From Pseudomonadota bacterium (GTDB lineage Bacteria > Pseudomonadota > Gammaproteobacteria > Acidiferrobacterales > UBA6901): a stretch of DNA of 64,000 bases. Under the pieces are notes generated by a model, which saw only the letters and a program-made list of their open reading frames with translations, was not told the origin of the DNA and did not search any database. Below are positions 1 through 64,000 of the stretch, one piece after another. The first letter of the stretch is position 1. Every line of letters starts with the position of its first letter. The stretch covers positions 124,001-188,000 of the forward strand of contig JAKASJ010000001.1 of the NCBI GenBank assembly GCA_021819085.1. Direction: 5' to 3'. Both the position numbers and the translations under genes were made by a program.

Positions 1-1167
1 CTGTGCCGGAGCGCCGCCCGGAGCCGCCGACGGACGGCCTTGCGCCTCCATGAGCTGGATGAAACGGTCGAACAGGGGGCCGATGTCGTGCGGTCCGGGA
101 CTCGCCTCGGGATGCCCCTGAAAGCAGAATACCGGCAGGTCGGTGCGCTCGAGCCCCTGAACCGAGCCGTCAAACAAAGACCGATGGGTTACGCGCAACG
201 TGGGTGGCAGACTCTCTTCGTCGACCGCAAAACCGTGGTTCTGGCTGGTGATCATCACGCGCCCGCTGGCAAGCTCCTGCACCGGATGGTTGGCGCCGTG
301 GTGACCGAATTTCATCTTTACCGTACGCGCACCGGAGGCCAGCCCAAGCAGCTGGTGGCCCAGACAGATGCCGAACACCGGCAGGCCGGTGGCGATAAGG
401 GCGCGGATGGCCTCGATCGCGTAGGTGCAGGGCTCCGGGTCGCCGGGACCGTTCGACAGGAAGATCCCGTGGGGACGCAGCGCAAGGGCCTCCGCGGCGC
501 CGGTCTTGGCCGGCACTACCGTGACACGGCAGCCGCGATCGGCCAGCATGCGCAGAATATTGCGCTTGATACCGAAGTCATACGCGACCACGTCGAAGCG
601 GTGTTCGGGCGCGGCGCGATGACCTATGCCCCGCTCCCACCCGCCTTGCTCCCAGAGATAGGACTCCTTGGTCGTCACCACTTTGGCGAGGTCCATGCCT
701 TTGAGTCCGGCAAAGGCGCGGGCGGCGGCAACGGCCGCCTTGCGGTCTATTTTCCCGTCTTCCCCGGCCGCCGTGATGCATCCGTTCTGCGCCCCTTTCT
801 CGCGCAGCAGGCGTGTCAGTCTTCGGGTGTCGATACCGGAAATGGCGACCACCCTGTGCTTGCGCAGGAACTCGGGCAGGCTCGCGGAAGCACGCCAATT
901 GCTCATACGCGCCGGCAGGTCGCGGATCACGAGACCGGCGGCAAATACCCGCCCGCTCTCCATGTCCTCGACGTTGACCCCGGTGTTGCCGATGTGGGGA
1001 TAGGTGAGCGTGACGATCTGCTTGGCGTACGAAGGGTCGGTGAGTATCTCCTGGTACCCGGTCATGGCGGTGTTGAACACCACTTCGCCGACCGCCTGCC
1101 CCGAAACACCAATGGCTTCCCCGGCAAAAAGGGCGCCATCTTCCAGGGCAAGCAGTGCAGGGCGCAT
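1..1167 (-). CDS. carA: Carbamoyl-phosphate synthase small subunit (C-terminus cut by window edge)
   Basis: Glutaminase subunit of carbamoyl-phosphate synthase, which hydrolyses glutamine and passes ammonia to CarB for arginine and pyrimidine synthesis in the cytoplasm. The frame is open from the ATG at 1165-1167 to base 1, so about 389 residues are seen and only the extreme C-terminus is missing. The class I amidotransferase site is complete: GICLGH with nucleophile Cys268, and GHPEASPGP with His352 and Glu354. A GGAGG lies about 10 bases before the ATG. The gene follows dapB on the same strand. The ATG overlaps the stop of a short leader ORF (TGATG), and a strong hairpin lies in that leader, so attenuation is likely. 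Confidence 0.95.
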
Positions 1168-1247
1168 CAGCCGGATACCTCCACCGGTAGGCATGCGAAA
1201 ACGGGAGAGGCCGCACAAGCCTCTCCCGTTTTCGGTAATTCGTTCAT
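1167..1247 (-). CDS. Putative carA leader peptide (26 aa)
   Basis: Short ORF starting [10 protein letters not shown] and ending VEVSG. Its TGA overlaps the carA ATG by one base, so the two would be translationally coupled. The coding sequence runs straight through a 16-bp perfect stem-loop, the arrangement expected when ribosome position decides whether a hairpin forms. No strong Shine-Dalgarno sequence is visible. carAB leaders with attenuation-like features are known in pseudomonads; equating this ORF with them is inference. The peptide has no run of one regulatory amino acid, so control by pyrimidine-sensitive transcription speed would be more natural than codon starvation. Confidence 0.45.
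1196..1234 (-). terminator. 16-bp perfect stem-loop in the carA leader (attenuator-like)
   Basis: Arms 1196-1211 and 1219-1234 are perfectly complementary around a 7-base loop. The stem has an outer A/T part and a GC-rich core, so each strand carries TTTT at the 3' side of the stem. It begins about 30 bases upstream of the carA start and lies inside the leader ORF. It could stop dapB read-through, or act as a conditional attenuator for carA. It is symmetric enough to work on either strand. Confidence 0.65.
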
Positions 1248-1378
1248 TGATTTGGGTGCTTCGAGTTGAAGCAACATTTTACGTGACCAACCCGCCAAAA
1301 GCAAACTGGCGAACGCACCGCGTGGGCCGTGCAAATGGCCTCGTTCAATGTCCCGGGGAGGCAGCGCCTGCGGGGCGG

Positions 1379-2224
<846 letters not shown>

Positions 2225-2480
2225 TTATTCGCCGGCGAGGGTCCCGGGCCGGGAACCCGCCTGCGCCGCCCGAAAGCAGGCAAACGGAGACGAAGCGGCA
2301 GGATAGCGCAAATGTACTAAGAATCCGGTCCCGGAGAAAGAATCGGAGGAAAAATCGGCATCAGCGGCTTTCCGTATGGATTCCCGGCGACCTTACACAG
2401 CTTCGGGGAATTGCCCCAAAGCCGCCACGCGGCGCGCTCACCGGCACCGCGAACCGCAGAAATTCGCCCCCCGTGCGGCC

Positions 2481-3125
2481 TCATTCGGCTCCGTCGGCGG
2501 GCAGCCTCGGCAACCGTTCCGTCATCGGGCGCCGGATCCGGCGCCCGATGACCATGACGATCCGGAAACCCAGCAGGACCGCGAGAATCGCGGCATAGAT
2601 GTCCGGATCTGTCGTGTTCAGCTTCACCAGCCAGAGATAATGCAGCACGCCGCCGATCGCAATCACGTAAACGAGGCGGTGCAATGCCTGCCAGCGCTTT
2701 GCCCCCAGACGCCGCACCATGCCATTGGTCGCTGTCAGCGCCAGGGGAATCAGCAACACGAAGCTGGCGAATCCGACGGTCATGAACGGCAGCCTGGAGA
2801 TGTCATGGAATATTGCCGTCCAGTCGAAGAACTGATCAAGGATGACATACGAGAGCACGTGCAGGCCGGTGTAGAAAAAGGAATAGAGACCAAACATGCG
2901 GCGAAACCGCAACAGCCAGTACCATCCCGTGAGCCTGCGCAACGGGGTCACGCTCAGCGTGACAAGCAGGAACACCAAAGCCCAGCGGCCGGTCGAATGC
3001 TCGATCGCCGCGATCGGATTGGCACCGAGACCACGACGCCATCCTTCCAGCGCCAGCACCACGAGCGGCACCAGGCAGGCCGCGAAAACGACGCGTTTCA
3101 GCCACAGGATGCGTACCGGAACCAT
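2481..3125 (-). CDS. msrQ: Haem-binding membrane subunit MsrQ of the periplasmic methionine sulfoxide reductase system
   Basis: Integral membrane b-type cytochrome of 214 residues that passes electrons from the respiratory chain or flavin reductases to MsrP. About six hydrophobic segments are seen, with conserved haem-ligand type histidines in YTGLHVLSY, ALHRLVYV and GVLHYLWLVK. The start lies 3 bases after the msrP stop, so the two form one unit. The 3' end of the gene contains a 32-bp perfect DNA palindrome (2521-2552), coding for a basic VIGRRIRRPM stretch. The family assignment is secure from the pairing with msrP. Confidence 0.93.
   Translation of the reverse strand: MVPVRILWLKRVVFAACLVPLVVLALEGWRRGLGANPIAAIEHSTGRWALVFLLVTLSVTPLRRLTGWYWLLRFRRMFGLYSFFYTGLHVLSYVILDQFFDWTAIFHDISRLPFMTVGFASFVLLIPLALTATNGMVRRLGAKRWQALHRLVYVIAIGGVLHYLWLVKLNTTDPDIYAAILAVLLGFRIVMVIGRRIRRPMTERLPRLPADGAE
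2521..2552. repeat. 32-bp perfect palindrome within the 3' end of msrQ
   Basis: Bases 2521-2536 are the exact reverse complement of 2537-2552, with no spacer, centred on a GGATCC. It lies in the last 25 codons of msrQ. As RNA it would make a very stable near-loopless hairpin before the end of the gene. There is no following T run, so it is not a classical terminator. Confidence 0.8.
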
Positions 3126-3128
3126 GCG

Positions 3129-4076
<948 letters not shown>

Positions 4077-4173
4077 GGGCACATCCTTTGACCTGTGCGG
4101 TGAAAGACCTAGGGAGGTCAACAATTGGACCACGTCCGGCGGTGGAGTTCCCCGCCGCCGGACGAGCCCCGGA

Positions 4174-4389
4174 TTACCGGCTGATGCCGGTGTAGCTGTG
4201 CTTCGTGAAGTGACGCAGAGGGCGAGCGCGCCGGCTTCCGCGTACCGCGGCGACGGGCAGCATGTCCGTTTTCGTCAGCGTCAGCGACTCAAGCATGTTT
4301 CCGCAGGCGACGTCGCCGCCGTATTTCCTCACCGCCGCGCCGACCTGGCGTAAGAAATCCCCGCGTCCGCCGGCCGAGAGAACGCGGAT
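4174..4389 (-). pseudogene. C-terminal remnant of a DsrE/DsrF-like gene
   Basis: Between dnaJ and msrP, 71 sense codons read without a start behind a TAA (4390-4392) and end at a TAA (4174-4176). The middle reads KYGGDVACGNMLESL then [13 protein letters not shown], which has the shape of the C-terminal half of small DsrE-family sulfur-relay proteins (a conserved Cys-Gly-Asn, then LTKxDxLP). The end FTKHSYTGI also fits. The N-terminal half is absent because dnaJ ends only 47 bases upstream. I read it as a decayed gene. It could instead be a chance frame; the family match is from memory of the motif. The rest of the 359-base gap 4077-4435 shows nothing clear. Confidence 0.45.
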
Positions 4390-4435
4390 TTAAGGCGCGC
4401 CGCCGTGGGGATTTATTCCGCCGGTTGCAATCCGC

Positions 4436-5572
4436 TTATCCGAGAAAGCTCTTGAGCTTATCCATCCACGACTGCTCGCGCGGATAATGACGCGCGCCGC
4501 CGACGCGCACCAGCGCATCAAACTCCTCCAGCAACTCCTTCTGGCGCTTGGTCAGATTGACCGGAGTCTCGATGCTGGTATGGCAGTAAAGGTCACCGAC
4601 GCTGCCTGAGCGTACGTTGGTCACGCCTTTGCCGCGCAGCCTGAAAACCTTGTCGCTCTGGGTGCCTGCAGGAATCTTGAGCGTGGCTCGCCCGTCCAGC
4701 GTGGGAATTTCCACTTCACCGCCGAGGGCCGCCGTGGCGAAACTGACCGGCATCTCGCAATGCAGATCGTCGCCGTCACGTTTGAAGATCGGATGTTCTT
4801 TCAGGCGTATCTGCACATAAAGATCGCCGGACGGACCACCGTTCTCTCCCGCCTCACCTTCTCCGGCCAGACGGATCTGGTCGCCTTCGTCGACGCCGGC
4901 CGGCACCTTCACCGACAGCGTCTTCGTGTGCTTGACACGCCCCTGGCCGTGGCAATCGGGACAGGGCGAGCTGATGACCTTGCCCGTGCCGCGGCAATTC
5001 GGACAGGTCTGCTGGATGGAGAAGAACCCCTGTTGCATGCGCACCTGGCCATGTCCGCCGCAGGTCGGGCAGGTCGTGGGGGCGGTACCGGCCCGCGCAC
5101 CACTGCCGTGGCAGGTTTCGCAGGTCTCAAGGGCCGGAACGCGGATACGCATCTCGGTGCCGCGCACCGCCTCCTCCAGGCCGAGCTCGAGATTGTAGCG
5201 AAGGTCTGCGCCACGAAAAGACTGATTGCCGCGCGTGCGTCCGCCGCCCCCGAATATGTCTCCGAAAACATCGCCGAAAATATCGGCGAAGTTCGCACCG
5301 GCGCCGGCCCCGTAGAAGCCGCCGCGCCCGGCGGCCGCCGCGCCCGGATCGACTCCCGCATGTCCGAACTGGTCGTAGGCCGCACGCTTCTGGGCATCGC
5401 TCAGTATTTCGTAGGCCTCCTTCGCTTCCTTGAAGCTGGCCTCGGCACTTGTGTCATTCGGGTTGCGGTCCGGGTGGTATTTCATCGCCAGACGGCGATA
5501 GGACTTCTTGATATCCGCCTCAGACGCGTTGCGTGGTACCCCAAGTACTTCGTAATAATCGCGTTTCGCCAT
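4436..5572 (-). CDS. dnaJ: Hsp40 co-chaperone DnaJ
   Basis: Cytoplasmic co-chaperone that delivers unfolded proteins to DnaK and stimulates its ATPase. The 378 residues carry all parts of a class A DnaJ: J domain with HPD at 33-35, a Gly/Phe-rich linker (about 75-115), four CxxCxGxG-type zinc-binding repeats ([32 protein letters not shown]), and the C-terminal substrate domain. It lies about 290 bases downstream of dnaK, with a hairpin in the gap, so some transcripts probably stop after dnaK. Confidence 0.98.
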
Positions 5573-5801
5573 GGCTCGACGTAGCTAAGTGATCCCGCCC
5601 CGGGTAAGTCCGGGGATCCTGTTTCCTGCCGTCCGGATACGTACCCGGCCGCAGCCTGTACACCGGGACCGAAACTCCCGATTCGACGCATTTTCCGGTA
5701 CGGCGGCAACGGCGCGTGAACCGCGCCGGCTCCGTACAGGCCGGGCACCCCGGACCAAAATGCGGCCATTTCCGCCAGCCGGCGGCTGCATCGCCCACAG
5801 C

Positions 5802-5846
5802 AAAGGGCACTGTGACGAAACCGAGGTTCCGTCCACCGTGCCCTTT
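5802..5846 (-). terminator. Stem-loop downstream of dnaK
   Basis: Arms 5802-5810 and 5838-5846 are perfectly complementary (9 bp, AAAGGGCAC) around a loop that holds a second small stem. It lies just after the dnaK stop on the dnaK transcript strand. Only three T follow, so termination may be partial, which would make dnaJ less abundant than dnaK. It could also be an RNA-stabilising element. Confidence 0.5.
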
Positions 5847-5865
5847 AACAGCCCGCTGATGCCGG

Positions 5866-7806
5866 CTACTTCTTGCCTTTGTTTTCCTTCACTTCCTCGA
5901 ATTCCGCATCGACGACATTGTCCTTGCCTGCAGCTGCGGACTCGGCCGCCCCCTCGGTGGCACCGGCGGCTTCGGCACCCTGGGAACCCGCCTGGCCATA
6001 CATATGCTCCGCCAGCTTGTGGCTCGCTTCGGCCAGTGCCTGCGACTTGCTTTCGATTGCATCCTTGTCGTCGCTCTTGACCACAGACTCGAGATCCCGT
6101 ATCGCCGCTTCGATCTTGTCCCTGTCGGACGCGGGGATCTTGTCGCCCATCTCCTTCATGGACTTGCGCACGCTATGGATCAGCCCATCACCCCGGTTGC
6201 GGGCATCGACGAGCTCGTGCGCCTTGCGGTCTTCCTCGGCATGCGCCTCGGCATCCTTGACCATGCGATCGATCTCGGTATCGGAGAGACCGGAGCTCGA
6301 CTTGATCACGATCTTGTTTTCCTTGCCGGTTGCCTTGTCCTTGGCCGAAACATGCAGGATACCGTTGGCGTCTATGTCGAAGGTAACCTCGATCTGCGGC
6401 ATCCCACGCGGCGCCGGCGGAATATCGCTCAGGTCGAACCGGCCCAGCGACTTGTTTCCGCTCGCCATTTCGCGCTCACCCTGCAGCACATGCACTGTAA
6501 CCGCCGTCTGGTTATCGTCGGCGGTGGAGAACACCTGCGACGCCTTGGTCGGGATGGTGGTGTTCTTCTGAATGAGCTTGGTCATCACTCCGCCCATCGT
6601 CTCGATGCCGAGAGACAGCGGCGTCACGTCCAGCAGCAGCACATCCTTGACCTCGCCGCCCAGCACGCCACCCTGGATCGCCGCGCCGATCGCAACGGCC
6701 TCGTCCGGATTGACGTCCTTGCGCGGTTCCCGGCCGAAGAAATCCTTCACCGCCTCCTGCACCTTGGGCATGCGGGTCTGGCCACCTACCAGGATCACGT
6801 CGTCGATTTCGCTCGCCTTCAGACCGGCATCCTTCAGCGCGATCTTGCACGGCTCGACCGTACGCGCAATCAGGTCCTCGACCAGGCTCTCAAGCTTGGC
6901 GCGCGTGAGCTTGATATTAAGATGTTTGGGACCGCTCGCATCGGCCGTGATGTACGGCAGGTTCACTTCCGTCTGCTGGCTCGAGGACAGCTCGATCTTG
7001 GCCTTCTCGGCTGCATCCTTGAGGCGCTGCAGCGCAAGCGGATCCTTGTGCAGATCCACACCGTTGTCCCTTTTGAACTCGTCGACGAGGTAATCGATGA
7101 TCCGCTTGTCAAAGTCCTCACCGCCCAGGAACGTATCGCCGTTGGTCGAAAGAACCTCGAACTGATGTTCCTTGTCGACTTCAGCGATCTCGATAATCGA
7201 GATGTCGAACGTGCCGCCGCCCAGATCGTATACCGCGATCTTGCGATCACCTTCTCTCTTGTCCATGCCGAAAGCCAGCGCGGCCGCGGTCGGTTCGTTG
7301 ATGATGCGCTTGACTTCGAGACCGGCGATCTTGCCGGCGTCCTTGGTTGCCTGGCGCTGCGAGTCATTGAAATAGGCGGGGACGGTGATCACAGCTTCGG
7401 TGACCTCCTCGCCCAGGTAATCCTCGGCCGTCTTCTTCATCTTCTGCAGCACGCGCGCGGAGATCTCCGGCGGCGCCATGGACTTGCCCTTGGCCTCGAC
7501 CCAGGCATCGCCGTTCTTCGCCTTGGTGATCCGGTAGGGAACCATCTTGACGTCGCGCTGGACCACCTCGTCCTCGAACTTGCGCCCGATCAGCCGCTTC
7601 ACCGCATACAAGGTGTTGGCGGGGTTGGTGATCGCCTGACGCTTGGCCACCTGGCCCACCACCACTTCGTTGTCCGCGGTAAATGCGACGATGGACGGTG
7701 TGGTGCGGTCACCTTCACTGTTCTCGATGACGCGCGGCTTGCCCCCCTCCATGACGGCCACGCAGGAGTTGGTAGTGCCTAAATCGATGCCGATAATCTT
7801 TGCCAT
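5866..7806 (-). CDS. dnaK: Hsp70 chaperone DnaK
   Basis: ATP-dependent Hsp70 of 646 residues, the usual length. The start [14 protein letters not shown] is the phosphate-1 signature; [13 protein letters not shown] and the [13 protein letters not shown] stretch are the other two Hsp70 signatures. The substrate-binding domain and helical lid follow, ending in an Ala/Gly-rich tail and an acidic EEVKE near the end. It lies 94 bases downstream of grpE and upstream of dnaJ. The opposite strand carries a 592-codon open frame, which is a composition shadow of this gene. Confidence 0.99.
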
Positions 7807-7900
7807 TGTACAATCCTCGCAATAACCTTATTTTCGGTATGTTTACCGTGCCTTAAGGCAGTAGGTGGGGGGGGATCCGGCGTTTTTCAATTGCTTTCAT

Positions 7901-8512
7901 TCAAGATTGGCCGTGTCGGGCCACCACCACCATCGCCGGGCGCAACAGACGGTTGTGCAGGAGGTAGCCGCGCTGGACGGTGGCCAGGACGTGGTTTTCA
8001 GGCACATCCGCGGACTCGACCATGCTCATGGCCTGGTGGCGTTCCGGGTCGAACTTCTCACCTTTCTGCGGATCCACTGTCGCGATCGCGAATTTCTGGA
8101 AGATGGTGTCCATGAGCTTCAGCGTGAGGTCCAGGCCTTCGACCATTTTCTGGATCAGTTGCCGCTCCGCGGTCTCCTCGGCCTGGGACAGGATATCGAC
8201 GGCGCGGGCACGCTCCAGACTGTCCTTTACCGACAGCATCTCGAGCGCAAAGCGTTCTATGCCGTATTTATGGGCGTTCGCCACATCCGTCTCCGCGCGC
8301 CGGCGGATATTTTCCATCTCCGCCTTCGCACGCAGAAACTTGTCCAGATTCTCGGCCGCCTGGCTGCGCGCTGCGTCGAGTTCGGCACGCAGGCCGGAGA
8401 TATCCGGCGCGGTCGCGTCCGGCGACCCGGCGGTCAGCGGGGGGACGCTGGCCTCGGCACCGGAGAGGTTTTGGGCCGGGACACCGGCCTCAACGGGTTT
8501 CTTGTGGCTCAT
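7901..8512 (-). CDS. grpE: Nucleotide exchange factor GrpE
   Basis: Homodimeric exchange factor that releases ADP from DnaK. The 203 residues have a low-complexity N-terminus, a long coiled coil (about 40-95, with KFLRAKAEMENIRRRAE) and the C-terminal beta domain with the family pattern GVEGLDLTLK-like, GEKFDPERHQAMSMV and VQRGYLLHNRLLRPAMV. It lies between hrcA and dnaK. A sigma-32-like promoter stands in the hrcA-grpE gap, so grpE-dnaK should be heat inducible independently of hrcA. Confidence 0.98.
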   Translation of the reverse strand: MSHKKPVEAGVPAQNLSGAEASVPPLTAGSPDATAPDISGLRAELDAARSQAAENLDKFLRAKAEMENIRRRAETDVANAHKYGIERFALEMLSVKDSLERARAVDILSQAEETAERQLIQKMVEGLDLTLKLMDTIFQKFAIATVDPQKGEKFDPERHQAMSMVESADVPENHVLATVQRGYLLHNRLLRPAMVVVARHGQS

Positions 8513-8570
8513 GAACTTGTTTCAACTCCATTGCTGCGGCAATCAAAGCCGGAATTATAGTCCGTGGTCA

Positions 8571-8596
8571 ATGGGGACCTGCAAGCGGGCTTTCAA
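8571..8596 (-). promoter_or_regulatory. Sigma-32-like heat-shock promoter before grpE
   Basis: On the minus strand TTGAAA (8591-8596) is followed after 14 bases by CCCCATTG (hexamer CCCCAT at 8571-8576). This matches the enterobacterial sigma-32 consensus (CTTGAAA, 13-15 bases, CCCCATNT) closely. It lies between the hrcA stop (8621) and the grpE start (8512), about 60 bases upstream of grpE. Functional assignment is by consensus match only. Confidence 0.6.
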
Positions 8597-8620
8597 CCGT
8601 CGGAACCGGCGCACAGCCGG

Positions 8621-9658
8621 TCAGCGTCCTTCGGTGCTGAGGACACCCCCCAGCAAACGCGCCGTAACGTCCACGATCGATATGACGTGGTCATACGCCA
8701 TGCGCGTGGGGCCGATGACGCCAAGCGTTCCCACCACGCGCCCATCCACCTGATACGGAGCCATGACCACGCTGCATTCGTCCAGCGATTGGTATCCGGA
8801 TTCGCCACCGATGAAGACCTGGATACTCTCCGCATGCATGCTTTGATCGAGCAGATGCAGCAGGTCGCGCTTGGTAGTAAACGTTTCGAAGAGCTTGCGC
8901 AGCTTCTCTATGTCGCCGAGATCGGGGATATTCAGAAGGTTCGATTCCCCGCTCACCACCAGATCCGGTTCGCTGCTCTGCTCATCAGCAAAAATATGAC
9001 GCGCCATGTCGGTCGCATTCTTCACGGCGCGCTGCATCGCATCCCCATCCGCCTGCAGGTCATCGAGCAGACTGCGCCTGACTTCGCTCAGCGGGCACCC
9101 GGAATACCTGTCGTTGAAGCAATTGGCGGCCTCGACGAGCTCAGCGTGCGAATAATGCCGGTCGACATTGATCACCCGGTTATGCACCCTGCCACTGCGG
9201 GTCACCAGGATGACCAGAATGCGGTTGGCTGCGGGCAACGACAGGAACTCGATCTGCCGGAAAGACTCCTCCTGGCGCGGAACCAGCACGATTCCGGCGA
9301 GCTTAGTCACCTGGGAAAGCAGCGTCGACGCCGATTCCATCAGGTGCATGGGATTGCCGTCATAGGCAAGCTCATCTCCCAGGCGATAGATTTCGGCACT
9401 GTCGAGAGTTCGCACCTTGAGCAGGCTATCCACAAACATACGGTAGCCCAATGCGGTCGGAATCCGGCCCGCCGAGGTATGCGGGGCACGGATCAGCCCG
9501 AGATCCTCGAGATCCGCCATCACATTGCGTATGGTGGCAGGACTGAGATCCAGCCCCGCCTGCTTCGAAAGCGTGCGCGAACCGATGGGTTGTCCGTCGG
9601 TAATATACTTCTCGATCAGCGCTTTAAGCAAAACCTCCGCGCGCGGGCTTAGGACCAT
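8621..9658 (-). CDS. hrcA: Heat-inducible transcription repressor HrcA
   Basis: Repressor that binds the CIRCE operator and is kept active by GroEL. I start it at the ATG 9656-9658 (MVLSPRAEVLLKALIEKYI), giving 345 residues, the family length; the open frame continues upstream to 10273 but only across the divergent nadK. The winged-helix domain (SPATIRNVMADLEDLGLI, about 39-56) is followed by the GAF-like domain and the inserted dimerisation domain. A CIRCE element lies 22 bases upstream over its own promoter, so it autoregulates. Confidence 0.96.
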   Translation of the reverse strand: MVLSPRAEVLLKALIEKYITDGQPIGSRTLSKQAGLDLSPATIRNVMADLEDLGLIRAPHTSAGRIPTALGYRMFVDSLLKVRTLDSAEIYRLGDELAYDGNPMHLMESASTLLSQVTKLAGIVLVPRQEESFRQIEFLSLPAANRILVILVTRSGRVHNRVINVDRHYSHAELVEAANCFNDRYSGCPLSEVRRSLLDDLQADGDAMQRAVKNATDMARHIFADEQSSEPDLVVSGESNLLNIPDLGDIEKLRKLFETFTTKRDLLHLLDQSMHAESIQVFIGGESGYQSLDECSVVMAPYQVDGRVVGTLGVIGPTRMAYDHVISIVDVTARLLGGVLSTEGR

Positions 9659-9679
9659 CTGCACGAAATTCACTCCGGT

Positions 9680-9706
9680 CTGGCACTCTGATTGCCCGAG
9701 TGCTAA
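9680..9706. promoter_or_regulatory. CIRCE operator upstream of hrcA
   Basis: GAGTGCTAA (9698-9706) is a perfect CIRCE half-site. The other arm, CTGGCACTC (9680-9688), matches 7 of 9 positions, with the canonical 9-base spacer. It lies downstream of a sigma-70 promoter and overlaps the expected transcription start, so HrcA binding would block hrcA transcription. No second CIRCE was seen before grpE, dnaK or dnaJ. Confidence 0.9.
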
Positions 9707-9710
9707 AAGG

Positions 9711-9739
9711 AAGCTATCAACCTGGATGGAGCCTGTCAA
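9711..9739 (-). promoter_or_regulatory. Sigma-70 promoter of hrcA
   Basis: On the minus strand a perfect TTGACA (9734-9739) is followed by a 17-base spacer and TAGCTT (9711-9716). Transcription would start near 9704, inside the CIRCE element. Confidence 0.7.
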
Positions 9740-9869
9740 CTCCGTTGGCGGCCTGGCGCGCCGGGTCCGTATCCCGGTGGCAGGCTTGCCCACTGGCTGG
9801 CGCACCCGGCCGGCTTTGGCGGCTTTGTCGCCCCATGATAGCTTATCGTCACCTACCGGAAGCTGCATG

Positions 9870-10769
9870 ATGCCCAAAGACGACCGAATCAAGGCAAGCA
9901 CCATCAAGACTGTCGGACTGTTCGGCAAGTACGGGGACAAGTCCGTCGGAGCGGTTCTCGACCGGATATATGGCTTCTTGCGCACCCGCGGACTGGATGT
10001 CGTAGTGGAAGAAACGACGGCAGGCCTGCTCGCGTCGCCTGGCGCCCGCACTGCAGCGCCGGAAAGAATCGCGTGTGAGATCGACATGGCAATCGTCGTG
10101 GGCGGAGACGGCACCATGCTCAACGTAGCGCGCCGGCTCGCGGCGCGAGCCGTCCCGCTGATCGGCATAAACCTCGGCCGTCGCGGTTTTCTCACCGACA
10201 TTCCGAAAGACAGCGTTCTGGACAGTCTGGCCGCAGTGCTGGACGGAGACTTCCACAGCGAGTTGCGGATCATGCTGAACGTCGAACTGCGGCGCGACGA
10301 TCACATCGTACACACGGCCAATGCGCTGAATGACGTGGTCGTCAACAAGGGCCAGCTCGCGCGTCTGATCGAATTCGAGGTGTATGTCGACGGGGAGTTC
10401 GTAAGCAGCACGCGGGGTGACGGCATCATCGTCGCCACCCCCACCGGATCGACAGCCTACGCGCTGTCCGCCGGCGGGCCAATACTGCATCCGACGCTGC
10501 CGGCGCTCGTGCTCGTGCCGATCTGTCCTCACACCCTCAGCAACCGGCCGGTGGCGATCAACAGCGACAGCCGCGTGGAAATCGCAATGACCAACGTAAG
10601 CAATCAAAGCGCATACCTGACGTTCGACGGCCAGATGGGGCATGCGCTTCAGGACCATGACCACATATGCGTGCGCCGTTCCGACAGCCCGGTCATACTG
10701 ATTCATCCGTCCGACCACAGCCACTTCGATGTGCTGCGCACCAAACTGCGCTGGGGCGAAAATTTCTAG
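9870..10769 (+). CDS. nadK: NAD kinase
   Basis: Phosphorylates NAD to NADP. With the ATG at 9870 the protein has 299 residues; an adjacent in-frame ATG at 9867 is the alternative, and I prefer 9870 because it spaces better from CGGAAG. Family motifs are present: GGDGTMLNVAR (78-88), the NDVVV strand, and the glycine-rich ATPTGSTAYALSAGGP loop. It is divergent from hrcA, and recN starts 1 base after its stop, so the two are co-transcribed. Confidence 0.96.
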   Translation: MPKDDRIKASTIKTVGLFGKYGDKSVGAVLDRIYGFLRTRGLDVVVEETTAGLLASPGARTAAPERIACEIDMAIVVGGDGTMLNVARRLAARAVPLIGINLGRRGFLTDIPKDSVLDSLAAVLDGDFHSELRIMLNVELRRDDHIVHTANALNDVVVNKGQLARLIEFEVYVDGEFVSSTRGDGIIVATPTGSTAYALSAGGPILHPTLPALVLVPICPHTLSNRPVAINSDSRVEIAMTNVSNQSAYLTFDGQMGHALQDHDHICVRRSDSPVILIHPSDHSHFDVLRTKLRWGENF

Positions 10770-10770
10770 G

Positions 10771-12450
10771 ATGCTGCGCCAACTTTATATCCGCGATTTC
10801 GCGATCATTCACAGCCTGGAGCTGGAGCTCGGTCCCGGCCTCACCGTGGTCACGGGCGAAACCGGCGCCGGAAAGTCGATCCTTATCGATGCGCTCGCGC
10901 TTGCCCTTGGCGAACGCGCCGAGACCGGCACGATACGCCAGGGCTGCGATCGCAGCGAAGTCTCGGCGACATTCGAACTGCCGCCAGGCCAGGATGCCGC
11001 GCGCTGGCTCGAAGACCACGATCTGTCGGCGGACACACGTGAAGAGTGTGTGCTGCGGCGCGTCATTGAAACCGGCAAGCCGTCGCGCGCCTACATCAAC
11101 GGCCGCCCGGTGCCGCTGCAATCGCTGCGCGAACTGGGCGAATACCTTGTCGACATCCACGGCCAGCATGAACATCAATCGCTGCTGCGGCGCGATATCC
11201 AGCGTCAGGTTCTGGACGATTACGCCGGCCTCACCGCCGAACTCGCGCGTCTGGCAGACCATCACGCCCGCTGGAAGGCACTGCAGGCACGGCGCGATGC
11301 ACTGAGTCGCGAGGGTTCGGACCGCAACCAGCGGCTGGAGCTGCTGCGGCATGAGGTGAGCGAGCTGCGCGCCCTGGATCTGGGCCCCGACGAGATTCCG
11401 CAACTTGAGGAAGAACACGCCCGCCTTGCCAACGCGAGCGAGCTGCTGCAGGGTGCACAGGCAGTCGCCAACACGCTGTACGATGACGACCAGATCGCGC
11501 TGTCGCCGGTGCTGGCCCAGTCCGTCAGCCGGCTGGAGACACTGAGCGAGCACGATTCAAGGCTCGGCACAATCACGACGCTGCTGGGCGAGGCCGCCAT
11601 ACGGGTAGACGAGGCCGCAACCCAGTTGCATCAGTATTTGGATGACCTCGACCTCGATCCGCAACGCCTGCAATGGATCGACCAGCGCATTGCCGCCGTG
11701 CACGACCTTGCACGCAAACACAAAGTGCGTCCCGAAGAGCTGCCAGGCATTCTCGAGCGGCTAGCCGCGGAACTCGACGATATCGAGAACCTGGACGTCA
11801 ACCTGGAGGCGCTCGACCGCGAACTGCATGGCGCACGGGCGGCGTATCTCGAACTTGCGCGCTCCGTATCGGCAGCCCGCCGCACGGCAGCAAAACGCCT
11901 GGCGGTTGAAGTGCGTGGACAGATGCAGGACCTTGGCATGCCCGGCGGGGAATTCGAGATAAGACTGGTCACGCTGGACGACAGCCAGGCTGCCAGCACC
12001 GGTCTCGAGCAGGTGGAATACCTGGTGAGCGCCAACGCCGGACAGACGGCAAAACCGCTCAACAAGGTGGCTTCGGGCGGAGAACTGTCGCGCATCAGCC
12101 TCGCCCTGCAGGTGGCAACGGCGCGTACCGGCCGCATCCCCACCCTGATATTCGACGAGGTGGACGTGGGCATAGGCGGCGGCGTGAGCGAGATTGTCGG
12201 ACTGCAGCTGCGGGCGCTGGGGGCACAGCGGCAGGTTCTGTGCATCACCCACCTGGCCCAGGTCGCGGCACAGGGAAACCATCACATGCAGGTCAGCAAG
12301 CGCACCCACGACGGCGCGACGGTCACCCGCATCGCGGCGCTCCCGGAAAAGGAGCGCGTCAAGGAAATCGCACGCATGCTGGGCGGCATGGAAATCACGC
12401 GCCAGACCCTGGCGCTCGCTTCGGACATGCTCAACCGTGCATCAGCCTGA
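10771..12450 (+). CDS. recN: DNA repair protein RecN
   Basis: SMC-like ATPase of double-strand break repair. The ATG at 10771 gives 559 residues, the usual size; the frame is open further up but only across nadK. Walker A is GETGAGKS (29-36), a long coiled-coil middle follows, and the C-terminal half has the ABC-type signature SGGELSRISLAL and the Walker B stretch LIFDEVDVGIGG. The last 14 bases overlap the next gene. No LexA box was confidently identified upstream, since the gene appears to be read from the nadK promoter. Confidence 0.97.
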   Translation: MLRQLYIRDFAIIHSLELELGPGLTVVTGETGAGKSILIDALALALGERAETGTIRQGCDRSEVSATFELPPGQDAARWLEDHDLSADTREECVLRRVIETGKPSRAYINGRPVPLQSLRELGEYLVDIHGQHEHQSLLRRDIQRQVLDDYAGLTAELARLADHHARWKALQARRDALSREGSDRNQRLELLRHEVSELRALDLGPDEIPQLEEEHARLANASELLQGAQAVANTLYDDDQIALSPVLAQSVSRLETLSEHDSRLGTITTLLGEAAIRVDEAATQLHQYLDDLDLDPQRLQWIDQRIAAVHDLARKHKVRPEELPGILERLAAELDDIENLDVNLEALDRELHGARAAYLELARSVSAARRTAAKRLAVEVRGQMQDLGMPGGEFEIRLVTLDDSQAASTGLEQVEYLVSANAGQTAKPLNKVASGGELSRISLALQVATARTGRIPTLIFDEVDVGIGGGVSEIVGLQLRALGAQRQVLCITHLAQVAAQGNHHMQVSKRTHDGATVTRIAALPEKERVKEIARMLGGMEITRQTLALASDMLNRASA

Positions 12451-12961
12451 CCCGCCCCTGGCCCCGTTCAGCAGCAGCACACGCGATACCGCCGGTGCAG
12501 ACATCCCGAACATCCGCGCGGCTGCGATCGCGGATGTGCCTACGATTCATCACCTTCTGGAAATCTATGCGAGCAAAGGCAACCTGCTGCCTCGCACGAT
12601 GAGCGAACTGTACCGCCACCTGCGCGACTTCTTCGTCATTGAGATCGATCGCAGGGTGGTGGCAATCGGGGCGCTGGAGATATTCACCGAGGATCTGGGC
12701 GAAGTCCGCAGCCTGGTGGTCGATGCAGCCTACGAGCGCCGCGGCTTCGGGCGCCTCATTGTGCAACGCATTGTCGCCGAGGCCCGCAATATCGGACTGC
12801 GCCGTGTCATGGCTCTGACCTACGTGCCGGAATTCTTCCACAAGCTGGGCTTCAAGACCGTCTCCATGGGCTCGTTGCCGGAAAAAGTGTGGTCGGTCTG
12901 CGTCAAATGCTACAAGTACAACAACTGCGATGAAGTGGCGGTACTGCTCGAGCTGAAATAG
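12437..12961 (+). CDS. GNAT-family N-acetyltransferase (ArgA-like acetyltransferase domain)
   Basis: A free-standing acetyl-CoA-dependent acetyltransferase of 174 residues from a GTG at 12437 that overlaps recN by 14 bases; no in-frame ATG occurs before the domain begins. The GNAT acetyl-CoA loop is seen as VDAAYERRGFGRLIVQRIVAEA, and the end FHKLGFKTVSMGSLPEKVW with a Cys-containing tail (VCVKCYKY) resembles the acetyltransferase part of N-acetylglutamate synthase and its short stand-alone relatives. An arginine-pathway role is possible but not proven. Other small-molecule or protein substrates cannot be excluded. Confidence 0.85.
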   Translation: MHQPDPPLAPFSSSTRDTAGADIPNIRAAAIADVPTIHHLLEIYASKGNLLPRTMSELYRHLRDFFVIEIDRRVVAIGALEIFTEDLGEVRSLVVDAAYERRGFGRLIVQRIVAEARNIGLRRVMALTYVPEFFHKLGFKTVSMGSLPEKVWSVCVKCYKYNNCDEVAVLLELK

Positions 12962-13000
12962 CCGAACCGGATCCGGGGAGGAGCAAATGGCCCGCAGAGC

Positions 13001-13456
13001 TCAGGCCACGGTGGCTGTTCTGCCCTTCTTTGAACAGACCCCGTTCTTCTTCATCCCTTCGCAGGTGCCATAGATATACAAGGAATGCTCTTCCATGACA
13101 AAACCGCTCTTTTCCGCGACCTTGCGCTGGCGCGCCTCAATGGCCGGATCGTAGAACTCAAAGACCTTGCCACACTCGACACAGACCATGTGGTCGTGAT
13201 GATGTCCCTGGTTCATCTCGAAGACCGCCCTTCCACCCTCGAAATTGTGGCGAATGACCAGCCCGGCGGTTTCGAACTGCGTAAGCACGCGATAGACGGT
13301 CGCCAGGCCCACCTCTTCGCCGGATTCGAGCAGTGACTTGTAGATATCCTCGGCAGACATGTGCCGCTCCGCGGATTCCTCCAGGATACTCAGGATCTTC
13401 AACCGCGGAAGAGTAGCCTTGAGCCCTGCCTTCTTGAGATCGGCGCTGTCCGACAT
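13001..13456 (-). CDS. fur: Ferric uptake regulator Fur
   Basis: Iron-responsive repressor. The ATG at 13454-13456 gives 151 residues with AGGGGT just upstream; a longer frame to 13540 lacks a ribosome site. The winged-helix N-terminus contains GLATVYRVLTQFE (50-62). Metal ligands are complete: HHHDH at 85-89, Cys92 and Cys95, then Cys132 and Cys141. It faces bamE divergently, an arrangement common in gammaproteobacteria. A Fur-box-like sequence lies over the bamE start, which may serve autoregulation. Confidence 0.97.
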   Translation of the reverse strand: MSDSADLKKAGLKATLPRLKILSILEESAERHMSAEDIYKSLLESGEEVGLATVYRVLTQFETAGLVIRHNFEGGRAVFEMNQGHHHDHMVCVECGKVFEFYDPAIEARQRKVAEKSGFVMEEHSLYIYGTCEGMKKNGVCSKKGRTATVA

Positions 13457-13553
13457 GGTTGACCCCTGAAAACGCATTTGAACGTACCCGCCGATGATTA
13501 AATCATCCGCGTGGGCTATCATGCCGGAAGTGTAAAACACTTGGCCCCAAATC

Positions 13554-13572
13554 CAAAATGAGAATTGTTATC
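13554..13572. promoter_or_regulatory. Fur-box-like sequence over the bamE start
   Basis: The 19 bases CAAAATGAGAATTGTTATC agree with the enterobacterial Fur box (GATAATGATAATCATTATC) at 14 of 19 positions. They include the bamE start codon and lie about 100 bases upstream of fur. The fit is suggestive only, because the sequence also codes for the first residues of BamE. Confidence 0.35.
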
Positions 13573-13932
13573 GTTGGCCTGCTGCTGCTCATGGGCAGCC
13601 TGCTTAGCGGATGCTTTTCCGAGTTCCGGATCAGCGTCCCCCAGGGAAACATCATCACCCCGCACGCAATCGCACAGCTCAAGCCCGGAATGACCAAGCG
13701 CCAGGTCAGGTTCGTCCTGGGCTCGCCACTGATTCGGGATCCGTTCAACCGCGACCGCTGGGATTACTACTATTCCCTCGGCAAACTGGGCAGAAAACCG
13801 ACCCATCACCGCCTTACGCTGTTTTTCAAGGGCGGCGTGCTGACGGGCGCTGACGGGGACCTGGCGCCGGCGACTCTCAGAGCGGGGCAGCAGTCCGGCT
13901 CGCCGGCGACGGCACATCCCGCTTCATCGTGA
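13558..13932 (+). CDS. bamE: Outer membrane assembly lipoprotein BamE
   Basis: Lipoprotein of the BAM complex that inserts beta-barrel proteins in the outer membrane. The 124 residues start with a type II signal peptide ending LLSGC, so Cys19 is lipidated. The SmpA/OmlA domain follows: LKPGMTKRQVRFVLGSP, then FNRDRWDYYYS and the strand RLTLFFKGGVL. It is divergent from fur and convergent with rnfH. Confidence 0.95.
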   Translation: MRIVIVGLLLLMGSLLSGCFSEFRISVPQGNIITPHAIAQLKPGMTKRQVRFVLGSPLIRDPFNRDRWDYYYSLGKLGRKPTHHRLTLFFKGGVLTGADGDLAPATLRAGQQSGSPATAHPASS

Positions 13933-13945
13933 AGGCCGGCCTGCT

Positions 13946-14257
13946 TCAGGCATTGCGCCGTTTCGAACCGCGGAGCGGTCTCGCCCGAAGACGCCGCGCT
14001 ATCTTAGGATCGACCCGCAACGCCCGGTAGATTTCGATCCGGTCTCCTTCGTGCACAACGTCCGTCAGGCACACGACCTCACCAAATTTTCCTACCGGAT
14101 CGCGGGCGAGATCGATTTCAGGACAAAGCTGGAGAATACCGCTGCACTGTATCGCGGCCTGCACACTCGTCAGCGGCGCAAGCTCGACAGGAATCAGCCA
14201 TTGCTGCGCGGCGGTCGCGTAGACCACCTCCGCATGCACCGTCTCATCGCCTGCCAT
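13946..14257 (-). CDS. rnfH: RnfH/RatB family protein
   Basis: Small beta-grasp protein of 103 residues, function not settled; it regularly sits with ratA and smpB. The start is the ATG 14255-14257, overlapping ratA by 14 bases, a translational coupling. Family features are VEVVYA-like AEVVYATAAQQWLIPVEL, the GKFGEVVCLTDVVHEGDRIEIYRAL core and a basic C-terminus (LRARPLRGSKRR). It lies convergent with bamE with only 13 bases between. Confidence 0.9.
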   Translation of the reverse strand: MAGDETVHAEVVYATAAQQWLIPVELAPLTSVQAAIQCSGILQLCPEIDLARDPVGKFGEVVCLTDVVHEGDRIEIYRALRVDPKIARRLRARPLRGSKRRNA

Positions 14258-14681
14258 ACAGTTGCACTGCACGCAGGCGGAAGCTGTCGACCATCCCGTT
14301 GGCAATATGCTGGAACACCGGCCCGATGACCAGTCCCAGCATCCTGCTGGAGAATTCAAAATCCAGATCGAAAGAAACCTTGCAGGCGTGCTCGTCCAGC
14401 GACGTGAAACGCCAGTAACCGAGCAGGTGCTTGAAGGGGCCTTCGACGAGGCGCATTTCCATCAGCCCCACGGGATGGCCATCGTTGCGCGTGGTGAATG
14501 TCTTGTGGACCCCGCGATAGGCGATGTCGATGGCTGCAGTGACGCTATCACCCACCCGCGTCAGAACGTGGGCGCCCCCGCACCATGGCAGGAATTGCGG
14601 GTAGGCCTCGATATCCGCCACAAGGGAATACATTTCCTCGGCGCTGTACGGCACCAGAGCGCTTTTTCGGATGGTCGTCAC
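14244..14681 (-). CDS. ratA: RatA family START-like protein (coenzyme Q-binding COQ10-type)
   Basis: Protein of 145 residues with a START-like lipid-binding fold, related to mitochondrial Coq10; in E. coli RatA is also described as an inhibitor of ribosome subunit association. I start it at the GTG 14679-14681, giving TTIRKSALVPYSAEEMYSL at the N-terminus as in relatives, and overlapping the transporter stop as GTGA. Core motifs are VADIEAYPQFLPWC and FEFSSRMLGLVIGPVF. The upstream open extension overlaps the transporter and is not needed. Confidence 0.92.
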   Translation of the reverse strand: MTTIRKSALVPYSAEEMYSLVADIEAYPQFLPWCGGAHVLTRVGDSVTAAIDIAYRGVHKTFTTRNDGHPVGLMEMRLVEGPFKHLLGYWRFTSLDEHACKVSFDLDFEFSSRMLGLVIGPVFQHIANGMVDSFRLRAVQLYGRR

Positions 14682-16060
14682 AGGAATATGCGCATGTTGA
14701 ATGCGACAATCACCAGCCAGGCAGGAACGGCGAGCCGCGTAAGCCACAGCCAGGCATCATAGGTGCAGCGCGAGCGCACTGCCAGCGCTTCGCGCGTCAT
14801 CGTCGTCGACAGCACCCAGGCAGCGAACACGGCCGACAGCACACCGATCACCGGCATGATGAAGCTGGAGGTCAGGATCTGCAGGACATCGAACACGCCG
14901 AAGGTTTCGGTGAGGCCCAGAAAACGGAAAGAGAACTTCCACGCGCTGAATGACAGTATCGTCACGATTCCGAGAAGCCAGGCGCAGAATCCGGCGACCA
15001 TGCTTGCCCTGAGTCTGGTCATACCCCGGCTCTCGATGAGCCAGGTAACCGCCGGTTCGGCTAGCGCAACACTTGACATCCAGGCCACCAATACCAGGAA
15101 TATGAAAAACACGGCCTGCATCAGGCCGCCCAGAGGCAGCACATCGAATGAAACGGGCAGCGCCCGGAACACCAGAGCCGGTCCCTGCGTCGGCGTCCCG
15201 CCTGCGGCGTAGAGCAGCGGCAGAATGACCATGCCGGCCATGACCGCGGCAGCGATGTCGACCAGAACCACGATCAGCGCCGTGCGCACAATGTGCGTAT
15301 GGCTCGGCAGATAAGCCCCGTACATCATCATGGCCCCGGCGCCCAGTCCAAGACTGAAAAAGGCGTCGCCGAGCGCGGTAAGAACGCCCTGTCCGGACAG
15401 CTTGAGAAAGTCCGGCGTGACAAAAAATGCCACGGAATGCACCATGTCGCCGCTGACCGCCGCATATACTGCGAGCACGGCGAGCATGGCGAGCAGGACG
15501 GGTACGACGACGCTGGAAACCGCCTCGATCCCGTGACGCACACCGCGCGCCACAACCGCCATAGTCATCACCATGAACAGGCTATGCCAGAAAAGCTGCC
15601 TCTCGGGATCGCTGACAAATGCGGAAAACTCGCTAGCCGCGGTATAGGCACTGAGGTTTCCCAGAAGTCCCGCCACCGAGCGCACGACGTAGGCAAGCAA
15701 CCAGCCGGCGATGACGCTGTACCAGGACAGAATCAGCAGCCCCGCGACGGTAACCAGAACACCCAACGACAGCCAGGCGCGGGACCCCTGTGTGCGTCGA
15801 ATCAGGTCACGCATGGTATTGACCGGCGACAGGCGCGCGAGCCGCCCGAGCATTAGTTGCGCGGTGAAAAGCGGCAGTCCAAGCAAGAACATGAAAATGA
15901 CGTAAACGGTGATAAATGCCCCGCCGCCGTATTGCACGACGTGATAGGGAAACTGCCAGATATTGTTCAGACTGATGGTAAATCCCGATGCCGCAAGCAC
16001 AAACCTTCGGGGAGAAGACCAAAGGCCATGCACGGATCTAGCCGTTTTTATTCGTGCCAT
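14678..16060 (-). CDS. Sodium-dependent transporter, neurotransmitter:sodium symporter (SNF) family
   Basis: Inner-membrane symporter of 460 residues with about 11-12 hydrophobic segments and the LeuT-type start: FVLAASGFTISLNNIWQFPY holds the unwound first helix that binds sodium and substrate, and LGLPLFTAQLMLGRLAR follows. Substrate is probably an amino acid, but this cannot be read from sequence. Its stop overlaps the ratA start, so transporter, ratA and rnfH form one unit. It is divergent from smpB. Confidence 0.9.
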   Translation of the reverse strand: MARIKTARSVHGLWSSPRRFVLAASGFTISLNNIWQFPYHVVQYGGGAFITVYVIFMFLLGLPLFTAQLMLGRLARLSPVNTMRDLIRRTQGSRAWLSLGVLVTVAGLLILSWYSVIAGWLLAYVVRSVAGLLGNLSAYTAASEFSAFVSDPERQLFWHSLFMVMTMAVVARGVRHGIEAVSSVVVPVLLAMLAVLAVYAAVSGDMVHSVAFFVTPDFLKLSGQGVLTALGDAFFSLGLGAGAMMMYGAYLPSHTHIVRTALIVVLVDIAAAVMAGMVILPLLYAAGGTPTQGPALVFRALPVSFDVLPLGGLMQAVFFIFLVLVAWMSSVALAEPAVTWLIESRGMTRLRASMVAGFCAWLLGIVTILSFSAWKFSFRFLGLTETFGVFDVLQILTSSFIMPVIGVLSAVFAAWVLSTTMTREALAVRSRCTYDAWLWLTRLAVPAWLVIVAFNMRIFL

Positions 16061-16156
16061 TTCAATCTTGCCCGGTAAACGGCTGTAAAATAATTCCCAT
16101 GCTGCTTGTTATTATACGTTAGCATCTGGGATTCGCAGCGCTCTGACACCTTGCCC

Positions 16157-16630
16157 ATGACCAAGAAATCGGACAAACCGGCCTCAAGCACCATCGCCCA
16201 GAACAGGAAGGCCTGGCATGACTACTTCATCGAAGACAAATACGAGGCCGGACTCGCTCTCGAGGGCTGGGAGGTAAAGAGTCTGCGTGCCGGCCGCGTA
16301 CAATTGAAGGAAAGCTACGTCATTGTCAAGGACGGGCAGGTGTACCTTTTCGGTGCCCACATTTCGCCGCTGGTATCCGCCTCAACGCATGTACATCCCG
16401 ATCCGACCCGCACCCGCAAGCTGCTGCTGCATGCAGAGGAAATCAGCCGGCTAATCGGGTCCGTGGAACGCAGGGGATATACGCTCGTGCCGCTGTCGCT
16501 TTACTGGAAGCGCGGCAAGGCCAAACTTGAAGTCGGCCTCGCCAAGGGCAAGCAGCAGCATGACAAGCGCGCAACGCTCAAAGAGCGCGAATCGGAACGG
16601 GAGGCGCAGCGGGCCTTGAAATCGCACTGA
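16157..16630 (+). CDS. smpB: SsrA-binding protein SmpB
   Basis: Partner of tmRNA in trans-translation, binding its tRNA-like domain. The ATG at 16157 gives 157 residues, matching the family; the frame extends to 16106 without support. The OB-fold core has [20 protein letters not shown] and [20 protein letters not shown], followed by [19 protein letters not shown] and the basic C-terminal tail [16 protein letters not shown] that enters the ribosome. The ssrA gene lies 116 bases downstream on the same strand. Confidence 0.98.
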
Positions 16631-16746
16631 TTGGCACGCATATAGACAATCTCAAAGAACCGGAACGGTCTGGTTCATGCTAATATGTTGACTTGTTCGT
16701 GGCCCGGAATGGGAGCTTTGTGCCATGAACCCTGTCTCAGGTTTTT

Positions 16747-17100
16747 GGGGGCGACACGGCTTCGACGTGGGTCGCGAAACCTCCGGGGCATGCCGAGGTG
16801 CAGAGTTCCTCGTTAAACCGACTGCAAATTAATAGTTGCCAACGACGACAACTACGCCTTAGCGGCTTAATCCCCGCTAACCTCTCGTCCTAAGTTTGGC
16901 CTGTGGGCTGGGTTGAGAGGTCGATTACACAGGATCGCGCAAGCCCGTGCCTGTTGGGTCAGCGCTAAATCGAAGCAGGCTAAGCTTGCCGAAACCCTGT
17001 CTGTTGGGGAGCGGCAGGTGAAAAAAACAACAGACTACGCATGTAGAACCGGACGGCGGAGGACTTGCGGACGCGGGTTCGATTCCCGCCGCCTCCACCA
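16747..17100 (+). ncRNA. ssrA: tmRNA (ssrA), one-piece
   Basis: The 5' end GGGGGCG (16747-16753) pairs with CGCCTCC just before the terminal CCA (17098-17100), making the 7-bp acceptor stem with one G-T pair. The T-arm GGTTCGATTCC is present. The tag frame resumes at GCC (16838) and reads ANDDNYALAA to a TAA at 16868-16870; E. coli has ANDENYALAA. Length 354 is normal. It lies just downstream of smpB and upstream of an intrinsic terminator. Its 3' end is a common integration target, and mobile-element remnants do follow. Confidence 0.98.
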
Positions 17101-17134
17101 TTTAACTATCCAAGCACATCCAGCAACATCCCCC

Positions 17135-17158
17135 AGGCCGCCGAAAAGCGGCCTTTTT
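17135..17158 (+). terminator. Intrinsic terminator of ssrA
   Basis: AGGCCGC (17135-17141) pairs with GCGGCCT (17148-17154) around CGAAAA, followed directly by a T run. It lies 35 bases after the tmRNA 3' end. Confidence 0.9.
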
Positions 17159-17200
17159 CTTGGGTTTTTCGTCCTTCAAGGGGCAACAATGTCCATTACC

Positions 17201-17259
17201 TGTTGATTTGCACTTAAAACTGACCCCCGGGGGGGGTCAGTATTCGACGCAATTCAACA
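17201..17259. repeat. Two insertion-sequence-like ends abutting head to head
   Basis: The arm 17201-17228 (TGTTGATTTGC... ACTGACCCCC) and the reverse complement of 17232-17259 agree at 22 of 28 positions, with only GGG between. The inner 10 bp are perfect. Imperfect long arms with different internal bases are typical of the left and right ends of an insertion sequence, here resembling IS21-type ends by the TGTTGA...TGACCCC pattern. The element body is missing. No transposase fragment lies beside it. Confidence 0.55.
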
Positions 17260-17284
17260 CTATTGGCAAAAAAGTGAAGAACAG

Positions 17285-17899
17285 ATGCGCCTCCCGCCTT
17301 GGAACCGACCCCGGAGCCGGCATTGCGCCGAAAGGATGCTGACGCTGGACCTGTCCCGCACCACGGGCGTTGGACCGTTGGAATTGGGCCTGTCCGTCCG
17401 ATGGGACATGGTTCCCTCCGGCGTCATCTTCGATATTGAACCCCGGGTACGGCTGATAGTGAGAGCTGGCGATAAGGGATTTGATGGCGTTCTGTGCGTA
17501 ACCCAACGGCGCCGGCTGCTCGCAAGCCTGCCGCTTCGGCGCGATCCCCACAGAATCGGTGCACCGCTGCGGGCAATCTGCCCGGATTGTGGGAGGCTCA
17601 CTTATCGGCTGTACGTGTCCGGTATCGTGCGACTGCACTACAACAGCGAGGACAAGGAACAAATCATCTACCATTTTCGCTGCGGCAAATGTCTGCACGT
17701 GACCTACGCCTCCGGGCAACGCGCGGAGATCGACCGGGCAAATGCGCGCATGCACCGTCTGGAACAGCGACTTTATGGCACGCAATGGCTTCCCCGCCAT
17801 CGAGGGCGGCGAAAGATTCAAGCGGAGATGGCACGACAGGACATGCGGTGGCTTGGCTGCTTGTCCGCGTCGGTACTGCTGCACCTTGGCGAGGCGTAA
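17285..17899 (+). CDS. Zinc-ribbon hypothetical protein
   Basis: Predicted soluble protein of 204 residues. A four-cysteine zinc ribbon is seen as Cys99-PD-Cys102 and Cys133-GK-Cys136, the second followed by LHVTYASGQR. This CxxC...CxxC-hxLTYxSQ pattern occurs in uncharacterised proteins of accessory regions. The first part (about 20-75) is beta-rich. The start is uncertain: an in-frame ATG at 17337 would remove 17 residues. It lies in the accessory patch after tmRNA, convergent with the hicA-like gene 7 bases away. Function unknown. Confidence 0.6.
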   Translation: MRLPPWNRPRSRHCAERMLTLDLSRTTGVGPLELGLSVRWDMVPSGVIFDIEPRVRLIVRAGDKGFDGVLCVTQRRRLLASLPLRRDPHRIGAPLRAICPDCGRLTYRLYVSGIVRLHYNSEDKEQIIYHFRCGKCLHVTYASGQRAEIDRANARMHRLEQRLYGTQWLPRHRGRRKIQAEMARQDMRWLGCLSASVLLHLGEA

Positions 17900-17906
17900 G
17901 AGTAGA

Positions 17907-18104
17907 TCAAAAGCGTTTTGGCAGACCCGCTTGTTTCAGCACAGCGTTGGCTGTGCGGCGAGACTTGATCTTGTGGTCCACGGGGAATCGTACACCCGTA
18001 TGCGGCGAAAACCAGATTTCGTGGTCACCTTTGCCGTGTCGCTCAAAGCGGCAATTAGCTTCGCGCAATAACCGCTTTAGTTCGGTTGCGAAATTTCCGC
18101 CCAT
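17907..18104 (-). CDS. hicA: HicA-type mRNA interferase toxin
   Basis: Small dsRBD-like toxin of 65 residues. The family pattern is clear: KLLREANCRFERHGKGDHEIW with the catalytic-type His28, then FPVDHKIKSRRTANAVLKQAGL. HicA toxins cleave mRNA in the ribosomal A-site context. Its ATG overlaps the stop of the upstream antitoxin gene (TGATG), the tight coupling expected for a toxin-antitoxin pair. It is at the normal length, so likely intact. Confidence 0.85.
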   Translation of the reverse strand: MGGNFATELKRLLREANCRFERHGKGDHEIWFSPHTGVRFPVDHKIKSRRTANAVLKQAGLPKRF

Positions 18105-18355
18105 CAGGGAGCGGCACGGCGGCCTACGGAGAATTTACGGGCCAACAACTCAAATGACACTTCCGAGCCGTCCGGGTAGCCGTTCGCATCGAGCAGTTCG
18201 GGCACCATGGTTTCGAGTTTCGTCGACAACGCTTCCAGCGTCTCCGCTTCCGTCGCAAGCCCCGGCACATCATCCGAGGTGGCCACCCAAACACCCGCTT
18301 CCGGGTCCCATTCTGCCCGGATAAAAAGCGCTACTGGCGTCCGCTGAGGTCCCAT
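18104..18355 (-). CDS. hicB: HicB-like antitoxin (DUF1902 type)
   Basis: Partner of the HicA-like toxin. I start it at the ATG 18353-18355, preceded by GGAGG at ideal distance, giving 83 residues; the frame continues upstream without support. The conserved block is AEWDPEAGVWVATSDDVPGL then ATEAETLEALSTKLETMVPELL, typical of the DUF1902/HicB half-RNase H fold. There is no obvious separate DNA-binding domain, so autoregulation may be weak or use the toxin complex. Confidence 0.82.
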   Translation of the reverse strand: MGPQRTPVALFIRAEWDPEAGVWVATSDDVPGLATEAETLEALSTKLETMVPELLDANGYPDGSEVSFELLARKFSVGRRAAP

Positions 18356-18584
18356 ACCGTCCTCCATAGGATAAATCTTACACCAAAGTGGCGTGGCGAT
18401 ATGGTGTGCCTGTGCTCGCCGTAATCGGGAAACCGGAGAATAGCGGCAGCAGGGACTTCCGATAGGGGGCAACTTTGGGGGGCAACAGCCAAGCAGGCCG
18501 GCAATATCCTCCTACCAATACAATATGTTATGTCGCCTATTCGGTAGTCGCCGCCCCATTTACACCGTTTCAAGACGTCCAACA

Positions 18585-18627
18585 AAGGCCGGAAAGCCAA
18601 TATAAATCAAGGCTCCCGGCCTTTTTT
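18585..18627 (+). terminator. Stem-loop with T run before the integrase remnant
   Basis: AAGGCCGG (18585-18592) pairs with CCGGCCTT (18616-18623), and an inner AGCC pairs with GGCT; six T follow. Such a hairpin before an integrase gene is common at the edge of integrated elements. The remainder of 18356-18723 holds no gene I can support. Confidence 0.65.
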
Positions 18628-18662
18628 GCGTCCCGCATCGCCCGAGCGTATGCGTGGTAATC

Positions 18663-18723
18663 CGACGGTAAGTGACGGTAACATTGACGGTAATTGAGTG
18701 ACTGTCATAGGGAGTTACCGTCA
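18663..18723. repeat. Short repeats GACGGTAA upstream of the integrase remnant
   Basis: GACGGTAA occurs three times in direct order (ending 18671, 18681 and 18693) and its inverse TTACCGTCA ends at 18723, directly before the ATG of the integrase fragment. The spacing (10 and 12 bases) suggests protein binding sites, as in the arm-type sites or autoregulatory region of P4-like integrases. Confidence 0.55.
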
Positions 18724-18798
18724 ATGCCTCTCACCAATACCGCGATCCGCGCCATAAAACCCAGCACTACGCCCTGTCCGCGATCTGCCAATCTCTAA
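18724..18798 (+). pseudogene. N-terminal stub of a P4-type tyrosine integrase
   Basis: An ORF of 24 residues begins MPLTNTAIRAIKP, nearly the standard first residues of P4-family integrases (MPLTDTAIRxAKP), then diverges and stops at TAA. The rest of the gene is gone, and the next sequence is the 3' end of an unrelated gene on the other strand. With the tmRNA 1.6 kb away this points to an old element once inserted at ssrA and later deleted. Confidence 0.6.
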
Positions 18799-19421
18799 AG
18801 ACCTTGAGGGAAAATATAAACCGGGGGCTTTACGAAGGGTTTCCCCACCTCGAGCGTAATTTGGTCATGGGCTTTGAGGACGATATCGCGGATCTTGCCG
18901 AAGACCGGTCGTCCATTGACATAGGCGCGCACCTGGCCCGTGAGTCCCGCCACATTGTGCTCGTTCAGGGGTTTTCCCCAAATATCAAAAAAATTGCCCA
19001 ACGTGTACACACGACGATTGGGCGATTCAATATGCACAATTCCCGTCGCGTCATGCGTGTGCAGCCAGTAGTAGCCGCTACCCGCCGCGACAAAGCCGTG
19101 TATCACCGTGAACGGTTTGACGATGCCAATTCCATCAGGTATCGCCAACTGTTCGCCGTGATAAAATAACGACACATGCACATGGAGGTGCGTCTTGAGC
19201 ATCTCGTGACCGGATCCCTCGATTCCATCCACGACCTGGCCGTTTCCACCCTGACGGGTATCGCCCGCCGCAAACGCCGTCTTGCCAAGCTGTGTACCCT
19301 GGACAAGCTGAATAGGCCGAGGGGGAATGGGCGTGGCGTCGGTTTGCGCGAAAGCCCATCCGTTACCGCTTGCGAAAAGCATCAACATCGAAAGAAAAGT
19401 GGCCGGGCGAATGGGCATCAT
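18795..19421 (-). CDS. Secreted hypothetical protein with HxHxH and HTHD motifs
   Basis: Predicted periplasmic or exported protein of 208 residues. A Sec signal peptide spans about 1-25 (MMPIRPATFLSMLMLF, cut near AFA-QT). I use the ATG 19419-19421 behind GGGA; an ATG at 19436 is possible. The mature part has HLHVHVSLFYHG (His78, 80, 82), WLHTHDATGIVHIESP (His121, 123, Asp124, His130) and YTLGNFFDIWGKPL, conserved in a widespread uncharacterised family. The histidine clusters suggest metal binding; no reaction is known to me. It lies between the integrase stub and an insertion sequence. Confidence 0.75.
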   Translation of the reverse strand: MMPIRPATFLSMLMLFASGNGWAFAQTDATPIPPRPIQLVQGTQLGKTAFAAGDTRQGGNGQVVDGIEGSGHEMLKTHLHVHVSLFYHGEQLAIPDGIGIVKPFTVIHGFVAAGSGYYWLHTHDATGIVHIESPNRRVYTLGNFFDIWGKPLNEHNVAGLTGQVRAYVNGRPVFGKIRDIVLKAHDQITLEVGKPFVKPPVYIFPQGL

Positions 19422-19495
19422 AGGTTTCCCATGCATTGGTTAAGTGCGGACTAGTTCAATTCAAGGGCATAGGTTGAATAGTACCTAACGGCTAA

Positions 19496-20827
19496 CTTTG
19501 GTATGAAACCGTACACCCTCAGGCACTATACAGAAAGCGGATCTTGCGTATCTCGGTGCGACACCCCTCGTATTCCGAATACACATGGAGCATCGCTTGC
19601 TCGAGTTCAAGCAAGGCAAACACGTATTGGTTGAGGTAGGCGCCGGGCAGATCGATGAAACGCTCAAGTACCACGATCCCGATCTCCTCATTGCGCTCTT
19701 TCCAGATCTCGACAAAACGGATAAAGCCGATCCGCTTGCCGCGCGTGGTGGCGAGGCACGCTAGATTGATCGTCTCGCCCGCGCGGTGATAACGAAGTCC
19801 CTTCGCACGCAGCCGCTCCTCGAATTTGAACCGGAAGAACTCCTCGCTCTCGGCATTGAAGCGCGCGCACTCGACATCAATGGCCTCGGGCGAGGTGAAC
19901 GTATGCTTGGCCCAGAGCTTCTCGGTAAACGTGCGGTTATGACCCTCGATGTGGGGGTTGGTATACGAACGATAGGGCGCGGCAAAGAGTGGCGTGACGT
20001 TGCTGTTTAACAGAAACTTGAGGAACCGCCCGATCACGGCGACGTGCCGAATCGCCCCGCGGAAGGCCGTGGCGTTGTCGATACGCATGACGTGCGGGAT
20101 CGGATGATCGGTCCAGAAGCGGGCGAGCGGCTCGACTGCTGCCTCCACGGTTTCGGCTGAAACACGGTATATCTGGTACAGTTCGAACCATTGGGTGTAG
20201 CTTGTCGAGAAGACCGAAATCGGCTCGCGCGCACCCAGGATATATTTCTTGCCGATGAAGTCGCAGGCCTGCTGAATCCGCCCCAATCCCACGATCGTCC
20301 TGATCGGGAAGCGATGACGCTCAACGATATCCTGACCCTTGGTTCTCTTCTTCGGCGCATGTGTCTGTAATCCCGCCCTGCGCACGGATTCATCGATCAA
20401 CCACAGTGAGGGCCGGTCCTCCTTCGGGTAGCGCTTCACGTAGTCCATCTGGATGTGCGGAGACCCGAGAAAGTATTTCTTCTGATCGATGCGGGCCTGC
20501 TTCAAGGCAATCACCCGTTCACGCACGAGCGGCGTATATTTACGTAACGTTCCCTTGACCCAGCCGCGACTCTCCTCATACGTCTCTTGCTTCAGCCAGG
20601 CAATGAGCGTGGCGCGGCGCACGCCCAGCCGTCGCGCGATCTCGGAGGTACCGACGCCTTGGCGCTTGAGTTCCATCGCCTCGGCGTGCTTTTTTTGGCT
20701 TCGTCCTGTTTCATCGCGAAATCCTCCTCAGCCATCACACCGCACAAAAACATGATGACAACACCAAATCGCTGTTGCTGTCATCCTGGCCCGGTGGACC
20801 GAGGGGGTGTACGGTTTTATTCCAAAG
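19496..20827 (-). mobile_element. Insertion sequence, about 1.33 kb, with terminal inverted repeats
   Basis: The left end, CTTTGGTATGAAACCGTACA then CCC (from 19496), matches the reverse complement of the right end, CTTTGGAATAAAACCGTACA then CCC (ending 20827), at about 21 of 23 positions. One DDE transposase lies between on the minus strand. I see no clear target-site duplication, so the exact ends could be a few bases inside. The family is rve-type, IS3/IS481-like in its catalytic core; I do not assign a named element. Confidence 0.8.
19519..20714 (-). CDS. DDE (rve) transposase, probably needing a -1 frameshift
   Basis: The main frame (19519-20676, 385 residues) has an N-terminal helix-turn-helix (GVGTSEIARRLGVRRATLIA) and an integrase core: Asp in QQACDFIGKKY, Asp in VMRIDNATAF, and Glu in PHIEGHNRTFTEKLW. 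The natural start is likely the ATG 20712-20714, behind GGAGG, reading MKQDEAKK; it is one base out of frame. A run of seven A (20690-20696) lies between, and a -1 slip or an eighth A gives KKHAEAMELKRQ and joins the frames. Either programmed slippage or an inactivating indel. The insertion sequence ends flank it. Confidence 0.8.
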
Positions 20828-20964
20828 CCAGCCCCTAACACTTGTCTTCCGAGTACACCCAACGTCCCCGTTCACACGTCAGCAAAGACGCCGGAGCCAG
20901 AAAACCGTTTCGGATCCTGCAAGATCCAAACCACGCCATTTCGGTGTAAATTGGGTATGGCCAT

Positions 20965-21678
20965 GTGCGTAGCGTATTGCGGGCCTGTGGTCCCGAGGAG
21001 CAAAATACGCGAAAACCCGCTCAGCAAAAGCTGCCCGGCATCGAGTTTGCAGAGGACACCACGCTGACTACAAAAGCCCATTGGGAAACGGTCTACCAGA
21101 GAAAGCCCGCCGACTCGGTCAGCTGGTTTCAGCCACGCGCGCAGCGGTCTCTGGACTTGATCCGCAGCATTACAGCAGGGCGCGACATCTCGGTCATCGA
21201 CGTCGGCGGCGGCGCATCAACGCTTGTGGACGATTTGACAGCGGATGCAAGTTTCGATGTCTCTGTGCTCGACATCTCCTCGGCGGCTCTTGGCGTAGCG
21301 CGTCAAAGGCTGGCCGCCAGATCTGGGCGCGTGCACTGGATCGAAGGAGACATAACCGGGATCGAACTCCCCGAGCAGGCGTACGACATCTGGCACGACC
21401 GTGCCGTTTTCCATTTTCTCACAGACGTGGAACAGAGATCGGCGTATGTCGAACAGGTCAGGCGTGCTGTTCGCCCGGGCGGACATGTCATCGTGGCGGC
21501 ATTCGGTCCGAATGGGCCTACCCAATGCAGCGGCCTCCCGGTTGTTCGCTACTCCCCGGACACGCTGCATGCAGAGTTCGGACCGGCGTTCGAGCTGGTT
21601 GAGCACATGAACGAGGCGCACCATACGCCAGCCGGAGCGATCCAGCAGTTCGTCTACTGCCATTGCGTCATGCATTGA
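20965..21678 (+). CDS. Class I SAM-dependent methyltransferase
   Basis: Methyltransferase of up to 237 residues. Motif I is VIDVGGGASTLVDDL, followed by the acidic VSVLDISSAAL, IEGDIT and the DIWHDRAVFHFLTD loop. It resembles small thiopurine-like or tellurite-resistance type methyltransferases, substrate unknown. The conserved part begins TTKAHWETVYQRKPADSVSW; its expected initiator is a CTG at 21064, while the GTG at 20965 adds 33 unconserved residues. So either the start is CTG or the original ATG was lost. It lies just beyond the insertion sequence. Confidence 0.8.
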   Translation: MRSVLRACGPEEQNTRKPAQQKLPGIEFAEDTTLTTKAHWETVYQRKPADSVSWFQPRAQRSLDLIRSITAGRDISVIDVGGGASTLVDDLTADASFDVSVLDISSAALGVARQRLAARSGRVHWIEGDITGIELPEQAYDIWHDRAVFHFLTDVEQRSAYVEQVRRAVRPGGHVIVAAFGPNGPTQCSGLPVVRYSPDTLHAEFGPAFELVEHMNEAHHTPAGAIQQFVYCHCVMH

Positions 21679-22131
21679 ATTGCCTGCGTTCGCAACAAGC
21701 GTCAGAAGTACGCATCTTTCCGCTTTTTCGAACAGGCCGCCATCCTCTGAATACCGTCAAACCAGATGAACCCGGTTAAAACCGCTGCGGAGATTCAGGA
21801 CGGGTCCCGTCGGTAACAAGAGCGGTGCCGCGGTATCGAGAAGCTGATCGGATGCCACCCGGCCATTCGCGAAGATAAGAAAGCCGGCTCCCCTGCCGGG
21901 AAGTAACCTGAAAAAACTTCATTCTGGCCACAGATCGCGGATCGCCATCGCTGCCTTTCCCGGAACTATCTTTAAGCAAACGCAACTAAAAACAAATTCG
22001 CCGATTTGCGGTTCGCGCAGGACCTCCGGATCTTGTCCGGTTGTCTTCGCCCAAACACGGAGTCCGGCATTGTCCAGCTGGGGCGCGCTCGGTCCTCCAT
22101 CCGAATAGCAGTGGCTCATGGGATCTGCCGA
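21679..22131. other. Intergenic region without a supported gene
   Basis: About 450 bases between the methyltransferase and the PAP2 gene. Only short frames with no conserved motif are present. A small inverted repeat (CCGGATCTTGTCCGG near 22027-22041) is the only structure I noticed. Confidence 0.5.
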
Positions 22132-22917
22132 ATGAAACGCTTACACGGACTCGCGGGATTCATGCTTGCGGCATTACTGATTGCACCAGATCAGGGAATG
22201 GCCTCACAGACACCGGTGGTCACTTCGACCACCAGCGAGGCTCCGGCAAGCGCTGCCGACCAGGCGAAGGACCCCATCGCGCGACTGTTCCGTCAACGCG
22301 ATGTCACCTCAGGCCTCGCCGGGGCCTATCTGACCGGCGCAACGCTCGGCGTGCTCGACTGGGCCGCCCTGCACCAGCTCGATCACCCCATGCACGAAGA
22401 CACAAGCGGCATATGGTCCATCGCCCGCGTGGGCCAGTTCCCCGCAGAGCTGATCGGCGTTACCCTGGCCGGTGCCATTTGGGAAGGCGGAGGAAATCGT
22501 CTCGGCCGGACTTTATGGCAAAGTCTGGACGCCGCTGCCATCGCCGGAGTATCGACGACAGCGCTGAAATATACCTTCCAGAGAGAACGCCCGTCGCAGA
22601 CAACGAACCCTGACCGATGGTTCCAGGGCACCCATGCGCAGAGCTTCCCGAGCGGCGACGTGTCTTCCATCACGGCTCTCGTGACTCCGATTATCCTCGA
22701 GTATCACAGCACCGATCCCTGGGTCGATGCGCTCGCTGCGGTTCCGGCATTCGACATGGCCGCCCGGGTCAAAGCCCACGGCCACTGGCAGACCGATGTG
22801 GTCTCCGGCGCCGCGGTGGGCATCGTCAGCGGTTACTTCGCTCACCGCTTCAAAGAACCCTTTATCCTGAGTCTGCTGCCAAATGGTTTTTATGTGGGGC
22901 TGAAATCGAAGTTCTGA
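22132..22917 (+). CDS. PAP2-family phosphatase, exported
   Basis: Acid-phosphatase/PAP2 protein of 261 residues from the ATG at 22132, with a signal peptide (about 1-25, AALLIAPDQGMAS) and a hydrophobic core. Motif C1 is K146-X6-RP154, and C3 is R212-X5-H218-X3-D222. Motif C2 reads PSGD (173-176) where most members have PSGH, so the usual acid histidine is replaced; a subgroup with PSGE/PSGD exists. Substrate may be a lipid or polyprenyl phosphate. It is convergent with the DsrE gene. Confidence 0.85.
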   Translation: MKRLHGLAGFMLAALLIAPDQGMASQTPVVTSTTSEAPASAADQAKDPIARLFRQRDVTSGLAGAYLTGATLGVLDWAALHQLDHPMHEDTSGIWSIARVGQFPAELIGVTLAGAIWEGGGNRLGRTLWQSLDAAAIAGVSTTALKYTFQRERPSQTTNPDRWFQGTHAQSFPSGDVSSITALVTPIILEYHSTDPWVDALAAVPAFDMAARVKAHGHWQTDVVSGAAVGIVSGYFAHRFKEPFILSLLPNGFYVGLKSKF

Positions 22918-22937
22918 CGCCGGATACCTCCCCAGTG

Positions 22938-22964
22938 CCGCCCGGTGCGAGATTCACCGGGCGG
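22938..22964. terminator. Stem-loop between convergent genes
   Basis: A 10-bp perfect stem (22938-22947 with 22955-22964) around a 7-base loop lies between the PAP2 stop and the DsrE-gene stop. It can fold in either transcript. There is no T run. Confidence 0.55.
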
Positions 22965-22978
22965 ACGAGCAAACCGGA

Positions 22979-23482
22979 TCAATAAACCGGCACCAGGTTA
23001 TATCCCTTGGCCTGATAGCCGATAGCCGAGATATAGCCATTACCGACCGGCTGCACATCCGGAATGACGTCGCGCGGTGAGACATCCATGCCCTTGAGCG
23101 CTACCCCGCAGGCCTGCAGCTTCACACCCATGCCCTTGAGCTTTTCGACCTTCTTCTGGACCCCCGCCACAGACCGCTCCTCCATGTAGGGAATGCCACG
23201 GCGATCCTTCGTCAGAAACGCGACATCCGGACCGACGAACACGACCACGATCGTGGGCTTCACGCCTTGGGCGCGCATTCCGGTATCGGTCTTCTCGACC
23301 ACCGACAGCACGTGCGCCACCTGCCCTGGATTATTGACATCGATCATGAACACGGCCTTGGCCTTCGTGAGGCCATGCAGGGCATCGGTGTCCTTGAGCA
23401 TGGCTGCCTGGGCGCTGGCCATTGGCAGAAACCCGGCAGCGATCAGGGGCAACATGGCAATCCAAAGCGATCTTGTTCTCAT
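22979..23482 (-). CDS. Exported DsrE/DsrF-like family protein
   Basis: Protein of 167 residues with a signal peptide (about 1-27, LIAAGFLPMASAQA) and a single DsrE-like domain. The fold's conserved end is seen as KLKGMGVKLQACGVALKG with Cys125. DsrE-family proteins carry sulfur on this cysteine or bind partners in sulfur metabolism; exported members are poorly known. GAGG-type ribosome site precedes the ATG. The 298-base gap upstream (23483-23780) holds only a short unsupported frame. Confidence 0.8.
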   Translation of the reverse strand: MRTRSLWIAMLPLIAAGFLPMASAQAAMLKDTDALHGLTKAKAVFMIDVNNPGQVAHVLSVVEKTDTGMRAQGVKPTIVVVFVGPDVAFLTKDRRGIPYMEERSVAGVQKKVEKLKGMGVKLQACGVALKGMDVSPRDVIPDVQPVGNGYISAIGYQAKGYNLVPVY

Positions 23483-23780
23483 CGTTTACTCCTCTGGAGG
23501 TGAATGGGATACAGCGTGCAAAAAAATATCCACGCTGGAGCATGCCCCAGGGATCATATCGCCGGAGCCTGACGCCAGCAACGCACGTGCCAGGTCCTCA
23601 GTGTCTTTCCGCACAAGCACCGCACGCATCACGGTTCCTGTGAACCACGCTTCCCTTACCAATCCGAAATGCGCTGCGGGACTCCTGCCGTTGTGCCATT
23701 TCGAAACCCGGCACCCGCGCGAAGCCGCGACGGTCGGGAAACACACCGCAGACCTTCAGAATGGCCTCGTCAACGAACGG

Positions 23781-25223
23781 CTAGTCACCCGCCAGTCCCT
23801 GCACCATCGCCGCCACCCGCTGTGGATGACGGCGATGGATCCAGGCGAATACAACCACTCCCGACAACAGGTATGCCAGGAACAGGGCCGTGACCAAACC
23901 CTGCGAGGAGGACGGAAACGGATAGAGGTTGCCCCACAGCACGTAGAGCAGCACGGGAAGTCCCACCAGCGTCGCCAGCAGCGAACCGAGCGGCGGACGT
24001 CCAGTGAGCCGCCAGAGATAACGCGGGGCAGCAATGCAGGCCAGACTATAGATCACCAGGAATCCCATGGCCGTGAAGATTCCGAAGAGATTCACGGCAG
24101 CAAGCACAGGCGCATGGCTGACCGCCATGAACATCACGAAACCGATCATTGCGACACCCAGCAGATGCAAGGCCGGTGTCGGTGTGTGGTGACGGGGATG
24201 TACCTGCGCCAGGATCCGCGGAAGCACTCCATGACGCGCCATGGAATACAGGACACGGGAAATGCTGTTCAGTGTCGCGACGCAGGCGCTGAAGGCGGCG
24301 GCGGCCATGGCCAGATCGGAGAAGACTGCAAGCCAGGGTACGTCATTGCGGGCAGCAATCAGGTTCAGAGGCGCCGTCGTGCGACCGAGCAGCATCGTGT
24401 CATCACGGAAACCGAGCACTTCGGCATAGGCCATGAATACGAAGAAGACGCCGACCACCACCACGCTGAGCAGGATGGCCCGCGGCACGGTCTTTTCGGA
24501 GCCGCGGCGCTCGCGTGCCAGGTTTCCGGCCGTCTCAAATCCTCCGTAGGCAAGCACCGTCAGCATACAGGCGAGAAAGAAGCCATGTCGGTCAACGCGT
24601 GACACGTCGAGCTGGGCCGGATCGATGAAGCCATGGCGGACGAACACAACAACACCGATCGCTACGATGCAGGCGATGGAAAATCCTTCCACAATCAGCC
24701 CGTAACGCGCGGCGAGCTCGACATCGCGCACCGCCAGCGACCAGGCAATGGCGGCCAGCGCCAGGCCGATCGCCCAGGCCGGCACGGTCAGGTGCAGCAC
24801 CGCCAGCGCCTTGGCGGCGAATACACCGCCCAGCACCGGGGCAGCCAATAGCGCCCCCAGATAGCCGCCGACCATGGCCCAGCCCGCGACAATCCCGGCC
24901 ACCGGATGCAGCGCGCGGCTGAGGTAAACAAACAGGGAACCGGCAGCCGGAGCGTGCCGGGCAAGCCGCGCGACCTGACCGGCAACCAGCAGCATGAGCG
25001 CGCCGACCACCAGATATACCAGCCAGGTCAGCGTGCCGGCATTGGCCGCAACCAGCGAAACGGTCACTGCCGCCATCGCCGAGGGCGTGATGTTGGCCAC
25101 CGCGTGGCCCAGCACCTCGGTGAAGGACAGGCGTCCGCCACGCAATCCGCTGTCGGAGCCTGCGCCGCTGTCGTCAGCCGGCGTCGCAGGTTCCCTCTGC
25201 AGCATGCTCCGATCCTCAGACAT
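23781..25223 (-). CDS. APC-family amino acid permease
   Basis: Inner-membrane amino acid/polyamine transporter of 480 residues with about 12 hydrophobic segments. The start is the ATG 25221-25223 behind GGAGA; the frame extends to 25376 without support. Family features are TPSAMAAVTVSLVAANAGTL in helix 1, AAGSLFVYLSRALHPVAGI, and YGGFETAGNLARERRGSEKT in the middle. It lies 149 bases after livF on the same strand, so may be co-transcribed with the ABC transporter. Substrate not readable. Confidence 0.88.
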   Translation of the reverse strand: MSEDRSMLQREPATPADDSGAGSDSGLRGGRLSFTEVLGHAVANITPSAMAAVTVSLVAANAGTLTWLVYLVVGALMLLVAGQVARLARHAPAAGSLFVYLSRALHPVAGIVAGWAMVGGYLGALLAAPVLGGVFAAKALAVLHLTVPAWAIGLALAAIAWSLAVRDVELAARYGLIVEGFSIACIVAIGVVVFVRHGFIDPAQLDVSRVDRHGFFLACMLTVLAYGGFETAGNLARERRGSEKTVPRAILLSVVVVGVFFVFMAYAEVLGFRDDTMLLGRTTAPLNLIAARNDVPWLAVFSDLAMAAAAFSACVATLNSISRVLYSMARHGVLPRILAQVHPRHHTPTPALHLLGVAMIGFVMFMAVSHAPVLAAVNLFGIFTAMGFLVIYSLACIAAPRYLWRLTGRPPLGSLLATLVGLPVLLYVLWGNLYPFPSSSQGLVTALFLAYLLSGVVVFAWIHRRHPQRVAAMVQGLAGD

Positions 25224-25372
25224 GCCCCGGTCTCCGCCGGTCCCGGTCGCTCGATACGGCAGAGACGTCCCGGCGTACTGCGGCGTCCAGCGCATGCGCT
25301 GCGGTTCGCCACGCTGATGGGGATCCTGTGTCGCGGTCACGCGGCAGCCGTCCGGCGGAGCCGATCGCGCCT

Positions 25373-26131
25373 TCAATCCCGGCCGGCATCCGGGGTTTCC
25401 TGCAATCCGAAATAGCTGCGGCGCAGGATATCGTCCTGCTCCAACGCGGTGCGGTCACCGGCAAAGCGAATGCGCCCGCCCTCCAGGATACAGGCACGCC
25501 CGGCCAGCTCCAGAAAGCCCAGATTCTGCTCGGCAATGAGCATCGCCAATCCTGCGCCGTGCAGCTGCCTCAGTGTGGCGATCACTTCCTTTACATAGCG
25601 CGGTGACAATCCCGCCGAGGGTTCGTCCATGACAAGCAACCGTGGCCCGCTCATGAAGGCCTTGGCCAGACTCAGCATCTTGCGCTGCCCGCCGCTCAGA
25701 CTGCCGGCCAGCACGCCCCGGCGCTGCACCAGATCGGGGAACATCACGTAGAGCTCCTGTGCGCGCCGCTGGACCTCGCGACGCGGCAAGTAATAGCCGC
25801 CGAGCTTCAGGTTCTCCTCGATGCTGAGATTGGGGAAGACACCGACTTCCGACATATAGGCGATGCCCTGGCGCACCCGCTGGTCAGTGCGCTGGCCTTC
25901 CAGGCGCTGGCCCCGAAACTCAATGCGCCCCCGCCACAGCGCGACCAGCCCTAGCAAGGCCTTGAGCAGTGTGGTCTTGCCGGCGCCATTGGGGCCAAGC
26001 AGGATGACGCACTCCGCATTACCGATCTCGAGATCGACGTCCCACAGCACCTGCAACGGACCATAGCCCGCAACCAGGCCGGAGGCCCGCAGCAGTGGGC
26101 TTGCTCGTTCAGCCGCCGAGAAAGACATCAA
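25373..26131 (-). CDS. livF: Branched-chain amino acid-type ABC transporter ATP-binding protein LivF
   Basis: ATPase of 252 residues for a HAAT-class ABC importer. Walker A is GPNGAGKTT (46-54), the signature is LSGGQRKMLSLAKAF, and Walker B is LLVMDEPSAGLSP; the stretch AEQNLGFLELAGR is typical for LivF. The gene overlaps livG by 23 bases. Together with LivG it energises LivH/LivM. Confidence 0.93.
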   Translation of the reverse strand: MMSFSAAERASPLLRASGLVAGYGPLQVLWDVDLEIGNAECVILLGPNGAGKTTLLKALLGLVALWRGRIEFRGQRLEGQRTDQRVRQGIAYMSEVGVFPNLSIEENLKLGGYYLPRREVQRRAQELYVMFPDLVQRRGVLAGSLSGGQRKMLSLAKAFMSGPRLLVMDEPSAGLSPRYVKEVIATLRQLHGAGLAMLIAEQNLGFLELAGRACILEGGRIRFAGDRTALEQDDILRRSYFGLQETPDAGRD

Positions 26132-26819
26132 TCACCTGCTGATCGCGTGCGGCAACCTCCAGGGAGCCTTCGAAGATCTCACGTCCTGCATCCATGACGA
26201 CAACACGGGAGGTGAGTTCCCGCAGAAATCCGAGCAGGTGTTCGACCACCAGCAGGGCCACACCCGAGCGGGCGATCGTCGTCAGCGTTTGCGCCATGCG
26301 CTGCAATTCGACCGGATTCAAGCCGGCCCCGAGTTCATCCACCAGCAGCAGCCGTGGTCTGGCGATCAGGGCACGGGCCAGATCGAGCCGCTTCTGCTGC
26401 GCGCTGTTGAGGCTTGCGGCTTCGCGCCCGACAAGCGGCGCGAGCTCGAGAAACTCCAGACACTTCCCGATCTCGGCGCGGTCGGCCCGGCTGTAGACCG
26501 CCGCCACCTCCAGGTTCTCACCCACCGTCAACCCCTTGAACGGTTTCGGCACCTGAAAGGTACGATTGATTCCCAGATGGGCCCGGCGGTGAATCGGCAA
26601 TCCGCCGATCGACCGGCCGTCCAGGAGGACCATGCCGGCATCGGCTGAATAGACACCGGAAATCACGTTGATAGCCGTGGTCTTGCCCGACCCGTTGGGG
26701 CCGACCAAACCCAGGACCTCGCCCGGCGCGAGTTCGAGGGTGAGCCCGTCCAGGGCCTGGAACGCGCCAAAGCGCTTGCTCAGGCGCTCGACACTGAGCA
26801 GCGGTGCGCTAGGGGACAT
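26109..26819 (-). CDS. livG: ABC transporter ATP-binding protein LivG
   Basis: Second ATPase of the importer, 236 residues. Walker A is GPNGSGKTT (40-48), and the LivG-type stretch GINRTFQVPKPFKGLTVGEN is present. The ABC signature is unusual: LNSAQQKRLDLARAL where LSxGQQR is normal. Walker B is LLLVDELGAGLNP. Since signature residues of one subunit work on ATP in the other, the degenerate signature predicts one weakened ATP site. It overlaps livM by 11 bases. Confidence 0.9.
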   Translation of the reverse strand: MSPSAPLLSVERLSKRFGAFQALDGLTLELAPGEVLGLVGPNGSGKTTAINVISGVYSADAGMVLLDGRSIGGLPIHRRAHLGINRTFQVPKPFKGLTVGENLEVAAVYSRADRAEIGKCLEFLELAPLVGREAASLNSAQQKRLDLARALIARPRLLLVDELGAGLNPVELQRMAQTLTTIARSGVALLVVEHLLGFLRELTSRVVVMDAGREIFEGSLEVAARDQQVIDVFLGG

Positions 26820-27717
26820 GGATCTTAACCCGGCGCAGCAGCGAGACGAGGCCGTTGGGCAGAAACAGCACCAGCAGCACGATTACGATCCCGAATACGA
26901 GCTGGAAGTACTCGGGCTGCGAGATGCCGATCCAGTTGTACAGTCCGTAGAGCAGCAGGGTGCCCATGATCGGCCCGACCAGCGTTGCGACACCGCCGAA
27001 AAGCGTAAAGACGATGGCAAATACACTGATATTGAGGTCGAATACCGACTTCGGATAGAACACCGACACATGCCAGGCATAGGTGCCTCCGGCAAGCCCG
27101 GCGAGCGCGGCACTGAGCAGCCAGGCACGGATGCGTTCGCGCACAACATTGATCCCGGCAAACCCGGCACTGATCGGCTCCTCACGGATAGCCTGAAGCG
27201 CCAGGCCCATGTGCGAGTTGCGCAGATAGACGACGACCGCGAGCGCCATTGCCAGCACCACAACCATGGTGGCGTAGCTTGCACCGGAATTGTAGACCTG
27301 TGCGAGACTGATTCCGTAGGGGCCCTGGGTAAGTGACACCAGATGCGGATTGGAGACGATGTAGTAGACGACTTCGGATGCCGCCAGACTGGCGATGGCA
27401 AAATACGCCCCGGACAGCCTAAGCAGCGGCGCGAGCAACAATGCCACCAGGACAGAGACCGCGGCCCCGACAAACAACGCCGGCACCGGCGGTAGATGTA
27501 CCAGCAGGATGGCAAGCGACGCCCCGTAGGCGCCCGCACCGAAGAACCCTACGTAACCGAATGGCAGATAGCCCGTGAAGCCAAAAAGCACGTTGATGCC
27601 CTGGGCCAAAACCAGATACATCATCATGTTAAACAGCAGGGCATGGTTGCCGTAGACGAACGGCAACAGGGCAAAAAGCAGCACCACTCCGACGCTGTAC
27701 CACCCACCCCTAGGCAA
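26809..27717 (-). CDS. livM: ABC transporter permease LivM
   Basis: Membrane permease of 302 residues with about eight hydrophobic segments. The family pattern is seen in INVLFGFTGYLPFGYVGFFG and the coupling-helix region GLALQAIREEPISAGFAGIN. It starts with TTG (27715-27717) that overlaps the livH stop. It forms the channel with LivH. Confidence 0.92.
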   Translation of the reverse strand: MPRGGWYSVGVVLLFALLPFVYGNHALLFNMMMYLVLAQGINVLFGFTGYLPFGYVGFFGAGAYGASLAILLVHLPPVPALFVGAAVSVLVALLLAPLLRLSGAYFAIASLAASEVVYYIVSNPHLVSLTQGPYGISLAQVYNSGASYATMVVVLAMALAVVVYLRNSHMGLALQAIREEPISAGFAGINVVRERIRAWLLSAALAGLAGGTYAWHVSVFYPKSVFDLNISVFAIVFTLFGGVATLVGPIMGTLLLYGLYNWIGISQPEYFQLVFGIVIVLLVLFLPNGLVSLLRRVKIHVP

Positions 27718-28585
27718 GCCGCACCCTTTTTCCGAGCAACCCGCTCGGGCGAATCAGCAGAATCAGGATCAGCAGCACATACGGCAACAGATCGGCCCAC
27801 GAGGGAAAGTACGTTTCCATGAGCATCAGTCCGAGACCGTAGACCAGCCCGCCCAGCACTGTGCCCAGAGGATTGCCGAGCGAACCGATGACGATCACGG
27901 CGAAGGACACGGTGGTGATACCGATCCCCATGTCGGGCTCGATACTGCCCAGCATGAACGGACTGAAGGCTCCTGCGACCGCTGCCAGCGCCAGCCCCGC
28001 CCCGAGGGCGATGGCCGACACCCGGTGCACATTGATGCCAGTGCTCGCGGCTTCGTCACGGCTTGCCATGACCGCTCGCGTTGCGTGGCCGAGGCGGCTG
28101 CGGTAGAGATAGAAGTAGACAGCCAGGATGGCCGCCGCGCTTACCACCGCGCTTACCACCCAGGCGGCCGGGAAAGTCTGGCCGAACAAGGATACCGGCC
28201 GGATACCAAAGACGGTCGCGGGAATGGCGCGCTGACTGTTGCCAAAGGCGATCACGGCCAGTGCCTCGATGATCTGAGACAGTCCGAAGAGCAGAATAAA
28301 GGACAGCATTTCAGGATCGCGCGACGAAAGCAGCCGCGGCACTACGGCGTAATACAGCGCAACGCCAACAAGCACAAAGGCAACGATCTCGGCTGGAATG
28401 GCATAGACCGGATTCACACCGGCCGAGGAGTACAGCCCGTAGGCCAGAAACGCGCCCAGCATCAGGAAATCGCCGTGCGCCAGGTTGATAAGCCGCATCA
28501 CCCCGAAGACCAGATTGAGTCCGAGGGCCACCAGACTGAAATACAGGCCGAACAGCAAGCCCGCAAGCAGCGTATACGCGATCAC
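27710..28585 (-). CDS. livH: ABC transporter permease LivH
   Basis: Membrane permease of 291 residues. Characteristic parts are GLNLVFGVMRLINLAHGDF near the N-terminus and GHATRAVMASRDEAASTGIN as coupling helix. The start is a GTG at 28585, and the gene starts 3 bases after the stop of the substrate-binding protein gene. It overlaps livM by 8 bases. Confidence 0.93.
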   Translation of the reverse strand: MIAYTLLAGLLFGLYFSLVALGLNLVFGVMRLINLAHGDFLMLGAFLAYGLYSSAGVNPVYAIPAEIVAFVLVGVALYYAVVPRLLSSRDPEMLSFILLFGLSQIIEALAVIAFGNSQRAIPATVFGIRPVSLFGQTFPAAWVVSAVVSAAAILAVYFYLYRSRLGHATRAVMASRDEAASTGINVHRVSAIALGAGLALAAVAGAFSPFMLGSIEPDMGIGITTVSFAVIVIGSLGNPLGTVLGGLVYGLGLMLMETYFPSWADLLPYVLLILILLIRPSGLLGKRVRLA

Positions 28586-28588
28586 CCC

Positions 28589-29839
28589 TTACGGCGCCGG
28601 ATATACAGGCTTGCCGGTAGCGAGATCGGGTGGATAGAGCATGCGCACGGCAAGCCCGCGGCTGCCGGGAATGAACTGTCCGACCGGCAGAGTCTCGCCG
28701 ATCTGCGCCCCGGTGGCGGTATCGATCTTGAAAGTCCCGTTCAGGGTATGCAGCTTCCCGGAAAAGTCCACGATGCTGCGGCGCAGCGCGAGCTGGTCCA
28801 GGCTCGGGGCCATATCCAGGGTCTTCTGGATGATCAGCCCGGTGTTGAATCCGGCGATATTCAGAAAATTGGGGTTCTTGCCATTGGCCTTCCGGAATGC
28901 CTCCTTGAATCTGTCCAGGCCCATTCCGTAATTGACCTTGTTGTAGACCAGCAGCGGCGGGGTCGGATAAGTGTATGTGTAGGCGAGTGTCTGCACACCG
29001 ACACTGCTCTTCATGAGCGCAAACAGCTGGCCCGGAAAAATAGTGAAGACCATCCTGAACTTCATCCCGCTCGCCTGCAGATCGTGCAGAAATGCGATAT
29101 CGTTGTTGGGGTAACCGAACTCGATCACGGCGTCTGGGCGTGCGGCCTGGACGTTGTGCAAAAGCAGCGCATAGCTGGACGTGCTGGTCGGTACACCGTG
29201 GTCGAAGACCAGTTTCACATGGCTGCCCTGCAGGCGCCGGCGCAGGGTCTGCGCCTGGGAGCCGGTAAAATCATTGGTCGCGTAAAGCAGCGCAACGCGT
29301 CTGATCTGCGTCTGCGCCTTCAGAAAATCCGCCAACGCGTACGGCCACTCCGCCGAGGTCGGAAGGGATGTCAGAACGATATAGGGGTTGTCCGGCGTGA
29401 AGAAATTCGCCCCGGTACCGGTCTGGTCAAACAGCAGCATCTTGTGTTCCTGGGCGATCGGAACGGCGACCGAGGTCAGCACCGAGCCGAAATCCGCCGC
29501 CAGGATATGGACGTGATCCTGCGTGATGAGCTGGTTGTAGAGCGTAGCGGCAGTCGTCGTGGAACTGCGATCGTTGTAGGTGATGAGCTTGACCGGGATC
29601 TTGCGGCGATAGGCCTTGACGTAGACGCCACCCTCGCGGTTCACGTCGTTTACCCAGAACTGCAATCCCTGAAGCTGGGACTGCGATGAAGTGGCGAAGG
29701 GTCCGGAGTCCGCATAAAGCGTCCCGATCCGTATGGCCTTGGGCACCGGGGCCGCCTGCGCAGCAGCGCCCGCGAAGACAGTACTCAAAAGAACTGCACC
29801 GGCAAAAAGCCACAAGCGTAAGATGGGACGTATGCTCAT
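28589..29839 (-). CDS. ABC transporter substrate-binding protein (HAAT/LivK-like)
   Basis: Periplasmic type I binding protein of 416 residues. The ATG 29837-29839 has AAGGAGA 7 bases upstream; the signal peptide runs to about residue 30 (FAGAAAQA). The domain opens with IRIGTLYADSGPFATSSQSQ. It is the first gene of a five-gene operon with livH, livM, livG and livF. Length is somewhat above the 370-400 usual for leucine binders, so ligands could be amino acids, amides or short-chain compounds. The 248 bases upstream contain a 7-bp hairpin (CCGGAAC...GTTCCGG) and no clear promoter. Confidence 0.88.
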   Translation of the reverse strand: MSIRPILRLWLFAGAVLLSTVFAGAAAQAAPVPKAIRIGTLYADSGPFATSSQSQLQGLQFWVNDVNREGGVYVKAYRRKIPVKLITYNDRSSTTTAATLYNQLITQDHVHILAADFGSVLTSVAVPIAQEHKMLLFDQTGTGANFFTPDNPYIVLTSLPTSAEWPYALADFLKAQTQIRRVALLYATNDFTGSQAQTLRRRLQGSHVKLVFDHGVPTSTSSYALLLHNVQAARPDAVIEFGYPNNDIAFLHDLQASGMKFRMVFTIFPGQLFALMKSSVGVQTLAYTYTYPTPPLLVYNKVNYGMGLDRFKEAFRKANGKNPNFLNIAGFNTGLIIQKTLDMAPSLDQLALRRSIVDFSGKLHTLNGTFKIDTATGAQIGETLPVGQFIPGSRGLAVRMLYPPDLATGKPVYPAP

Positions 29840-30087
29840 TGCGGTTCTCCTTGTGAGGGTTCCAGTCATTGCCTTGCGACATGCCCGGAGCTACCGGCCA
29901 GCATAGTGAGGACGATGGCAGGAATCAACTGCTGTGCCGGCCGCCCGCGGAGGCCAGCCCTGGAACAAGGAAAGATCCGCCGATTTCGGCATGGAAAGGA
30001 TCAACCGCATGCAGACGTCGAAGTCGGCGTCCGGAACGAACCAGGTTCCGGTGGCTGCGCTCGCGAACGTCCGGCGAAAACCTCGAT

Positions 30088-30489
30088 TCACTTGCAGGCG
30101 CCTACCCGCCTTCCGGTTACGTCGGTAATGAATTTCCGGCCTGCGCCCTCGGACGTCACATGCGCCTGATACGTCGATCCGGTCGACGTCATTTCCCCTG
30201 TGATGGTCGCATTGTCCGTGCACACCATTTTCCAGACCATGCTGGATCCCCTGATCCGGTAATACTTCATGTAACAGCCCTTGCGCGCCGAAGGAATTGC
30301 CGTGTGGTTTCGGACATCTGCCGATGAGTAGCACAGCGTGTGCGAGACGGGCGGGATCGGATACGGCAACCCCGGAATCTTCGTTGTCGCGGTTATCAGC
30401 CATTTTCCCGGCTTCATGGGAACAAAACCGGCCAAGGCGTTGGCAGACCCGGTCAGCAGCATCAATACTGCAATCCAGATTTTTTTCAC
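30088..30489 (-). CDS. Exported DUF3617 family protein
   Basis: Small periplasmic protein of 133 residues of unknown function. The start is a GTG at 30487-30489 behind GGGAGA, giving a signal peptide (KKIWIAVLMLLTGSANALA). The family pattern follows: MKPGKWLITATTKIPGLPYP, four cysteines around LCYSS and GCYMKYY, WKMVCTD, and GEMTSTGSTYQ ending GRRVGACK. The open frame continues to 30768 without support. It stands alone. Confidence 0.8.
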   Translation of the reverse strand: MKKIWIAVLMLLTGSANALAGFVPMKPGKWLITATTKIPGLPYPIPPVSHTLCYSSADVRNHTAIPSARKGCYMKYYRIRGSSMVWKMVCTDNATITGEMTSTGSTYQAHVTSEGAGRKFITDVTGRRVGACK

Positions 30490-30830
30490 GACGTTCTCCC
30501 AAATAGGATTTTCCTGGTTTTTAGACACAAAATACCTCCCTCGTAAACCTATCGAGCAATCTTCCTTCGAGGCGGCGTGCTTTCTGTCCAACCCCCCGGC
30601 ACGCTGAGCGCATTGCGACTGGGGACGCAAATGTGCCTGACGGCGGCATGACATCGTGCTTATTCTGCGTCGTGACATGCCCTCAGACTGCCACTGACAG
30701 ATCGGGAACACAACGCCGGTTGAACTGCAAAAGGCCGTTCTGGCCGCTAAACCAAAATTCCCGTGCACTGCGGCCGGCGCACCCTATCCGCGAAATCCGG
30801 ACCCATTTGCCGGTCACGTATCGGCATCCG
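30490..30830. other. Intergenic region without a supported gene
   Basis: About 340 bases between the LOG-family gene and the DUF3617 gene. No conserved frame, tRNA or clear promoter seen. Confidence 0.5.
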
Positions 30831-31700
30831 TCAAGGCGGGGCGCCCTGGTAATAGGCCTGCACCACCGCAAACGCTTCGTCCGCGGTATCCACCAGCGTG
30901 AACAGCCCGATGTCCGCAGCCTCAATCACGCCCTCCTGCACGAGAAAATCGAAGTCTACAGCCCTCGTCCAGAAGGACTTCCCGACCAGCACGATCGGAA
31001 TGCGCCGGATTTTTCGTGTCTGTATCAGCGTCAGCGCCTCGAACAGCTCATCCATCGTGCCGTAACCGCCGGGGAACGCCACGAGTGCCCGCGCCCGCAG
31101 CAGGAAATGCATCTTGCGCAGACCGAAATAGTGGAATTTGAAGCACAGGTCCGCGGTGATATACGGATTTGGCATCTGCTCCTGCGGCAGCGTGATGTTC
31201 AGACCGACTGTGCGCGCGCCGACATCGTGGGCACCGCGGTTGGCCGCTTCCATGATCCCCGGACCGCCGCCCGTCAGGACGACGAAGTCACGACGGTGCT
31301 CATGCTGGAATTCGCGCGACATGGCGCTTGCAAACTTCCGTGCCTCGACATAATAACGTGATTGCTCCACCCGCCTGCGGGCAAGCGCGATGGCTGCGCG
31401 CAGCGAGCCATCCTCCGGGTGTTCCCGTTCCTGCTGCAGCAGGCTGTCGAGCCGCGCGGCCGCTTGCGTCGGCGACGGTATGCGCGTGCTCCCGAACACA
31501 ACCACCGTGGAACGGACATTGTGCCGGCGCAAAAACGTGTCTGGCTTCATCAGCTCGAGCTGCAGACGCACCGGTCTCGCTTCGTCGCTGTCCAGAAAGT
31601 CGGCATCCTCGTAGGCCAGCCGATACGAGGGGCTGTGCATCAGCTCCTCGATCATCGCGTCCAGCTCCTCTTTCGCATATTCCCGACCCTGATCCGTCAT
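30831..31700 (-). CDS. LOG family protein (TIGR00730-like nucleotide hydrolase)
   Basis: Rossmann-fold protein of 289 residues related to cytokinin-activating LOG phosphoribohydrolases and to nucleotide 5'-monophosphate nucleosidases. The two signatures are GGGPGIMEAANRGA (144-157) and PGGYGTMDELFEAL (210-223). The ATG 31698-31700 has GAGGCAG upstream. It belongs to the longer bacterial type with an N-terminal helical extension. It starts 14 bases after the beta-CASP gene, so the two are co-transcribed. Confidence 0.88.
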   Translation of the reverse strand: MTDQGREYAKEELDAMIEELMHSPSYRLAYEDADFLDSDEARPVRLQLELMKPDTFLRRHNVRSTVVVFGSTRIPSPTQAAARLDSLLQQEREHPEDGSLRAAIALARRRVEQSRYYVEARKFASAMSREFQHEHRRDFVVLTGGGPGIMEAANRGAHDVGARTVGLNITLPQEQMPNPYITADLCFKFHYFGLRKMHFLLRARALVAFPGGYGTMDELFEALTLIQTRKIRRIPIVLVGKSFWTRAVDFDFLVQEGVIEAADIGLFTLVDTADEAFAVVQAYYQGAPP

Positions 31701-31714
31701 GTGTCTGCCTCGCG

Positions 31715-33118
31715 TCAGATCTCGGCACTTTCGCCTTCGCTGGGCACCTGCACGTGCCAACCGAGCTGGGTGCCAACGGTGTGCGCAAAACCGAGCGCAA
31801 TGTCCTCCTCGCCATGCACGATGAAAGTCCGGCGTGGCGGGCGCCTGAATCCCTGCAGCCAGCGCAACAGCGCCGGCTGATCGGCATGGGCGGAAAAACC
31901 CCCGAGGGTGAAAATCTCCGCGCGCACAGCGATTTCCTCGCCGAACAGGCGCACGCTCTTCGCGCCGTCGACAATCCGCCGGCCGAGCGTCCCTTTCGCC
32001 TGGAAGCCGGTGATCAGAATCGTATTCTGCGCAGAGCCGATGTTGTAACGCAGATGGTGCTTAATGCGTCCTCCGTCGCACATGCCGCTCGCAGATACGA
32101 TAATCGCACCCGACCGTATATTGTTGAGTGCCATCGATTCCTGGACACTTTCCGTGAAATTTAGCCTGGGCGCATCGCCACTATGGCGCTCGACCAGCAT
32201 CTGCTTTGCCTCCTTGTCGAAAAGCTCCATGTGCCGCAGCGTTATTTGCGTCGCAGCGGTAGCCATCGGCGAATCAACATAGACATGAAGGTCATGCAAC
32301 CGGCCCTCGCGTGTCAGCCGGGTGAAATAATACAGCAGTTCCTGCGTCCGACCGACGGCAAACGCCGGCACGATCACGTTTCCGCGCTTTTCGTAAAGCG
32401 TATGATTCACGGCTCTGACGAGCTCGTCGAGCGTTGCAGCGAAGTTGCGGTGTGCGCGGTTTCCATACGTGGACTCCACGAGCAATACATCGGCCTCCGC
32501 GATGATTGCCGGGTCGCGCAATATCGGCCTGCCAGGCTGGCCGAGATCCCCTGAAAAGACGAGCTTGCGTTGCTCCGCGCCATCGCTCAGCCACACCTCG
32601 ATGATCGCCGAACCGAGAATGTGTCCGGCATCTCGGAAAATACAGCGTACGCTGGCATGGGGATTAGTCGGCCTGTCATAGTCGACCGCGCGCACCTGGG
32701 CGAGACAGGCCTGCGCCTGTTCGGCCGTGTAAATCGGCGTGGTTTCGCCCTCGTCGTGGTTATTCCCTCCGTGGTAATGACGATATGCAGCGCGCTCGGC
32801 CTCGACTTCCTGCAGATGACCACTGTCCGGAAGCATGATTCGCAGCAGATCGATCGTCGCGCCCGTTGTATAGACCGGACCGGCGTAGCCCTCCAGTGTC
32901 AGCTTCGGCAACAGTCCGCTATGGTCTATGTGCGCATGGGTAAGCAAAACAAAATCGATCGATGCCGGATCAAACGTGAATGGACGTCGATTATTCAGGT
33001 CGGCAGGTCGTCCGCCCTGATGCATGCCGCAGTCGACCAGAAACCGGACCTGGGACGTCTCAACCATATAGCAGGACCCGGTCACCGCGCGCGCCGCACC
33101 CAGAAAAGTTATCTTCAT
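31715..33118 (-). CDS. Metallo-beta-lactamase / beta-CASP ribonuclease-like protein
   Basis: Predicted zinc-dependent RNA-processing enzyme of 467 residues. The metallo-beta-lactamase motif HAHIDHSG (61-68) binds two zinc ions; FRDAGHILGSA and FSGDLG follow. The beta-CASP region contains NVIVPAFAVGRTQELLYYF and VSASGMCDGGRIKHHL, and the C-terminal RMMBL part has FTLGGFSAHADQ and FIVHGEE. This is the CPSF/YsdC-like exonuclease type seen scattered in bacteria. Cytoplasmic. Confidence 0.9.
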   Translation of the reverse strand: MKITFLGAARAVTGSCYMVETSQVRFLVDCGMHQGGRPADLNNRRPFTFDPASIDFVLLTHAHIDHSGLLPKLTLEGYAGPVYTTGATIDLLRIMLPDSGHLQEVEAERAAYRHYHGGNNHDEGETTPIYTAEQAQACLAQVRAVDYDRPTNPHASVRCIFRDAGHILGSAIIEVWLSDGAEQRKLVFSGDLGQPGRPILRDPAIIAEADVLLVESTYGNRAHRNFAATLDELVRAVNHTLYEKRGNVIVPAFAVGRTQELLYYFTRLTREGRLHDLHVYVDSPMATAATQITLRHMELFDKEAKQMLVERHSGDAPRLNFTESVQESMALNNIRSGAIIVSASGMCDGGRIKHHLRYNIGSAQNTILITGFQAKGTLGRRIVDGAKSVRLFGEEIAVRAEIFTLGGFSAHADQPALLRWLQGFRRPPRRTFIVHGEEDIALGFAHTVGTQLGWHVQVPSEGESAEI

Positions 33119-33660
33119 GGTCTTACCAGGCTAAGTAAGAGGCGACTTCGGTCTTCTTGCCAGCTGGAAACAGCTGCCACCGGATCGCCCTGATGAGGCT
33201 TGCTCCATGGGCTTATCGGCATCTGGCTGAACGCCGACATAGGGCACGCGGGCGATTATAAGTGACCGCACTTCATAGTTCATCCTGGTACACTGCGCTG
33301 GAATTCCGTCTGTCTTCGGCGGTCGTTGATGGACATCGTTCACCTCATCACCCCGCCACAGGCAAAAACGCCGGCTTCGGCCCTTGAACCGCCGCAAAAC
33401 CGCATCTTCGCCTCAGCACCCCATCGCCTTTGCCTCCGGTCCAACGTTGGCCGCGCAGCGGCGTGGCCACGGCGCGCTCAACACGACCGCCTGCCGGTTC
33501 AATCACAGACATCACAGACTGCCATCGTTCATGGACCGGATTCATGCAGACAGCGGATTGCTCCGCTGCGGGGACGGCGAAGACGAGCACGGCGACCGCT
33601 TGGCACGAGAAGGATCTGCGAGAACGCGAGCCGCTCCGGATGCCGGCAGCGGAGCGCGAC
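33119..33660. other. Intergenic region without a supported gene
   Basis: About 540 bases between the GGDEF gene and the beta-CASP gene. Overlapping open frames in several phases look like high-GC shadows; none has a ribosome site or known motif. Confidence 0.5.
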
Positions 33661-35223
33661 TCAGGAGGGTTCGTTTCCGTCGTTGTTACCGACTTCCACT
33701 TTCTGTTCTGATCCGCCCGCGGGCGCAATGATCTCTACCCGGTTGCGGCCGAGCCGCTTCGCCCGGTAAAGCGCCTGATCTGCGCGTTCGATCAGCACAT
33801 GCGGCAACTCGCCCGGCACATACAGGGTGAGGCCGGCCGAAAACGTCGGCAACGCCAGCGTCTGGCCCGCGCTCTCGCAGGTGCTCTTGACGACGCGCTG
33901 CTGCACCTTCCGGAGCGCACAGATCGCGCCTTCCTGGCCGGTGTTCGGCAGCAGCACGGAAAACTCCTCGCCACCGTAGCGCGCCACCATATCGTGGTGG
34001 CGGAATATCGAAAGCACATCCGTGGCGTAAAAGCGCAGCACCTGGTCTCCGCCCGAGTGGCCAAGGCGGTCGTTGATGGCCTTGAATTCGTCCAGGTCCA
34101 AGATCGCCAAAGCAAGCGGAGTACCGTATCGCTGCGCGCGACCGATCTCGTCCTCCAGGCGGCGCATGAAGGCGCGCCGGTTCGGCAGGCCGGTGAATTC
34201 GTCGGTGAGACTCAGCAAGCGCACCTTGTTCAGCTCATCGTGCAGCCGTTCACTGTCCGACTTGACCAGCTGCAGGTAGTCGTTCGACCCACGCAGCTTT
34301 GCGGCGAGCGCACGCTGGCCCTTGATCAGCTCGTCGATACCACCAATCAGTATCTGCCGCATGCCCTCGATCTCCTGGACGCTGTCGGCCTGCTGCAGCG
34401 CGCCGCGCTCGATTTCGAGCAGCGCGCCGAATTCCCGGTTCTGTGCGATCGCCTCGGAGACCTTGTTCGCGAGGGTTTCCTGCAGACGGTCAATTTCATC
34501 GCGTTTGCGGTCCAGGTGCAGGCGATAGGCAGAGTTGACGCGTCGCTCGACTACCGGCGTGCCGGCCGCCTCCTCCTGCTCGAGGATTTTCTGCATGGTC
34601 TTCTCGCTCGAGCGCGTGCGCCGGTCGACTGTCCGACGATCAGCCGGAGGCCGCACGGCGGTCTCCGGTCCGGGCGCCACCGGTTCCGCCTTGGGTGCGG
34701 CCGGCGATGCAGCGACGGCAGGTTCGTTCCTGACCGCCACGGCCGGAGACGGCGGCCGCGCGGCCGCGCCGGCCGGCGTACGCTCCAGGCTTCCGAGAAG
34801 CCCCTCGATTGCGTTCTCGAAGGCATCCAAATCGTCGGCCGGTTCCCGGTCGGCCCGCTCGTTGTCGCTCAGAAGCTGGCCGCGCAGATCCGCGACCGTG
34901 GCCATCGACAGAGCCGGGCGCAGCTGTATGAGCTTTGCCGTCACCCGCAATACATGCTCACTGGACGGGTTCTTGGCATAGGCTTCGAGAAGGAAATAGA
35001 GTAGCGAGATGTAGGTCTGCTCGACCTGCGCCTGTTCGGTCTCGCAATCCTGCAGGAGACGGACGATCTGGTCGTGTATAACAATCCCTGTCGGGGACTG
35101 CTTGAGACCTTCAAGCAATCCAATGACGCGTCGCAACAGCTTTGCTTCGACCGATGGTGTCGAGTTGCCCTGCAAGATACCCACCCCTAATATCTGCATC
35201 CATGCAGTGGATTCACGTAACAT
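33661..35223 (-). CDS. Diguanylate cyclase (GGDEF domain) with long helical N-terminus
   Basis: Makes c-di-GMP from GTP. I start it at 35223 (MLRESTAWMQ) behind GAGG, giving 520 residues; an ATG at 35250 lacks a ribosome site. The C-terminal GGDEF domain is complete: LTDEFTGLPNRRAFMRRLED, ALAILDLDEFKAINDRLGH, and the active loop YGGEEF. The N-terminal 350 residues have no membrane segment; they are helical, with an Ala/Pro-rich linker and a coiled coil (DRLQETLANKVSEAIAQN). An RxxD inhibitory site is not evident. Confidence 0.92.
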   Translation of the reverse strand: MLRESTAWMQILGVGILQGNSTPSVEAKLLRRVIGLLEGLKQSPTGIVIHDQIVRLLQDCETEQAQVEQTYISLLYFLLEAYAKNPSSEHVLRVTAKLIQLRPALSMATVADLRGQLLSDNERADREPADDLDAFENAIEGLLGSLERTPAGAAARPPSPAVAVRNEPAVAASPAAPKAEPVAPGPETAVRPPADRRTVDRRTRSSEKTMQKILEQEEAAGTPVVERRVNSAYRLHLDRKRDEIDRLQETLANKVSEAIAQNREFGALLEIERGALQQADSVQEIEGMRQILIGGIDELIKGQRALAAKLRGSNDYLQLVKSDSERLHDELNKVRLLSLTDEFTGLPNRRAFMRRLEDEIGRAQRYGTPLALAILDLDEFKAINDRLGHSGGDQVLRFYATDVLSIFRHHDMVARYGGEEFSVLLPNTGQEGAICALRKVQQRVVKSTCESAGQTLALPTFSAGLTLYVPGELPHVLIERADQALYRAKRLGRNRVEIIAPAGGSEQKVEVGNNDGNEPS

Positions 35224-35646
35224 GGACGCCTCATGCGGCCCGTAACGCATGAGGATTATTGTTTTGTCGTAATTATTTTATGCAGGCTTGCGCCTGTCGG
35301 TCTAAACAGCCGAAAATTCCTTGTTATTATTGAAGGAAATCTAATCCTTAGCCCGCCAAATGACAATCACAGCACTTGCATCGGTTCCATCATCAGTGCC
35401 TGTTCAATCGGTTAGAATCGATATTGAAGGCTTCACACAACATGCTGATCGGACCACGAGGCGCAAGATTGGCCGAATTCATCACGACGCCGGCGGCTAC
35501 AGCCAGGTGACGGAACCGCCGGCGAAGCCGCTGCCGGGTCACAGCCGCGATTCGAAAGACCGCGCGTCCGAGGCGACCGCGCCGGCATCCGTGCTTTGGA
35601 GGAAACCGGACCCTACGTCCGGGTTGCGGGGCGGGGACGAGTGACC
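35224..35646. other. Intergenic region with a doubtful 94-codon frame
   Basis: About 420 bases. A plus-strand frame (35360-35644) ends 2 bases before the next gene's ATG, which would suit coupling, but it has no ribosome site and no recognised motif. I do not call it a gene. Confidence 0.4.
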
Positions 35647-36105
35647 ATGGCAAAGACCGGCAAGGAGCGTTTCACTTTCAGAAGCGCCGGTGCGCTCTTC
35701 ATCCTATCCGCCGTCTTCGAGTTGCTCTCACTCACGGACGGCGTTCCGCTGTTCGGGGTCATACGCGGCGGCCCTGTGGCGGTGGTCTACCATCTGATTT
35801 ACACGGCGCTGTTCGTGGCCATGGGCATCGGTCTGTGGGACGGAAAGCGCTGGGGCGACAAAGCGGTCATGGCCGCAACCGTGTTCTATACCGTGGACCA
35901 CGTTCTGCGGCTGCTGAGCCCGGCGACTCTTGCGGATTACATGTTTCAGGACCTCGGCAGCTATGCCGACCTGTTTCTGCCAGCAGGCACACAGATGTTC
36001 CGGCAACTCGCCGAGCTTATGACCCTGCTGTTTCTCGCGTGCTGGTGGGCATTCGCCTGGTACACCTACGCGCAACGCGACTACTTCCGTGCAAACGGCA
36101 AATGA
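35647..36105 (+). CDS. Small hypothetical membrane protein (4 TM)
   Basis: Protein of 152 residues from the ATG at 35647. Four hydrophobic segments are seen (about 12-30, 43-62, 72-90 and 120-143), with a cytoplasm-type basic N-terminus KTGKERF. I do not recognise the family. A TTG at 35596 could extend it but is unlikely. It precedes a small gene on the other strand. Confidence 0.65.
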   Translation: MAKTGKERFTFRSAGALFILSAVFELLSLTDGVPLFGVIRGGPVAVVYHLIYTALFVAMGIGLWDGKRWGDKAVMAATVFYTVDHVLRLLSPATLADYMFQDLGSYADLFLPAGTQMFRQLAELMTLLFLACWWAFAWYTYAQRDYFRANGK

Positions 36106-36126
36106 ACTGCCAAACGTCGGGGGGCT

Positions 36127-36354
36127 TCAGGCCTCCCACTCCTCAAGCGGGGAGGAGATCTGCCGCTTTTCCGACAACAGACGTCTCGCGTCGTGCTCGG
36201 CTGCGGCAAACACCATACGGATCACCTCGGCAGCTCCGGCAACCTGCGACTGGCGGAGAGTGCGACAAAGCTCCTTCGCTTCTCCGAATTTGGCACAACT
36301 GTTGACCAGCGTCATCGTCTTGTCGGCTGAAATACGGAAAATGAAATACGGCAT
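36127..36354 (-). CDS. Small conserved hypothetical protein (75 aa)
   Basis: A 75-residue cytoplasmic protein starting MPYFIFRISADKTM, with ribosome site GGAGA upstream. The layout (MPYFhYKI..., a middle LR-rich helix, IRMVFAAAEHDARRLLSEKR, acidic end LEEWEA) matches a short protein common in beta- and gammaproteobacteria whose function is unknown to me. The frame extends to 36756 with no support. Confidence 0.7.
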   Translation of the reverse strand: MPYFIFRISADKTMTLVNSCAKFGEAKELCRTLRQSQVAGAAEVIRMVFAAAEHDARRLLSEKRQISSPLEEWEA

Positions 36355-36833
36355 GGCCGCAGTCTCCGGGGGATGTATTGAAGCTATTTTATCCATATCG
36401 GCCAATTCGAGATAGGGTCGGCCGAAGAAGCATGGCTGCCAGGACAGTTCCCAAACACACGGGGTATTCGACGCGATCTTGAAGGAAACCGCGACAGGCC
36501 AGACCCGTATGCATGGATAAAGTCGCTGAACCGGTCGCAACCTGTCGGCCCGTCCTGGCGGGGCCCGAAAAGGACTGGATGAAGGCCGCAGTCGTTCCGT
36601 AAACCGGCCTCGCAGGATGGGGATCATGCCGGTGCGGCCGGCGGGAATGGAAACACACGCGCGATGGCTCGCCGCCCGCCCAAGACCCGCGGCCTCGACA
36701 GCAGCGCCGGCCGGAGCGCTTACCGGTTGTGCAGCACGGCCTGGATCTGCGGCCACAACCGACCGGAGGATGTCGCGACAGGGATGCCATGAGTTAACAT
36801 CTGGGTTCGCATACCGATACCCTGGGAACCACA
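36355..36833. other. Intergenic region without a supported gene
   Basis: About 480 bases upstream of xseB and the divergent 75-residue gene. No motif-bearing frame seen. It must carry the promoters of both units; I could not place them with confidence. Confidence 0.5.
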
Positions 36834-37076
36834 GTGCCTAAAAAGACATCGATGCCGAATTTCGAAGCGGCGCTCGCCGAGCTGGAACAGCTGGTCGAGA
36901 AAATGGAAAGCGGCAACCAGACCCTGGAGGAAGCACTCAAGTCGTTTCAGCGCGGCATAGAATTGACGCGCGCCTGCCAGGAAGGACTCAAGGAGGCCGA
37001 GCAGCGCGTGGAAAAACTGGTGCAGCAGAACGGCATCGTGGCCGTCGAACCGTACCAGGGTAACGATTCCGCTTGA
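36834..37076 (+). CDS. xseB: Exodeoxyribonuclease VII small subunit
   Basis: Small subunit of exonuclease VII (80 residues), which binds XseA to degrade single-stranded DNA. It starts with GTG at 36834. The helical hairpin is typical: FEAALAELEQLVEKMESGNQ then TLEEALKSFQRGIEL, and CQEGLKEAEQRVEKL. Its TGA overlaps the TTG start of ispA, giving the classic xseB-ispA-dxs operon. Confidence 0.95.
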   Translation: MPKKTSMPNFEAALAELEQLVEKMESGNQTLEEALKSFQRGIELTRACQEGLKEAEQRVEKLVQQNGIVAVEPYQGNDSA

Positions 37077-37966
37077 GCTTCCTGCACGACTTTCTGCCCA
37101 GCAGCCAGGTACGGGTGGAGCAGGCTCTGGATCGCCACCTGCCTTCCGTCCAGACCGAACCACAGCGCCTGCATGAAGCCATGCGATACGCCGTCGTGAG
37201 CGGCGGGAAGAGGTTGCGCGCGGCGCTGGTCTATGCGACCGGAGAGACGCTCGGCGCCAAGCCGGAGCAGCTCGACGCGCCGGCGAGCGCCCTGGAACTG
37301 ATCCATGCCTACTCGCTCATTCATGATGACCTGCCCGCCATGGACAATGACGATCTGCGCCGCGGCAAACCATCCTGCCACCGGGCGTTTGACGAGGCGA
37401 CAGCGCTGCTCGCCGGCGATGCGCTTCAGACACGGGCATTCGAGATCCTGGCCAACGCCGCAGATCCTTCCATAAGCGCACAGCGGCGACTCGATATGGT
37501 CGCACGTCTCGCCGAAGCCGCCGGATCCCTCGGCATGGCCGGCGGCCAGGCGATCGACCTTCAGGCAGTCGGCCGCACGCTGGATGTCGCCGAACTCGAA
37601 AACATGCACGCACGCAAGACCGGCGCGCTGTTCCGGGCGGCCGTTGCGCTCGGCGCCCTGAGCGCCCCCCGGGTATCCGCTGCAACGCTGGCGGCGCTTG
37701 ACCGCTATGCGGCATGCATCGGGCTGGCCTTCCAGATTACCGACGACATCCTCGACGTGGAGGCCAGCACAGCGACGCTCGGCAAACCCCAGGGCAGTGA
37801 CCAGCGCCGCAAAAAACCCACCTACTCCGCCATTCTCGGAATTGAACGCGCACGGGCCCTTGCCCGCGCCCAGCACGAGGCGGCTCTCGCCAGCCTCGCC
37901 GGTTTGGGGGATAATATGCAGTTACTCGTGGAAATCGCCGGATACATTCAAGACCGAACCCGCTAA
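37073..37966 (+). CDS. ispA: (2E,6E)-farnesyl diphosphate synthase
   Basis: Condenses isopentenyl diphosphate with DMAPP and GPP to farnesyl diphosphate. It has 297 residues, from a TTG start overlapping the xseB stop. The first aspartate-rich motif is DDLPAMDND (85-93), the second DDILDVEAS (near 224), with SGGKRLR (43-49) and the GxxxDL stretch GGQAIDLQA. The stop overlaps the dxs ATG by one base. Confidence 0.97.
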
Positions 37967-39852
37967 TGCCCTTCCAGAACGACTACCGCTTGCTGCAACA
38001 GGTTGATTTTCCGGAAGACCTGAGGCGCTTGAATGAGTCTGAGCTGCCCGCGCTCGCGGCAGAACTGCGCCGGTTCCTGATCGGAACAGTCAGCAAGACC
38101 GGCGGGCATCTGGCCGCCGGACTCGGCACCGTGGAGCTCACCATCGCTCTGCACTATGTCTTCAACACGCCCGAAGACCGTCTGGTATGGGACGTTGGCC
38201 ACCAGACCTATCCCCATAAGATCCTGACGGGGCGGCGCGAGCGCATGGCCAGTCTGCGCCAGAAGGGTGGTCTGTCGGGATTTCCGCGGCGCGCTGAAAG
38301 CCCCTACGACACCTTCGGCGTGGGTCATGCGAGCACATCGGTGGGCGCTGCCCTGGGCATGGCCGTTGCGGCAGCCCGCGAGGGGTCGGATCGCAATGTC
38401 GTGGCAATCATCGGTGACGGCGCACTGAGCGGCGGCATGGCATTCGAAGCGCTCAACAATGCCGGCAACATGGATGCCAACCTGCTCGTCGTGCTCAACG
38501 ACAACGATATGTCCATTTCGCCCAATGTCGGTGCGATGTCGAATTATCTCGCCCGCATCCTCTCCGGAAAGGTCTACGCGACCGTGCGCGAAGGCAGCAA
38601 GACGGTACTCTCCACCCTTCCTCCGGTCTGGGAGCTGGCCAAGCGCGCGGAAGAACACATGAAGGGCATGATCATGCCGGGCACCTTCTTCGAGGAGCTC
38701 GGGTTCAATTACTTCGGGCCCGTCGACGGTCACGATCTGCACACCCTGGTCAAGACACTGCGTAACCTGCGTGGTCTCAGGGGTCCGCGCTTTCTGCATA
38801 TCGTCACGCGCAAAGGCAAGGGCTATGAGCCCGCGGAGGGCGATCCCTGCGTCTACCACGGCGTCACGCCGTTTGATCCGGCCACCGGAAAGATGGAGAA
38901 GAAGCCCGCCCGCAAAACCTACACGCAGGTCTTCGGCGAATGGCTGTGCGACATGGCGGCTTCCGATCCGCGGCTGGTCGCCATCACCCCGGCGATGCGG
39001 GAAGGCTCCGGGCTGGTGGCTTTCTCGGAGCGTTTTCCGGACCGCTACTTCGACGTCGGTATCGCTGAACAGCATGCCCTCACTTTCGCCGCCGGTCTTG
39101 CCTGCGAGGGTCTGAAGCCGGTGGTGGCCATCTATTCCACTTTCCTGCAGCGCGCCTATGACCAGCTGATCCACGACATCTGCCTGCAGAATCTTCCGGT
39201 GAGCTTTGCGGTCGACCGCGCCGGTCTGGTCGGCCCAGACGGTCCGACCCACGCCGGCAGCTTCGACCTGAGCTATCTGCGTTGTCTGCCGAACATCACC
39301 GTGATGACGCCATCGGACGAAAACGAATGCCGCCAGATGCTCTATACCGCTTTTGTCCAGGATGGTCCGGCGGTGGTGCGCTACCCGCGCGGCAGCGGGC
39401 CCGGGGCAGAGCTCGATCCGGTTATGCGCGCTTTGCCTGTTGGAAAGGCAGAGCTGCGCCGGCGCGGCAAGGGCGTGGCGATTCTGGCATTCGGCTCCCT
39501 GCTCCAACCCGTGCTCGCCGCTGCCGAAGAGATCAACGCCACCGTAGTCAACATGCGGTTCGTGAAACCACTGGATGCGGACATGGTCCTAAACATGGCA
39601 CGAACCCACGATTTGCTGGTCACCGTCGAGGAGAACACGGTACTGGGTGGCGCCGGCAGCGCCGTGACCGAAGCATTGGCGGACGCCGGCATCAGCACTC
39701 CCGTCCTCCATCTGGGTCTGCCCGACTGCTTCATCGATCAGGGCGAGCGCGAAGAGTTGCTGATCCAGTGCGGGCTGGATGCACCGGGGATCCGGCGCGC
39801 CATCCAGGCTGCAACGCCCGCTGGCCTTGTCAGGATGCCGGGCAAAGCTTAA
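37966..39852 (+). CDS. dxs: 1-deoxy-D-xylulose-5-phosphate synthase
   Basis: Thiamine-diphosphate enzyme for the first step of the MEP isoprenoid pathway. The 628 residues are full length. The cofactor motif [18 protein letters not shown] lies in the first third with [15 protein letters not shown]; the transketolase-like Pyr domain has [16 protein letters not shown], and the C-terminal domain has [12 protein letters not shown]. Last gene of the xseB-ispA-dxs unit. Confidence 0.98.
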
Positions 39853-39854
39853 AC

Positions 39855-39871
39855 TTGACGAAATTCGTCAA
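39855..39871. repeat. Perfect inverted repeat TTGACGAA-A-TTCGTCAA after dxs
   Basis: An 8-bp perfect inverted repeat with a one-base centre starts 2 bases after the dxs stop. It is AT/GC balanced and followed by no T run, so it looks more like a protein-binding palindrome than a terminator. The rest of the 371-base gap 39853-40223 holds no gene, only the folE2 leader described separately. Confidence 0.6.
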
Positions 39872-40186
39872 CAATGTCGGTGCGATGAGTCCCGGCGGGT
39901 CCCAAGAAGCCGTAGATCAGGCTCCGACCGGCACCGCAGGTCCTGTCCAGATGCGTGCAGGCATTGGAACTGACGACGGCTCATGGGCAGGCGCAGCCTG
40001 ACGGGTCCGGCCGGTTTTCGGGACCCGCGAAGGCAGCTGCCGCATCGTGCCGCGGTGGTCAGTGGGCTTTCAGGCTTTTATCCGCATCCGGTCCGCCCGG
40101 CTAACGCCGTCGACCCCGCGATATCCGGCCGAGAACCTTCTTCGACCGGGTTACGCGTGATGTCTGGCGCTCAAATACAATTCCTC

Positions 40187-40208
40187 CCCTGACCGGAGTC
40201 AGGGTTTT
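40187..40208 (+). terminator. Stem-loop with T4 in the folE2 leader
   Basis: CCCTGAC (40187-40193) pairs with GTCAGGG (40198-40204) around CGGA, then TTTT. It lies 16 bases before the folE2 ATG. Either it ends transcription from dxs, or it is an attenuator for folE2. CCTCC (40183-40187) could alternatively pair with the folE2 ribosome site GGAGG (40215-40219), which would hide it. Confidence 0.5.
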
Positions 40209-40223
40209 CGTTGCGGAGGTTTT

Positions 40224-41051
40224 ATGAAGGCCACTGTCAATAAAGCCGGAAAGGTCGCGATCAGTTCCATCGCTGACGTCCAGAACAAGCCGGACACGCG
40301 CCACATTGCGATCGACAAGGTGGGCATCAAGGACATCCGTCACCCGGTGCGCGTCAAGGATCGCAGCCAGGGTGAGCAGCATACAATCGCACATTTCAAC
40401 ATGTACGTTGAGCTGCCGCACAACTTCAAGGGAACCCACATGTCGCGTTTCGTGGAGATTCTCAACAGCCACGATCCGGAGATATCGGTCGAATCATTCA
40501 AAGACATGCTGACGGAGATGAGCGCCCGCCTCGAGGCCAACACCGGGCATATCGAGATGAGTTTTCCGTATTTCATCGACAAGTCCGCTCCGGTGTCCGG
40601 CGTCCACAGCCTCCTCGACTATCAGGTGACTTTCATCGGAGAAATCCGCGACGGCCATCATGTGATGACCATCAAGGTGATCGTGCCGGTAACCAGCCTG
40701 TGCCCATGCTCGAAGGAGATATCCAAATACGGTGCGCACAACCAGCGCTCGCACGTTACCGTAACGGTTCGCACGAATACTTTTGTCTGGGTCGAGGACC
40801 TCATCGACCTCGTCGAGAAACAGGCAAGCTGCGAACTGTATGGGTTATTGAAACGGCCGGATGAGAAGTACGTGACCGAACGTGCCTATGAGAATCCCAA
40901 GTTCGTCGAGGACATGGTGCGTGACGTCGCCGCCCACCTTAACATGGACGAGCGCATCGACGCCTACACGGTCGAGTCGGAAAACTTCGAATCAATCCAC
41001 AATCATTCCGCCTACGCGATGATCCAGAGGGACAAGACCCAGTCCCGCTGA
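40224..41051 (+). CDS. folE2: GTP cyclohydrolase FolE2 (type IB)
   Basis: Makes 7,8-dihydroneopterin triphosphate from GTP for folate and related cofactors. This metal-flexible enzyme replaces or backs up zinc-dependent FolE. The 275 residues match the family; the metal-site cysteine and signature lie in [19 protein letters not shown], and the C-terminus has the [15 protein letters not shown] stretch. GGAGG lies 5 bases before the ATG. A leader hairpin suggests regulation. Confidence 0.96.
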
Positions 41052-41067
41052 ACCAGCAAACCGATCG

Positions 41068-41505
41068 CTACGATGCCGGCCGGTAGAGGGAAACCAGCAC
41101 TACCGTCACGCCGCACAACAGCAGGCTCTGCACGGCATTGCGCGTAAGAAAATAATGCATCACTCCGGCGAGCGCCGGAAAGTCCGCGACACTGACCCCG
41201 ATCATCAACCGCCGACGCAGATTCATCACCCGTTCGTAGCGGCTTGCACCGGTTGCGCCGCCTTCACGGTTTGCCTGCCAATACCGGCGCAGCATGGGTA
41301 TCGATGGAATCGCCAGCACGACCCCCGCCAGAAGGGTATAAGGTGCGACGGTGGGCAGCAACGGACGTCCGGGCACGAACCGCTGGGTGGCCAGTATGAG
41401 AAGCGGCAAAAACAGGGAATGGACCCATGAGAGCAGCCAGACATTGGCGACCTCGGGCATGGAGCCCGTGCAAGATTCCGAAGCTGGGATTTTCTCGATC
41501 ATCAT
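41068..41505 (-). CDS. Hypothetical membrane protein (4 TM)
   Basis: Predicted inner-membrane protein of 145 residues from the ATG at 41505 (MMIEKIPASESC), behind AGGA; the second ATG at 41502 is as likely. Hydrophobic segments lie at about 22-41, 52-71, 95-112 and 118-138, with a basic loop (NLRRRL) between the second and third. Family not recognised. A 22-bp palindrome 25 bases upstream may be its operator. Convergent with folE2. Confidence 0.6.
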   Translation of the reverse strand: MMIEKIPASESCTGSMPEVANVWLLSWVHSLFLPLLILATQRFVPGRPLLPTVAPYTLLAGVVLAIPSIPMLRRYWQANREGGATGASRYERVMNLRRRLMIGVSVADFPALAGVMHYFLTRNAVQSLLLCGVTVVLVSLYRPAS

Positions 41506-41529
41506 TTCTTCCTGCGGCGTCCGGGGGAT

Positions 41530-41551
41530 GCATTGTCGCGCGCGACAATGC
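41530..41551. promoter_or_regulatory. 22-bp perfect palindrome (GCATTGTCGCG/CGCGACAATGC)
   Basis: A perfect dyad lies just upstream of the small membrane-protein gene. Its core TTGTC-N6-GACAA has the geometry of CRP/FNR-superfamily sites but not their usual sequence. It stands between that gene and the hydrogenase protease gene, both on the minus strand. The bound factor is unknown. Confidence 0.5.
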
Positions 41552-41689
41552 GCCGCAATAATAAGACTATTCCCTTGCACACCGCCACTGCTCCTCGATT
41601 TCCGGCCCGCTGGCCAGGCAGGAATGTCCCCAGGCGGCTGAAAAACGACCTTCCCGGTTCGCGCGATCCGGCGCAAGGACATCGCCCGG

Positions 41690-42208
41690 TCAGTCCTCTT
41701 GCTGAGCGGGGGCATCGCGATCGGACCCGCCGCGGGATATCTGGTCAAGCACTTCGCGCTCAACGGCCGCAACCAGACCGGGCATTGCCGCCTTTACTGC
41801 CGGACTGAGCGCTTCACCACCGGTGTCGGCGATCTCAAGACCGAAAACCGCCACCCGCGGCGGCAGACATCCCATTGCCCGGCCGAGTTCAAGCGCCGCA
41901 GCCAGGCCGAATCCGTGACTCGACAGCGTACCTGCCGCGCCGCCGATCTCATCGCCAGTCAGTCTGTGCAGCGTCCCCGGAGCCAGACCGGTACACACAG
42001 CGTCAACAACGATGAGTGCGGTCAGGCCTTCAAGTCCCTGCAGCAGATCCATTCCCGGCCGGTCGCGCTCGGCAATAGTCAGTGTCAGCGGCGGCAGTGC
42101 GGCCAGACCGGCCGAGCGGCGCAACTCCCCGGCCGCAACCCAGCCCAGCCGGTCATCCCCGTGCGGTGAACCCACGCCGACAATGTGTATCCGGATATCT
42201 GTGGGCAT
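41690..42208 (-). CDS. [NiFe] hydrogenase maturation endopeptidase (group 3 type)
   Basis: Nickel-dependent protease of 172 residues that trims the C-terminus of the hydrogenase large subunit after nickel insertion. Family features are GVGSPHGDDRLGW at the N-terminus, ERDRPGMDLL with the metal-binding aspartate, LIVVDAV, and SSHGFGLAAALELG with the histidine. It lies 34 bases after hydA, and so is dedicated to the cytoplasmic enzyme. The start is the ATG at 42208 or a GTG two codons earlier. Confidence 0.85.
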   Translation of the reverse strand: MPTDIRIHIVGVGSPHGDDRLGWVAAGELRRSAGLAALPPLTLTIAERDRPGMDLLQGLEGLTALIVVDAVCTGLAPGTLHRLTGDEIGGAAGTLSSHGFGLAAALELGRAMGCLPPRVAVFGLEIADTGGEALSPAVKAAMPGLVAAVEREVLDQISRGGSDRDAPAQQED

Positions 42209-42242
42209 GTTCACTGCGCGGACGCAACGCGGCCCGTGCCGT

Positions 42243-43541
42243 TCAGCGGCGCTCTACGCGCAGGTCGAGAAAATGCGTTGCACACGAAATGCATGGATCG
42301 TAGCTGCGGATGACCATCTCGCAGCGCCGGCGCAGCTCGTCGTCGCTGCGATCAGGACCAAGCGCCTCAAGGCTTTGACGCAAGTCGGCTTCGATTCGGG
42401 CCTGATTCTGGCTTGTGGGAGGCACGATTCGGGCACGCACGACGCGGCCATCCTCCTGTACGTCATAGCGGTGCCACAGCATGCCGCGCGGCGCCTCGGT
42501 GCCGGCAATCGCGGTCCCTGCCCTGGGCACCACCGCTGCGTGCGGCGCCTCCGCAACGCGATAGTCCTTCAGGATGCGCGCTGCTTCCAGAACCGCGTAG
42601 TAGATCTCGGCGGCACGCGCCACGATAGCGTGAAACGGATTGCGGCTGGGCCAGACAATCCCGCTTTCATCGAGCACCGCGCGCACTGCCGCCGGCAGTC
42701 TTTCGAGGTTGAGATTGACACGGGCAAGTGGACCGACCAGATACGGCTGCCCCTTCAGCAGACAGTATAATGCGGTCGAATGCGCGACCTGCTGTTCGGA
42801 GAAATGCGATTCGAACTCGTCGATCCCGGCATCCAGACCATCGCTGGATGCCAGACGACCGGCGTTCATCGGATATTCAGCGGTATGCCGCAACGATACG
42901 CTCACAAAACGCTGCTCCGCTGCCGGAAGATCGAGCGCCGCGACCCAGCGCACCAGCGCCTCGGCTTCGGGTATCGCCGCCAACAACCGGGTATAGATTC
43001 CGGTCACATCGGAGCGCGCGGGGACATGATGGAACCCGCCGACTCGCACGCCTACGGGGTGGACCGAGCGCGCCCCGAACAGACCGATGATGTCATTGCC
43101 GAGCGCCTGGAGCAGCAGCCCCCGGCGCACAATGTCGGGGTGGTCACGCGCCATGGCAATGGCATTGCCGTAACCGAGCAGATCGGGCGCCGCCAGCAGG
43201 TGGATATGCAGCGCATGGCTTTGCAGCCACTCTCCGCAATACAGCACGCGGCGCATGTCCCGCACCCAGGAACCGGGATCCACACCGAACAGCCGCTCGA
43301 ATGCGTGCACCGCACTCATCTGATAGGCCACCGGGCAGATACCACAGATGCGCGCAACCAGATCCGGAACTTCGCCGTGATCGCGGCCCTCGAGGATCTT
43401 TTCGAACAGGCGCGGCGGTTCGAAAATGCGCAGCCTGAGGGTCGTGATGTCCAGCCCATGGATCTGAATCTCGAGAGCGCCCTCGCCTTCCACGCGCGCC
43501 AGTACCGGGACGCGGATGTCGATGTTGCGCTGCTCAGTCAT
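42243..43541 (-). CDS. hydA: Group 3b-like [NiFe] hydrogenase large subunit (sulfhydrogenase alpha, HydA)
   Basis: Catalytic subunit of a cytoplasmic NAD(P)-linked hydrogenase, 432 residues from the ATG at 43541, which overlaps hydD by 8 bases. The N-terminal nickel motif is ARICGICPVAY with Cys66 and Cys69; the C-terminal one is DPCISCATH with Cys417, Cys420 and His423. Nine residues follow His423 and should be cleaved off during maturation. VPVLARVEGEGALEI opens the protein as in the family. With hydB, hydG and hydD it forms a complete heterotetramer. Confidence 0.93.
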   Translation of the reverse strand: MTEQRNIDIRVPVLARVEGEGALEIQIHGLDITTLRLRIFEPPRLFEKILEGRDHGEVPDLVARICGICPVAYQMSAVHAFERLFGVDPGSWVRDMRRVLYCGEWLQSHALHIHLLAAPDLLGYGNAIAMARDHPDIVRRGLLLQALGNDIIGLFGARSVHPVGVRVGGFHHVPARSDVTGIYTRLLAAIPEAEALVRWVAALDLPAAEQRFVSVSLRHTAEYPMNAGRLASSDGLDAGIDEFESHFSEQQVAHSTALYCLLKGQPYLVGPLARVNLNLERLPAAVRAVLDESGIVWPSRNPFHAIVARAAEIYYAVLEAARILKDYRVAEAPHAAVVPRAGTAIAGTEAPRGMLWHRYDVQEDGRVVRARIVPPTSQNQARIEADLRQSLEALGPDRSDDELRRRCEMVIRSYDPCISCATHFLDLRVERR

Positions 43542-44331
43542 GCCCGTGCACCCGTCGCAGCCCGGCTTCGGTAAACGGCGGCGCACCGTTGTTGATGGCC
43601 AGGAAGCGTCGGCCGATCGCCGCAGGCGCAATTCCCAGCCCCTCCAGACGCCGACCGAGCGCCTCGGTGTTGGGATTTTCCGCCGGGCCGTAACACGCAT
43701 AGCAGTCACGCCCGAAGCTCGGGCACAGGGCCCCGCAACCGGTGCGGGTAACCGGACCCATGCAGGGCAGTCCCTGCGCAACCATGACGCACACGACCTG
43801 CGCGCGCTTGCACTCCATGCACACCTTGTCATGCTCTTCGAGCGGTACCACACCGAAGAGCAGCGCACGCACCGCTGCGATAAGCTGCCGGCTGTTCACC
43901 GGACATCCCCACAGCTCCAGATCGACCTTCACGTGCTGGGCCACCGCCGTGGACGTTTCCAGGCTCTCGACATAGCCCGGCGAGGCATACACGTCCGCAA
44001 TCCACGCCTGTCCGTCCGCGAGGTTACGCAGCGCTTGCAGGCCGCCGGCGGTTGCACAGGCCCCGATGGCAACCAGATAGCGGCTGCGGGCCCGCACCCG
44101 CTGAATGCGCTCGACGTCCCTGATGGTGCCGATGCTGCCCTCGACGAAGGCGATGTCGACTGGCGCTTCGGGATTGACCAGACCAGCTTCGGCGAAATGC
44201 ACGAACTCCACCAGCGACGACAGAAGCAGCAGATCCTCACCGAGATTGAGGAATGCCAGCTGACAGCCGTCGCAGGAGGCAAACTTGTGGACCGCGGCAC
44301 GCGGTCTGTCTTTCGCGACAACCGTCGACAT
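43534..44331 (-). CDS. hydD: Group 3b-like hydrogenase small subunit (HydD)
   Basis: Iron-sulfur small subunit, 265 residues from the ATG at 44331, 2 bases after the hydG stop; the frame extends to 44547 over hydG. The proximal cluster motif is FASCDGCQLAF (Cys20, Cys23) with GACATAGG and ELWGCPVN further on. Two more cysteine groups, VCMECKRA plus PCMGPVTRTGCGALCP and RDCYACYGP, should hold the other clusters. No Tat signal, consistent with a cytoplasmic enzyme. Confidence 0.92.
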   Translation of the reverse strand: MSTVVAKDRPRAAVHKFASCDGCQLAFLNLGEDLLLLSSLVEFVHFAEAGLVNPEAPVDIAFVEGSIGTIRDVERIQRVRARSRYLVAIGACATAGGLQALRNLADGQAWIADVYASPGYVESLETSTAVAQHVKVDLELWGCPVNSRQLIAAVRALLFGVVPLEEHDKVCMECKRAQVVCVMVAQGLPCMGPVTRTGCGALCPSFGRDCYACYGPAENPNTEALGRRLEGLGIAPAAIGRRFLAINNGAPPFTEAGLRRVHGHD

Positions 44332-44333
44332 GG

Positions 44334-45167
44334 CTAGAGCCCTCTTACCGAAAGCAGGTCCCTGATCTCGGCATAATTGAACACCGGCCCGTCCGTGCAC
44401 ACGAACTTGCCTCCGATCTGGCAATGACCGCAGTGGCCGACGGCGCATTGCATGCTGCGTTCCATGCTCAGCCATATCGCGCTTTCGGAAACGCCGCGCG
44501 CACGCAGCAGGTCCGCTGCGATACGCATCATACCTTCCGGTCCGCACATCATTACGATCGACTTATGCGCGTCGATGCGCGCCCGTGCAAACAGGTCGGT
44601 CACGTGCCCGACGTGCCATGGCCAGAGCGCGCTCCCGACATCGGCCGCTACCAGGACCTGGGTGTGTGCCAAGGTGCTCCAGCGGCGGTAGCGTTCAGCC
44701 CAGATGAGGTCGTCCGCATGCTTCACGCCCTGCATGATGATAAGCTCCCCGAAGTTCTCGCGGCGTCTCATCACATAGTTGATCACCGAGACCGCGGGTG
44801 CGCAGCCCAGACCTCCGGTTATGATCATGACATCACGTCCCTGCGCCTGCGGCAGGGGCCAGCCGCGTCCATAGGGTCCGCGAATACCCAGCCGGTCGCC
44901 CGCGCGCAGCTGCGCCAAACCCCGTGTCACGCGCCCGACCGCCCGGATCGTGTGGTCGAACAGCGTGTCGTCGAGCGGGTCCGACACGATCGAAATCGGG
45001 ACCTCACCGACGCCGTACAGATAGAGCATGTTGAACTGGCCGGGAGCAAAACGATAGCGGCCATGTCTCACGCTGTCGCGAAACCGCAGCCGCAGCGTGA
45101 AAACGGTCGGCGACTCGCGGACGCATTCCGCGACCTCCGCCTCGTGCGGAAGAAGAAGCTCATTCAT
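44334..45167 (-). CDS. hydG: Sulfhydrogenase gamma subunit, FAD/NAD(P)-binding (HydG)
   Basis: Diaphorase subunit of 277 residues that passes electrons between the hydrogenase and NAD(P). The FAD domain opens with the ferredoxin-reductase pattern [11 protein letters not shown] and VPISIVSDP; the NAD(P) domain has [15 protein letters not shown] and [10 protein letters not shown]. The C-terminal [2Fe-2S] motif is [17 protein letters not shown]. It overlaps hydB by 8 bases. Confidence 0.93.
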
Positions 45168-46266
45168 CCGCAGCCCCGGTACATACTGCGGCCGCCTCCT
45201 CGGTGATGTCTATGCCCACCGGACACCAGCTGATGCACCGGCCGCAACCAACGCAGCCGCTGCGTCCGAACTGCCCGTGCCAGCTTCCGAGCTTGTGCGT
45301 CAGCCATTGGCGGTAACGCGTACGCGTGTCGCTGCGTACGGTGAGGCCATGGATATAACTGTGACCCTGGCTGAAGCAGGAATCCCAGGCACGGGCGTGC
45401 ACGCTTGCACCGCCGTCGAGCGCCGGCGTTTCGACGCTTGCGTGGCAAAAGCAGGTGGGACAGACCGAAGTGCAGTTGCCGCAAGCCAGACAGCGACCTG
45501 CGACCTCCCCCCATCTCGGGTGCTCCAGGTTTGCGAACAGCACGGCGCGCAGATCACGCCCCGGCAGACTCCGGTGCTGGCGCGTGCGTGCCGCATCGGC
45601 CTGGCGCGCTGCCGCCGCGCGCGCATCGGCACCGACGGCCTCCAGCTTTAGTTCTGCCGCCACGACAGCACCACGGTCGCTGCCTGACTCCACGATGAAT
45701 CCGGAATCGAGCTCGCACAATGCAAGATCGAATCCGGACGAAGCCTGCGGTCCGTCCCCGGTAGACACGCAGAAACAGACATCCGACGGGTCGCTGCAAT
45801 GGACTGCAACCAGAAACAGTTCCGCCCGGCGCGCTGCATAGTGCGGATCGTCTCCTGCTGCGCCCAGAAAATGGCGGTCCTGCAGTGCCAGTGCAGCCAG
45901 ATCGCAGGCGCGCACGCCGATTACCGCGAGCCGTTCGGCCGGCGGCATCTCCTGGTGAAGTTCGAGCCCCCCGTCTGCCTGGCGCCGGGCACGCCACAGC
46001 ACTTCCTGCGGGGCAAATACGAGCGGCTTCAGCGCCTGCGGGCCGTTTGCCCAGCCGAAATACCGGGGGCTCGCCGTCTGTTCGATACGGTAATGTCCGG
46101 CCGCCTGATGGTCACGTGCCCCACGCGGAAGATCCTCTGCGACCGAAATCGCGGCATAAACGATCGCGCCATCGCGCACCTGCGGGCCGAGGCAGCGATA
46201 CCCGGATCTGTGCAGGACAGCCAACAGCTCCTGGAACCTGCCGCGTGGAAGAAATCCAGTCTCCAT
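45160..46266 (-). CDS. hydB: Sulfhydrogenase beta subunit, 4Fe-4S protein (HydB)
   Basis: Electron-transfer subunit of 368 residues with the start at ATG 46264-46266 behind GGAGAGG. Two ferredoxin-type motifs lie in the C-terminal third: [16 protein letters not shown] and [16 protein letters not shown]. The N-terminal domain resembles the AsrA/HydB family ([19 protein letters not shown]). It is the first gene of the group 3b set and lies 114 bases after atpD, so it may be read from the ATPase operon. Confidence 0.92.
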
Positions 46267-46380
46267 ACCGGCGCCTCTCCGGCGAAAGCGGTTGCCGAAC
46301 ATTAACCCACGATTCGCACGCACTGTCGTGACGGAACGGCGCAATGCTGTCTCTTATCCTTGGGAACCGCAGCCTGCGGC

Positions 46381-46992
46381 TCAGGTCCGGCGCGCGGACT
46401 CCCGCAGGCGCTTGATCTGAAACAGCGTCGTGCGCTCATCCTCCTCGAGCATCGACTCGATGAACCGGATTGTGCTGCGGTAGCGGGGGATAATGTTGTA
46501 GCGCAACGCATTAACGCGCCTCTGGGTCCTGCGCTGCTCGGCCATCAGCCGCCATAGCGCCGTTTCCGCCTCGCCCAGGCGTACGAGCAATACTGCGGTC
46601 TTGGCCAGACCGCTGCGGGCCTGATCGAAGCTCGCATCGGTCCCCATGAGCCCTACCGGCTGGAGCGCGATCTCCTCGGCGCTCGCCGCCGGATATTCGA
46701 TGCCGGCGCTCGATCGCGGAAGAATGCTGACCCTCAGAGCCGACCCGGCCCCGAGTGCCGCATGGCGGATCACCTGGCTGCCCATACGCATCTGCGCAAT
46801 CGCCAACCAGCGGTACGCCTGCTCCAGAACGGCGCGCACCTCCGAGTGCAGGCGGCGATACCGGTCCAGACGCTCGCGCACCAACCTGTTCAACAGTTCG
46901 CGCTTGCGCTCAAGCATGGAATGGCCCTGCTGCAGGAAGCGAAGCTGGCGCCTCAGTCCGAGCAATGCGCTCTTCGTCGGCGGTATCTTCAT
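46381..46992 (-). CDS. atpD: V/A-type ATP synthase subunit D
   Basis: Central rotor shaft subunit of 203 residues, from ATG 46990-46992. The protein is two long helices forming a coiled coil, opening IPPTKSALLGLRRQLRFLQQ as in the family and closing RVNALRYNIIPRYRSTIRFI. It starts 8 bases after atpB. Last subunit gene of the ATPase set; the hydrogenase gene hydB follows. Confidence 0.93.
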   Translation of the reverse strand: MKIPPTKSALLGLRRQLRFLQQGHSMLERKRELLNRLVRERLDRYRRLHSEVRAVLEQAYRWLAIAQMRMGSQVIRHAALGAGSALRVSILPRSSAGIEYPAASAEEIALQPVGLMGTDASFDQARSGLAKTAVLLVRLGEAETALWRLMAEQRRTQRRVNALRYNIIPRYRSTIRFIESMLEEDERTTLFQIKRLRESARRT

Positions 46993-47000
46993 GCGTCCTT

Positions 47001-48395
47001 TCACGGCGCCTCCGCAACCTGCTTCTGACGATGGTATTTGGCCAGATCCGCCTCTCGCACCCGGCCGAGTTCGCCCGGCGGCAGCAACGACAGCAGCTGC
47101 CACGCCAGGGTAAGCGTATCGATGATTGAACGATCTTCGTTCTCGCCCTGCGTCACAAATTGCGTCTCTATGGACCGGGCGAACTCGAGGTATCTCCTGT
47201 CGGTCTCCGAAAGATCCTCCGTGCCGATGATCGAGGCAAGGTTCCGAACCTCGATCGCGCGTGCGTACGACGCGTAGATCTGGTTTGCGACGCGCGGATG
47301 ATCTTCGCGGGTTTCGCCCGCGCCGATGCCGTCCTTCATCACACGCGACAATGACGGAAGAAGATCCACCGGGGGGTAGATGCCCTGATTGTGCAGTTCG
47401 CGCGACAGCACGATCTGTCCTTCCGTTATGTAACCGGTAAGGTCGGGTATGGGGTGGGTGATATCATCGCTCGGCATGCTGAGCACCGGAACCATCGTGA
47501 TGGATCCGCTGCGACTTCGGATGCGGCCGGCACGCTCGAAAATCTCCGCCAGATCGGAGTACAGGTAACCCGGATAACCCTTGCGCGCCGGCACGTCGCC
47601 TCTGGCCATTGCCACCTCGCGCAGCGCTTCAGCGTAATTCGTGATATCCGTGAGAATCACCATCACGTGCATACCCAGATCGTAGGCGAGGTACTCGGCC
47701 GCAGTCAGCGCGGTACGCGGCAGTATCAGCCGTTCTATCGGGGGATCGTCGGCGAGATTGATGTACATGACGACGTTGCCGAGCACGCCGTCGCGCTCGA
47801 AGTCCTCCTGGAAAAAGTGCGCATCGGCGTAGGAGACGCCCATGGCGGCGAATACCACCGCGAAGCGCGCCCGCTCTGCGATGATCCTGGACTGACGCAC
47901 GATCTGCGCCGCGAGACGATTGTGCGGCAAGCCTGGTCCCGAGAAAATCGGCAGCTTCTGGCCGCGCACCAGGGAATACAATCCGTCGATCGTGGAAATT
48001 CCGGTCTGTATGAACTCGCGCGGACGGGTGCGCGCCGCCGGATTCATGGGGCTGCCGTTGACGTTGCGCCTGATGCTCGACACGAGCGGCGGACGGTCAT
48101 CGCGCGGCTGCCCCACGCCATTGAAGATACGCCCCATCAGCTCGTTCGAAAGCGCAATTTCGAACGGCTGCTCCAGGAAGCGCGTCCACGTGCGTTCGAG
48201 ATCCAGTCCGTCCGTGCCTTCCAGGACCTGCACCAGAACCACCTCTTCCGAAGTCCGTATGACCTGGCCGTTGCGCGTGTGCCCGGCATGATCGCGCACC
48301 ACCACCCTGTCTCCCAGCGCCACTCCCGGCACACCGCGCACGAATAGCAGCCCACCGCGCAGCGCCGAACCCAGCCGGTATTCCTTGCCTCTCAT
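47001..48395 (-). CDS. atpB: V/A-type ATP synthase subunit B
   Basis: Non-catalytic nucleotide-binding subunit of the A3B3 head, 464 residues. The P-loop position reads FSGPGLPHN instead of a Walker A, as normal for subunit B. Conserved parts are GISTIDGLYSLVRGQKLPIF, DITNYAEALREVAMARGDVP and GYPGYLYSDLAEIFERAGRI. It overlaps atpA by 4 bases. Confidence 0.97.
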   Translation of the reverse strand: MRGKEYRLGSALRGGLLFVRGVPGVALGDRVVVRDHAGHTRNGQVIRTSEEVVLVQVLEGTDGLDLERTWTRFLEQPFEIALSNELMGRIFNGVGQPRDDRPPLVSSIRRNVNGSPMNPAARTRPREFIQTGISTIDGLYSLVRGQKLPIFSGPGLPHNRLAAQIVRQSRIIAERARFAVVFAAMGVSYADAHFFQEDFERDGVLGNVVMYINLADDPPIERLILPRTALTAAEYLAYDLGMHVMVILTDITNYAEALREVAMARGDVPARKGYPGYLYSDLAEIFERAGRIRSRSGSITMVPVLSMPSDDITHPIPDLTGYITEGQIVLSRELHNQGIYPPVDLLPSLSRVMKDGIGAGETREDHPRVANQIYASYARAIEVRNLASIIGTEDLSETDRRYLEFARSIETQFVTQGENEDRSIIDTLTLAWQLLSLLPPGELGRVREADLAKYHRQKQVAEAP

Positions 48396-50185
48396 GCGCT
48401 ACCTTCCCGTGACCCGGCATATTCGAGAGAAAGCGGCTGGAAAGCGTCGCGCATCTCGGCCGCGAATGCCTTTAATCCGTCCATCTGGCCGTTCGAATAT
48501 GCCGACTTGGCGCGCCGCGCCCGTCCGAGAACCGGGAGCTGCAGCAGCCGCTGCACCGGCACACCCTTGCCCAGCAGATCCCGGCCCTGATGGTAGAGAT
48601 CAAGCAACAGATCGAGCAGCGCGAACTGCCTTTCCGGGGAGCAGAAGCTGTCGACATCATCGAGGGCGCTCTGCTGCAGCAGACCTTCCTTGAGAAGCGC
48701 AGCCGCCTCCAGAACCCATCGCTGGGCTGGAGAAAGCGCCTCGGGGCCGACCAGATTGACGATGCGGGCGAGTTCATCGGACTGCAGCAGCAGCCCCAGG
48801 GCCTCCGTGCGGTGGGCGCTCCAGCGTGGATCGACATTTTTCGCCCACCATACGGCGGCTGCGTCCACGTATCCCGAGTAGCTCTCGGTCCAGTCGATCG
48901 CCGGATAGTGGCGCGCATCGGCCAGCTCCTTCGAAAGCGCCCAGAAGGCCTGAACAATTTCCTTGGTGTGGCTCGTGACGGGCTCCGAGAAGTCTCCTCC
49001 GGGCGGCGACACCGCGCCTATCAGGGAAACAGAACCGTATCCTCCGGCAAGCGTCTGGACACGCCCGGCGCGCTCGTAGAATGCCGACAGGCGCGATGCC
49101 AGATACGCGGGATGGCCCTCCTCCACGGGCATCTGCTCGAGGCGTCCGGCGACCTCGCGCAGCGCCTCGGCCCAGCGGCTTATGGAATCGGCGACCATCA
49201 CCACGTCGTAGCCCTGGTCACGGTAATACTCGGCAAGCGTCACGCCCATGTAAATCGATGCTTCGCGTGCCACCACCGGCATGTTCGACGTATTGGCCAC
49301 GAGCAGCGTGCGTTCCATGAGCAGGCGCCCCGTATACGGATCGGTCAACTGCGGGAATGTCTCCAGTATCTCCACCAGTTCATTGCCGCGTTCCCCGCAG
49401 CCCAGATAGATCATGATCCCGGCATTGGACCAGCGGGCTATCTGCTGCTGCACCATGGTCTTGCCGGCACCGAACGCCCCCGGCACGGCGGCCCGCCCCC
49501 CCTTGAGCAGCGGGAAAAATGTGTCGAGCACGCGCTGTCCGGTAATCAGCGGAACACCCGCCTGGTCGCGGCGTCCGTAGGGACGCGCCTTGCGAACCGG
49601 CCAGCGATGGTAGAGCCTCAGCGGGTGTACCGCTCCATCCCGGCTGCGCACCTGCGCGATCACCTGTTCGACGCTGTAATCGCCCGCCGGCGCGAGATTC
49701 ACCAGTTCGCCATTGACATCGGGTGGCACCAGAATGCGGTGCATGATGGTCTCGGTCTCGGACACCGCACCGATGACCGTTCCCCCGGCTACCGTGCTGC
49801 CGGCGCTGAGGTCGGGAGCGGGCTCAAAGTGCCACAGCCGCTTGCGATCGAGGGATGCAACCGTCAGGCCACGGGCGATTCGGTCACCGCTCTGTTCGCG
49901 AATCTCGGTCAGCGGCCGCTGCAGGCCGTCAAAAATATTGCCGAGCAGTCCGGGTCCGAGCTCGGCAGCCAGCGGGTGGCCGAGCGGCACCGCCGATTGT
50001 CCGGGTGCGAGCGATTCGGTCGACTCGTAAACCTGAACCACGGCGCGCCCGCCGTCGCGCCCGATGACCTCGCCGACCAGCGCCAGTTCGCCGACCCGCA
50101 CCTGCTCCCCGATCGTCACCTGCGGCAGAAATACCGTGACGATCGGGCCATTGACCTCGATGATCCGCCCGAGGGCCGTGCTCAC
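48392..50185 (-). CDS. atpA: V/A-type ATP synthase subunit A (catalytic)
   Basis: Catalytic subunit of 597 residues. Walker A is PGAFGAGKT (235-243), the catalytic glutamate lies in LGCGERGNE (Glu265), and the V/A-specific insertion at about 115-190 is present, so it is not an F-type subunit. The later block SISRWAEALREVAGRLEQMP then VEEGHPAYLASRLSAFYERAG is typical. Coupled by overlap to atpE and atpB. Confidence 0.98.
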   Translation of the reverse strand: MSTALGRIIEVNGPIVTVFLPQVTIGEQVRVGELALVGEVIGRDGGRAVVQVYESTESLAPGQSAVPLGHPLAAELGPGLLGNIFDGLQRPLTEIREQSGDRIARGLTVASLDRKRLWHFEPAPDLSAGSTVAGGTVIGAVSETETIMHRILVPPDVNGELVNLAPAGDYSVEQVIAQVRSRDGAVHPLRLYHRWPVRKARPYGRRDQAGVPLITGQRVLDTFFPLLKGGRAAVPGAFGAGKTMVQQQIARWSNAGIMIYLGCGERGNELVEILETFPQLTDPYTGRLLMERTLLVANTSNMPVVAREASIYMGVTLAEYYRDQGYDVVMVADSISRWAEALREVAGRLEQMPVEEGHPAYLASRLSAFYERAGRVQTLAGGYGSVSLIGAVSPPGGDFSEPVTSHTKEIVQAFWALSKELADARHYPAIDWTESYSGYVDAAAVWWAKNVDPRWSAHRTEALGLLLQSDELARIVNLVGPEALSPAQRWVLEAAALLKEGLLQQSALDDVDSFCSPERQFALLDLLLDLYHQGRDLLGKGVPVQRLLQLPVLGRARRAKSAYSNGQMDGLKAFAAEMRDAFQPLSLEYAGSREGSA

Positions 50186-50829
50186 GGGGCACCTTCCGCA
50201 GAAGATACCGGCGCCGGGAACAGCCGCCCGGTGATCACCTGCTCCAGCACCTCGTGCATGCGCTCAAGCCGCGCCTCGATCGTGAAGTCGACATGCATGG
50301 TGTCGCCGGCGTCACGCACCCGTATCCCGCCCAGGCAATGCAGCGGCTCGGATGCGAGCTGCACCGCCGAGGTCACGCCGGCCGCCTGACAGACCGATTC
50401 CCAGCGCCCGGAGATGCGCGCCCAGTCACGGGCACTGACCTCCGCAACCAGCCCGCCGCTACCGATCGCAGCCGCCGCCCGGGCGAGAAATGCGGCGAGC
50501 ACCGGAAGGTAATCCTCTTCGTTCTCGACGAGGCGCCCGAGGCGGTCGGAAACAGCGGCGATCGCATCCTGCACCAAATGCCAGCGCAGCCACTCCAGTT
50601 CCCGCTGCAGTCTGATTTCGCCCGCCTGGACGCGCTGCCGGTAAGTGCGCTCGGAAAACTCCCTGGCCGAACGGACCTCGCGATCCTCGCGCAGCCGCAG
50701 CCGCTCATTCGCGTCGGCAACGAGTTCATCGTGCCTGCGGCGGGCATCTGCGAGATATTTTTCTGACTGCGCCCTGGCACGTGCGAGCAGCGCCGCCTCA
50801 AGCTCTGCTGTCTGCGAAGGCGAGCTCAT
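50182..50829 (-). CDS. atpE: V/A-type ATP synthase subunit E
   Basis: Peripheral stalk subunit of 215 residues from ATG 50827-50829; the frame is open further but over atpF. The N-terminal half is a long charged coiled coil (ARAQSEKYLADARRRHDELV), followed by a globular C-terminal part that caps the head. It overlaps atpF by 4 bases and atpA by 4 bases. Confidence 0.88.
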   Translation of the reverse strand: MSSPSQTAELEAALLARARAQSEKYLADARRRHDELVADANERLRLREDREVRSAREFSERTYRQRVQAGEIRLQRELEWLRWHLVQDAIAAVSDRLGRLVENEEDYLPVLAAFLARAAAAIGSGGLVAEVSARDWARISGRWESVCQAAGVTSAVQLASEPLHCLGGIRVRDAGDTMHVDFTIEARLERMHEVLEQVITGRLFPAPVSSAEGAP

Positions 50830-51191
50830 GATTGCGGATCCGGCGCCTGCACACTGAACATGCCACGGACCATTTCCTCGACACGCGTGTGGTACTCTTC
50901 CGGCGCATTCAGTGACGGTATCTCCACGACGATGATGCGTCCGCCCTTGGCCCGCACACGCTGCAGCCATGGACCATTGCTTCGCGCGAGATCGCGCTCG
51001 AGGAATATCACCGCATTCTGTTCGTGCTGGCTGAGGCCGGCGAGCAGCGCCTCCAGGGATTGGGGCGTGGCATTGACAACCGTCTCGACACCGATCATGG
51101 AAAATCCGTCCATCAGGGCAGCGCTCCCCAGAGCGATGACCCACGTGCGCAGCGCATTCGCGTCATCCCCGGTCATGACCGTCGCCGCCAC
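50826..51191 (-). CDS. atpF: V/A-type ATP synthase subunit F
   Basis: Small rotor-associated regulatory subunit of 121 residues. The Rossmann-like fold is seen in WVIALGSAALMDGFSMIGVE and KGGRIIVVEIPSL. The start is GTG at 51191, one base after the atpK stop, or the ATG at 51176, which would fit the family length better. Overlaps atpE. Confidence 0.85.
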   Translation of the reverse strand: MAATVMTGDDANALRTWVIALGSAALMDGFSMIGVETVVNATPQSLEALLAGLSQHEQNAVIFLERDLARSNGPWLQRVRAKGGRIIVVEIPSLNAPEEYHTRVEEMVRGMFSVQAPDPQS

Positions 51192-51192
51192 G

Positions 51193-51648
51193 TCACCCGA
51201 GCTTGCCGAGCATCAGGATCGTGACCACCAGTCCGTAGATCGCGATGCCCTCGGCAAGTCCGAGGTAAACGAGGCTGCGGCCGAATGCCTCAGGCTTCTC
51301 GGCGATAACGGCCAGCGCCGCTGCGCCCACCGGCGCGACGGCAATCGCGGCAGCGATCGTCGCCGCTGCAGTCGGCAGGCCGATGCCGATCATCGCCAGA
51401 CCGAAACCGAGCCCGATGGAGGACTGCGCAACCGCCGGCGCAACCGGGGTCGCCGCCAGGGCGTCGTGAATGCTGACCAGCAGCAGCCCGGCTTCCGCCA
51501 GAACGAATATGACGAGATTGGCACCGATCGTTGGCCTCAGCCAGCGTGGCGGGTTTGCGTGCGGCTTGTGAGACCGCATGTCGAGAAACAGTCCAAGAAC
51601 CACGGTACCCGCAAGACTCAACGTGATCAGGCCGACTAGCCAGTACAT
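51193..51648 (-). CDS. atpK: V/A-type ATP synthase subunit K (proteolipid ring)
   Basis: Ring subunit of 151 residues with four hydrophobic helices. The C-terminal hairpin is the normal c-subunit: a glycine/alanine-rich helix (GFGLAMIGIGLPTAAATIAA) then EKPEAFGRSLVYLGLAEGIA with the ion-binding Glu133. The N-terminal hairpin (about 1-23 and 42-60) is not the usual duplicate; it carries Glu52 in FVLAEAGLLLV. No clear sodium-site glutamine is seen beside the key helix, so proton coupling is more likely. Confidence 0.9.
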   Translation of the reverse strand: MYWLVGLITLSLAGTVVLGLFLDMRSHKPHANPPRWLRPTIGANLVIFVLAEAGLLLVSIHDALAATPVAPAVAQSSIGLGFGLAMIGIGLPTAAATIAAAIAVAPVGAAALAVIAEKPEAFGRSLVYLGLAEGIAIYGLVVTILMLGKLG

Positions 51649-51674
51649 GACACGCTCCTTTCATGAACAGGAAT

Positions 51675-53573
51675 TCAAGATTCCATTGCTGCGCCCGGCG
51701 CAAGAGTAAGCGGCCGGAACTCACGGCCACTGCCTCCGAAAAAGTGCGAAAACCCTTCGTAATACTCGAGCCGCAGCGCCTGGATCGCCACGATCGCTCC
51801 CTCAAGTATCACTATGAATAGGTTTCCGAGCACGATCGTTACCCAGTGACCGGTGCCTGCCTGCATCATGGATGCAAGCGCGAAAACCGCTACGGCAAGC
51901 GCCATGTGGTTCAGTCCGAACGCGGCTACCCGCAGGAAGGAAAGCGTGTTGGAAAAGTAGCCGATCGCATCCTCAAGCACCTGGGTAAACGCCACCAGAA
52001 TGCGCTCCCCCATCTGCCCGGCATACCGGTAGCCGTGGTACCCGAACACCACTGCCAGAGCCAGCGCCGCCACGACCCACTGCGTCCGGCCGGAACCGCC
52101 GCTGAAAAACCGGCGATACACGCCGTACAGCACGGCGACATAAAACAACAGCCCGGCCGCCCCCCGGCCGTCCAGCAGGGCGTCCAGATAGCGACGGTCG
52201 ATGATGCGGTTGCATGCAGTCAGCACGCCCACGAGCAGGATGAACCCGATACCGCAGTACAGAGACACGGTCAGCATGCGTACCGGATCGGCAAGCGGAG
52301 ACATCCATAGAGGATGTACCAGCCGCTCGAAACCGAAGACGCTGCCATAAAGCCAGCCGAATCCGACAGACGCCAGGCCGCAAGCGACCACGAAAGGTGC
52401 AAAGCCGCGCAGCCGGCGCGATCCGGATATTCCCGCTGCCGCAATGATGGCTCCGTTGCCGATGTCGCCGAACATCATTCCGAACATCAGAACGAATGTC
52501 GCAGCAAACGGCAGCGTCGGATCGATTTCTCCGTAGCGCGGTACCCCATAGTTGCTCACCAGAAGGGAAAACGGACGCAACAGAGCATGGTGATACAAGA
52601 GCGACGGAACGCGCGCGAACTCATCCGGGCGCGGGTCGCGCGTGCTCAATGCAAACCGCTGCCCAAGCCTGTCCCGGAGTGCGCGCTGCAAGCCTGGCAG
52701 CGCGGAAACCGGCGCCCATCCGTCAATCTGCGTCAACCCGCCGCGGCCTCGCAAGGCCTGCCCAAGCTCGGCGTAGGGCGCCGCGACTGCGAGCGCACGT
52801 GTCGCCTCGACCAGCCTGCCATGGAATTCCCTTTGCATGGCTTCGACTTGCCGGCAGCGGGTGTCGGCCTCGGCGATCATCCGGTCCTGGTGCTTTAGCA
52901 GCTGCCGCCTGGCTTCCTGCGGATCGTCATGCCACTCCGCGGGCATGCGTGCCGCCTGCCAGTCCGCAGACCGCAGCACTGCCCCCACCTCGGACTCCCG
53001 GCCCTTGGGCCCGGCAATAACGACATGCGCCAGCCCCTGCGCGTCCTGCAGTAGCGCCAGCACGTAACCGGCGAGAGCCACCGCCTCGCGCAGCCGGCCG
53101 GCGTTGCCCGACGGCACCATGCCGACCTGCACGTCGAGAAACCGCCGGCTGCGCGCCAGCAGACCGAAATCGATATCGAGCGCCGCGAATCTGTCCAGCA
53201 TCTTCATCAGCTGCGCGACATAGCGCTGCTCCTCCTCGGCACGGCGCAGGCTTTCCTGGCAATTCGAGCACTGCACCCACACGGTACGCAGCCACGCCTC
53301 CACTTTTTCAAGTTCCGTCTCATCGGGAAGAGCCCGCTGCGGCGCCTGTGCATCGGCCGACAACGGACAGTGCACCAGGATCTTGTCGAGATGTCCGCGT
53401 GCCGCCCGGTACAACTCACCGAACCGCTTTCCCGGAAGCTCCGGGAGCAGCTCCGGCGAGCCGCCAGCCTCGGGATTGAAACTGCCGCGCTGCGCCAACA
53501 CGACCGCGGCGGCCGGCGCATCTTCCCGCAGGACCAGCACGGCGATGCGTTGCATGGGCAGGGGCCTGAACAC
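51675..53573 (-). CDS. atpI: V/A-type ATP synthase subunit I (a-subunit)
   Basis: Membrane stator of 632 residues. The first 330 or so are cytoplasmic, with charged coiled-coil parts (SLRRAEEEQRYVAQLMKMLD). The rest has about seven membrane segments with MFGMMFGDIGNGAI, the YISLCRVAA-type YFSNTLSFLRVAAFGLNHMA (essential arginine), and HWVTIVLGNLFIVILEGAIV. The start is GTG at 53573 or ATG at 53555. It forms the ion half-channels with the K ring. Confidence 0.93.
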   Translation of the reverse strand: MFRPLPMQRIAVLVLREDAPAAAVVLAQRGSFNPEAGGSPELLPELPGKRFGELYRAARGHLDKILVHCPLSADAQAPQRALPDETELEKVEAWLRTVWVQCSNCQESLRRAEEEQRYVAQLMKMLDRFAALDIDFGLLARSRRFLDVQVGMVPSGNAGRLREAVALAGYVLALLQDAQGLAHVVIAGPKGRESEVGAVLRSADWQAARMPAEWHDDPQEARRQLLKHQDRMIAEADTRCRQVEAMQREFHGRLVEATRALAVAAPYAELGQALRGRGGLTQIDGWAPVSALPGLQRALRDRLGQRFALSTRDPRPDEFARVPSLLYHHALLRPFSLLVSNYGVPRYGEIDPTLPFAATFVLMFGMMFGDIGNGAIIAAAGISGSRRLRGFAPFVVACGLASVGFGWLYGSVFGFERLVHPLWMSPLADPVRMLTVSLYCGIGFILLVGVLTACNRIIDRRYLDALLDGRGAAGLLFYVAVLYGVYRRFFSGGSGRTQWVVAALALAVVFGYHGYRYAGQMGERILVAFTQVLEDAIGYFSNTLSFLRVAAFGLNHMALAVAVFALASMMQAGTGHWVTIVLGNLFIVILEGAIVAIQALRLEYYEGFSHFFGGSGREFRPLTLAPGAAMES

Positions 53574-53614
53574 AGGTCAGCCGTCCTGGCGCTGGGATCG
53601 GTGAGCGTGGGGCA

Positions 53615-54661
53615 TCAGCCTGGTCCGAATGCGGCAATCAAGCCGGTCGCCCCCCGGATCAGGTCCGGGGCAAGTCCGAGGCGTCGGCCCTTGATGACTG
53701 CACGCAACTGGCGCAGCAGTTTCTCGCGCAGCACGAGATAGGCAAGTACCCGCGCCAGGTTGACGGAACGACTGCGCAGAATCGTCTCGGCCTTGCGCCA
53801 GCCACCACGCTCGAGGATCAGCGTTGCGTCCGCCGCCGTGGTCACCCCGGACAGCGGCCGGGAGAACGGCTGTGGAAGTCCCGCTATGACCTCCTCAATG
53901 GTTTCCAGCCGTGACAGACGCTGCAGCAGCGGCGCTCGCAGCCGGTCGCCTGCAGGTATCAGGAGGTAATAGGTCTGCGCCGGAGGCAGGCCATAGGAAA
54001 ATCGGTAACGCAGCAACCAGAGAAGATTGGTCCGATCGATGATGTCCCCGACGAGCGTATCGAGTTGTCGACGGTCACCGCGCTCCAGCGACTGCAGATG
54101 TTCACTCAGCCCCGCGTAGTAGCGCCGGTCGACGGCGGCATCCATGGCGAACAGCTCGCGCCGCTCCTCGTAGATACGCCGCGCTTCGCGTGCAATGGCC
54201 CCGAATGGCGTATGCTCCAGACGACGAAGCAGTTCGGCCACGTCCTGCGTGCCCAGCAGCTCGTCGACCGGCAACCGCCCATACGGGCCCATGTCGACCA
54301 GCTGCGCCCGGATCTGCGCCGCAGGCTCTCCCGCCATTTTGCCGCGCATTATGGCCTTGAGATTGCTGAGCTCGAAGCGGCATGCCCAGTAGATGAAAAA
54401 CCGGCGCGGCGCGGCGCTCAGGGCGCGCACCAGAATCACGAAATCTGCCAGCAGGCTTGCGATCAGTTGCTGTTCAAGAGAGAGGCCGGTATCGGCCGGA
54501 TGCTCCGGCTCCCCGCCGGCAAGTCCCGCAGCCTGCAGCAGGCCACCGTCCTGCTCATCGGCCTTGTCGATGAGTTCATCGACGCCGCGGTCGGAAAGCA
54601 GTCGCGCCGCCATTCCCGACACTCGGGCGTTCAGGTATGCATACCGCGCGATGGCACGCAT
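53615..54661 (-). CDS. atpC: V/A-type ATP synthase subunit C
   Basis: Central socket subunit of 348 residues that links the D-F shaft to the K ring (V-ATPase d/AC39 family). The start MRAIARYAYLNARVSGMAA matches the family, and FFIYWACRFELSNLKAIMRG and RTNLLWLLRYRFSYGLPPAQ are typical. It lies between atpH and atpI, while in many archaeal operons it is near F. Confidence 0.9.
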   Translation of the reverse strand: MRAIARYAYLNARVSGMAARLLSDRGVDELIDKADEQDGGLLQAAGLAGGEPEHPADTGLSLEQQLIASLLADFVILVRALSAAPRRFFIYWACRFELSNLKAIMRGKMAGEPAAQIRAQLVDMGPYGRLPVDELLGTQDVAELLRRLEHTPFGAIAREARRIYEERRELFAMDAAVDRRYYAGLSEHLQSLERGDRRQLDTLVGDIIDRTNLLWLLRYRFSYGLPPAQTYYLLIPAGDRLRAPLLQRLSRLETIEEVIAGLPQPFSRPLSGVTTAADATLILERGGWRKAETILRSRSVNLARVLAYLVLREKLLRQLRAVIKGRRLGLAPDLIRGATGLIAAFGPG

Positions 54662-54664
54662 GAA

Positions 54665-54985
54665 TCACTCCCAGTCGGGGTCGATGAACAGCGCAAACGC
54701 TGCGCTGACCGCTTCGTCTCCGTGTTTCTGTGCCAGGCTGCGCAGCAGCTCGCCCCGCTGGTGGTAGCGGCGCTCCAGTTCTGCCAGCGCCAAATCAGCA
54801 CGCTCCACCGCCTTGTTGAAAAATGAGCTGCGCAACTCCGGCAAATGCTCTTCAGCGCGCTGCTCAGCCGCGCGCACCTCCGCATGTGCCTGCTCGATCA
54901 GACGATCGCACTCACGCTTGGCCCCGTCGACCAGAGCCTCGGCGCGCGCTTCCGCTTCGAGCAGCCTTCTCAGTTCTTCTGCCAT
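54665..54985 (-). CDS. atpH: V/A-type ATP synthase peripheral stalk subunit G/H
   Basis: Small helical stalk subunit of 106 residues, the partner of E. I start it at ATG 54983-54985 behind GGAGGGG; ten more residues are possible upstream. The protein is almost one coiled coil (RRLLEAEARAEALVDGAKRE then RAAEQRAEEHL). Low-complexity sequences make the family call rest partly on position: it starts the ATPase gene set and is followed by atpC after 3 bases. The 225-base gap to hynL (54986-55210) has no clear promoter. Confidence 0.75.
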   Translation of the reverse strand: MAEELRRLLEAEARAEALVDGAKRECDRLIEQAHAEVRAAEQRAEEHLPELRSSFFNKAVERADLALAELERRYHQRGELLRSLAQKHGDEAVSAAFALFIDPDWE

Positions 54986-55210
54986 CGTCCCCTCCGCAGC
55001 CCTCACGCCCGCCAAAGCGCTGTCGCATCGGGCCCGGCAATCGCACCGCCGGCAAGGTACGGCCCCGGGTCGTCACCCAGACCGGCCGCAGACCGCGGTG
55101 CCGGGTTGTCTGCCAACCCTCCCGCATTCGGTGTGCAGCAGCAGGGTCATGGACGTTGAATACCCCCGGATCCCGCCACCGGCGGTGCCTTGTGTGCGTG
55201 GTCTGGCCGC

Positions 55211-56989
<1,779 letters not shown>

Positions 56990-57063
56990 CTTTCTCCAGA
57001 GGGCGGGGCGGACCGGATGCGGTGCGGGATGCGGGCCGTGGCCCGGACCCTGCGATCCAGCTC

Positions 57064-58419
57064 CTATTGCACGAGATTGTCCGCGACCAGCTCGAGCAGG
57101 CTGTGTGCGGTCTTGTCCCACTTGAAATGCGCCTGACCATCATCGAAAGTCTGGCGGCAGTTCGAACAGCTCATCACCAGCATCTCCGCGCCCGAGTCGT
57201 CCACTTGCTTCATCTTGATCTGAAAGACCTTGTAGCGCAGTTCGTCCGCCCGATGGATAGTCACGACTCCGCCGCCGCCGCCGCAGCACCAGTTGCCGTC
57301 TCCACTCGGGGTCATTTCGTGCAGATCAACGCCCAGTTTCCCGAGCACCTGGCGCGGCGCCTGCGTAGCCCCGCCGCGGCGCGCGATCTGGCAAGGATCG
57401 TGGAATGTCACCGACTTCGGCACATTTTTGACCTTGAGTCTGCCGTTGCCCAGATTTCTGGCAAGAAACTCGGAGATGTGCAGAACCTCGAAGGGCAGCG
57501 GCTTGCCGTAGACATTGGCCCCATCCCAGCGCATGGCGCCGTAGGCGTGGCCGCATTCGGGCAGAATCAGCAGCTTTGCCTTGCACTTGACGGCGGCATC
57601 GATCATTTTCATGCTGAGATCCTTCTGCCACTGGCTGTTGCCCGAGAGCATGCCGAAATTCGTCGCTTCATAGCCGTCCAGGCGAATCGTCCACTTTTCG
57701 CCGAGCGCGTTCAGCACCCTGGCGGTGGCGACGATGGCCTGGGGATATTTCATGATTTCGATCGACGACATGGTCACCAGGATATCCGCGACGTCCCTGT
57801 CCACAGGAATCTCCACGGCGTTCTCGTCGGACAGCCAGTCGATGCGATCCTTAAATACCTTGGGCGTGGCGCCAAGCGGACTGCCCTCGCGCTCGGCACG
57901 CTCGGCAACGGCCCACAGTTCGTGCGGCACAAGCCCTGCCTGGAACATTCCGTGACGCGCCTGTCCCACGAGGCGCGCGATGTCGATGCCCATGGGACAG
58001 ATCAGCGTACAGCGCCCGCACATGGTGCACGAATCGTAAATTAGCTCCTGCCATTTCTGCAGCTCATCCACCGTCACCCGGGGCTTGAGGTTGAACAGCC
58101 GGTAGAAGAATGCGAACGGCCCCGCCTCACGCTTGTATGCCTGCTTGAACGGTTCCAGCTTGCGCACCGGGGTATACCGGGGATCGTTCGTCTGGACGTA
58201 GTAATGGCAGGCTTCCGCGCACATGCCACAGTGTATGCAGGACTCCAGATAGATTGCCGAAGTCGCGCCGAATTCACGCACGAACGTGCGCATGGCGGCT
58301 TCCACGCGCTGGCCATCGGACATGTCACCCTGTCGATCGTAGCGCAGGGCGGGTTTCTTGATGCTCAGGCGCGTCCCTTCGGTATCCAGCGGATGGACCG
58401 TGTTGATGTCAGAGCTCAT
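57064..58419 (-). CDS. isp2: Isp2, heterodisulfide-reductase-like iron-sulfur protein
   Basis: Cytoplasmic-side electron carrier of 451 residues. Two ferredoxin motifs are seen, CIHCGMCAEAC (61-71) and CTMCGRCTLICP (131-142). The C-terminal half has two CCG-type domains, one around FHDPCQIARR and NWCCGGGGG and one around SCSNCRQTF, as in HdrD and in DsrK. It should take electrons from Isp1. It overlaps isp1 by 4 bases. Confidence 0.93.
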   Translation of the reverse strand: MSSDINTVHPLDTEGTRLSIKKPALRYDRQGDMSDGQRVEAAMRTFVREFGATSAIYLESCIHCGMCAEACHYYVQTNDPRYTPVRKLEPFKQAYKREAGPFAFFYRLFNLKPRVTVDELQKWQELIYDSCTMCGRCTLICPMGIDIARLVGQARHGMFQAGLVPHELWAVAERAEREGSPLGATPKVFKDRIDWLSDENAVEIPVDRDVADILVTMSSIEIMKYPQAIVATARVLNALGEKWTIRLDGYEATNFGMLSGNSQWQKDLSMKMIDAAVKCKAKLLILPECGHAYGAMRWDGANVYGKPLPFEVLHISEFLARNLGNGRLKVKNVPKSVTFHDPCQIARRGGATQAPRQVLGKLGVDLHEMTPSGDGNWCCGGGGGVVTIHRADELRYKVFQIKMKQVDDSGAEMLVMSCSNCRQTFDDGQAHFKWDKTAHSLLELVADNLVQ

Positions 58420-59069
58420 GTGCTCGCACCCCTGCGACCGTAGACCGCACCGGTCTGTCCACGCGCGAAGAACAACAGCACGGAGTGCATGAGCTTGCCG
58501 AACGGGAACCAGACCAGCAGCAGTTCGAAACTCAATATGTGTACCGCCAGCAGGGTTTCATAGCGCGCACCGTAATGCGCTGCGGCCAGCAGTCCGGTCA
58601 CTACCGGAGCGGCCGTCACGAACCAGCTGAAATAGTCGTCAAAGTTCGACAGCAGTTTCAGCACCGGATGTGTCAGGCGCCGGACAATGGCCATCACCAG
58701 CGCCACCAGGGTGATAACGGCGCAGAAATAGATGATCCCGCCGGGCAGTCCGCTCCAGCCGACTCCAATAAGGTTACGGATAAACAGGATATGCGGCACG
58801 AACCCGAAGACGATAATCGCCAGTCCGATGTGGAAGACATAACTGACCGTGACGCCGTAGGCGGTCCGCGCCTGGAACTCCCGGCGTGGCCATGAACGGC
58901 GAATGATGCCCTGCAGGGCTCCGAGTCCGGCAGCGTGCACGCGCGGCTCTGAATAATCATGCGTGCGCCGCAGCAGCAGAATGCCAAACAGGCGCCACAG
59001 CATGCCGAACAGGAAGATCGCAATCGACCACTTCATGGCCGCCCCGCGGGCGAAGTCGAGCAGGTTCAT
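58416..59069 (-). CDS. isp1: Isp1, b-type cytochrome membrane subunit
   Basis: Membrane protein of 217 residues from ATG 59067-59069, overlapping the hynS stop as ATGA. Five hydrophobic segments with histidines in TVSYVFHIGLAII and AVHILSFELLLVW are suited to bind two b haems; the family is NarI/DsrM-like. It passes electrons from the periplasmic hydrogenase to Isp2 or the quinone pool. Confidence 0.93.
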   Translation of the reverse strand: MNLLDFARGAAMKWSIAIFLFGMLWRLFGILLLRRTHDYSEPRVHAAGLGALQGIIRRSWPRREFQARTAYGVTVSYVFHIGLAIIVFGFVPHILFIRNLIGVGWSGLPGGIIYFCAVITLVALVMAIVRRLTHPVLKLLSNFDDYFSWFVTAAPVVTGLLAAAHYGARYETLLAVHILSFELLLVWFPFGKLMHSVLLFFARGQTGAVYGRRGAST

Positions 59070-60130
59070 GAGTGCTTCTCCTTGTCGGAGTGCGCATGGC
59101 GGCGGCGCGAGACAATCGCCGCACCCACACCGATAGCAGCCCCGGCGACTGCGGCCGCACCCAGAACAGCGCCGCCGCTCCAGGTGCCCGTGGACAGCGC
59201 CTGATAGAAACCGCCCTTGTCCCAGAAATCCGGCTCCGAACAGCCGAGGCAGCCGTGCCCCGACTGGATCGGATAGCTTGTGCCCTGATTCCACTTCACG
59301 GTCGGGCAGGCGTTGTAGGTGACCGGGCCCTTGCACCCCAGCTCGAACAGGCACCACCCATTGCGCGCGCCTTCATCGTCAAAGGTCTTGGCAAACTTGC
59401 CTTCATCGTAGAATGGCCGGCGATAGCAGCGATCGTGAATGGTCTCGCCGAAAAACACCTTCGGGCGGCCAAGATGATCCAGCTCGGGGAGGCTGCCGAA
59501 GGTCAGGTAATGGGCCAGTACGCCGGTAATGACCTCGGGTACCGGGGGGCAGCCGGAAACGTTGACGACCGGCTTGTCCTTGACGATGCGGCTTACCGCA
59601 ACGGCGCCGGTCGGATCGGGGCTGGCATGCGGGATACCGCCGAACGCGGCGCAGGTGCCGACCGACACGACCGCCGCCGCACCCTTAACGGCCTCGGTTA
59701 GGATGTCAACTGCACTTTCGCCCGCAATGGTGCAATAGGCACCGTCGTGCTCCACGGGCACCGCGCCGTCGACCACGAGCAGGTACTTGCCCCAGTTCTC
59801 CTTCATGGCTGTCTTGCGGGCCTCTTCTGCCGCGGTGCCGGCGGCTGCCTGCAGGGTTTCGTAGTAGTCCAGCGACATGACGTTGAACATCAGGTTCTCC
59901 AGGGTCGGAGAGAACGAGCGCGTGAGCGATTCGCCGCAGCCTGTGCATTCCTGATAGGAGAGGTAGATGACCGAAGGGCGCCTGGCGCGACTCAGCGTCT
60001 CTGCCATCACCGCCGCCATGCCCGGCGGCAGCGCCAGCAGCGATGCCGTGGCCGCACAGAACTTCATGAACGCCCTGCGGGATATGCCCTGCTTTCTGAG
60101 AGATTCCCCAATCGAATCGTCTTTCGACAT
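59066..60130 (-). CDS. hynS: Uptake [NiFe] hydrogenase small subunit, Tat-exported
   Basis: Iron-sulfur subunit of 354 residues from ATG 60128-60130. A Tat signal, SRRAFMKFCAATASLLALPP, exports the folded dimer. The proximal cluster begins with ECTGCGES (Cys62, Cys65), then VGTCAAFGGI and VSGCPPVPE. Distal and medial clusters use HDRCYRRP, CLFELGCKGP, NACPTVKWN and GHGCLGCSEPDFW. A C-terminal hydrophobic helix ending in RRRHAH anchors it in the membrane. Confidence 0.96.
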   Translation of the reverse strand: MSKDDSIGESLRKQGISRRAFMKFCAATASLLALPPGMAAVMAETLSRARRPSVIYLSYQECTGCGESLTRSFSPTLENLMFNVMSLDYYETLQAAAGTAAEEARKTAMKENWGKYLLVVDGAVPVEHDGAYCTIAGESAVDILTEAVKGAAAVVSVGTCAAFGGIPHASPDPTGAVAVSRIVKDKPVVNVSGCPPVPEVITGVLAHYLTFGSLPELDHLGRPKVFFGETIHDRCYRRPFYDEGKFAKTFDDEGARNGWCLFELGCKGPVTYNACPTVKWNQGTSYPIQSGHGCLGCSEPDFWDKGGFYQALSTGTWSGGAVLGAAAVAGAAIGVGAAIVSRRRHAHSDKEKHS

Positions 60131-60164
60131 CGGATACCCCCTTGGTTGCGACGCCCTGTGGCGC

Positions 60165-60590
60165 TCAGCCGCCGAGCGCCTCGAGCTGCGCGTGCAGCAT
60201 TTCAAGCCCATCGGCAACATCGTCCGGCGGCGTTCTGAGAATATCGGGCAGGTGCGTGATCTCGATGAACTCCGCAGCGACTTTCCCGTCTTCGTTCCGA
60301 TGCGCAACCCACCATACGCCGCGCACAACCGACTCGTACACGTGCGTCTGTCCGAGAGCACGAATCACAGCGCTCACCTCGCCTTCCGCGAAAATCCTGC
60401 GCAGAACGTCACGGTCGCCCGGTCCCATCGGCAGGCTGCGCAGATCGATGGATCCGCAGATTCCGGCATCCGCCAGCTTTGCCAGCATGGACTCGACTTC
60501 GTTCACGATTGCCAGCACCCGGCTAAAATTGCCGACCGGTTCCGTGCCGGCCACCCTGACCGGGAAGTCGCCGAGTGCGGTCACTGCCAC
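60165..60590 (-). CDS. HupH/HyaF C-terminal domain-like hydrogenase expression protein
   Basis: Protein of 141 residues with only the C-terminal conserved domain of HupH: VESMLAKLADAGICGSIDLR, SLPMGPGDRDVLRRIFAEGE and HVYESVVRGVWWVAH, ending EFIEITHLPDIL. Full-length HupH is about twice as long. HupH-type proteins assist small-subunit or oxygen-protective maturation. It overlaps hupD by 10 bases and precedes hynS by 34. Confidence 0.85.
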   Translation of the reverse strand: MAVTALGDFPVRVAGTEPVGNFSRVLAIVNEVESMLAKLADAGICGSIDLRSLPMGPGDRDVLRRIFAEGEVSAVIRALGQTHVYESVVRGVWWVAHRNEDGKVAAEFIEITHLPDILRTPPDDVADGLEMLHAQLEALGG

Positions 60591-61051
60591 GCTCCAGCAA
60601 GACTGAAGACTTCACCGCAGGCCTGGGAGATCGCCCGCGCAACGGCTTCGCTGGGACCATCGGCCCAGTCCAGGAATTGGGGCTGTATTCCGATCAGCGC
60701 CCGACGGTGCGGCAGCCGTCCGGCAAGCAGGGCTATCGCCAACAGATCGAGCAGGCTGACCTCGTGCACACTCGCTCTGCGATTCGTACCGAGAAAGTGA
60801 TCCATATCCTCACCGATGAATACCCGCAGGGTGCCCGGGGCTGCATGCAGCTGCGCAGCGTCGACTACGATGAGATTGTCGGCCTGTTCGATCAGACCGG
60901 CCAGCGTGAAACTGAGCGTGCCGCCATCGAGGAATTCGATGTCGGAACGATCGCGGTGCAGTTGCTGCATTCGGCGCACGGCATGAACGCCAGCACCTTC
61001 ATCGCCGAGCAGCGTGTTTCCCAGGCCGAGGACCAGCGTTTTTTTTGTCAT
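60581..61051 (-). CDS. hupD: Uptake hydrogenase maturation endopeptidase HupD
   Basis: Nickel-dependent protease of 156 residues from ATG 61049-61051 for processing HynL. The motifs LGLGNTLLGDEGAGVHAV and FLDGGTLSFTLAGLIEQAD then NLIVVDAA, and SVHEVSLLDLLAIA are those of the HyaD/HupD family. It is first in the minus-strand uptake hydrogenase set, so it precedes the structural genes, opposite to the usual order. Divergent from hypC, with an FNR box between. Confidence 0.93.
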   Translation of the reverse strand: MTKKTLVLGLGNTLLGDEGAGVHAVRRMQQLHRDRSDIEFLDGGTLSFTLAGLIEQADNLIVVDAAQLHAAPGTLRVFIGEDMDHFLGTNRRASVHEVSLLDLLAIALLAGRLPHRRALIGIQPQFLDWADGPSEAVARAISQACGEVFSLAGAWQ

Positions 61052-61226
61052 TTCCCCCGCACCGCTGCCGCCCGGCAGCACTTGCCTGACCCGAGACCAT
61101 CGGCCCGCGATCACCAGCGTTGGCCCCGTGCTTCCGCACAGCATCCGGTTCGCCGATGTCGCGCTCCAGCGCGTCTGCACGAGCCGTGCCGTTCATGGGA
61201 TAGTATTCCACCCAAGATGGTGATCA

Positions 61227-61267
61227 TTGACATAAATCAAAATTCCGCGAAAGCGCTGCGCTAAGAT
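61227..61267 (+). promoter_or_regulatory. FNR box and class II-type promoter before hypC
   Basis: TTGAC-ATAA-ATCAA (61227-61240) matches 9 of 10 positions of the FNR box TTGAT-N4-ATCAA. A -10-like TAAGAT lies at 61262-61267, placing a start near 61274 and the box centre at about -40.5, the position of FNR-activated class II promoters. It lies in the divergent hupD-hypC gap and may serve both directions. Confidence 0.75.
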
Positions 61268-61344
61268 TAAAAAGAATAACTGGTACCTGGAGGTGCGGTC
61301 CGATGATGCAGTACGGCTCGCCCCGTTCGGCCGCGGAGGGCAGC

Positions 61345-61572
61345 ATGTGTCTCGGTATACCCATGCAGGTCATGGAAATCGATGGTTATGTTGCGCGCTG
61401 CGCTGCCAAGGGTGTCGAGCGCGAAGCCAGCCTGCTTCTGCTGCAGGATGAACCGCTCGCGCCGGGCGACTTCGTGATGATCCACCTGGGTTATGTCGTC
61501 CAGAAGATGACCGCCCAGGAGGCACTTGCCGCCTGGGAACTTTATGATCAGATGCTTGCCGCCGATGCATGA
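61345..61572 (+). CDS. hypC: Hydrogenase assembly chaperone HypC
   Basis: Small chaperone of 75 residues that binds HypD and the large subunit during iron-cofactor transfer. The start ATG at 61345 (MCLGIPMQV, with the essential Cys2) has GGAGGG upstream; the frame is open 14 codons higher. The C-terminus has GDFVMIHLGYVVQKM. It overlaps hypA by 8 bases. Confidence 0.97.
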   Translation: MCLGIPMQVMEIDGYVARCAAKGVEREASLLLLQDEPLAPGDFVMIHLGYVVQKMTAQEALAAWELYDQMLAADA

Positions 61573-61951
61573 ACTCTCGGTGTGCCGGTCACTGATTGCC
61601 CAGGTGGAGGCAGTGGCGGTACAGCATGGAGCAAGGGCGGTGCGGAGTATCCGCATCTGCGTCGGACCGCTCTCCGGCATCGATCCGGATCTTCTGCAGC
61701 GGACCTATCCGCTCGCGCGGGCGGGCACCGTTGCGGATACCGCCGGACTCATTATCGAGCGCCTGCCGATCCGCGTCCGCTGCGAGCGCTGCGGCTTTGA
61801 GTCCGAGGCGGCGCCGAACCGGCTGATATGCACCCACTGCGGCGACTGGCATACCCGGCTGCTGAGCGGGGACGAGATGCTGCTGGCGAGCGTGGAGCTG
61901 GAAACGGACGATGGATTGTCTGCGTCGCCGGATCAGGCCCGGATTCCTTGA
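61565..61951 (+). CDS. hypA: Hydrogenase nickel incorporation protein HypA
   Basis: Nickel carrier of 128 residues. It starts MHELSVCRSLI with His2 for nickel, and the zinc site is Cys73/Cys76 (CERC) with Cys89/Cys92 (CTHC). It works with HypB for nickel insertion in both hydrogenases. A 42-base gap leads to hypB. Confidence 0.97.
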   Translation: MHELSVCRSLIAQVEAVAVQHGARAVRSIRICVGPLSGIDPDLLQRTYPLARAGTVADTAGLIIERLPIRVRCERCGFESEAAPNRLICTHCGDWHTRLLSGDEMLLASVELETDDGLSASPDQARIP

Positions 61952-61993
61952 GTCGTGCCATTACCCAAACCGCAACCGTTCCGGAGATAAACC

Positions 61994-62857
61994 ATGTGCG
62001 ACACCTGCGGATGCAACATTACACCCGGAAACCGGCATCTGGTGGCAAACGGCGGAACGCTGTCCCGGACCGAGGACGGCAAGGCTGCCGTGACGGTGCT
62101 CAGAAGTCTTCTGGATGAGAACGATCTGCAGGCACGCCACAACCGGGAGCATTTCGACCGGCATGGAGTCCTGGCCGTCAATCTCATGTCATCGCCGGGT
62201 TCCGGCAAGACTGCGCTGCTGGAGGCGACCATCGATGCATTGCGCCATGAATTCAGGTTGGCCGTAATTGAGGGCGATCTCGAGACCGAAAACGACGCAC
62301 AACGCGTGCGCGCCAAGGGCGTACCCGCCGTTCAGATCACAACCGGAAGTGCCTGTCATCTGGACGCGCACATGGTGCACGATGCACTGCATCTTCTGCC
62401 GCTCGAAGGAATCGACATCGTCTTCATCGAGAATGTCGGAAATCTCGTCTGCCCGGCCAGCTTCGATCTCGGCCATCACCGCAACGTCACACTGCTCTCT
62501 GTCACCGAGGGCGACGACAAGCCCGCCAAGTATCCGGTGATGTTCCGCGCCGCTGATCTGATGCTGCTCACCAAGATCGATCTGCTCGCGGTCCTCGACG
62601 ATTTCGATCCGCAGCACGCCGAGGCGGCATTGCGCCAGCTGGCCAGCAGGGCGCCGACAATCCGGCTTTCCGTGCGCTCCCACGAGGGCCTGGACGCCTG
62701 GACCGCCTGGCTGCGGCGCGAGCTCAGCGCACAGCGCCAGCGCGTCGCGCAACACGACAGTGCGCACCCCGCGGTCCAGCCCGACGGCCGCCGTCTGCAT
62801 CCCAGGACGGCGGCGACCGCCCGCCCGGGATACGTGTTTCTGCCGGCAAAACCCTGA
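61994..62857 (+). CDS. hypB: Hydrogenase nickel incorporation GTPase HypB
   Basis: GTPase of 287 residues. The N-terminal high-affinity nickel motif CDTCGCN is followed by no histidine-rich stretch. The G domain has SSPGSGKT (66-73), the metal site around SACHLDAH, FIENVGNLVCPASFDLG and LTKIDLL. After the domain end (about 242) there is an extra 45-residue basic tail (RRLHPRTAATARPG) not seen in typical HypB. Last of the hyp genes here; hypD, hypE and hypF must lie elsewhere. Confidence 0.96.
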   Translation: MCDTCGCNITPGNRHLVANGGTLSRTEDGKAAVTVLRSLLDENDLQARHNREHFDRHGVLAVNLMSSPGSGKTALLEATIDALRHEFRLAVIEGDLETENDAQRVRAKGVPAVQITTGSACHLDAHMVHDALHLLPLEGIDIVFIENVGNLVCPASFDLGHHRNVTLLSVTEGDDKPAKYPVMFRAADLMLLTKIDLLAVLDDFDPQHAEAALRQLASRAPTIRLSVRSHEGLDAWTAWLRRELSAQRQRVAQHDSAHPAVQPDGRRLHPRTAATARPGYVFLPAKP

Positions 62858-63134
62858 ACCCCCGCCCGGTTGCACATCGCCCGGTATCCGGCGAGTCCGA
62901 CCCGGGTTGTTACAGGCCGACAGGTTCCGTTGGCGCGGCTTCATCAGTCAACCCGGAATAGAAATGTCCTCTTTTGGGCAACTATAGAAGAAGAGATGTT
63001 CCTTTCCCTGCCGGGTAACCAGGAAGAACCCGGCGAAGGCGGAGCTCGAACACGGGACGCGCCCGGAATCCGGGACCTCGCGACCGGTACCGTATGCCCC
63101 GGTCACGGGAACACTGGGCGGGCCGGGCTGCCTG

Positions 63135-63881
63135 TTACGACGCGCTGCCGAAAGAAGCGGCGAGTTGCACGGCGCAGCGCTGTGTCATCTTACTGGTAAT
63201 CTGTTTCAGCAGCGCACCATTGCGGGCCTTCAGTTCAGACACCGTGGGCGCCGTCCGTTCGTGCCGTGTCTCGACCTTGCACACATGCTGCCACAGCGTT
63301 TTTCCGCTTGCGAGATCTACCAGGCGCGCGCGCAGCACGTACATCGTCTTCAGATGGCTTGGAGACAACGGGTAATACAGCATTTGCCAGGACCCGCGAC
63401 TGACGTCGAGCACGAGTCCCCGCTGGCCGAACGTCGCCCGCAAATCTGCAACGTGGTCCGTCTTCAGGCCGTGCGCTCCGGCAGTGACGTGGTTGAGCTG
63501 ATCGCGTTGCTGCAACGCTGCCGCGAGATTGTTTTCGACGAGCCCGCTAGGATTCGGAACATGGTACCGCACGATCCAGCGCTGCCCTGCCTTAAGCCCG
63601 GCAATTGCCCCGAATGCACCGAACGCTGCCCTGCCCATCGTCATCACCAGAAAGGTGGGTTTCGCGACGTGTGTGGAATAGACGGGTGCCGCGTGCCGTA
63701 CCGTACTTAATTCGGTGGGTTGCATCTGGATCGATGGCGGCGCGCAAGCCGTCAGAAGTGCGGCGGCTCCCGCCGCCGCGAGTGCTGCACGGCCTGCCCT
63801 TGACCTACGAGGGGTTCCCGCGCATCCGCGGCCAGATGATTGGAAACCGAGCGACGAACGCGGATCGGCAATGTGTGCCAT
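63135..63881 (-). CDS. Putative lipoprotein of unknown function
   Basis: Protein of 248 residues from ATG 63879-63881, behind GGGAGA. A long basic n-region (to about 30) is followed by a hydrophobic stretch and the lipobox LLTAC, so Cys46 is the likely lipidated residue. The mature part has LKAGQRWIVRYHVPNPSGLV, LVLDVSRGSWQMLYYPL and a cysteine pair (HVCKVE, QRCAVQL). Family not recognised. Convergent with hypB after 277 bases that hold no gene. Confidence 0.7.
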   Translation of the reverse strand: MAHIADPRSSLGFQSSGRGCAGTPRRSRAGRAALAAAGAAALLTACAPPSIQMQPTELSTVRHAAPVYSTHVAKPTFLVMTMGRAAFGAFGAIAGLKAGQRWIVRYHVPNPSGLVENNLAAALQQRDQLNHVTAGAHGLKTDHVADLRATFGQRGLVLDVSRGSWQMLYYPLSPSHLKTMYVLRARLVDLASGKTLWQHVCKVETRHERTAPTVSELKARNGALLKQITSKMTQRCAVQLAASFGSAS

Positions 63882-64000
63882 GTTTTCTCCCAAGTTTGTT
63901 GTTATTGTCGGGTCAAGTGAACGACCGTCGGTGCATCCACGGCCATGAGAGGAGTCTAGCAGCAGAATGTGGGCTCGCAAGCCACCGCTGTCAGGCTGGT

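Follow-up and report, generated by a model that had tools for sequence, protein, structure and literature searches.

The window considered here is the whole 64 kb stretch of DNA that was analysed, taken from a genome (G000) of 3.42 Mb in 78 contigs, and it contains two hydrogenase-related gene sets that face away from each other (Table 1). On the plus strand lie hypC, hypA and hypB; the preliminary description called this group hypCAB, and the names are borne out by the profile matches of HypC (PF01455), HypA (PF01155) and HypB (TIGR00073). On the minus strand, a maturation protease begins a divergent operon whose genes run, nearly gapless, through to the large subunit of a [NiFe] hydrogenase. 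The cytochrome b subunit of this operon (58416..59081) has no Pfam match; with the iron-sulfur subunit beside it, it presumably makes up the pair usually called Isp1/Isp2 (57064-59081). Collinear and nearly gapless genes continue on the minus strand over ~19 kb in all (41690-61051): the hydrogenase operon comes first, V/A-type ATPase subunits (PF00006, PF01992) follow at ~46.4-55.0 kb of the window, and the ATPase genes give way at 41.7-46.3 kb to another [NiFe] hydrogenase set, which again includes a protease. A matching ATPase C subunit is found downstream of the protease, on the same strand, in 17 of 80 loci from named genomes, a count in which several loci end too early.

Table 1. Genes and predicted regulatory elements around the divergent intergenic region (coordinates of the window).
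Feature	Position	Strand	Evidence and remarks
[NiFe] hydrogenase large subunit (approximate start)	55211..56980	-	PF00374, 769 bits
Iron-sulfur subunit, Isp2-like	57064..58419	-	PF13183, PF02754
Membrane cytochrome b subunit, Isp1-like (approximate start)	58416..59081	-	TmcC and HmcE matches below cut-off
[NiFe] hydrogenase small subunit (approximate start)	59066..60130	-	PF14720, PF01058, TIGR00391
HupH-type protein	60165..60590	-	PF04809
Hydrogenase maturation protease, first gene of divergent operon	60581..61051	-	PF01750, TIGR00072 above cut-offs
-10-like TACTAT, protease/hydrogenase-side promoter	61200..61205	-	21 nt from box; implied start ~61193; TAnnnT at 21-22 nt in 10/13 loci
Fnr-family operator TTGACATAAATCAA (predicted)	61227..61240	.	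Only perfect match in window; perfect box in 13/13 orthologous regions
-10-like TAAGAT, hypC-side promoter	61262..61267	+	21 nt from box; implied start ~61274; TAnnnT at 21-22 nt in 11/13 loci
hypC	61345..61572	+	PF01455, TIGR00074 above cut-offs; start picked so that protein begins MCLGIP
hypA	61568..61951	+	PF01155 above cut-off; TIGR00100 71 bits, under its cut-off of 88
hypB	61994..62857	+	TIGR00073 277 bits, above cut-off

Between the two gene sets lies TTGACATAAATCAA (centre 61233.5), which matches TTGAY-N4-RTCAA without mismatch, the pattern used here for the TTGAT-N4-ATCAA box of class II Fnr-activated promoters. The 64 kb window has no other perfect box; when it was shuffled 100 times with dinucleotides preserved, the mean was 0.13 perfect boxes, with at least one in 11 of the 100. 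The likely start of hypC, ATG 61345, is 104 nt past the box, and an in-frame ATG at 61303 is a possible alternative. On each side a -10-like hexamer stands at the same distance from the box, and the two predicted starts that these hexamers imply both put the box centre at -40.5 bp; with starts at these places it would fall in the range given for class II sites, near -41.5 and up to 4 bp to either side (PMC3688515). A class II position before hypCAB had been proposed for the box, and the start predicted from TAAGAT agrees with it: the interval 61227-61267 spans exactly from the first base of the box to the end of that hexamer. No -35 can be recognised on either side, and the two promoters should therefore need an activator. 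A general sigma-70 and terminator scan of 60900-61600 found no stand-alone match of either kind; this would be expected of an activator-dependent promoter but is no proof of one.

The genome encodes candidate regulators for such a site. The CRP-family helix-turn-helix model has six matches in G000, and two proteins, on contigs C17 and C76, pass the NCBIfam Fnr model NF008365 (cut-off 228 bits) with scores of 250 and 299 bits; the fnr gene on which the preliminary description had made its reading depend is thus present in two copies. Both proteins carry the C-x2-C-x5-C motif, the VCE(I/L)P cysteine and the residues ETVSR. In Fnr, those four cysteines are the ligands of the cluster and ETVSR supplies the DNA-reading residues. 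Most of the C17 copy can be aligned to the FNR regulator of known structure 5cvr/5e44, and the cluster cysteines, the Fnr fold and an ETVSR-type helix are found in both copies. Two other CRP-family proteins, L003 (ETVSR) and one on contig C3 (ETFSR), lack the N-terminal cysteine cluster and have E-T-x-S-R helices; judged by these residues, they might bind the same box. Across the order, the Fnr model is matched in 56 of 57 genomes and its cut-off is passed in 44 of the 57.

Perfect boxes are common in G000, with 40 against 5 for a reversed control pattern. Around these 40 boxes (80 sides), the -10-like pattern TAnnnT occurs 7, 8 and 6 times at 21, 22 and 23 nt, and 0-3 times at other offsets from 0 to 59. 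Because TAnnnT peaks at 21-23 nt around its boxes, class II spacing is, by this measure, in real use in G000, and the TTGACATAAATCAA site has such spacing. Among the 40, the box at 61227-61240 is the only one flanked by a -10 at 21-22 nt in both directions; independence of the sides predicts about 1.4 such boxes (7/40 x 8/40 x 40), and a single two-sided case in this genome, taken without conservation, is not significant. The two-sided geometry occurs 26 times in the 57 genomes of the order, and 0 times with the control. The idea that two-sided boxes are favoured throughout the order was rejected: the 1791 boxes have a -10 on 568 of 3582 sides, and the 26 cases observed are fewer than the 45-51 expected under independence. 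The same 14-mer also occurs in the opposite orientation at G000:C3:5979-5992 (L077), before an open reading frame that looks NnrS-like by eye.

A search of the 57 genomes with the divergent protease as query matched 26 genomes. The 13 best loci (L022-L034), this window among them, have 58-100% protease identity, and in every one of them a perfect box precedes the protease. No perfect box is present there in the 17 weaker loci (L035-L051), one of which has a site with one mismatch. In the 13 best loci, TAnnnT at 21 or 22 nt is found on the hypC side in 11 and on the protease side in 10, and any other offset between 8 and 44 shows it in one locus at most; both sides have it in eight loci, representing four of the seven sampled genera. 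The 13 loci are related rather than independent, and with one hand-picked locus per genus (L022, L027, L030-L034) the hypC side matches in 5 of 7 and the protease side in 6 of 7. Set against other boxes of the order, the two-sided arrangement is present in 8/13 at this locus and in 18/1778 elsewhere, a comparison whose small p-value should not be taken at face value given that the loci are related. What is unusual is that this locus keeps the two-sided arrangement, not two-sidedness in general. The preliminary description had linked the divergent hydrogenase genes to the box with a "perhaps", which understated the case: with TACTAT 21 nt away and the spacing kept in 10/13, the support for that side is roughly equal to that for the hypC side.

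The hypC and protease sides can come apart: TAnnnT at 21-22 nt is missing from the hypC side in L030 and L032, and from the protease side in L027-L029. In L027 and L028 it is hypA, not hypC, that adjoins the box. On the hypC side of L030 and L032, inspection by eye shows a TATACT farther downstream, preceded at 18 nt by a CTGACG-like -35; this pair may be a promoter that replaces the missing one.

The box thins out beyond the order. A wider sample comprised the 80 loci from named genomes, and in 77 of them the sequence upstream of the protease is 250 nt or longer; 18 of these 77 have a perfect box no more than 500 nt upstream, and none was found with the reversed control. Eight of the 18 were taken as records already in the order set, and the other ten include a Solemya velum symbiont, two Arenicellales bins and a Rhodoferax bin. 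One locus of this set (L170) also has both -10s. Most beta- and gammaproteobacterial relatives outside the order are without the box: the divergence of protease and hypC spreads well beyond the order, but the box does not. Among genomes of the class, a box 43-103 nt before hypC was counted in 11 of 369 (control 0), which is a lower bound since that gap limit just misses the 104 nt of this window, and which includes candidate hits beyond the order.

Another maturation gene, hypD, lies on contig C41 behind a hydrogenase-large-subunit-like gene that we infer to be HoxV/HupK-like. A perfect Fnr box (L188:9901-9914, G000:C41:27900-27913) stands 216 nt before the hoxV/hupK-like gene and hypD, and boxes lie ~213-222 nt before the hoxV/hupK-like gene in all four same-genus relatives examined; in L193, where the contig end cuts the locus, the distance is ~219 nt. 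In G000 there is no TAnnnT at 20-23 nt from this box toward the hoxV/hupK-like gene, so it would act differently from a class II site, if at all. A loosely conserved stretch follows ~16-30 nt after the box (TTGTGTTGCCGTGT here) and does not resemble a usual -10. Behind hypD, on the minus strand (L188:5472-7535), a protein combines formyl-transferase and enoyl-CoA-hydratase domains, which we take to be the make-up of HypX. HypX makes the CO ligand and is usually linked with aerobic hydrogenases, and a HypX-like make-up is odd beside the box of an anaerobic regulator.

Direct observations are the box at the divergent locus, the genome's enrichment in such boxes, its pair of Fnr genes, the equal distances to the -10s and the conservation of all three elements. 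The reading that we consider likely is that one Fnr-family operator forms the centre of a symmetric divergent promoter and drives two class II promoters that compete. A single dimer of the active regulator (Fnr is active at low oxygen), bound to the box, would recruit RNA polymerase to either side: rightward, TAAGAT would lead to transcription of hypC-hypA-hypB, and leftward, TACTAT would lead to transcription of the protease-hupH-small subunit-isp1-isp2-large subunit operon. The products of hypC, hypA and hypB act in cofactor assembly and nickel insertion. Low oxygen would then probably activate a hydrogen-using enzyme together with the genes for its assembly. In the Fnr family the two-fold symmetry of the dimer means that polymerase can meet an identical face whichever way it is oriented. 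The shared operator would be used by one polymerase at a time, and since the activator site is overlapped by class II complexes, competition between the two directions is to be expected; E. coli bidirectional promoters show such competition once one direction is activated (PMC12825309). Activation of both sides within a population is feasible, since a single site in Dinoroseobacter shibae serves both nirS and nosR2. Binding, activation, the oxygen response, the operon lengths and mutual exclusion are what we infer on this basis, and the interpretation of the box as a link between nickel maturation and oxygen level is supported and extended, with its oxygen dependence a prediction. A stronger version, in which one dimer serves one polymerase so that hydrogenase and nickel-maturation transcription alternate at a fixed ratio, and in which the leftward promoter may feed the ~19 kb of hydrogenase, V/A-type ATPase and second [NiFe] hydrogenase genes, is speculative and on balance improbable. 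If it were true, a whole hydrogen-to-ion-gradient module would take its oxygen response from a single box.

Other readings differ from this one in the regulator, in the direction of transcription or in whether the site has a role at all. The box might be served mainly by an Fnr relative that senses nitric oxide or another signal (Dnr-like) and not by oxygen-sensing Fnr. The two proteins without N-terminal cysteines have compatible helices, the identical 14-mer on C3 precedes the open reading frame judged NnrS-like by eye, and DnrD is the main activator at a shared D. shibae site (PMC5398030); yet both true Fnr proteins have the recognition residues, and FNR is the known regulator of hyp in E. 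coli (PMC3149613), and we regard a mainly Dnr-like control as unlikely.

A promoter that works in one direction only is a further alternative: the box would drive either hypCAB or the protease/hydrogenase operon, and the opposite -10 would be a remnant or would be shut when the other side is active. Five loci that miss TAnnnT at 21-22 nt on one side (L030/L032 and L027-L029) fit this, as does the finding that at E. coli bidirectional promoters activation one way represses the other (PMC12825309). Preservation of the exact -10 spacing on both sides in 8/13 loci and 4/7 genera argues against it, and makes a one-sided promoter quite improbable. A last alternative is a chance palindrome without regulatory role. 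With ~0.13 perfect boxes expected per shuffled window a lone box would not be decisive, but its presence in 13/13 loci with flanking -10s at fixed spacing contradicts chance, which we consider extremely unlikely.

The elements of the proposed two-promoter arrangement have precedents. In Thiocapsa roseopersicina, the hyn hydrogenase (an Isp-type [NiFe] enzyme) is under FnrT, an Fnr-type control like that proposed here. A close parallel in layout comes from D. shibae, where the divergent pairs nirS/nosR2 and hemA3/dnrE each share one Fnr/Dnr site, at -39.5 and -41.5, and where reporters in both directions of nirS/nosR2 depended on the regulators (PMC5398030). Here too a single site lies between divergent genes, and it would be near -40 from both starts implied by the -10s. 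The differences are that D. shibae is an alphaproteobacterium and that its sites serve denitrification and haem genes with DnrD as main activator, whereas the present case involves hydrogenase and hyp genes, has equal spacing on both sides, is conserved through an order and is predicted from sequence.

For the hyp genes themselves, FNR is reported to activate the maturation operon of E. coli, an FNR-type control that is predicted here too, and the part of the report consulted does not describe that operon as sharing a site with a divergent hydrogenase operon, while hypCAB here faces away from one (PMC3149613). Rhizobium leguminosarum has an FnrN-type promoter before hypBFCDEX that responds to low oxygen, and its structural genes hupSL have a separate NifA-dependent promoter (PMC3534401). 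An Fnr-type promoter before hyp genes is likewise predicted here, but both gene sets appear to share one operator instead of having separate promoters. Warman et al. describe bidirectional promoters in which one -10 element is common to starts on both strands and near-symmetric DNA takes RNA polymerase in two competing orientations (PMC12825309). The likeness is in the near-symmetric DNA and the two competing orientations; here it is the activator site that is shared, and each direction has a -10 of its own (61200-61205 and 61262-61267), which places the locus outside their definition.

Control of hyp genes by FNR and the use of one Fnr/Dnr site by two divergent promoters are already published, and a literature search of open-licence papers recognised none that describes a shared hydrogenase/hypC operator. 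The TTGACATAAATCAA locus is a well-conserved new example that combines ingredients each known elsewhere. It offers a clean, conserved natural case of one activator site with two equally spaced -10 elements, with which competition of polymerases at an activated divergent promoter could be tested directly. For the organism, a little-studied bacterium, it predicts that a single step couples both the hydrogenase genes and the maturation genes to oxygen.
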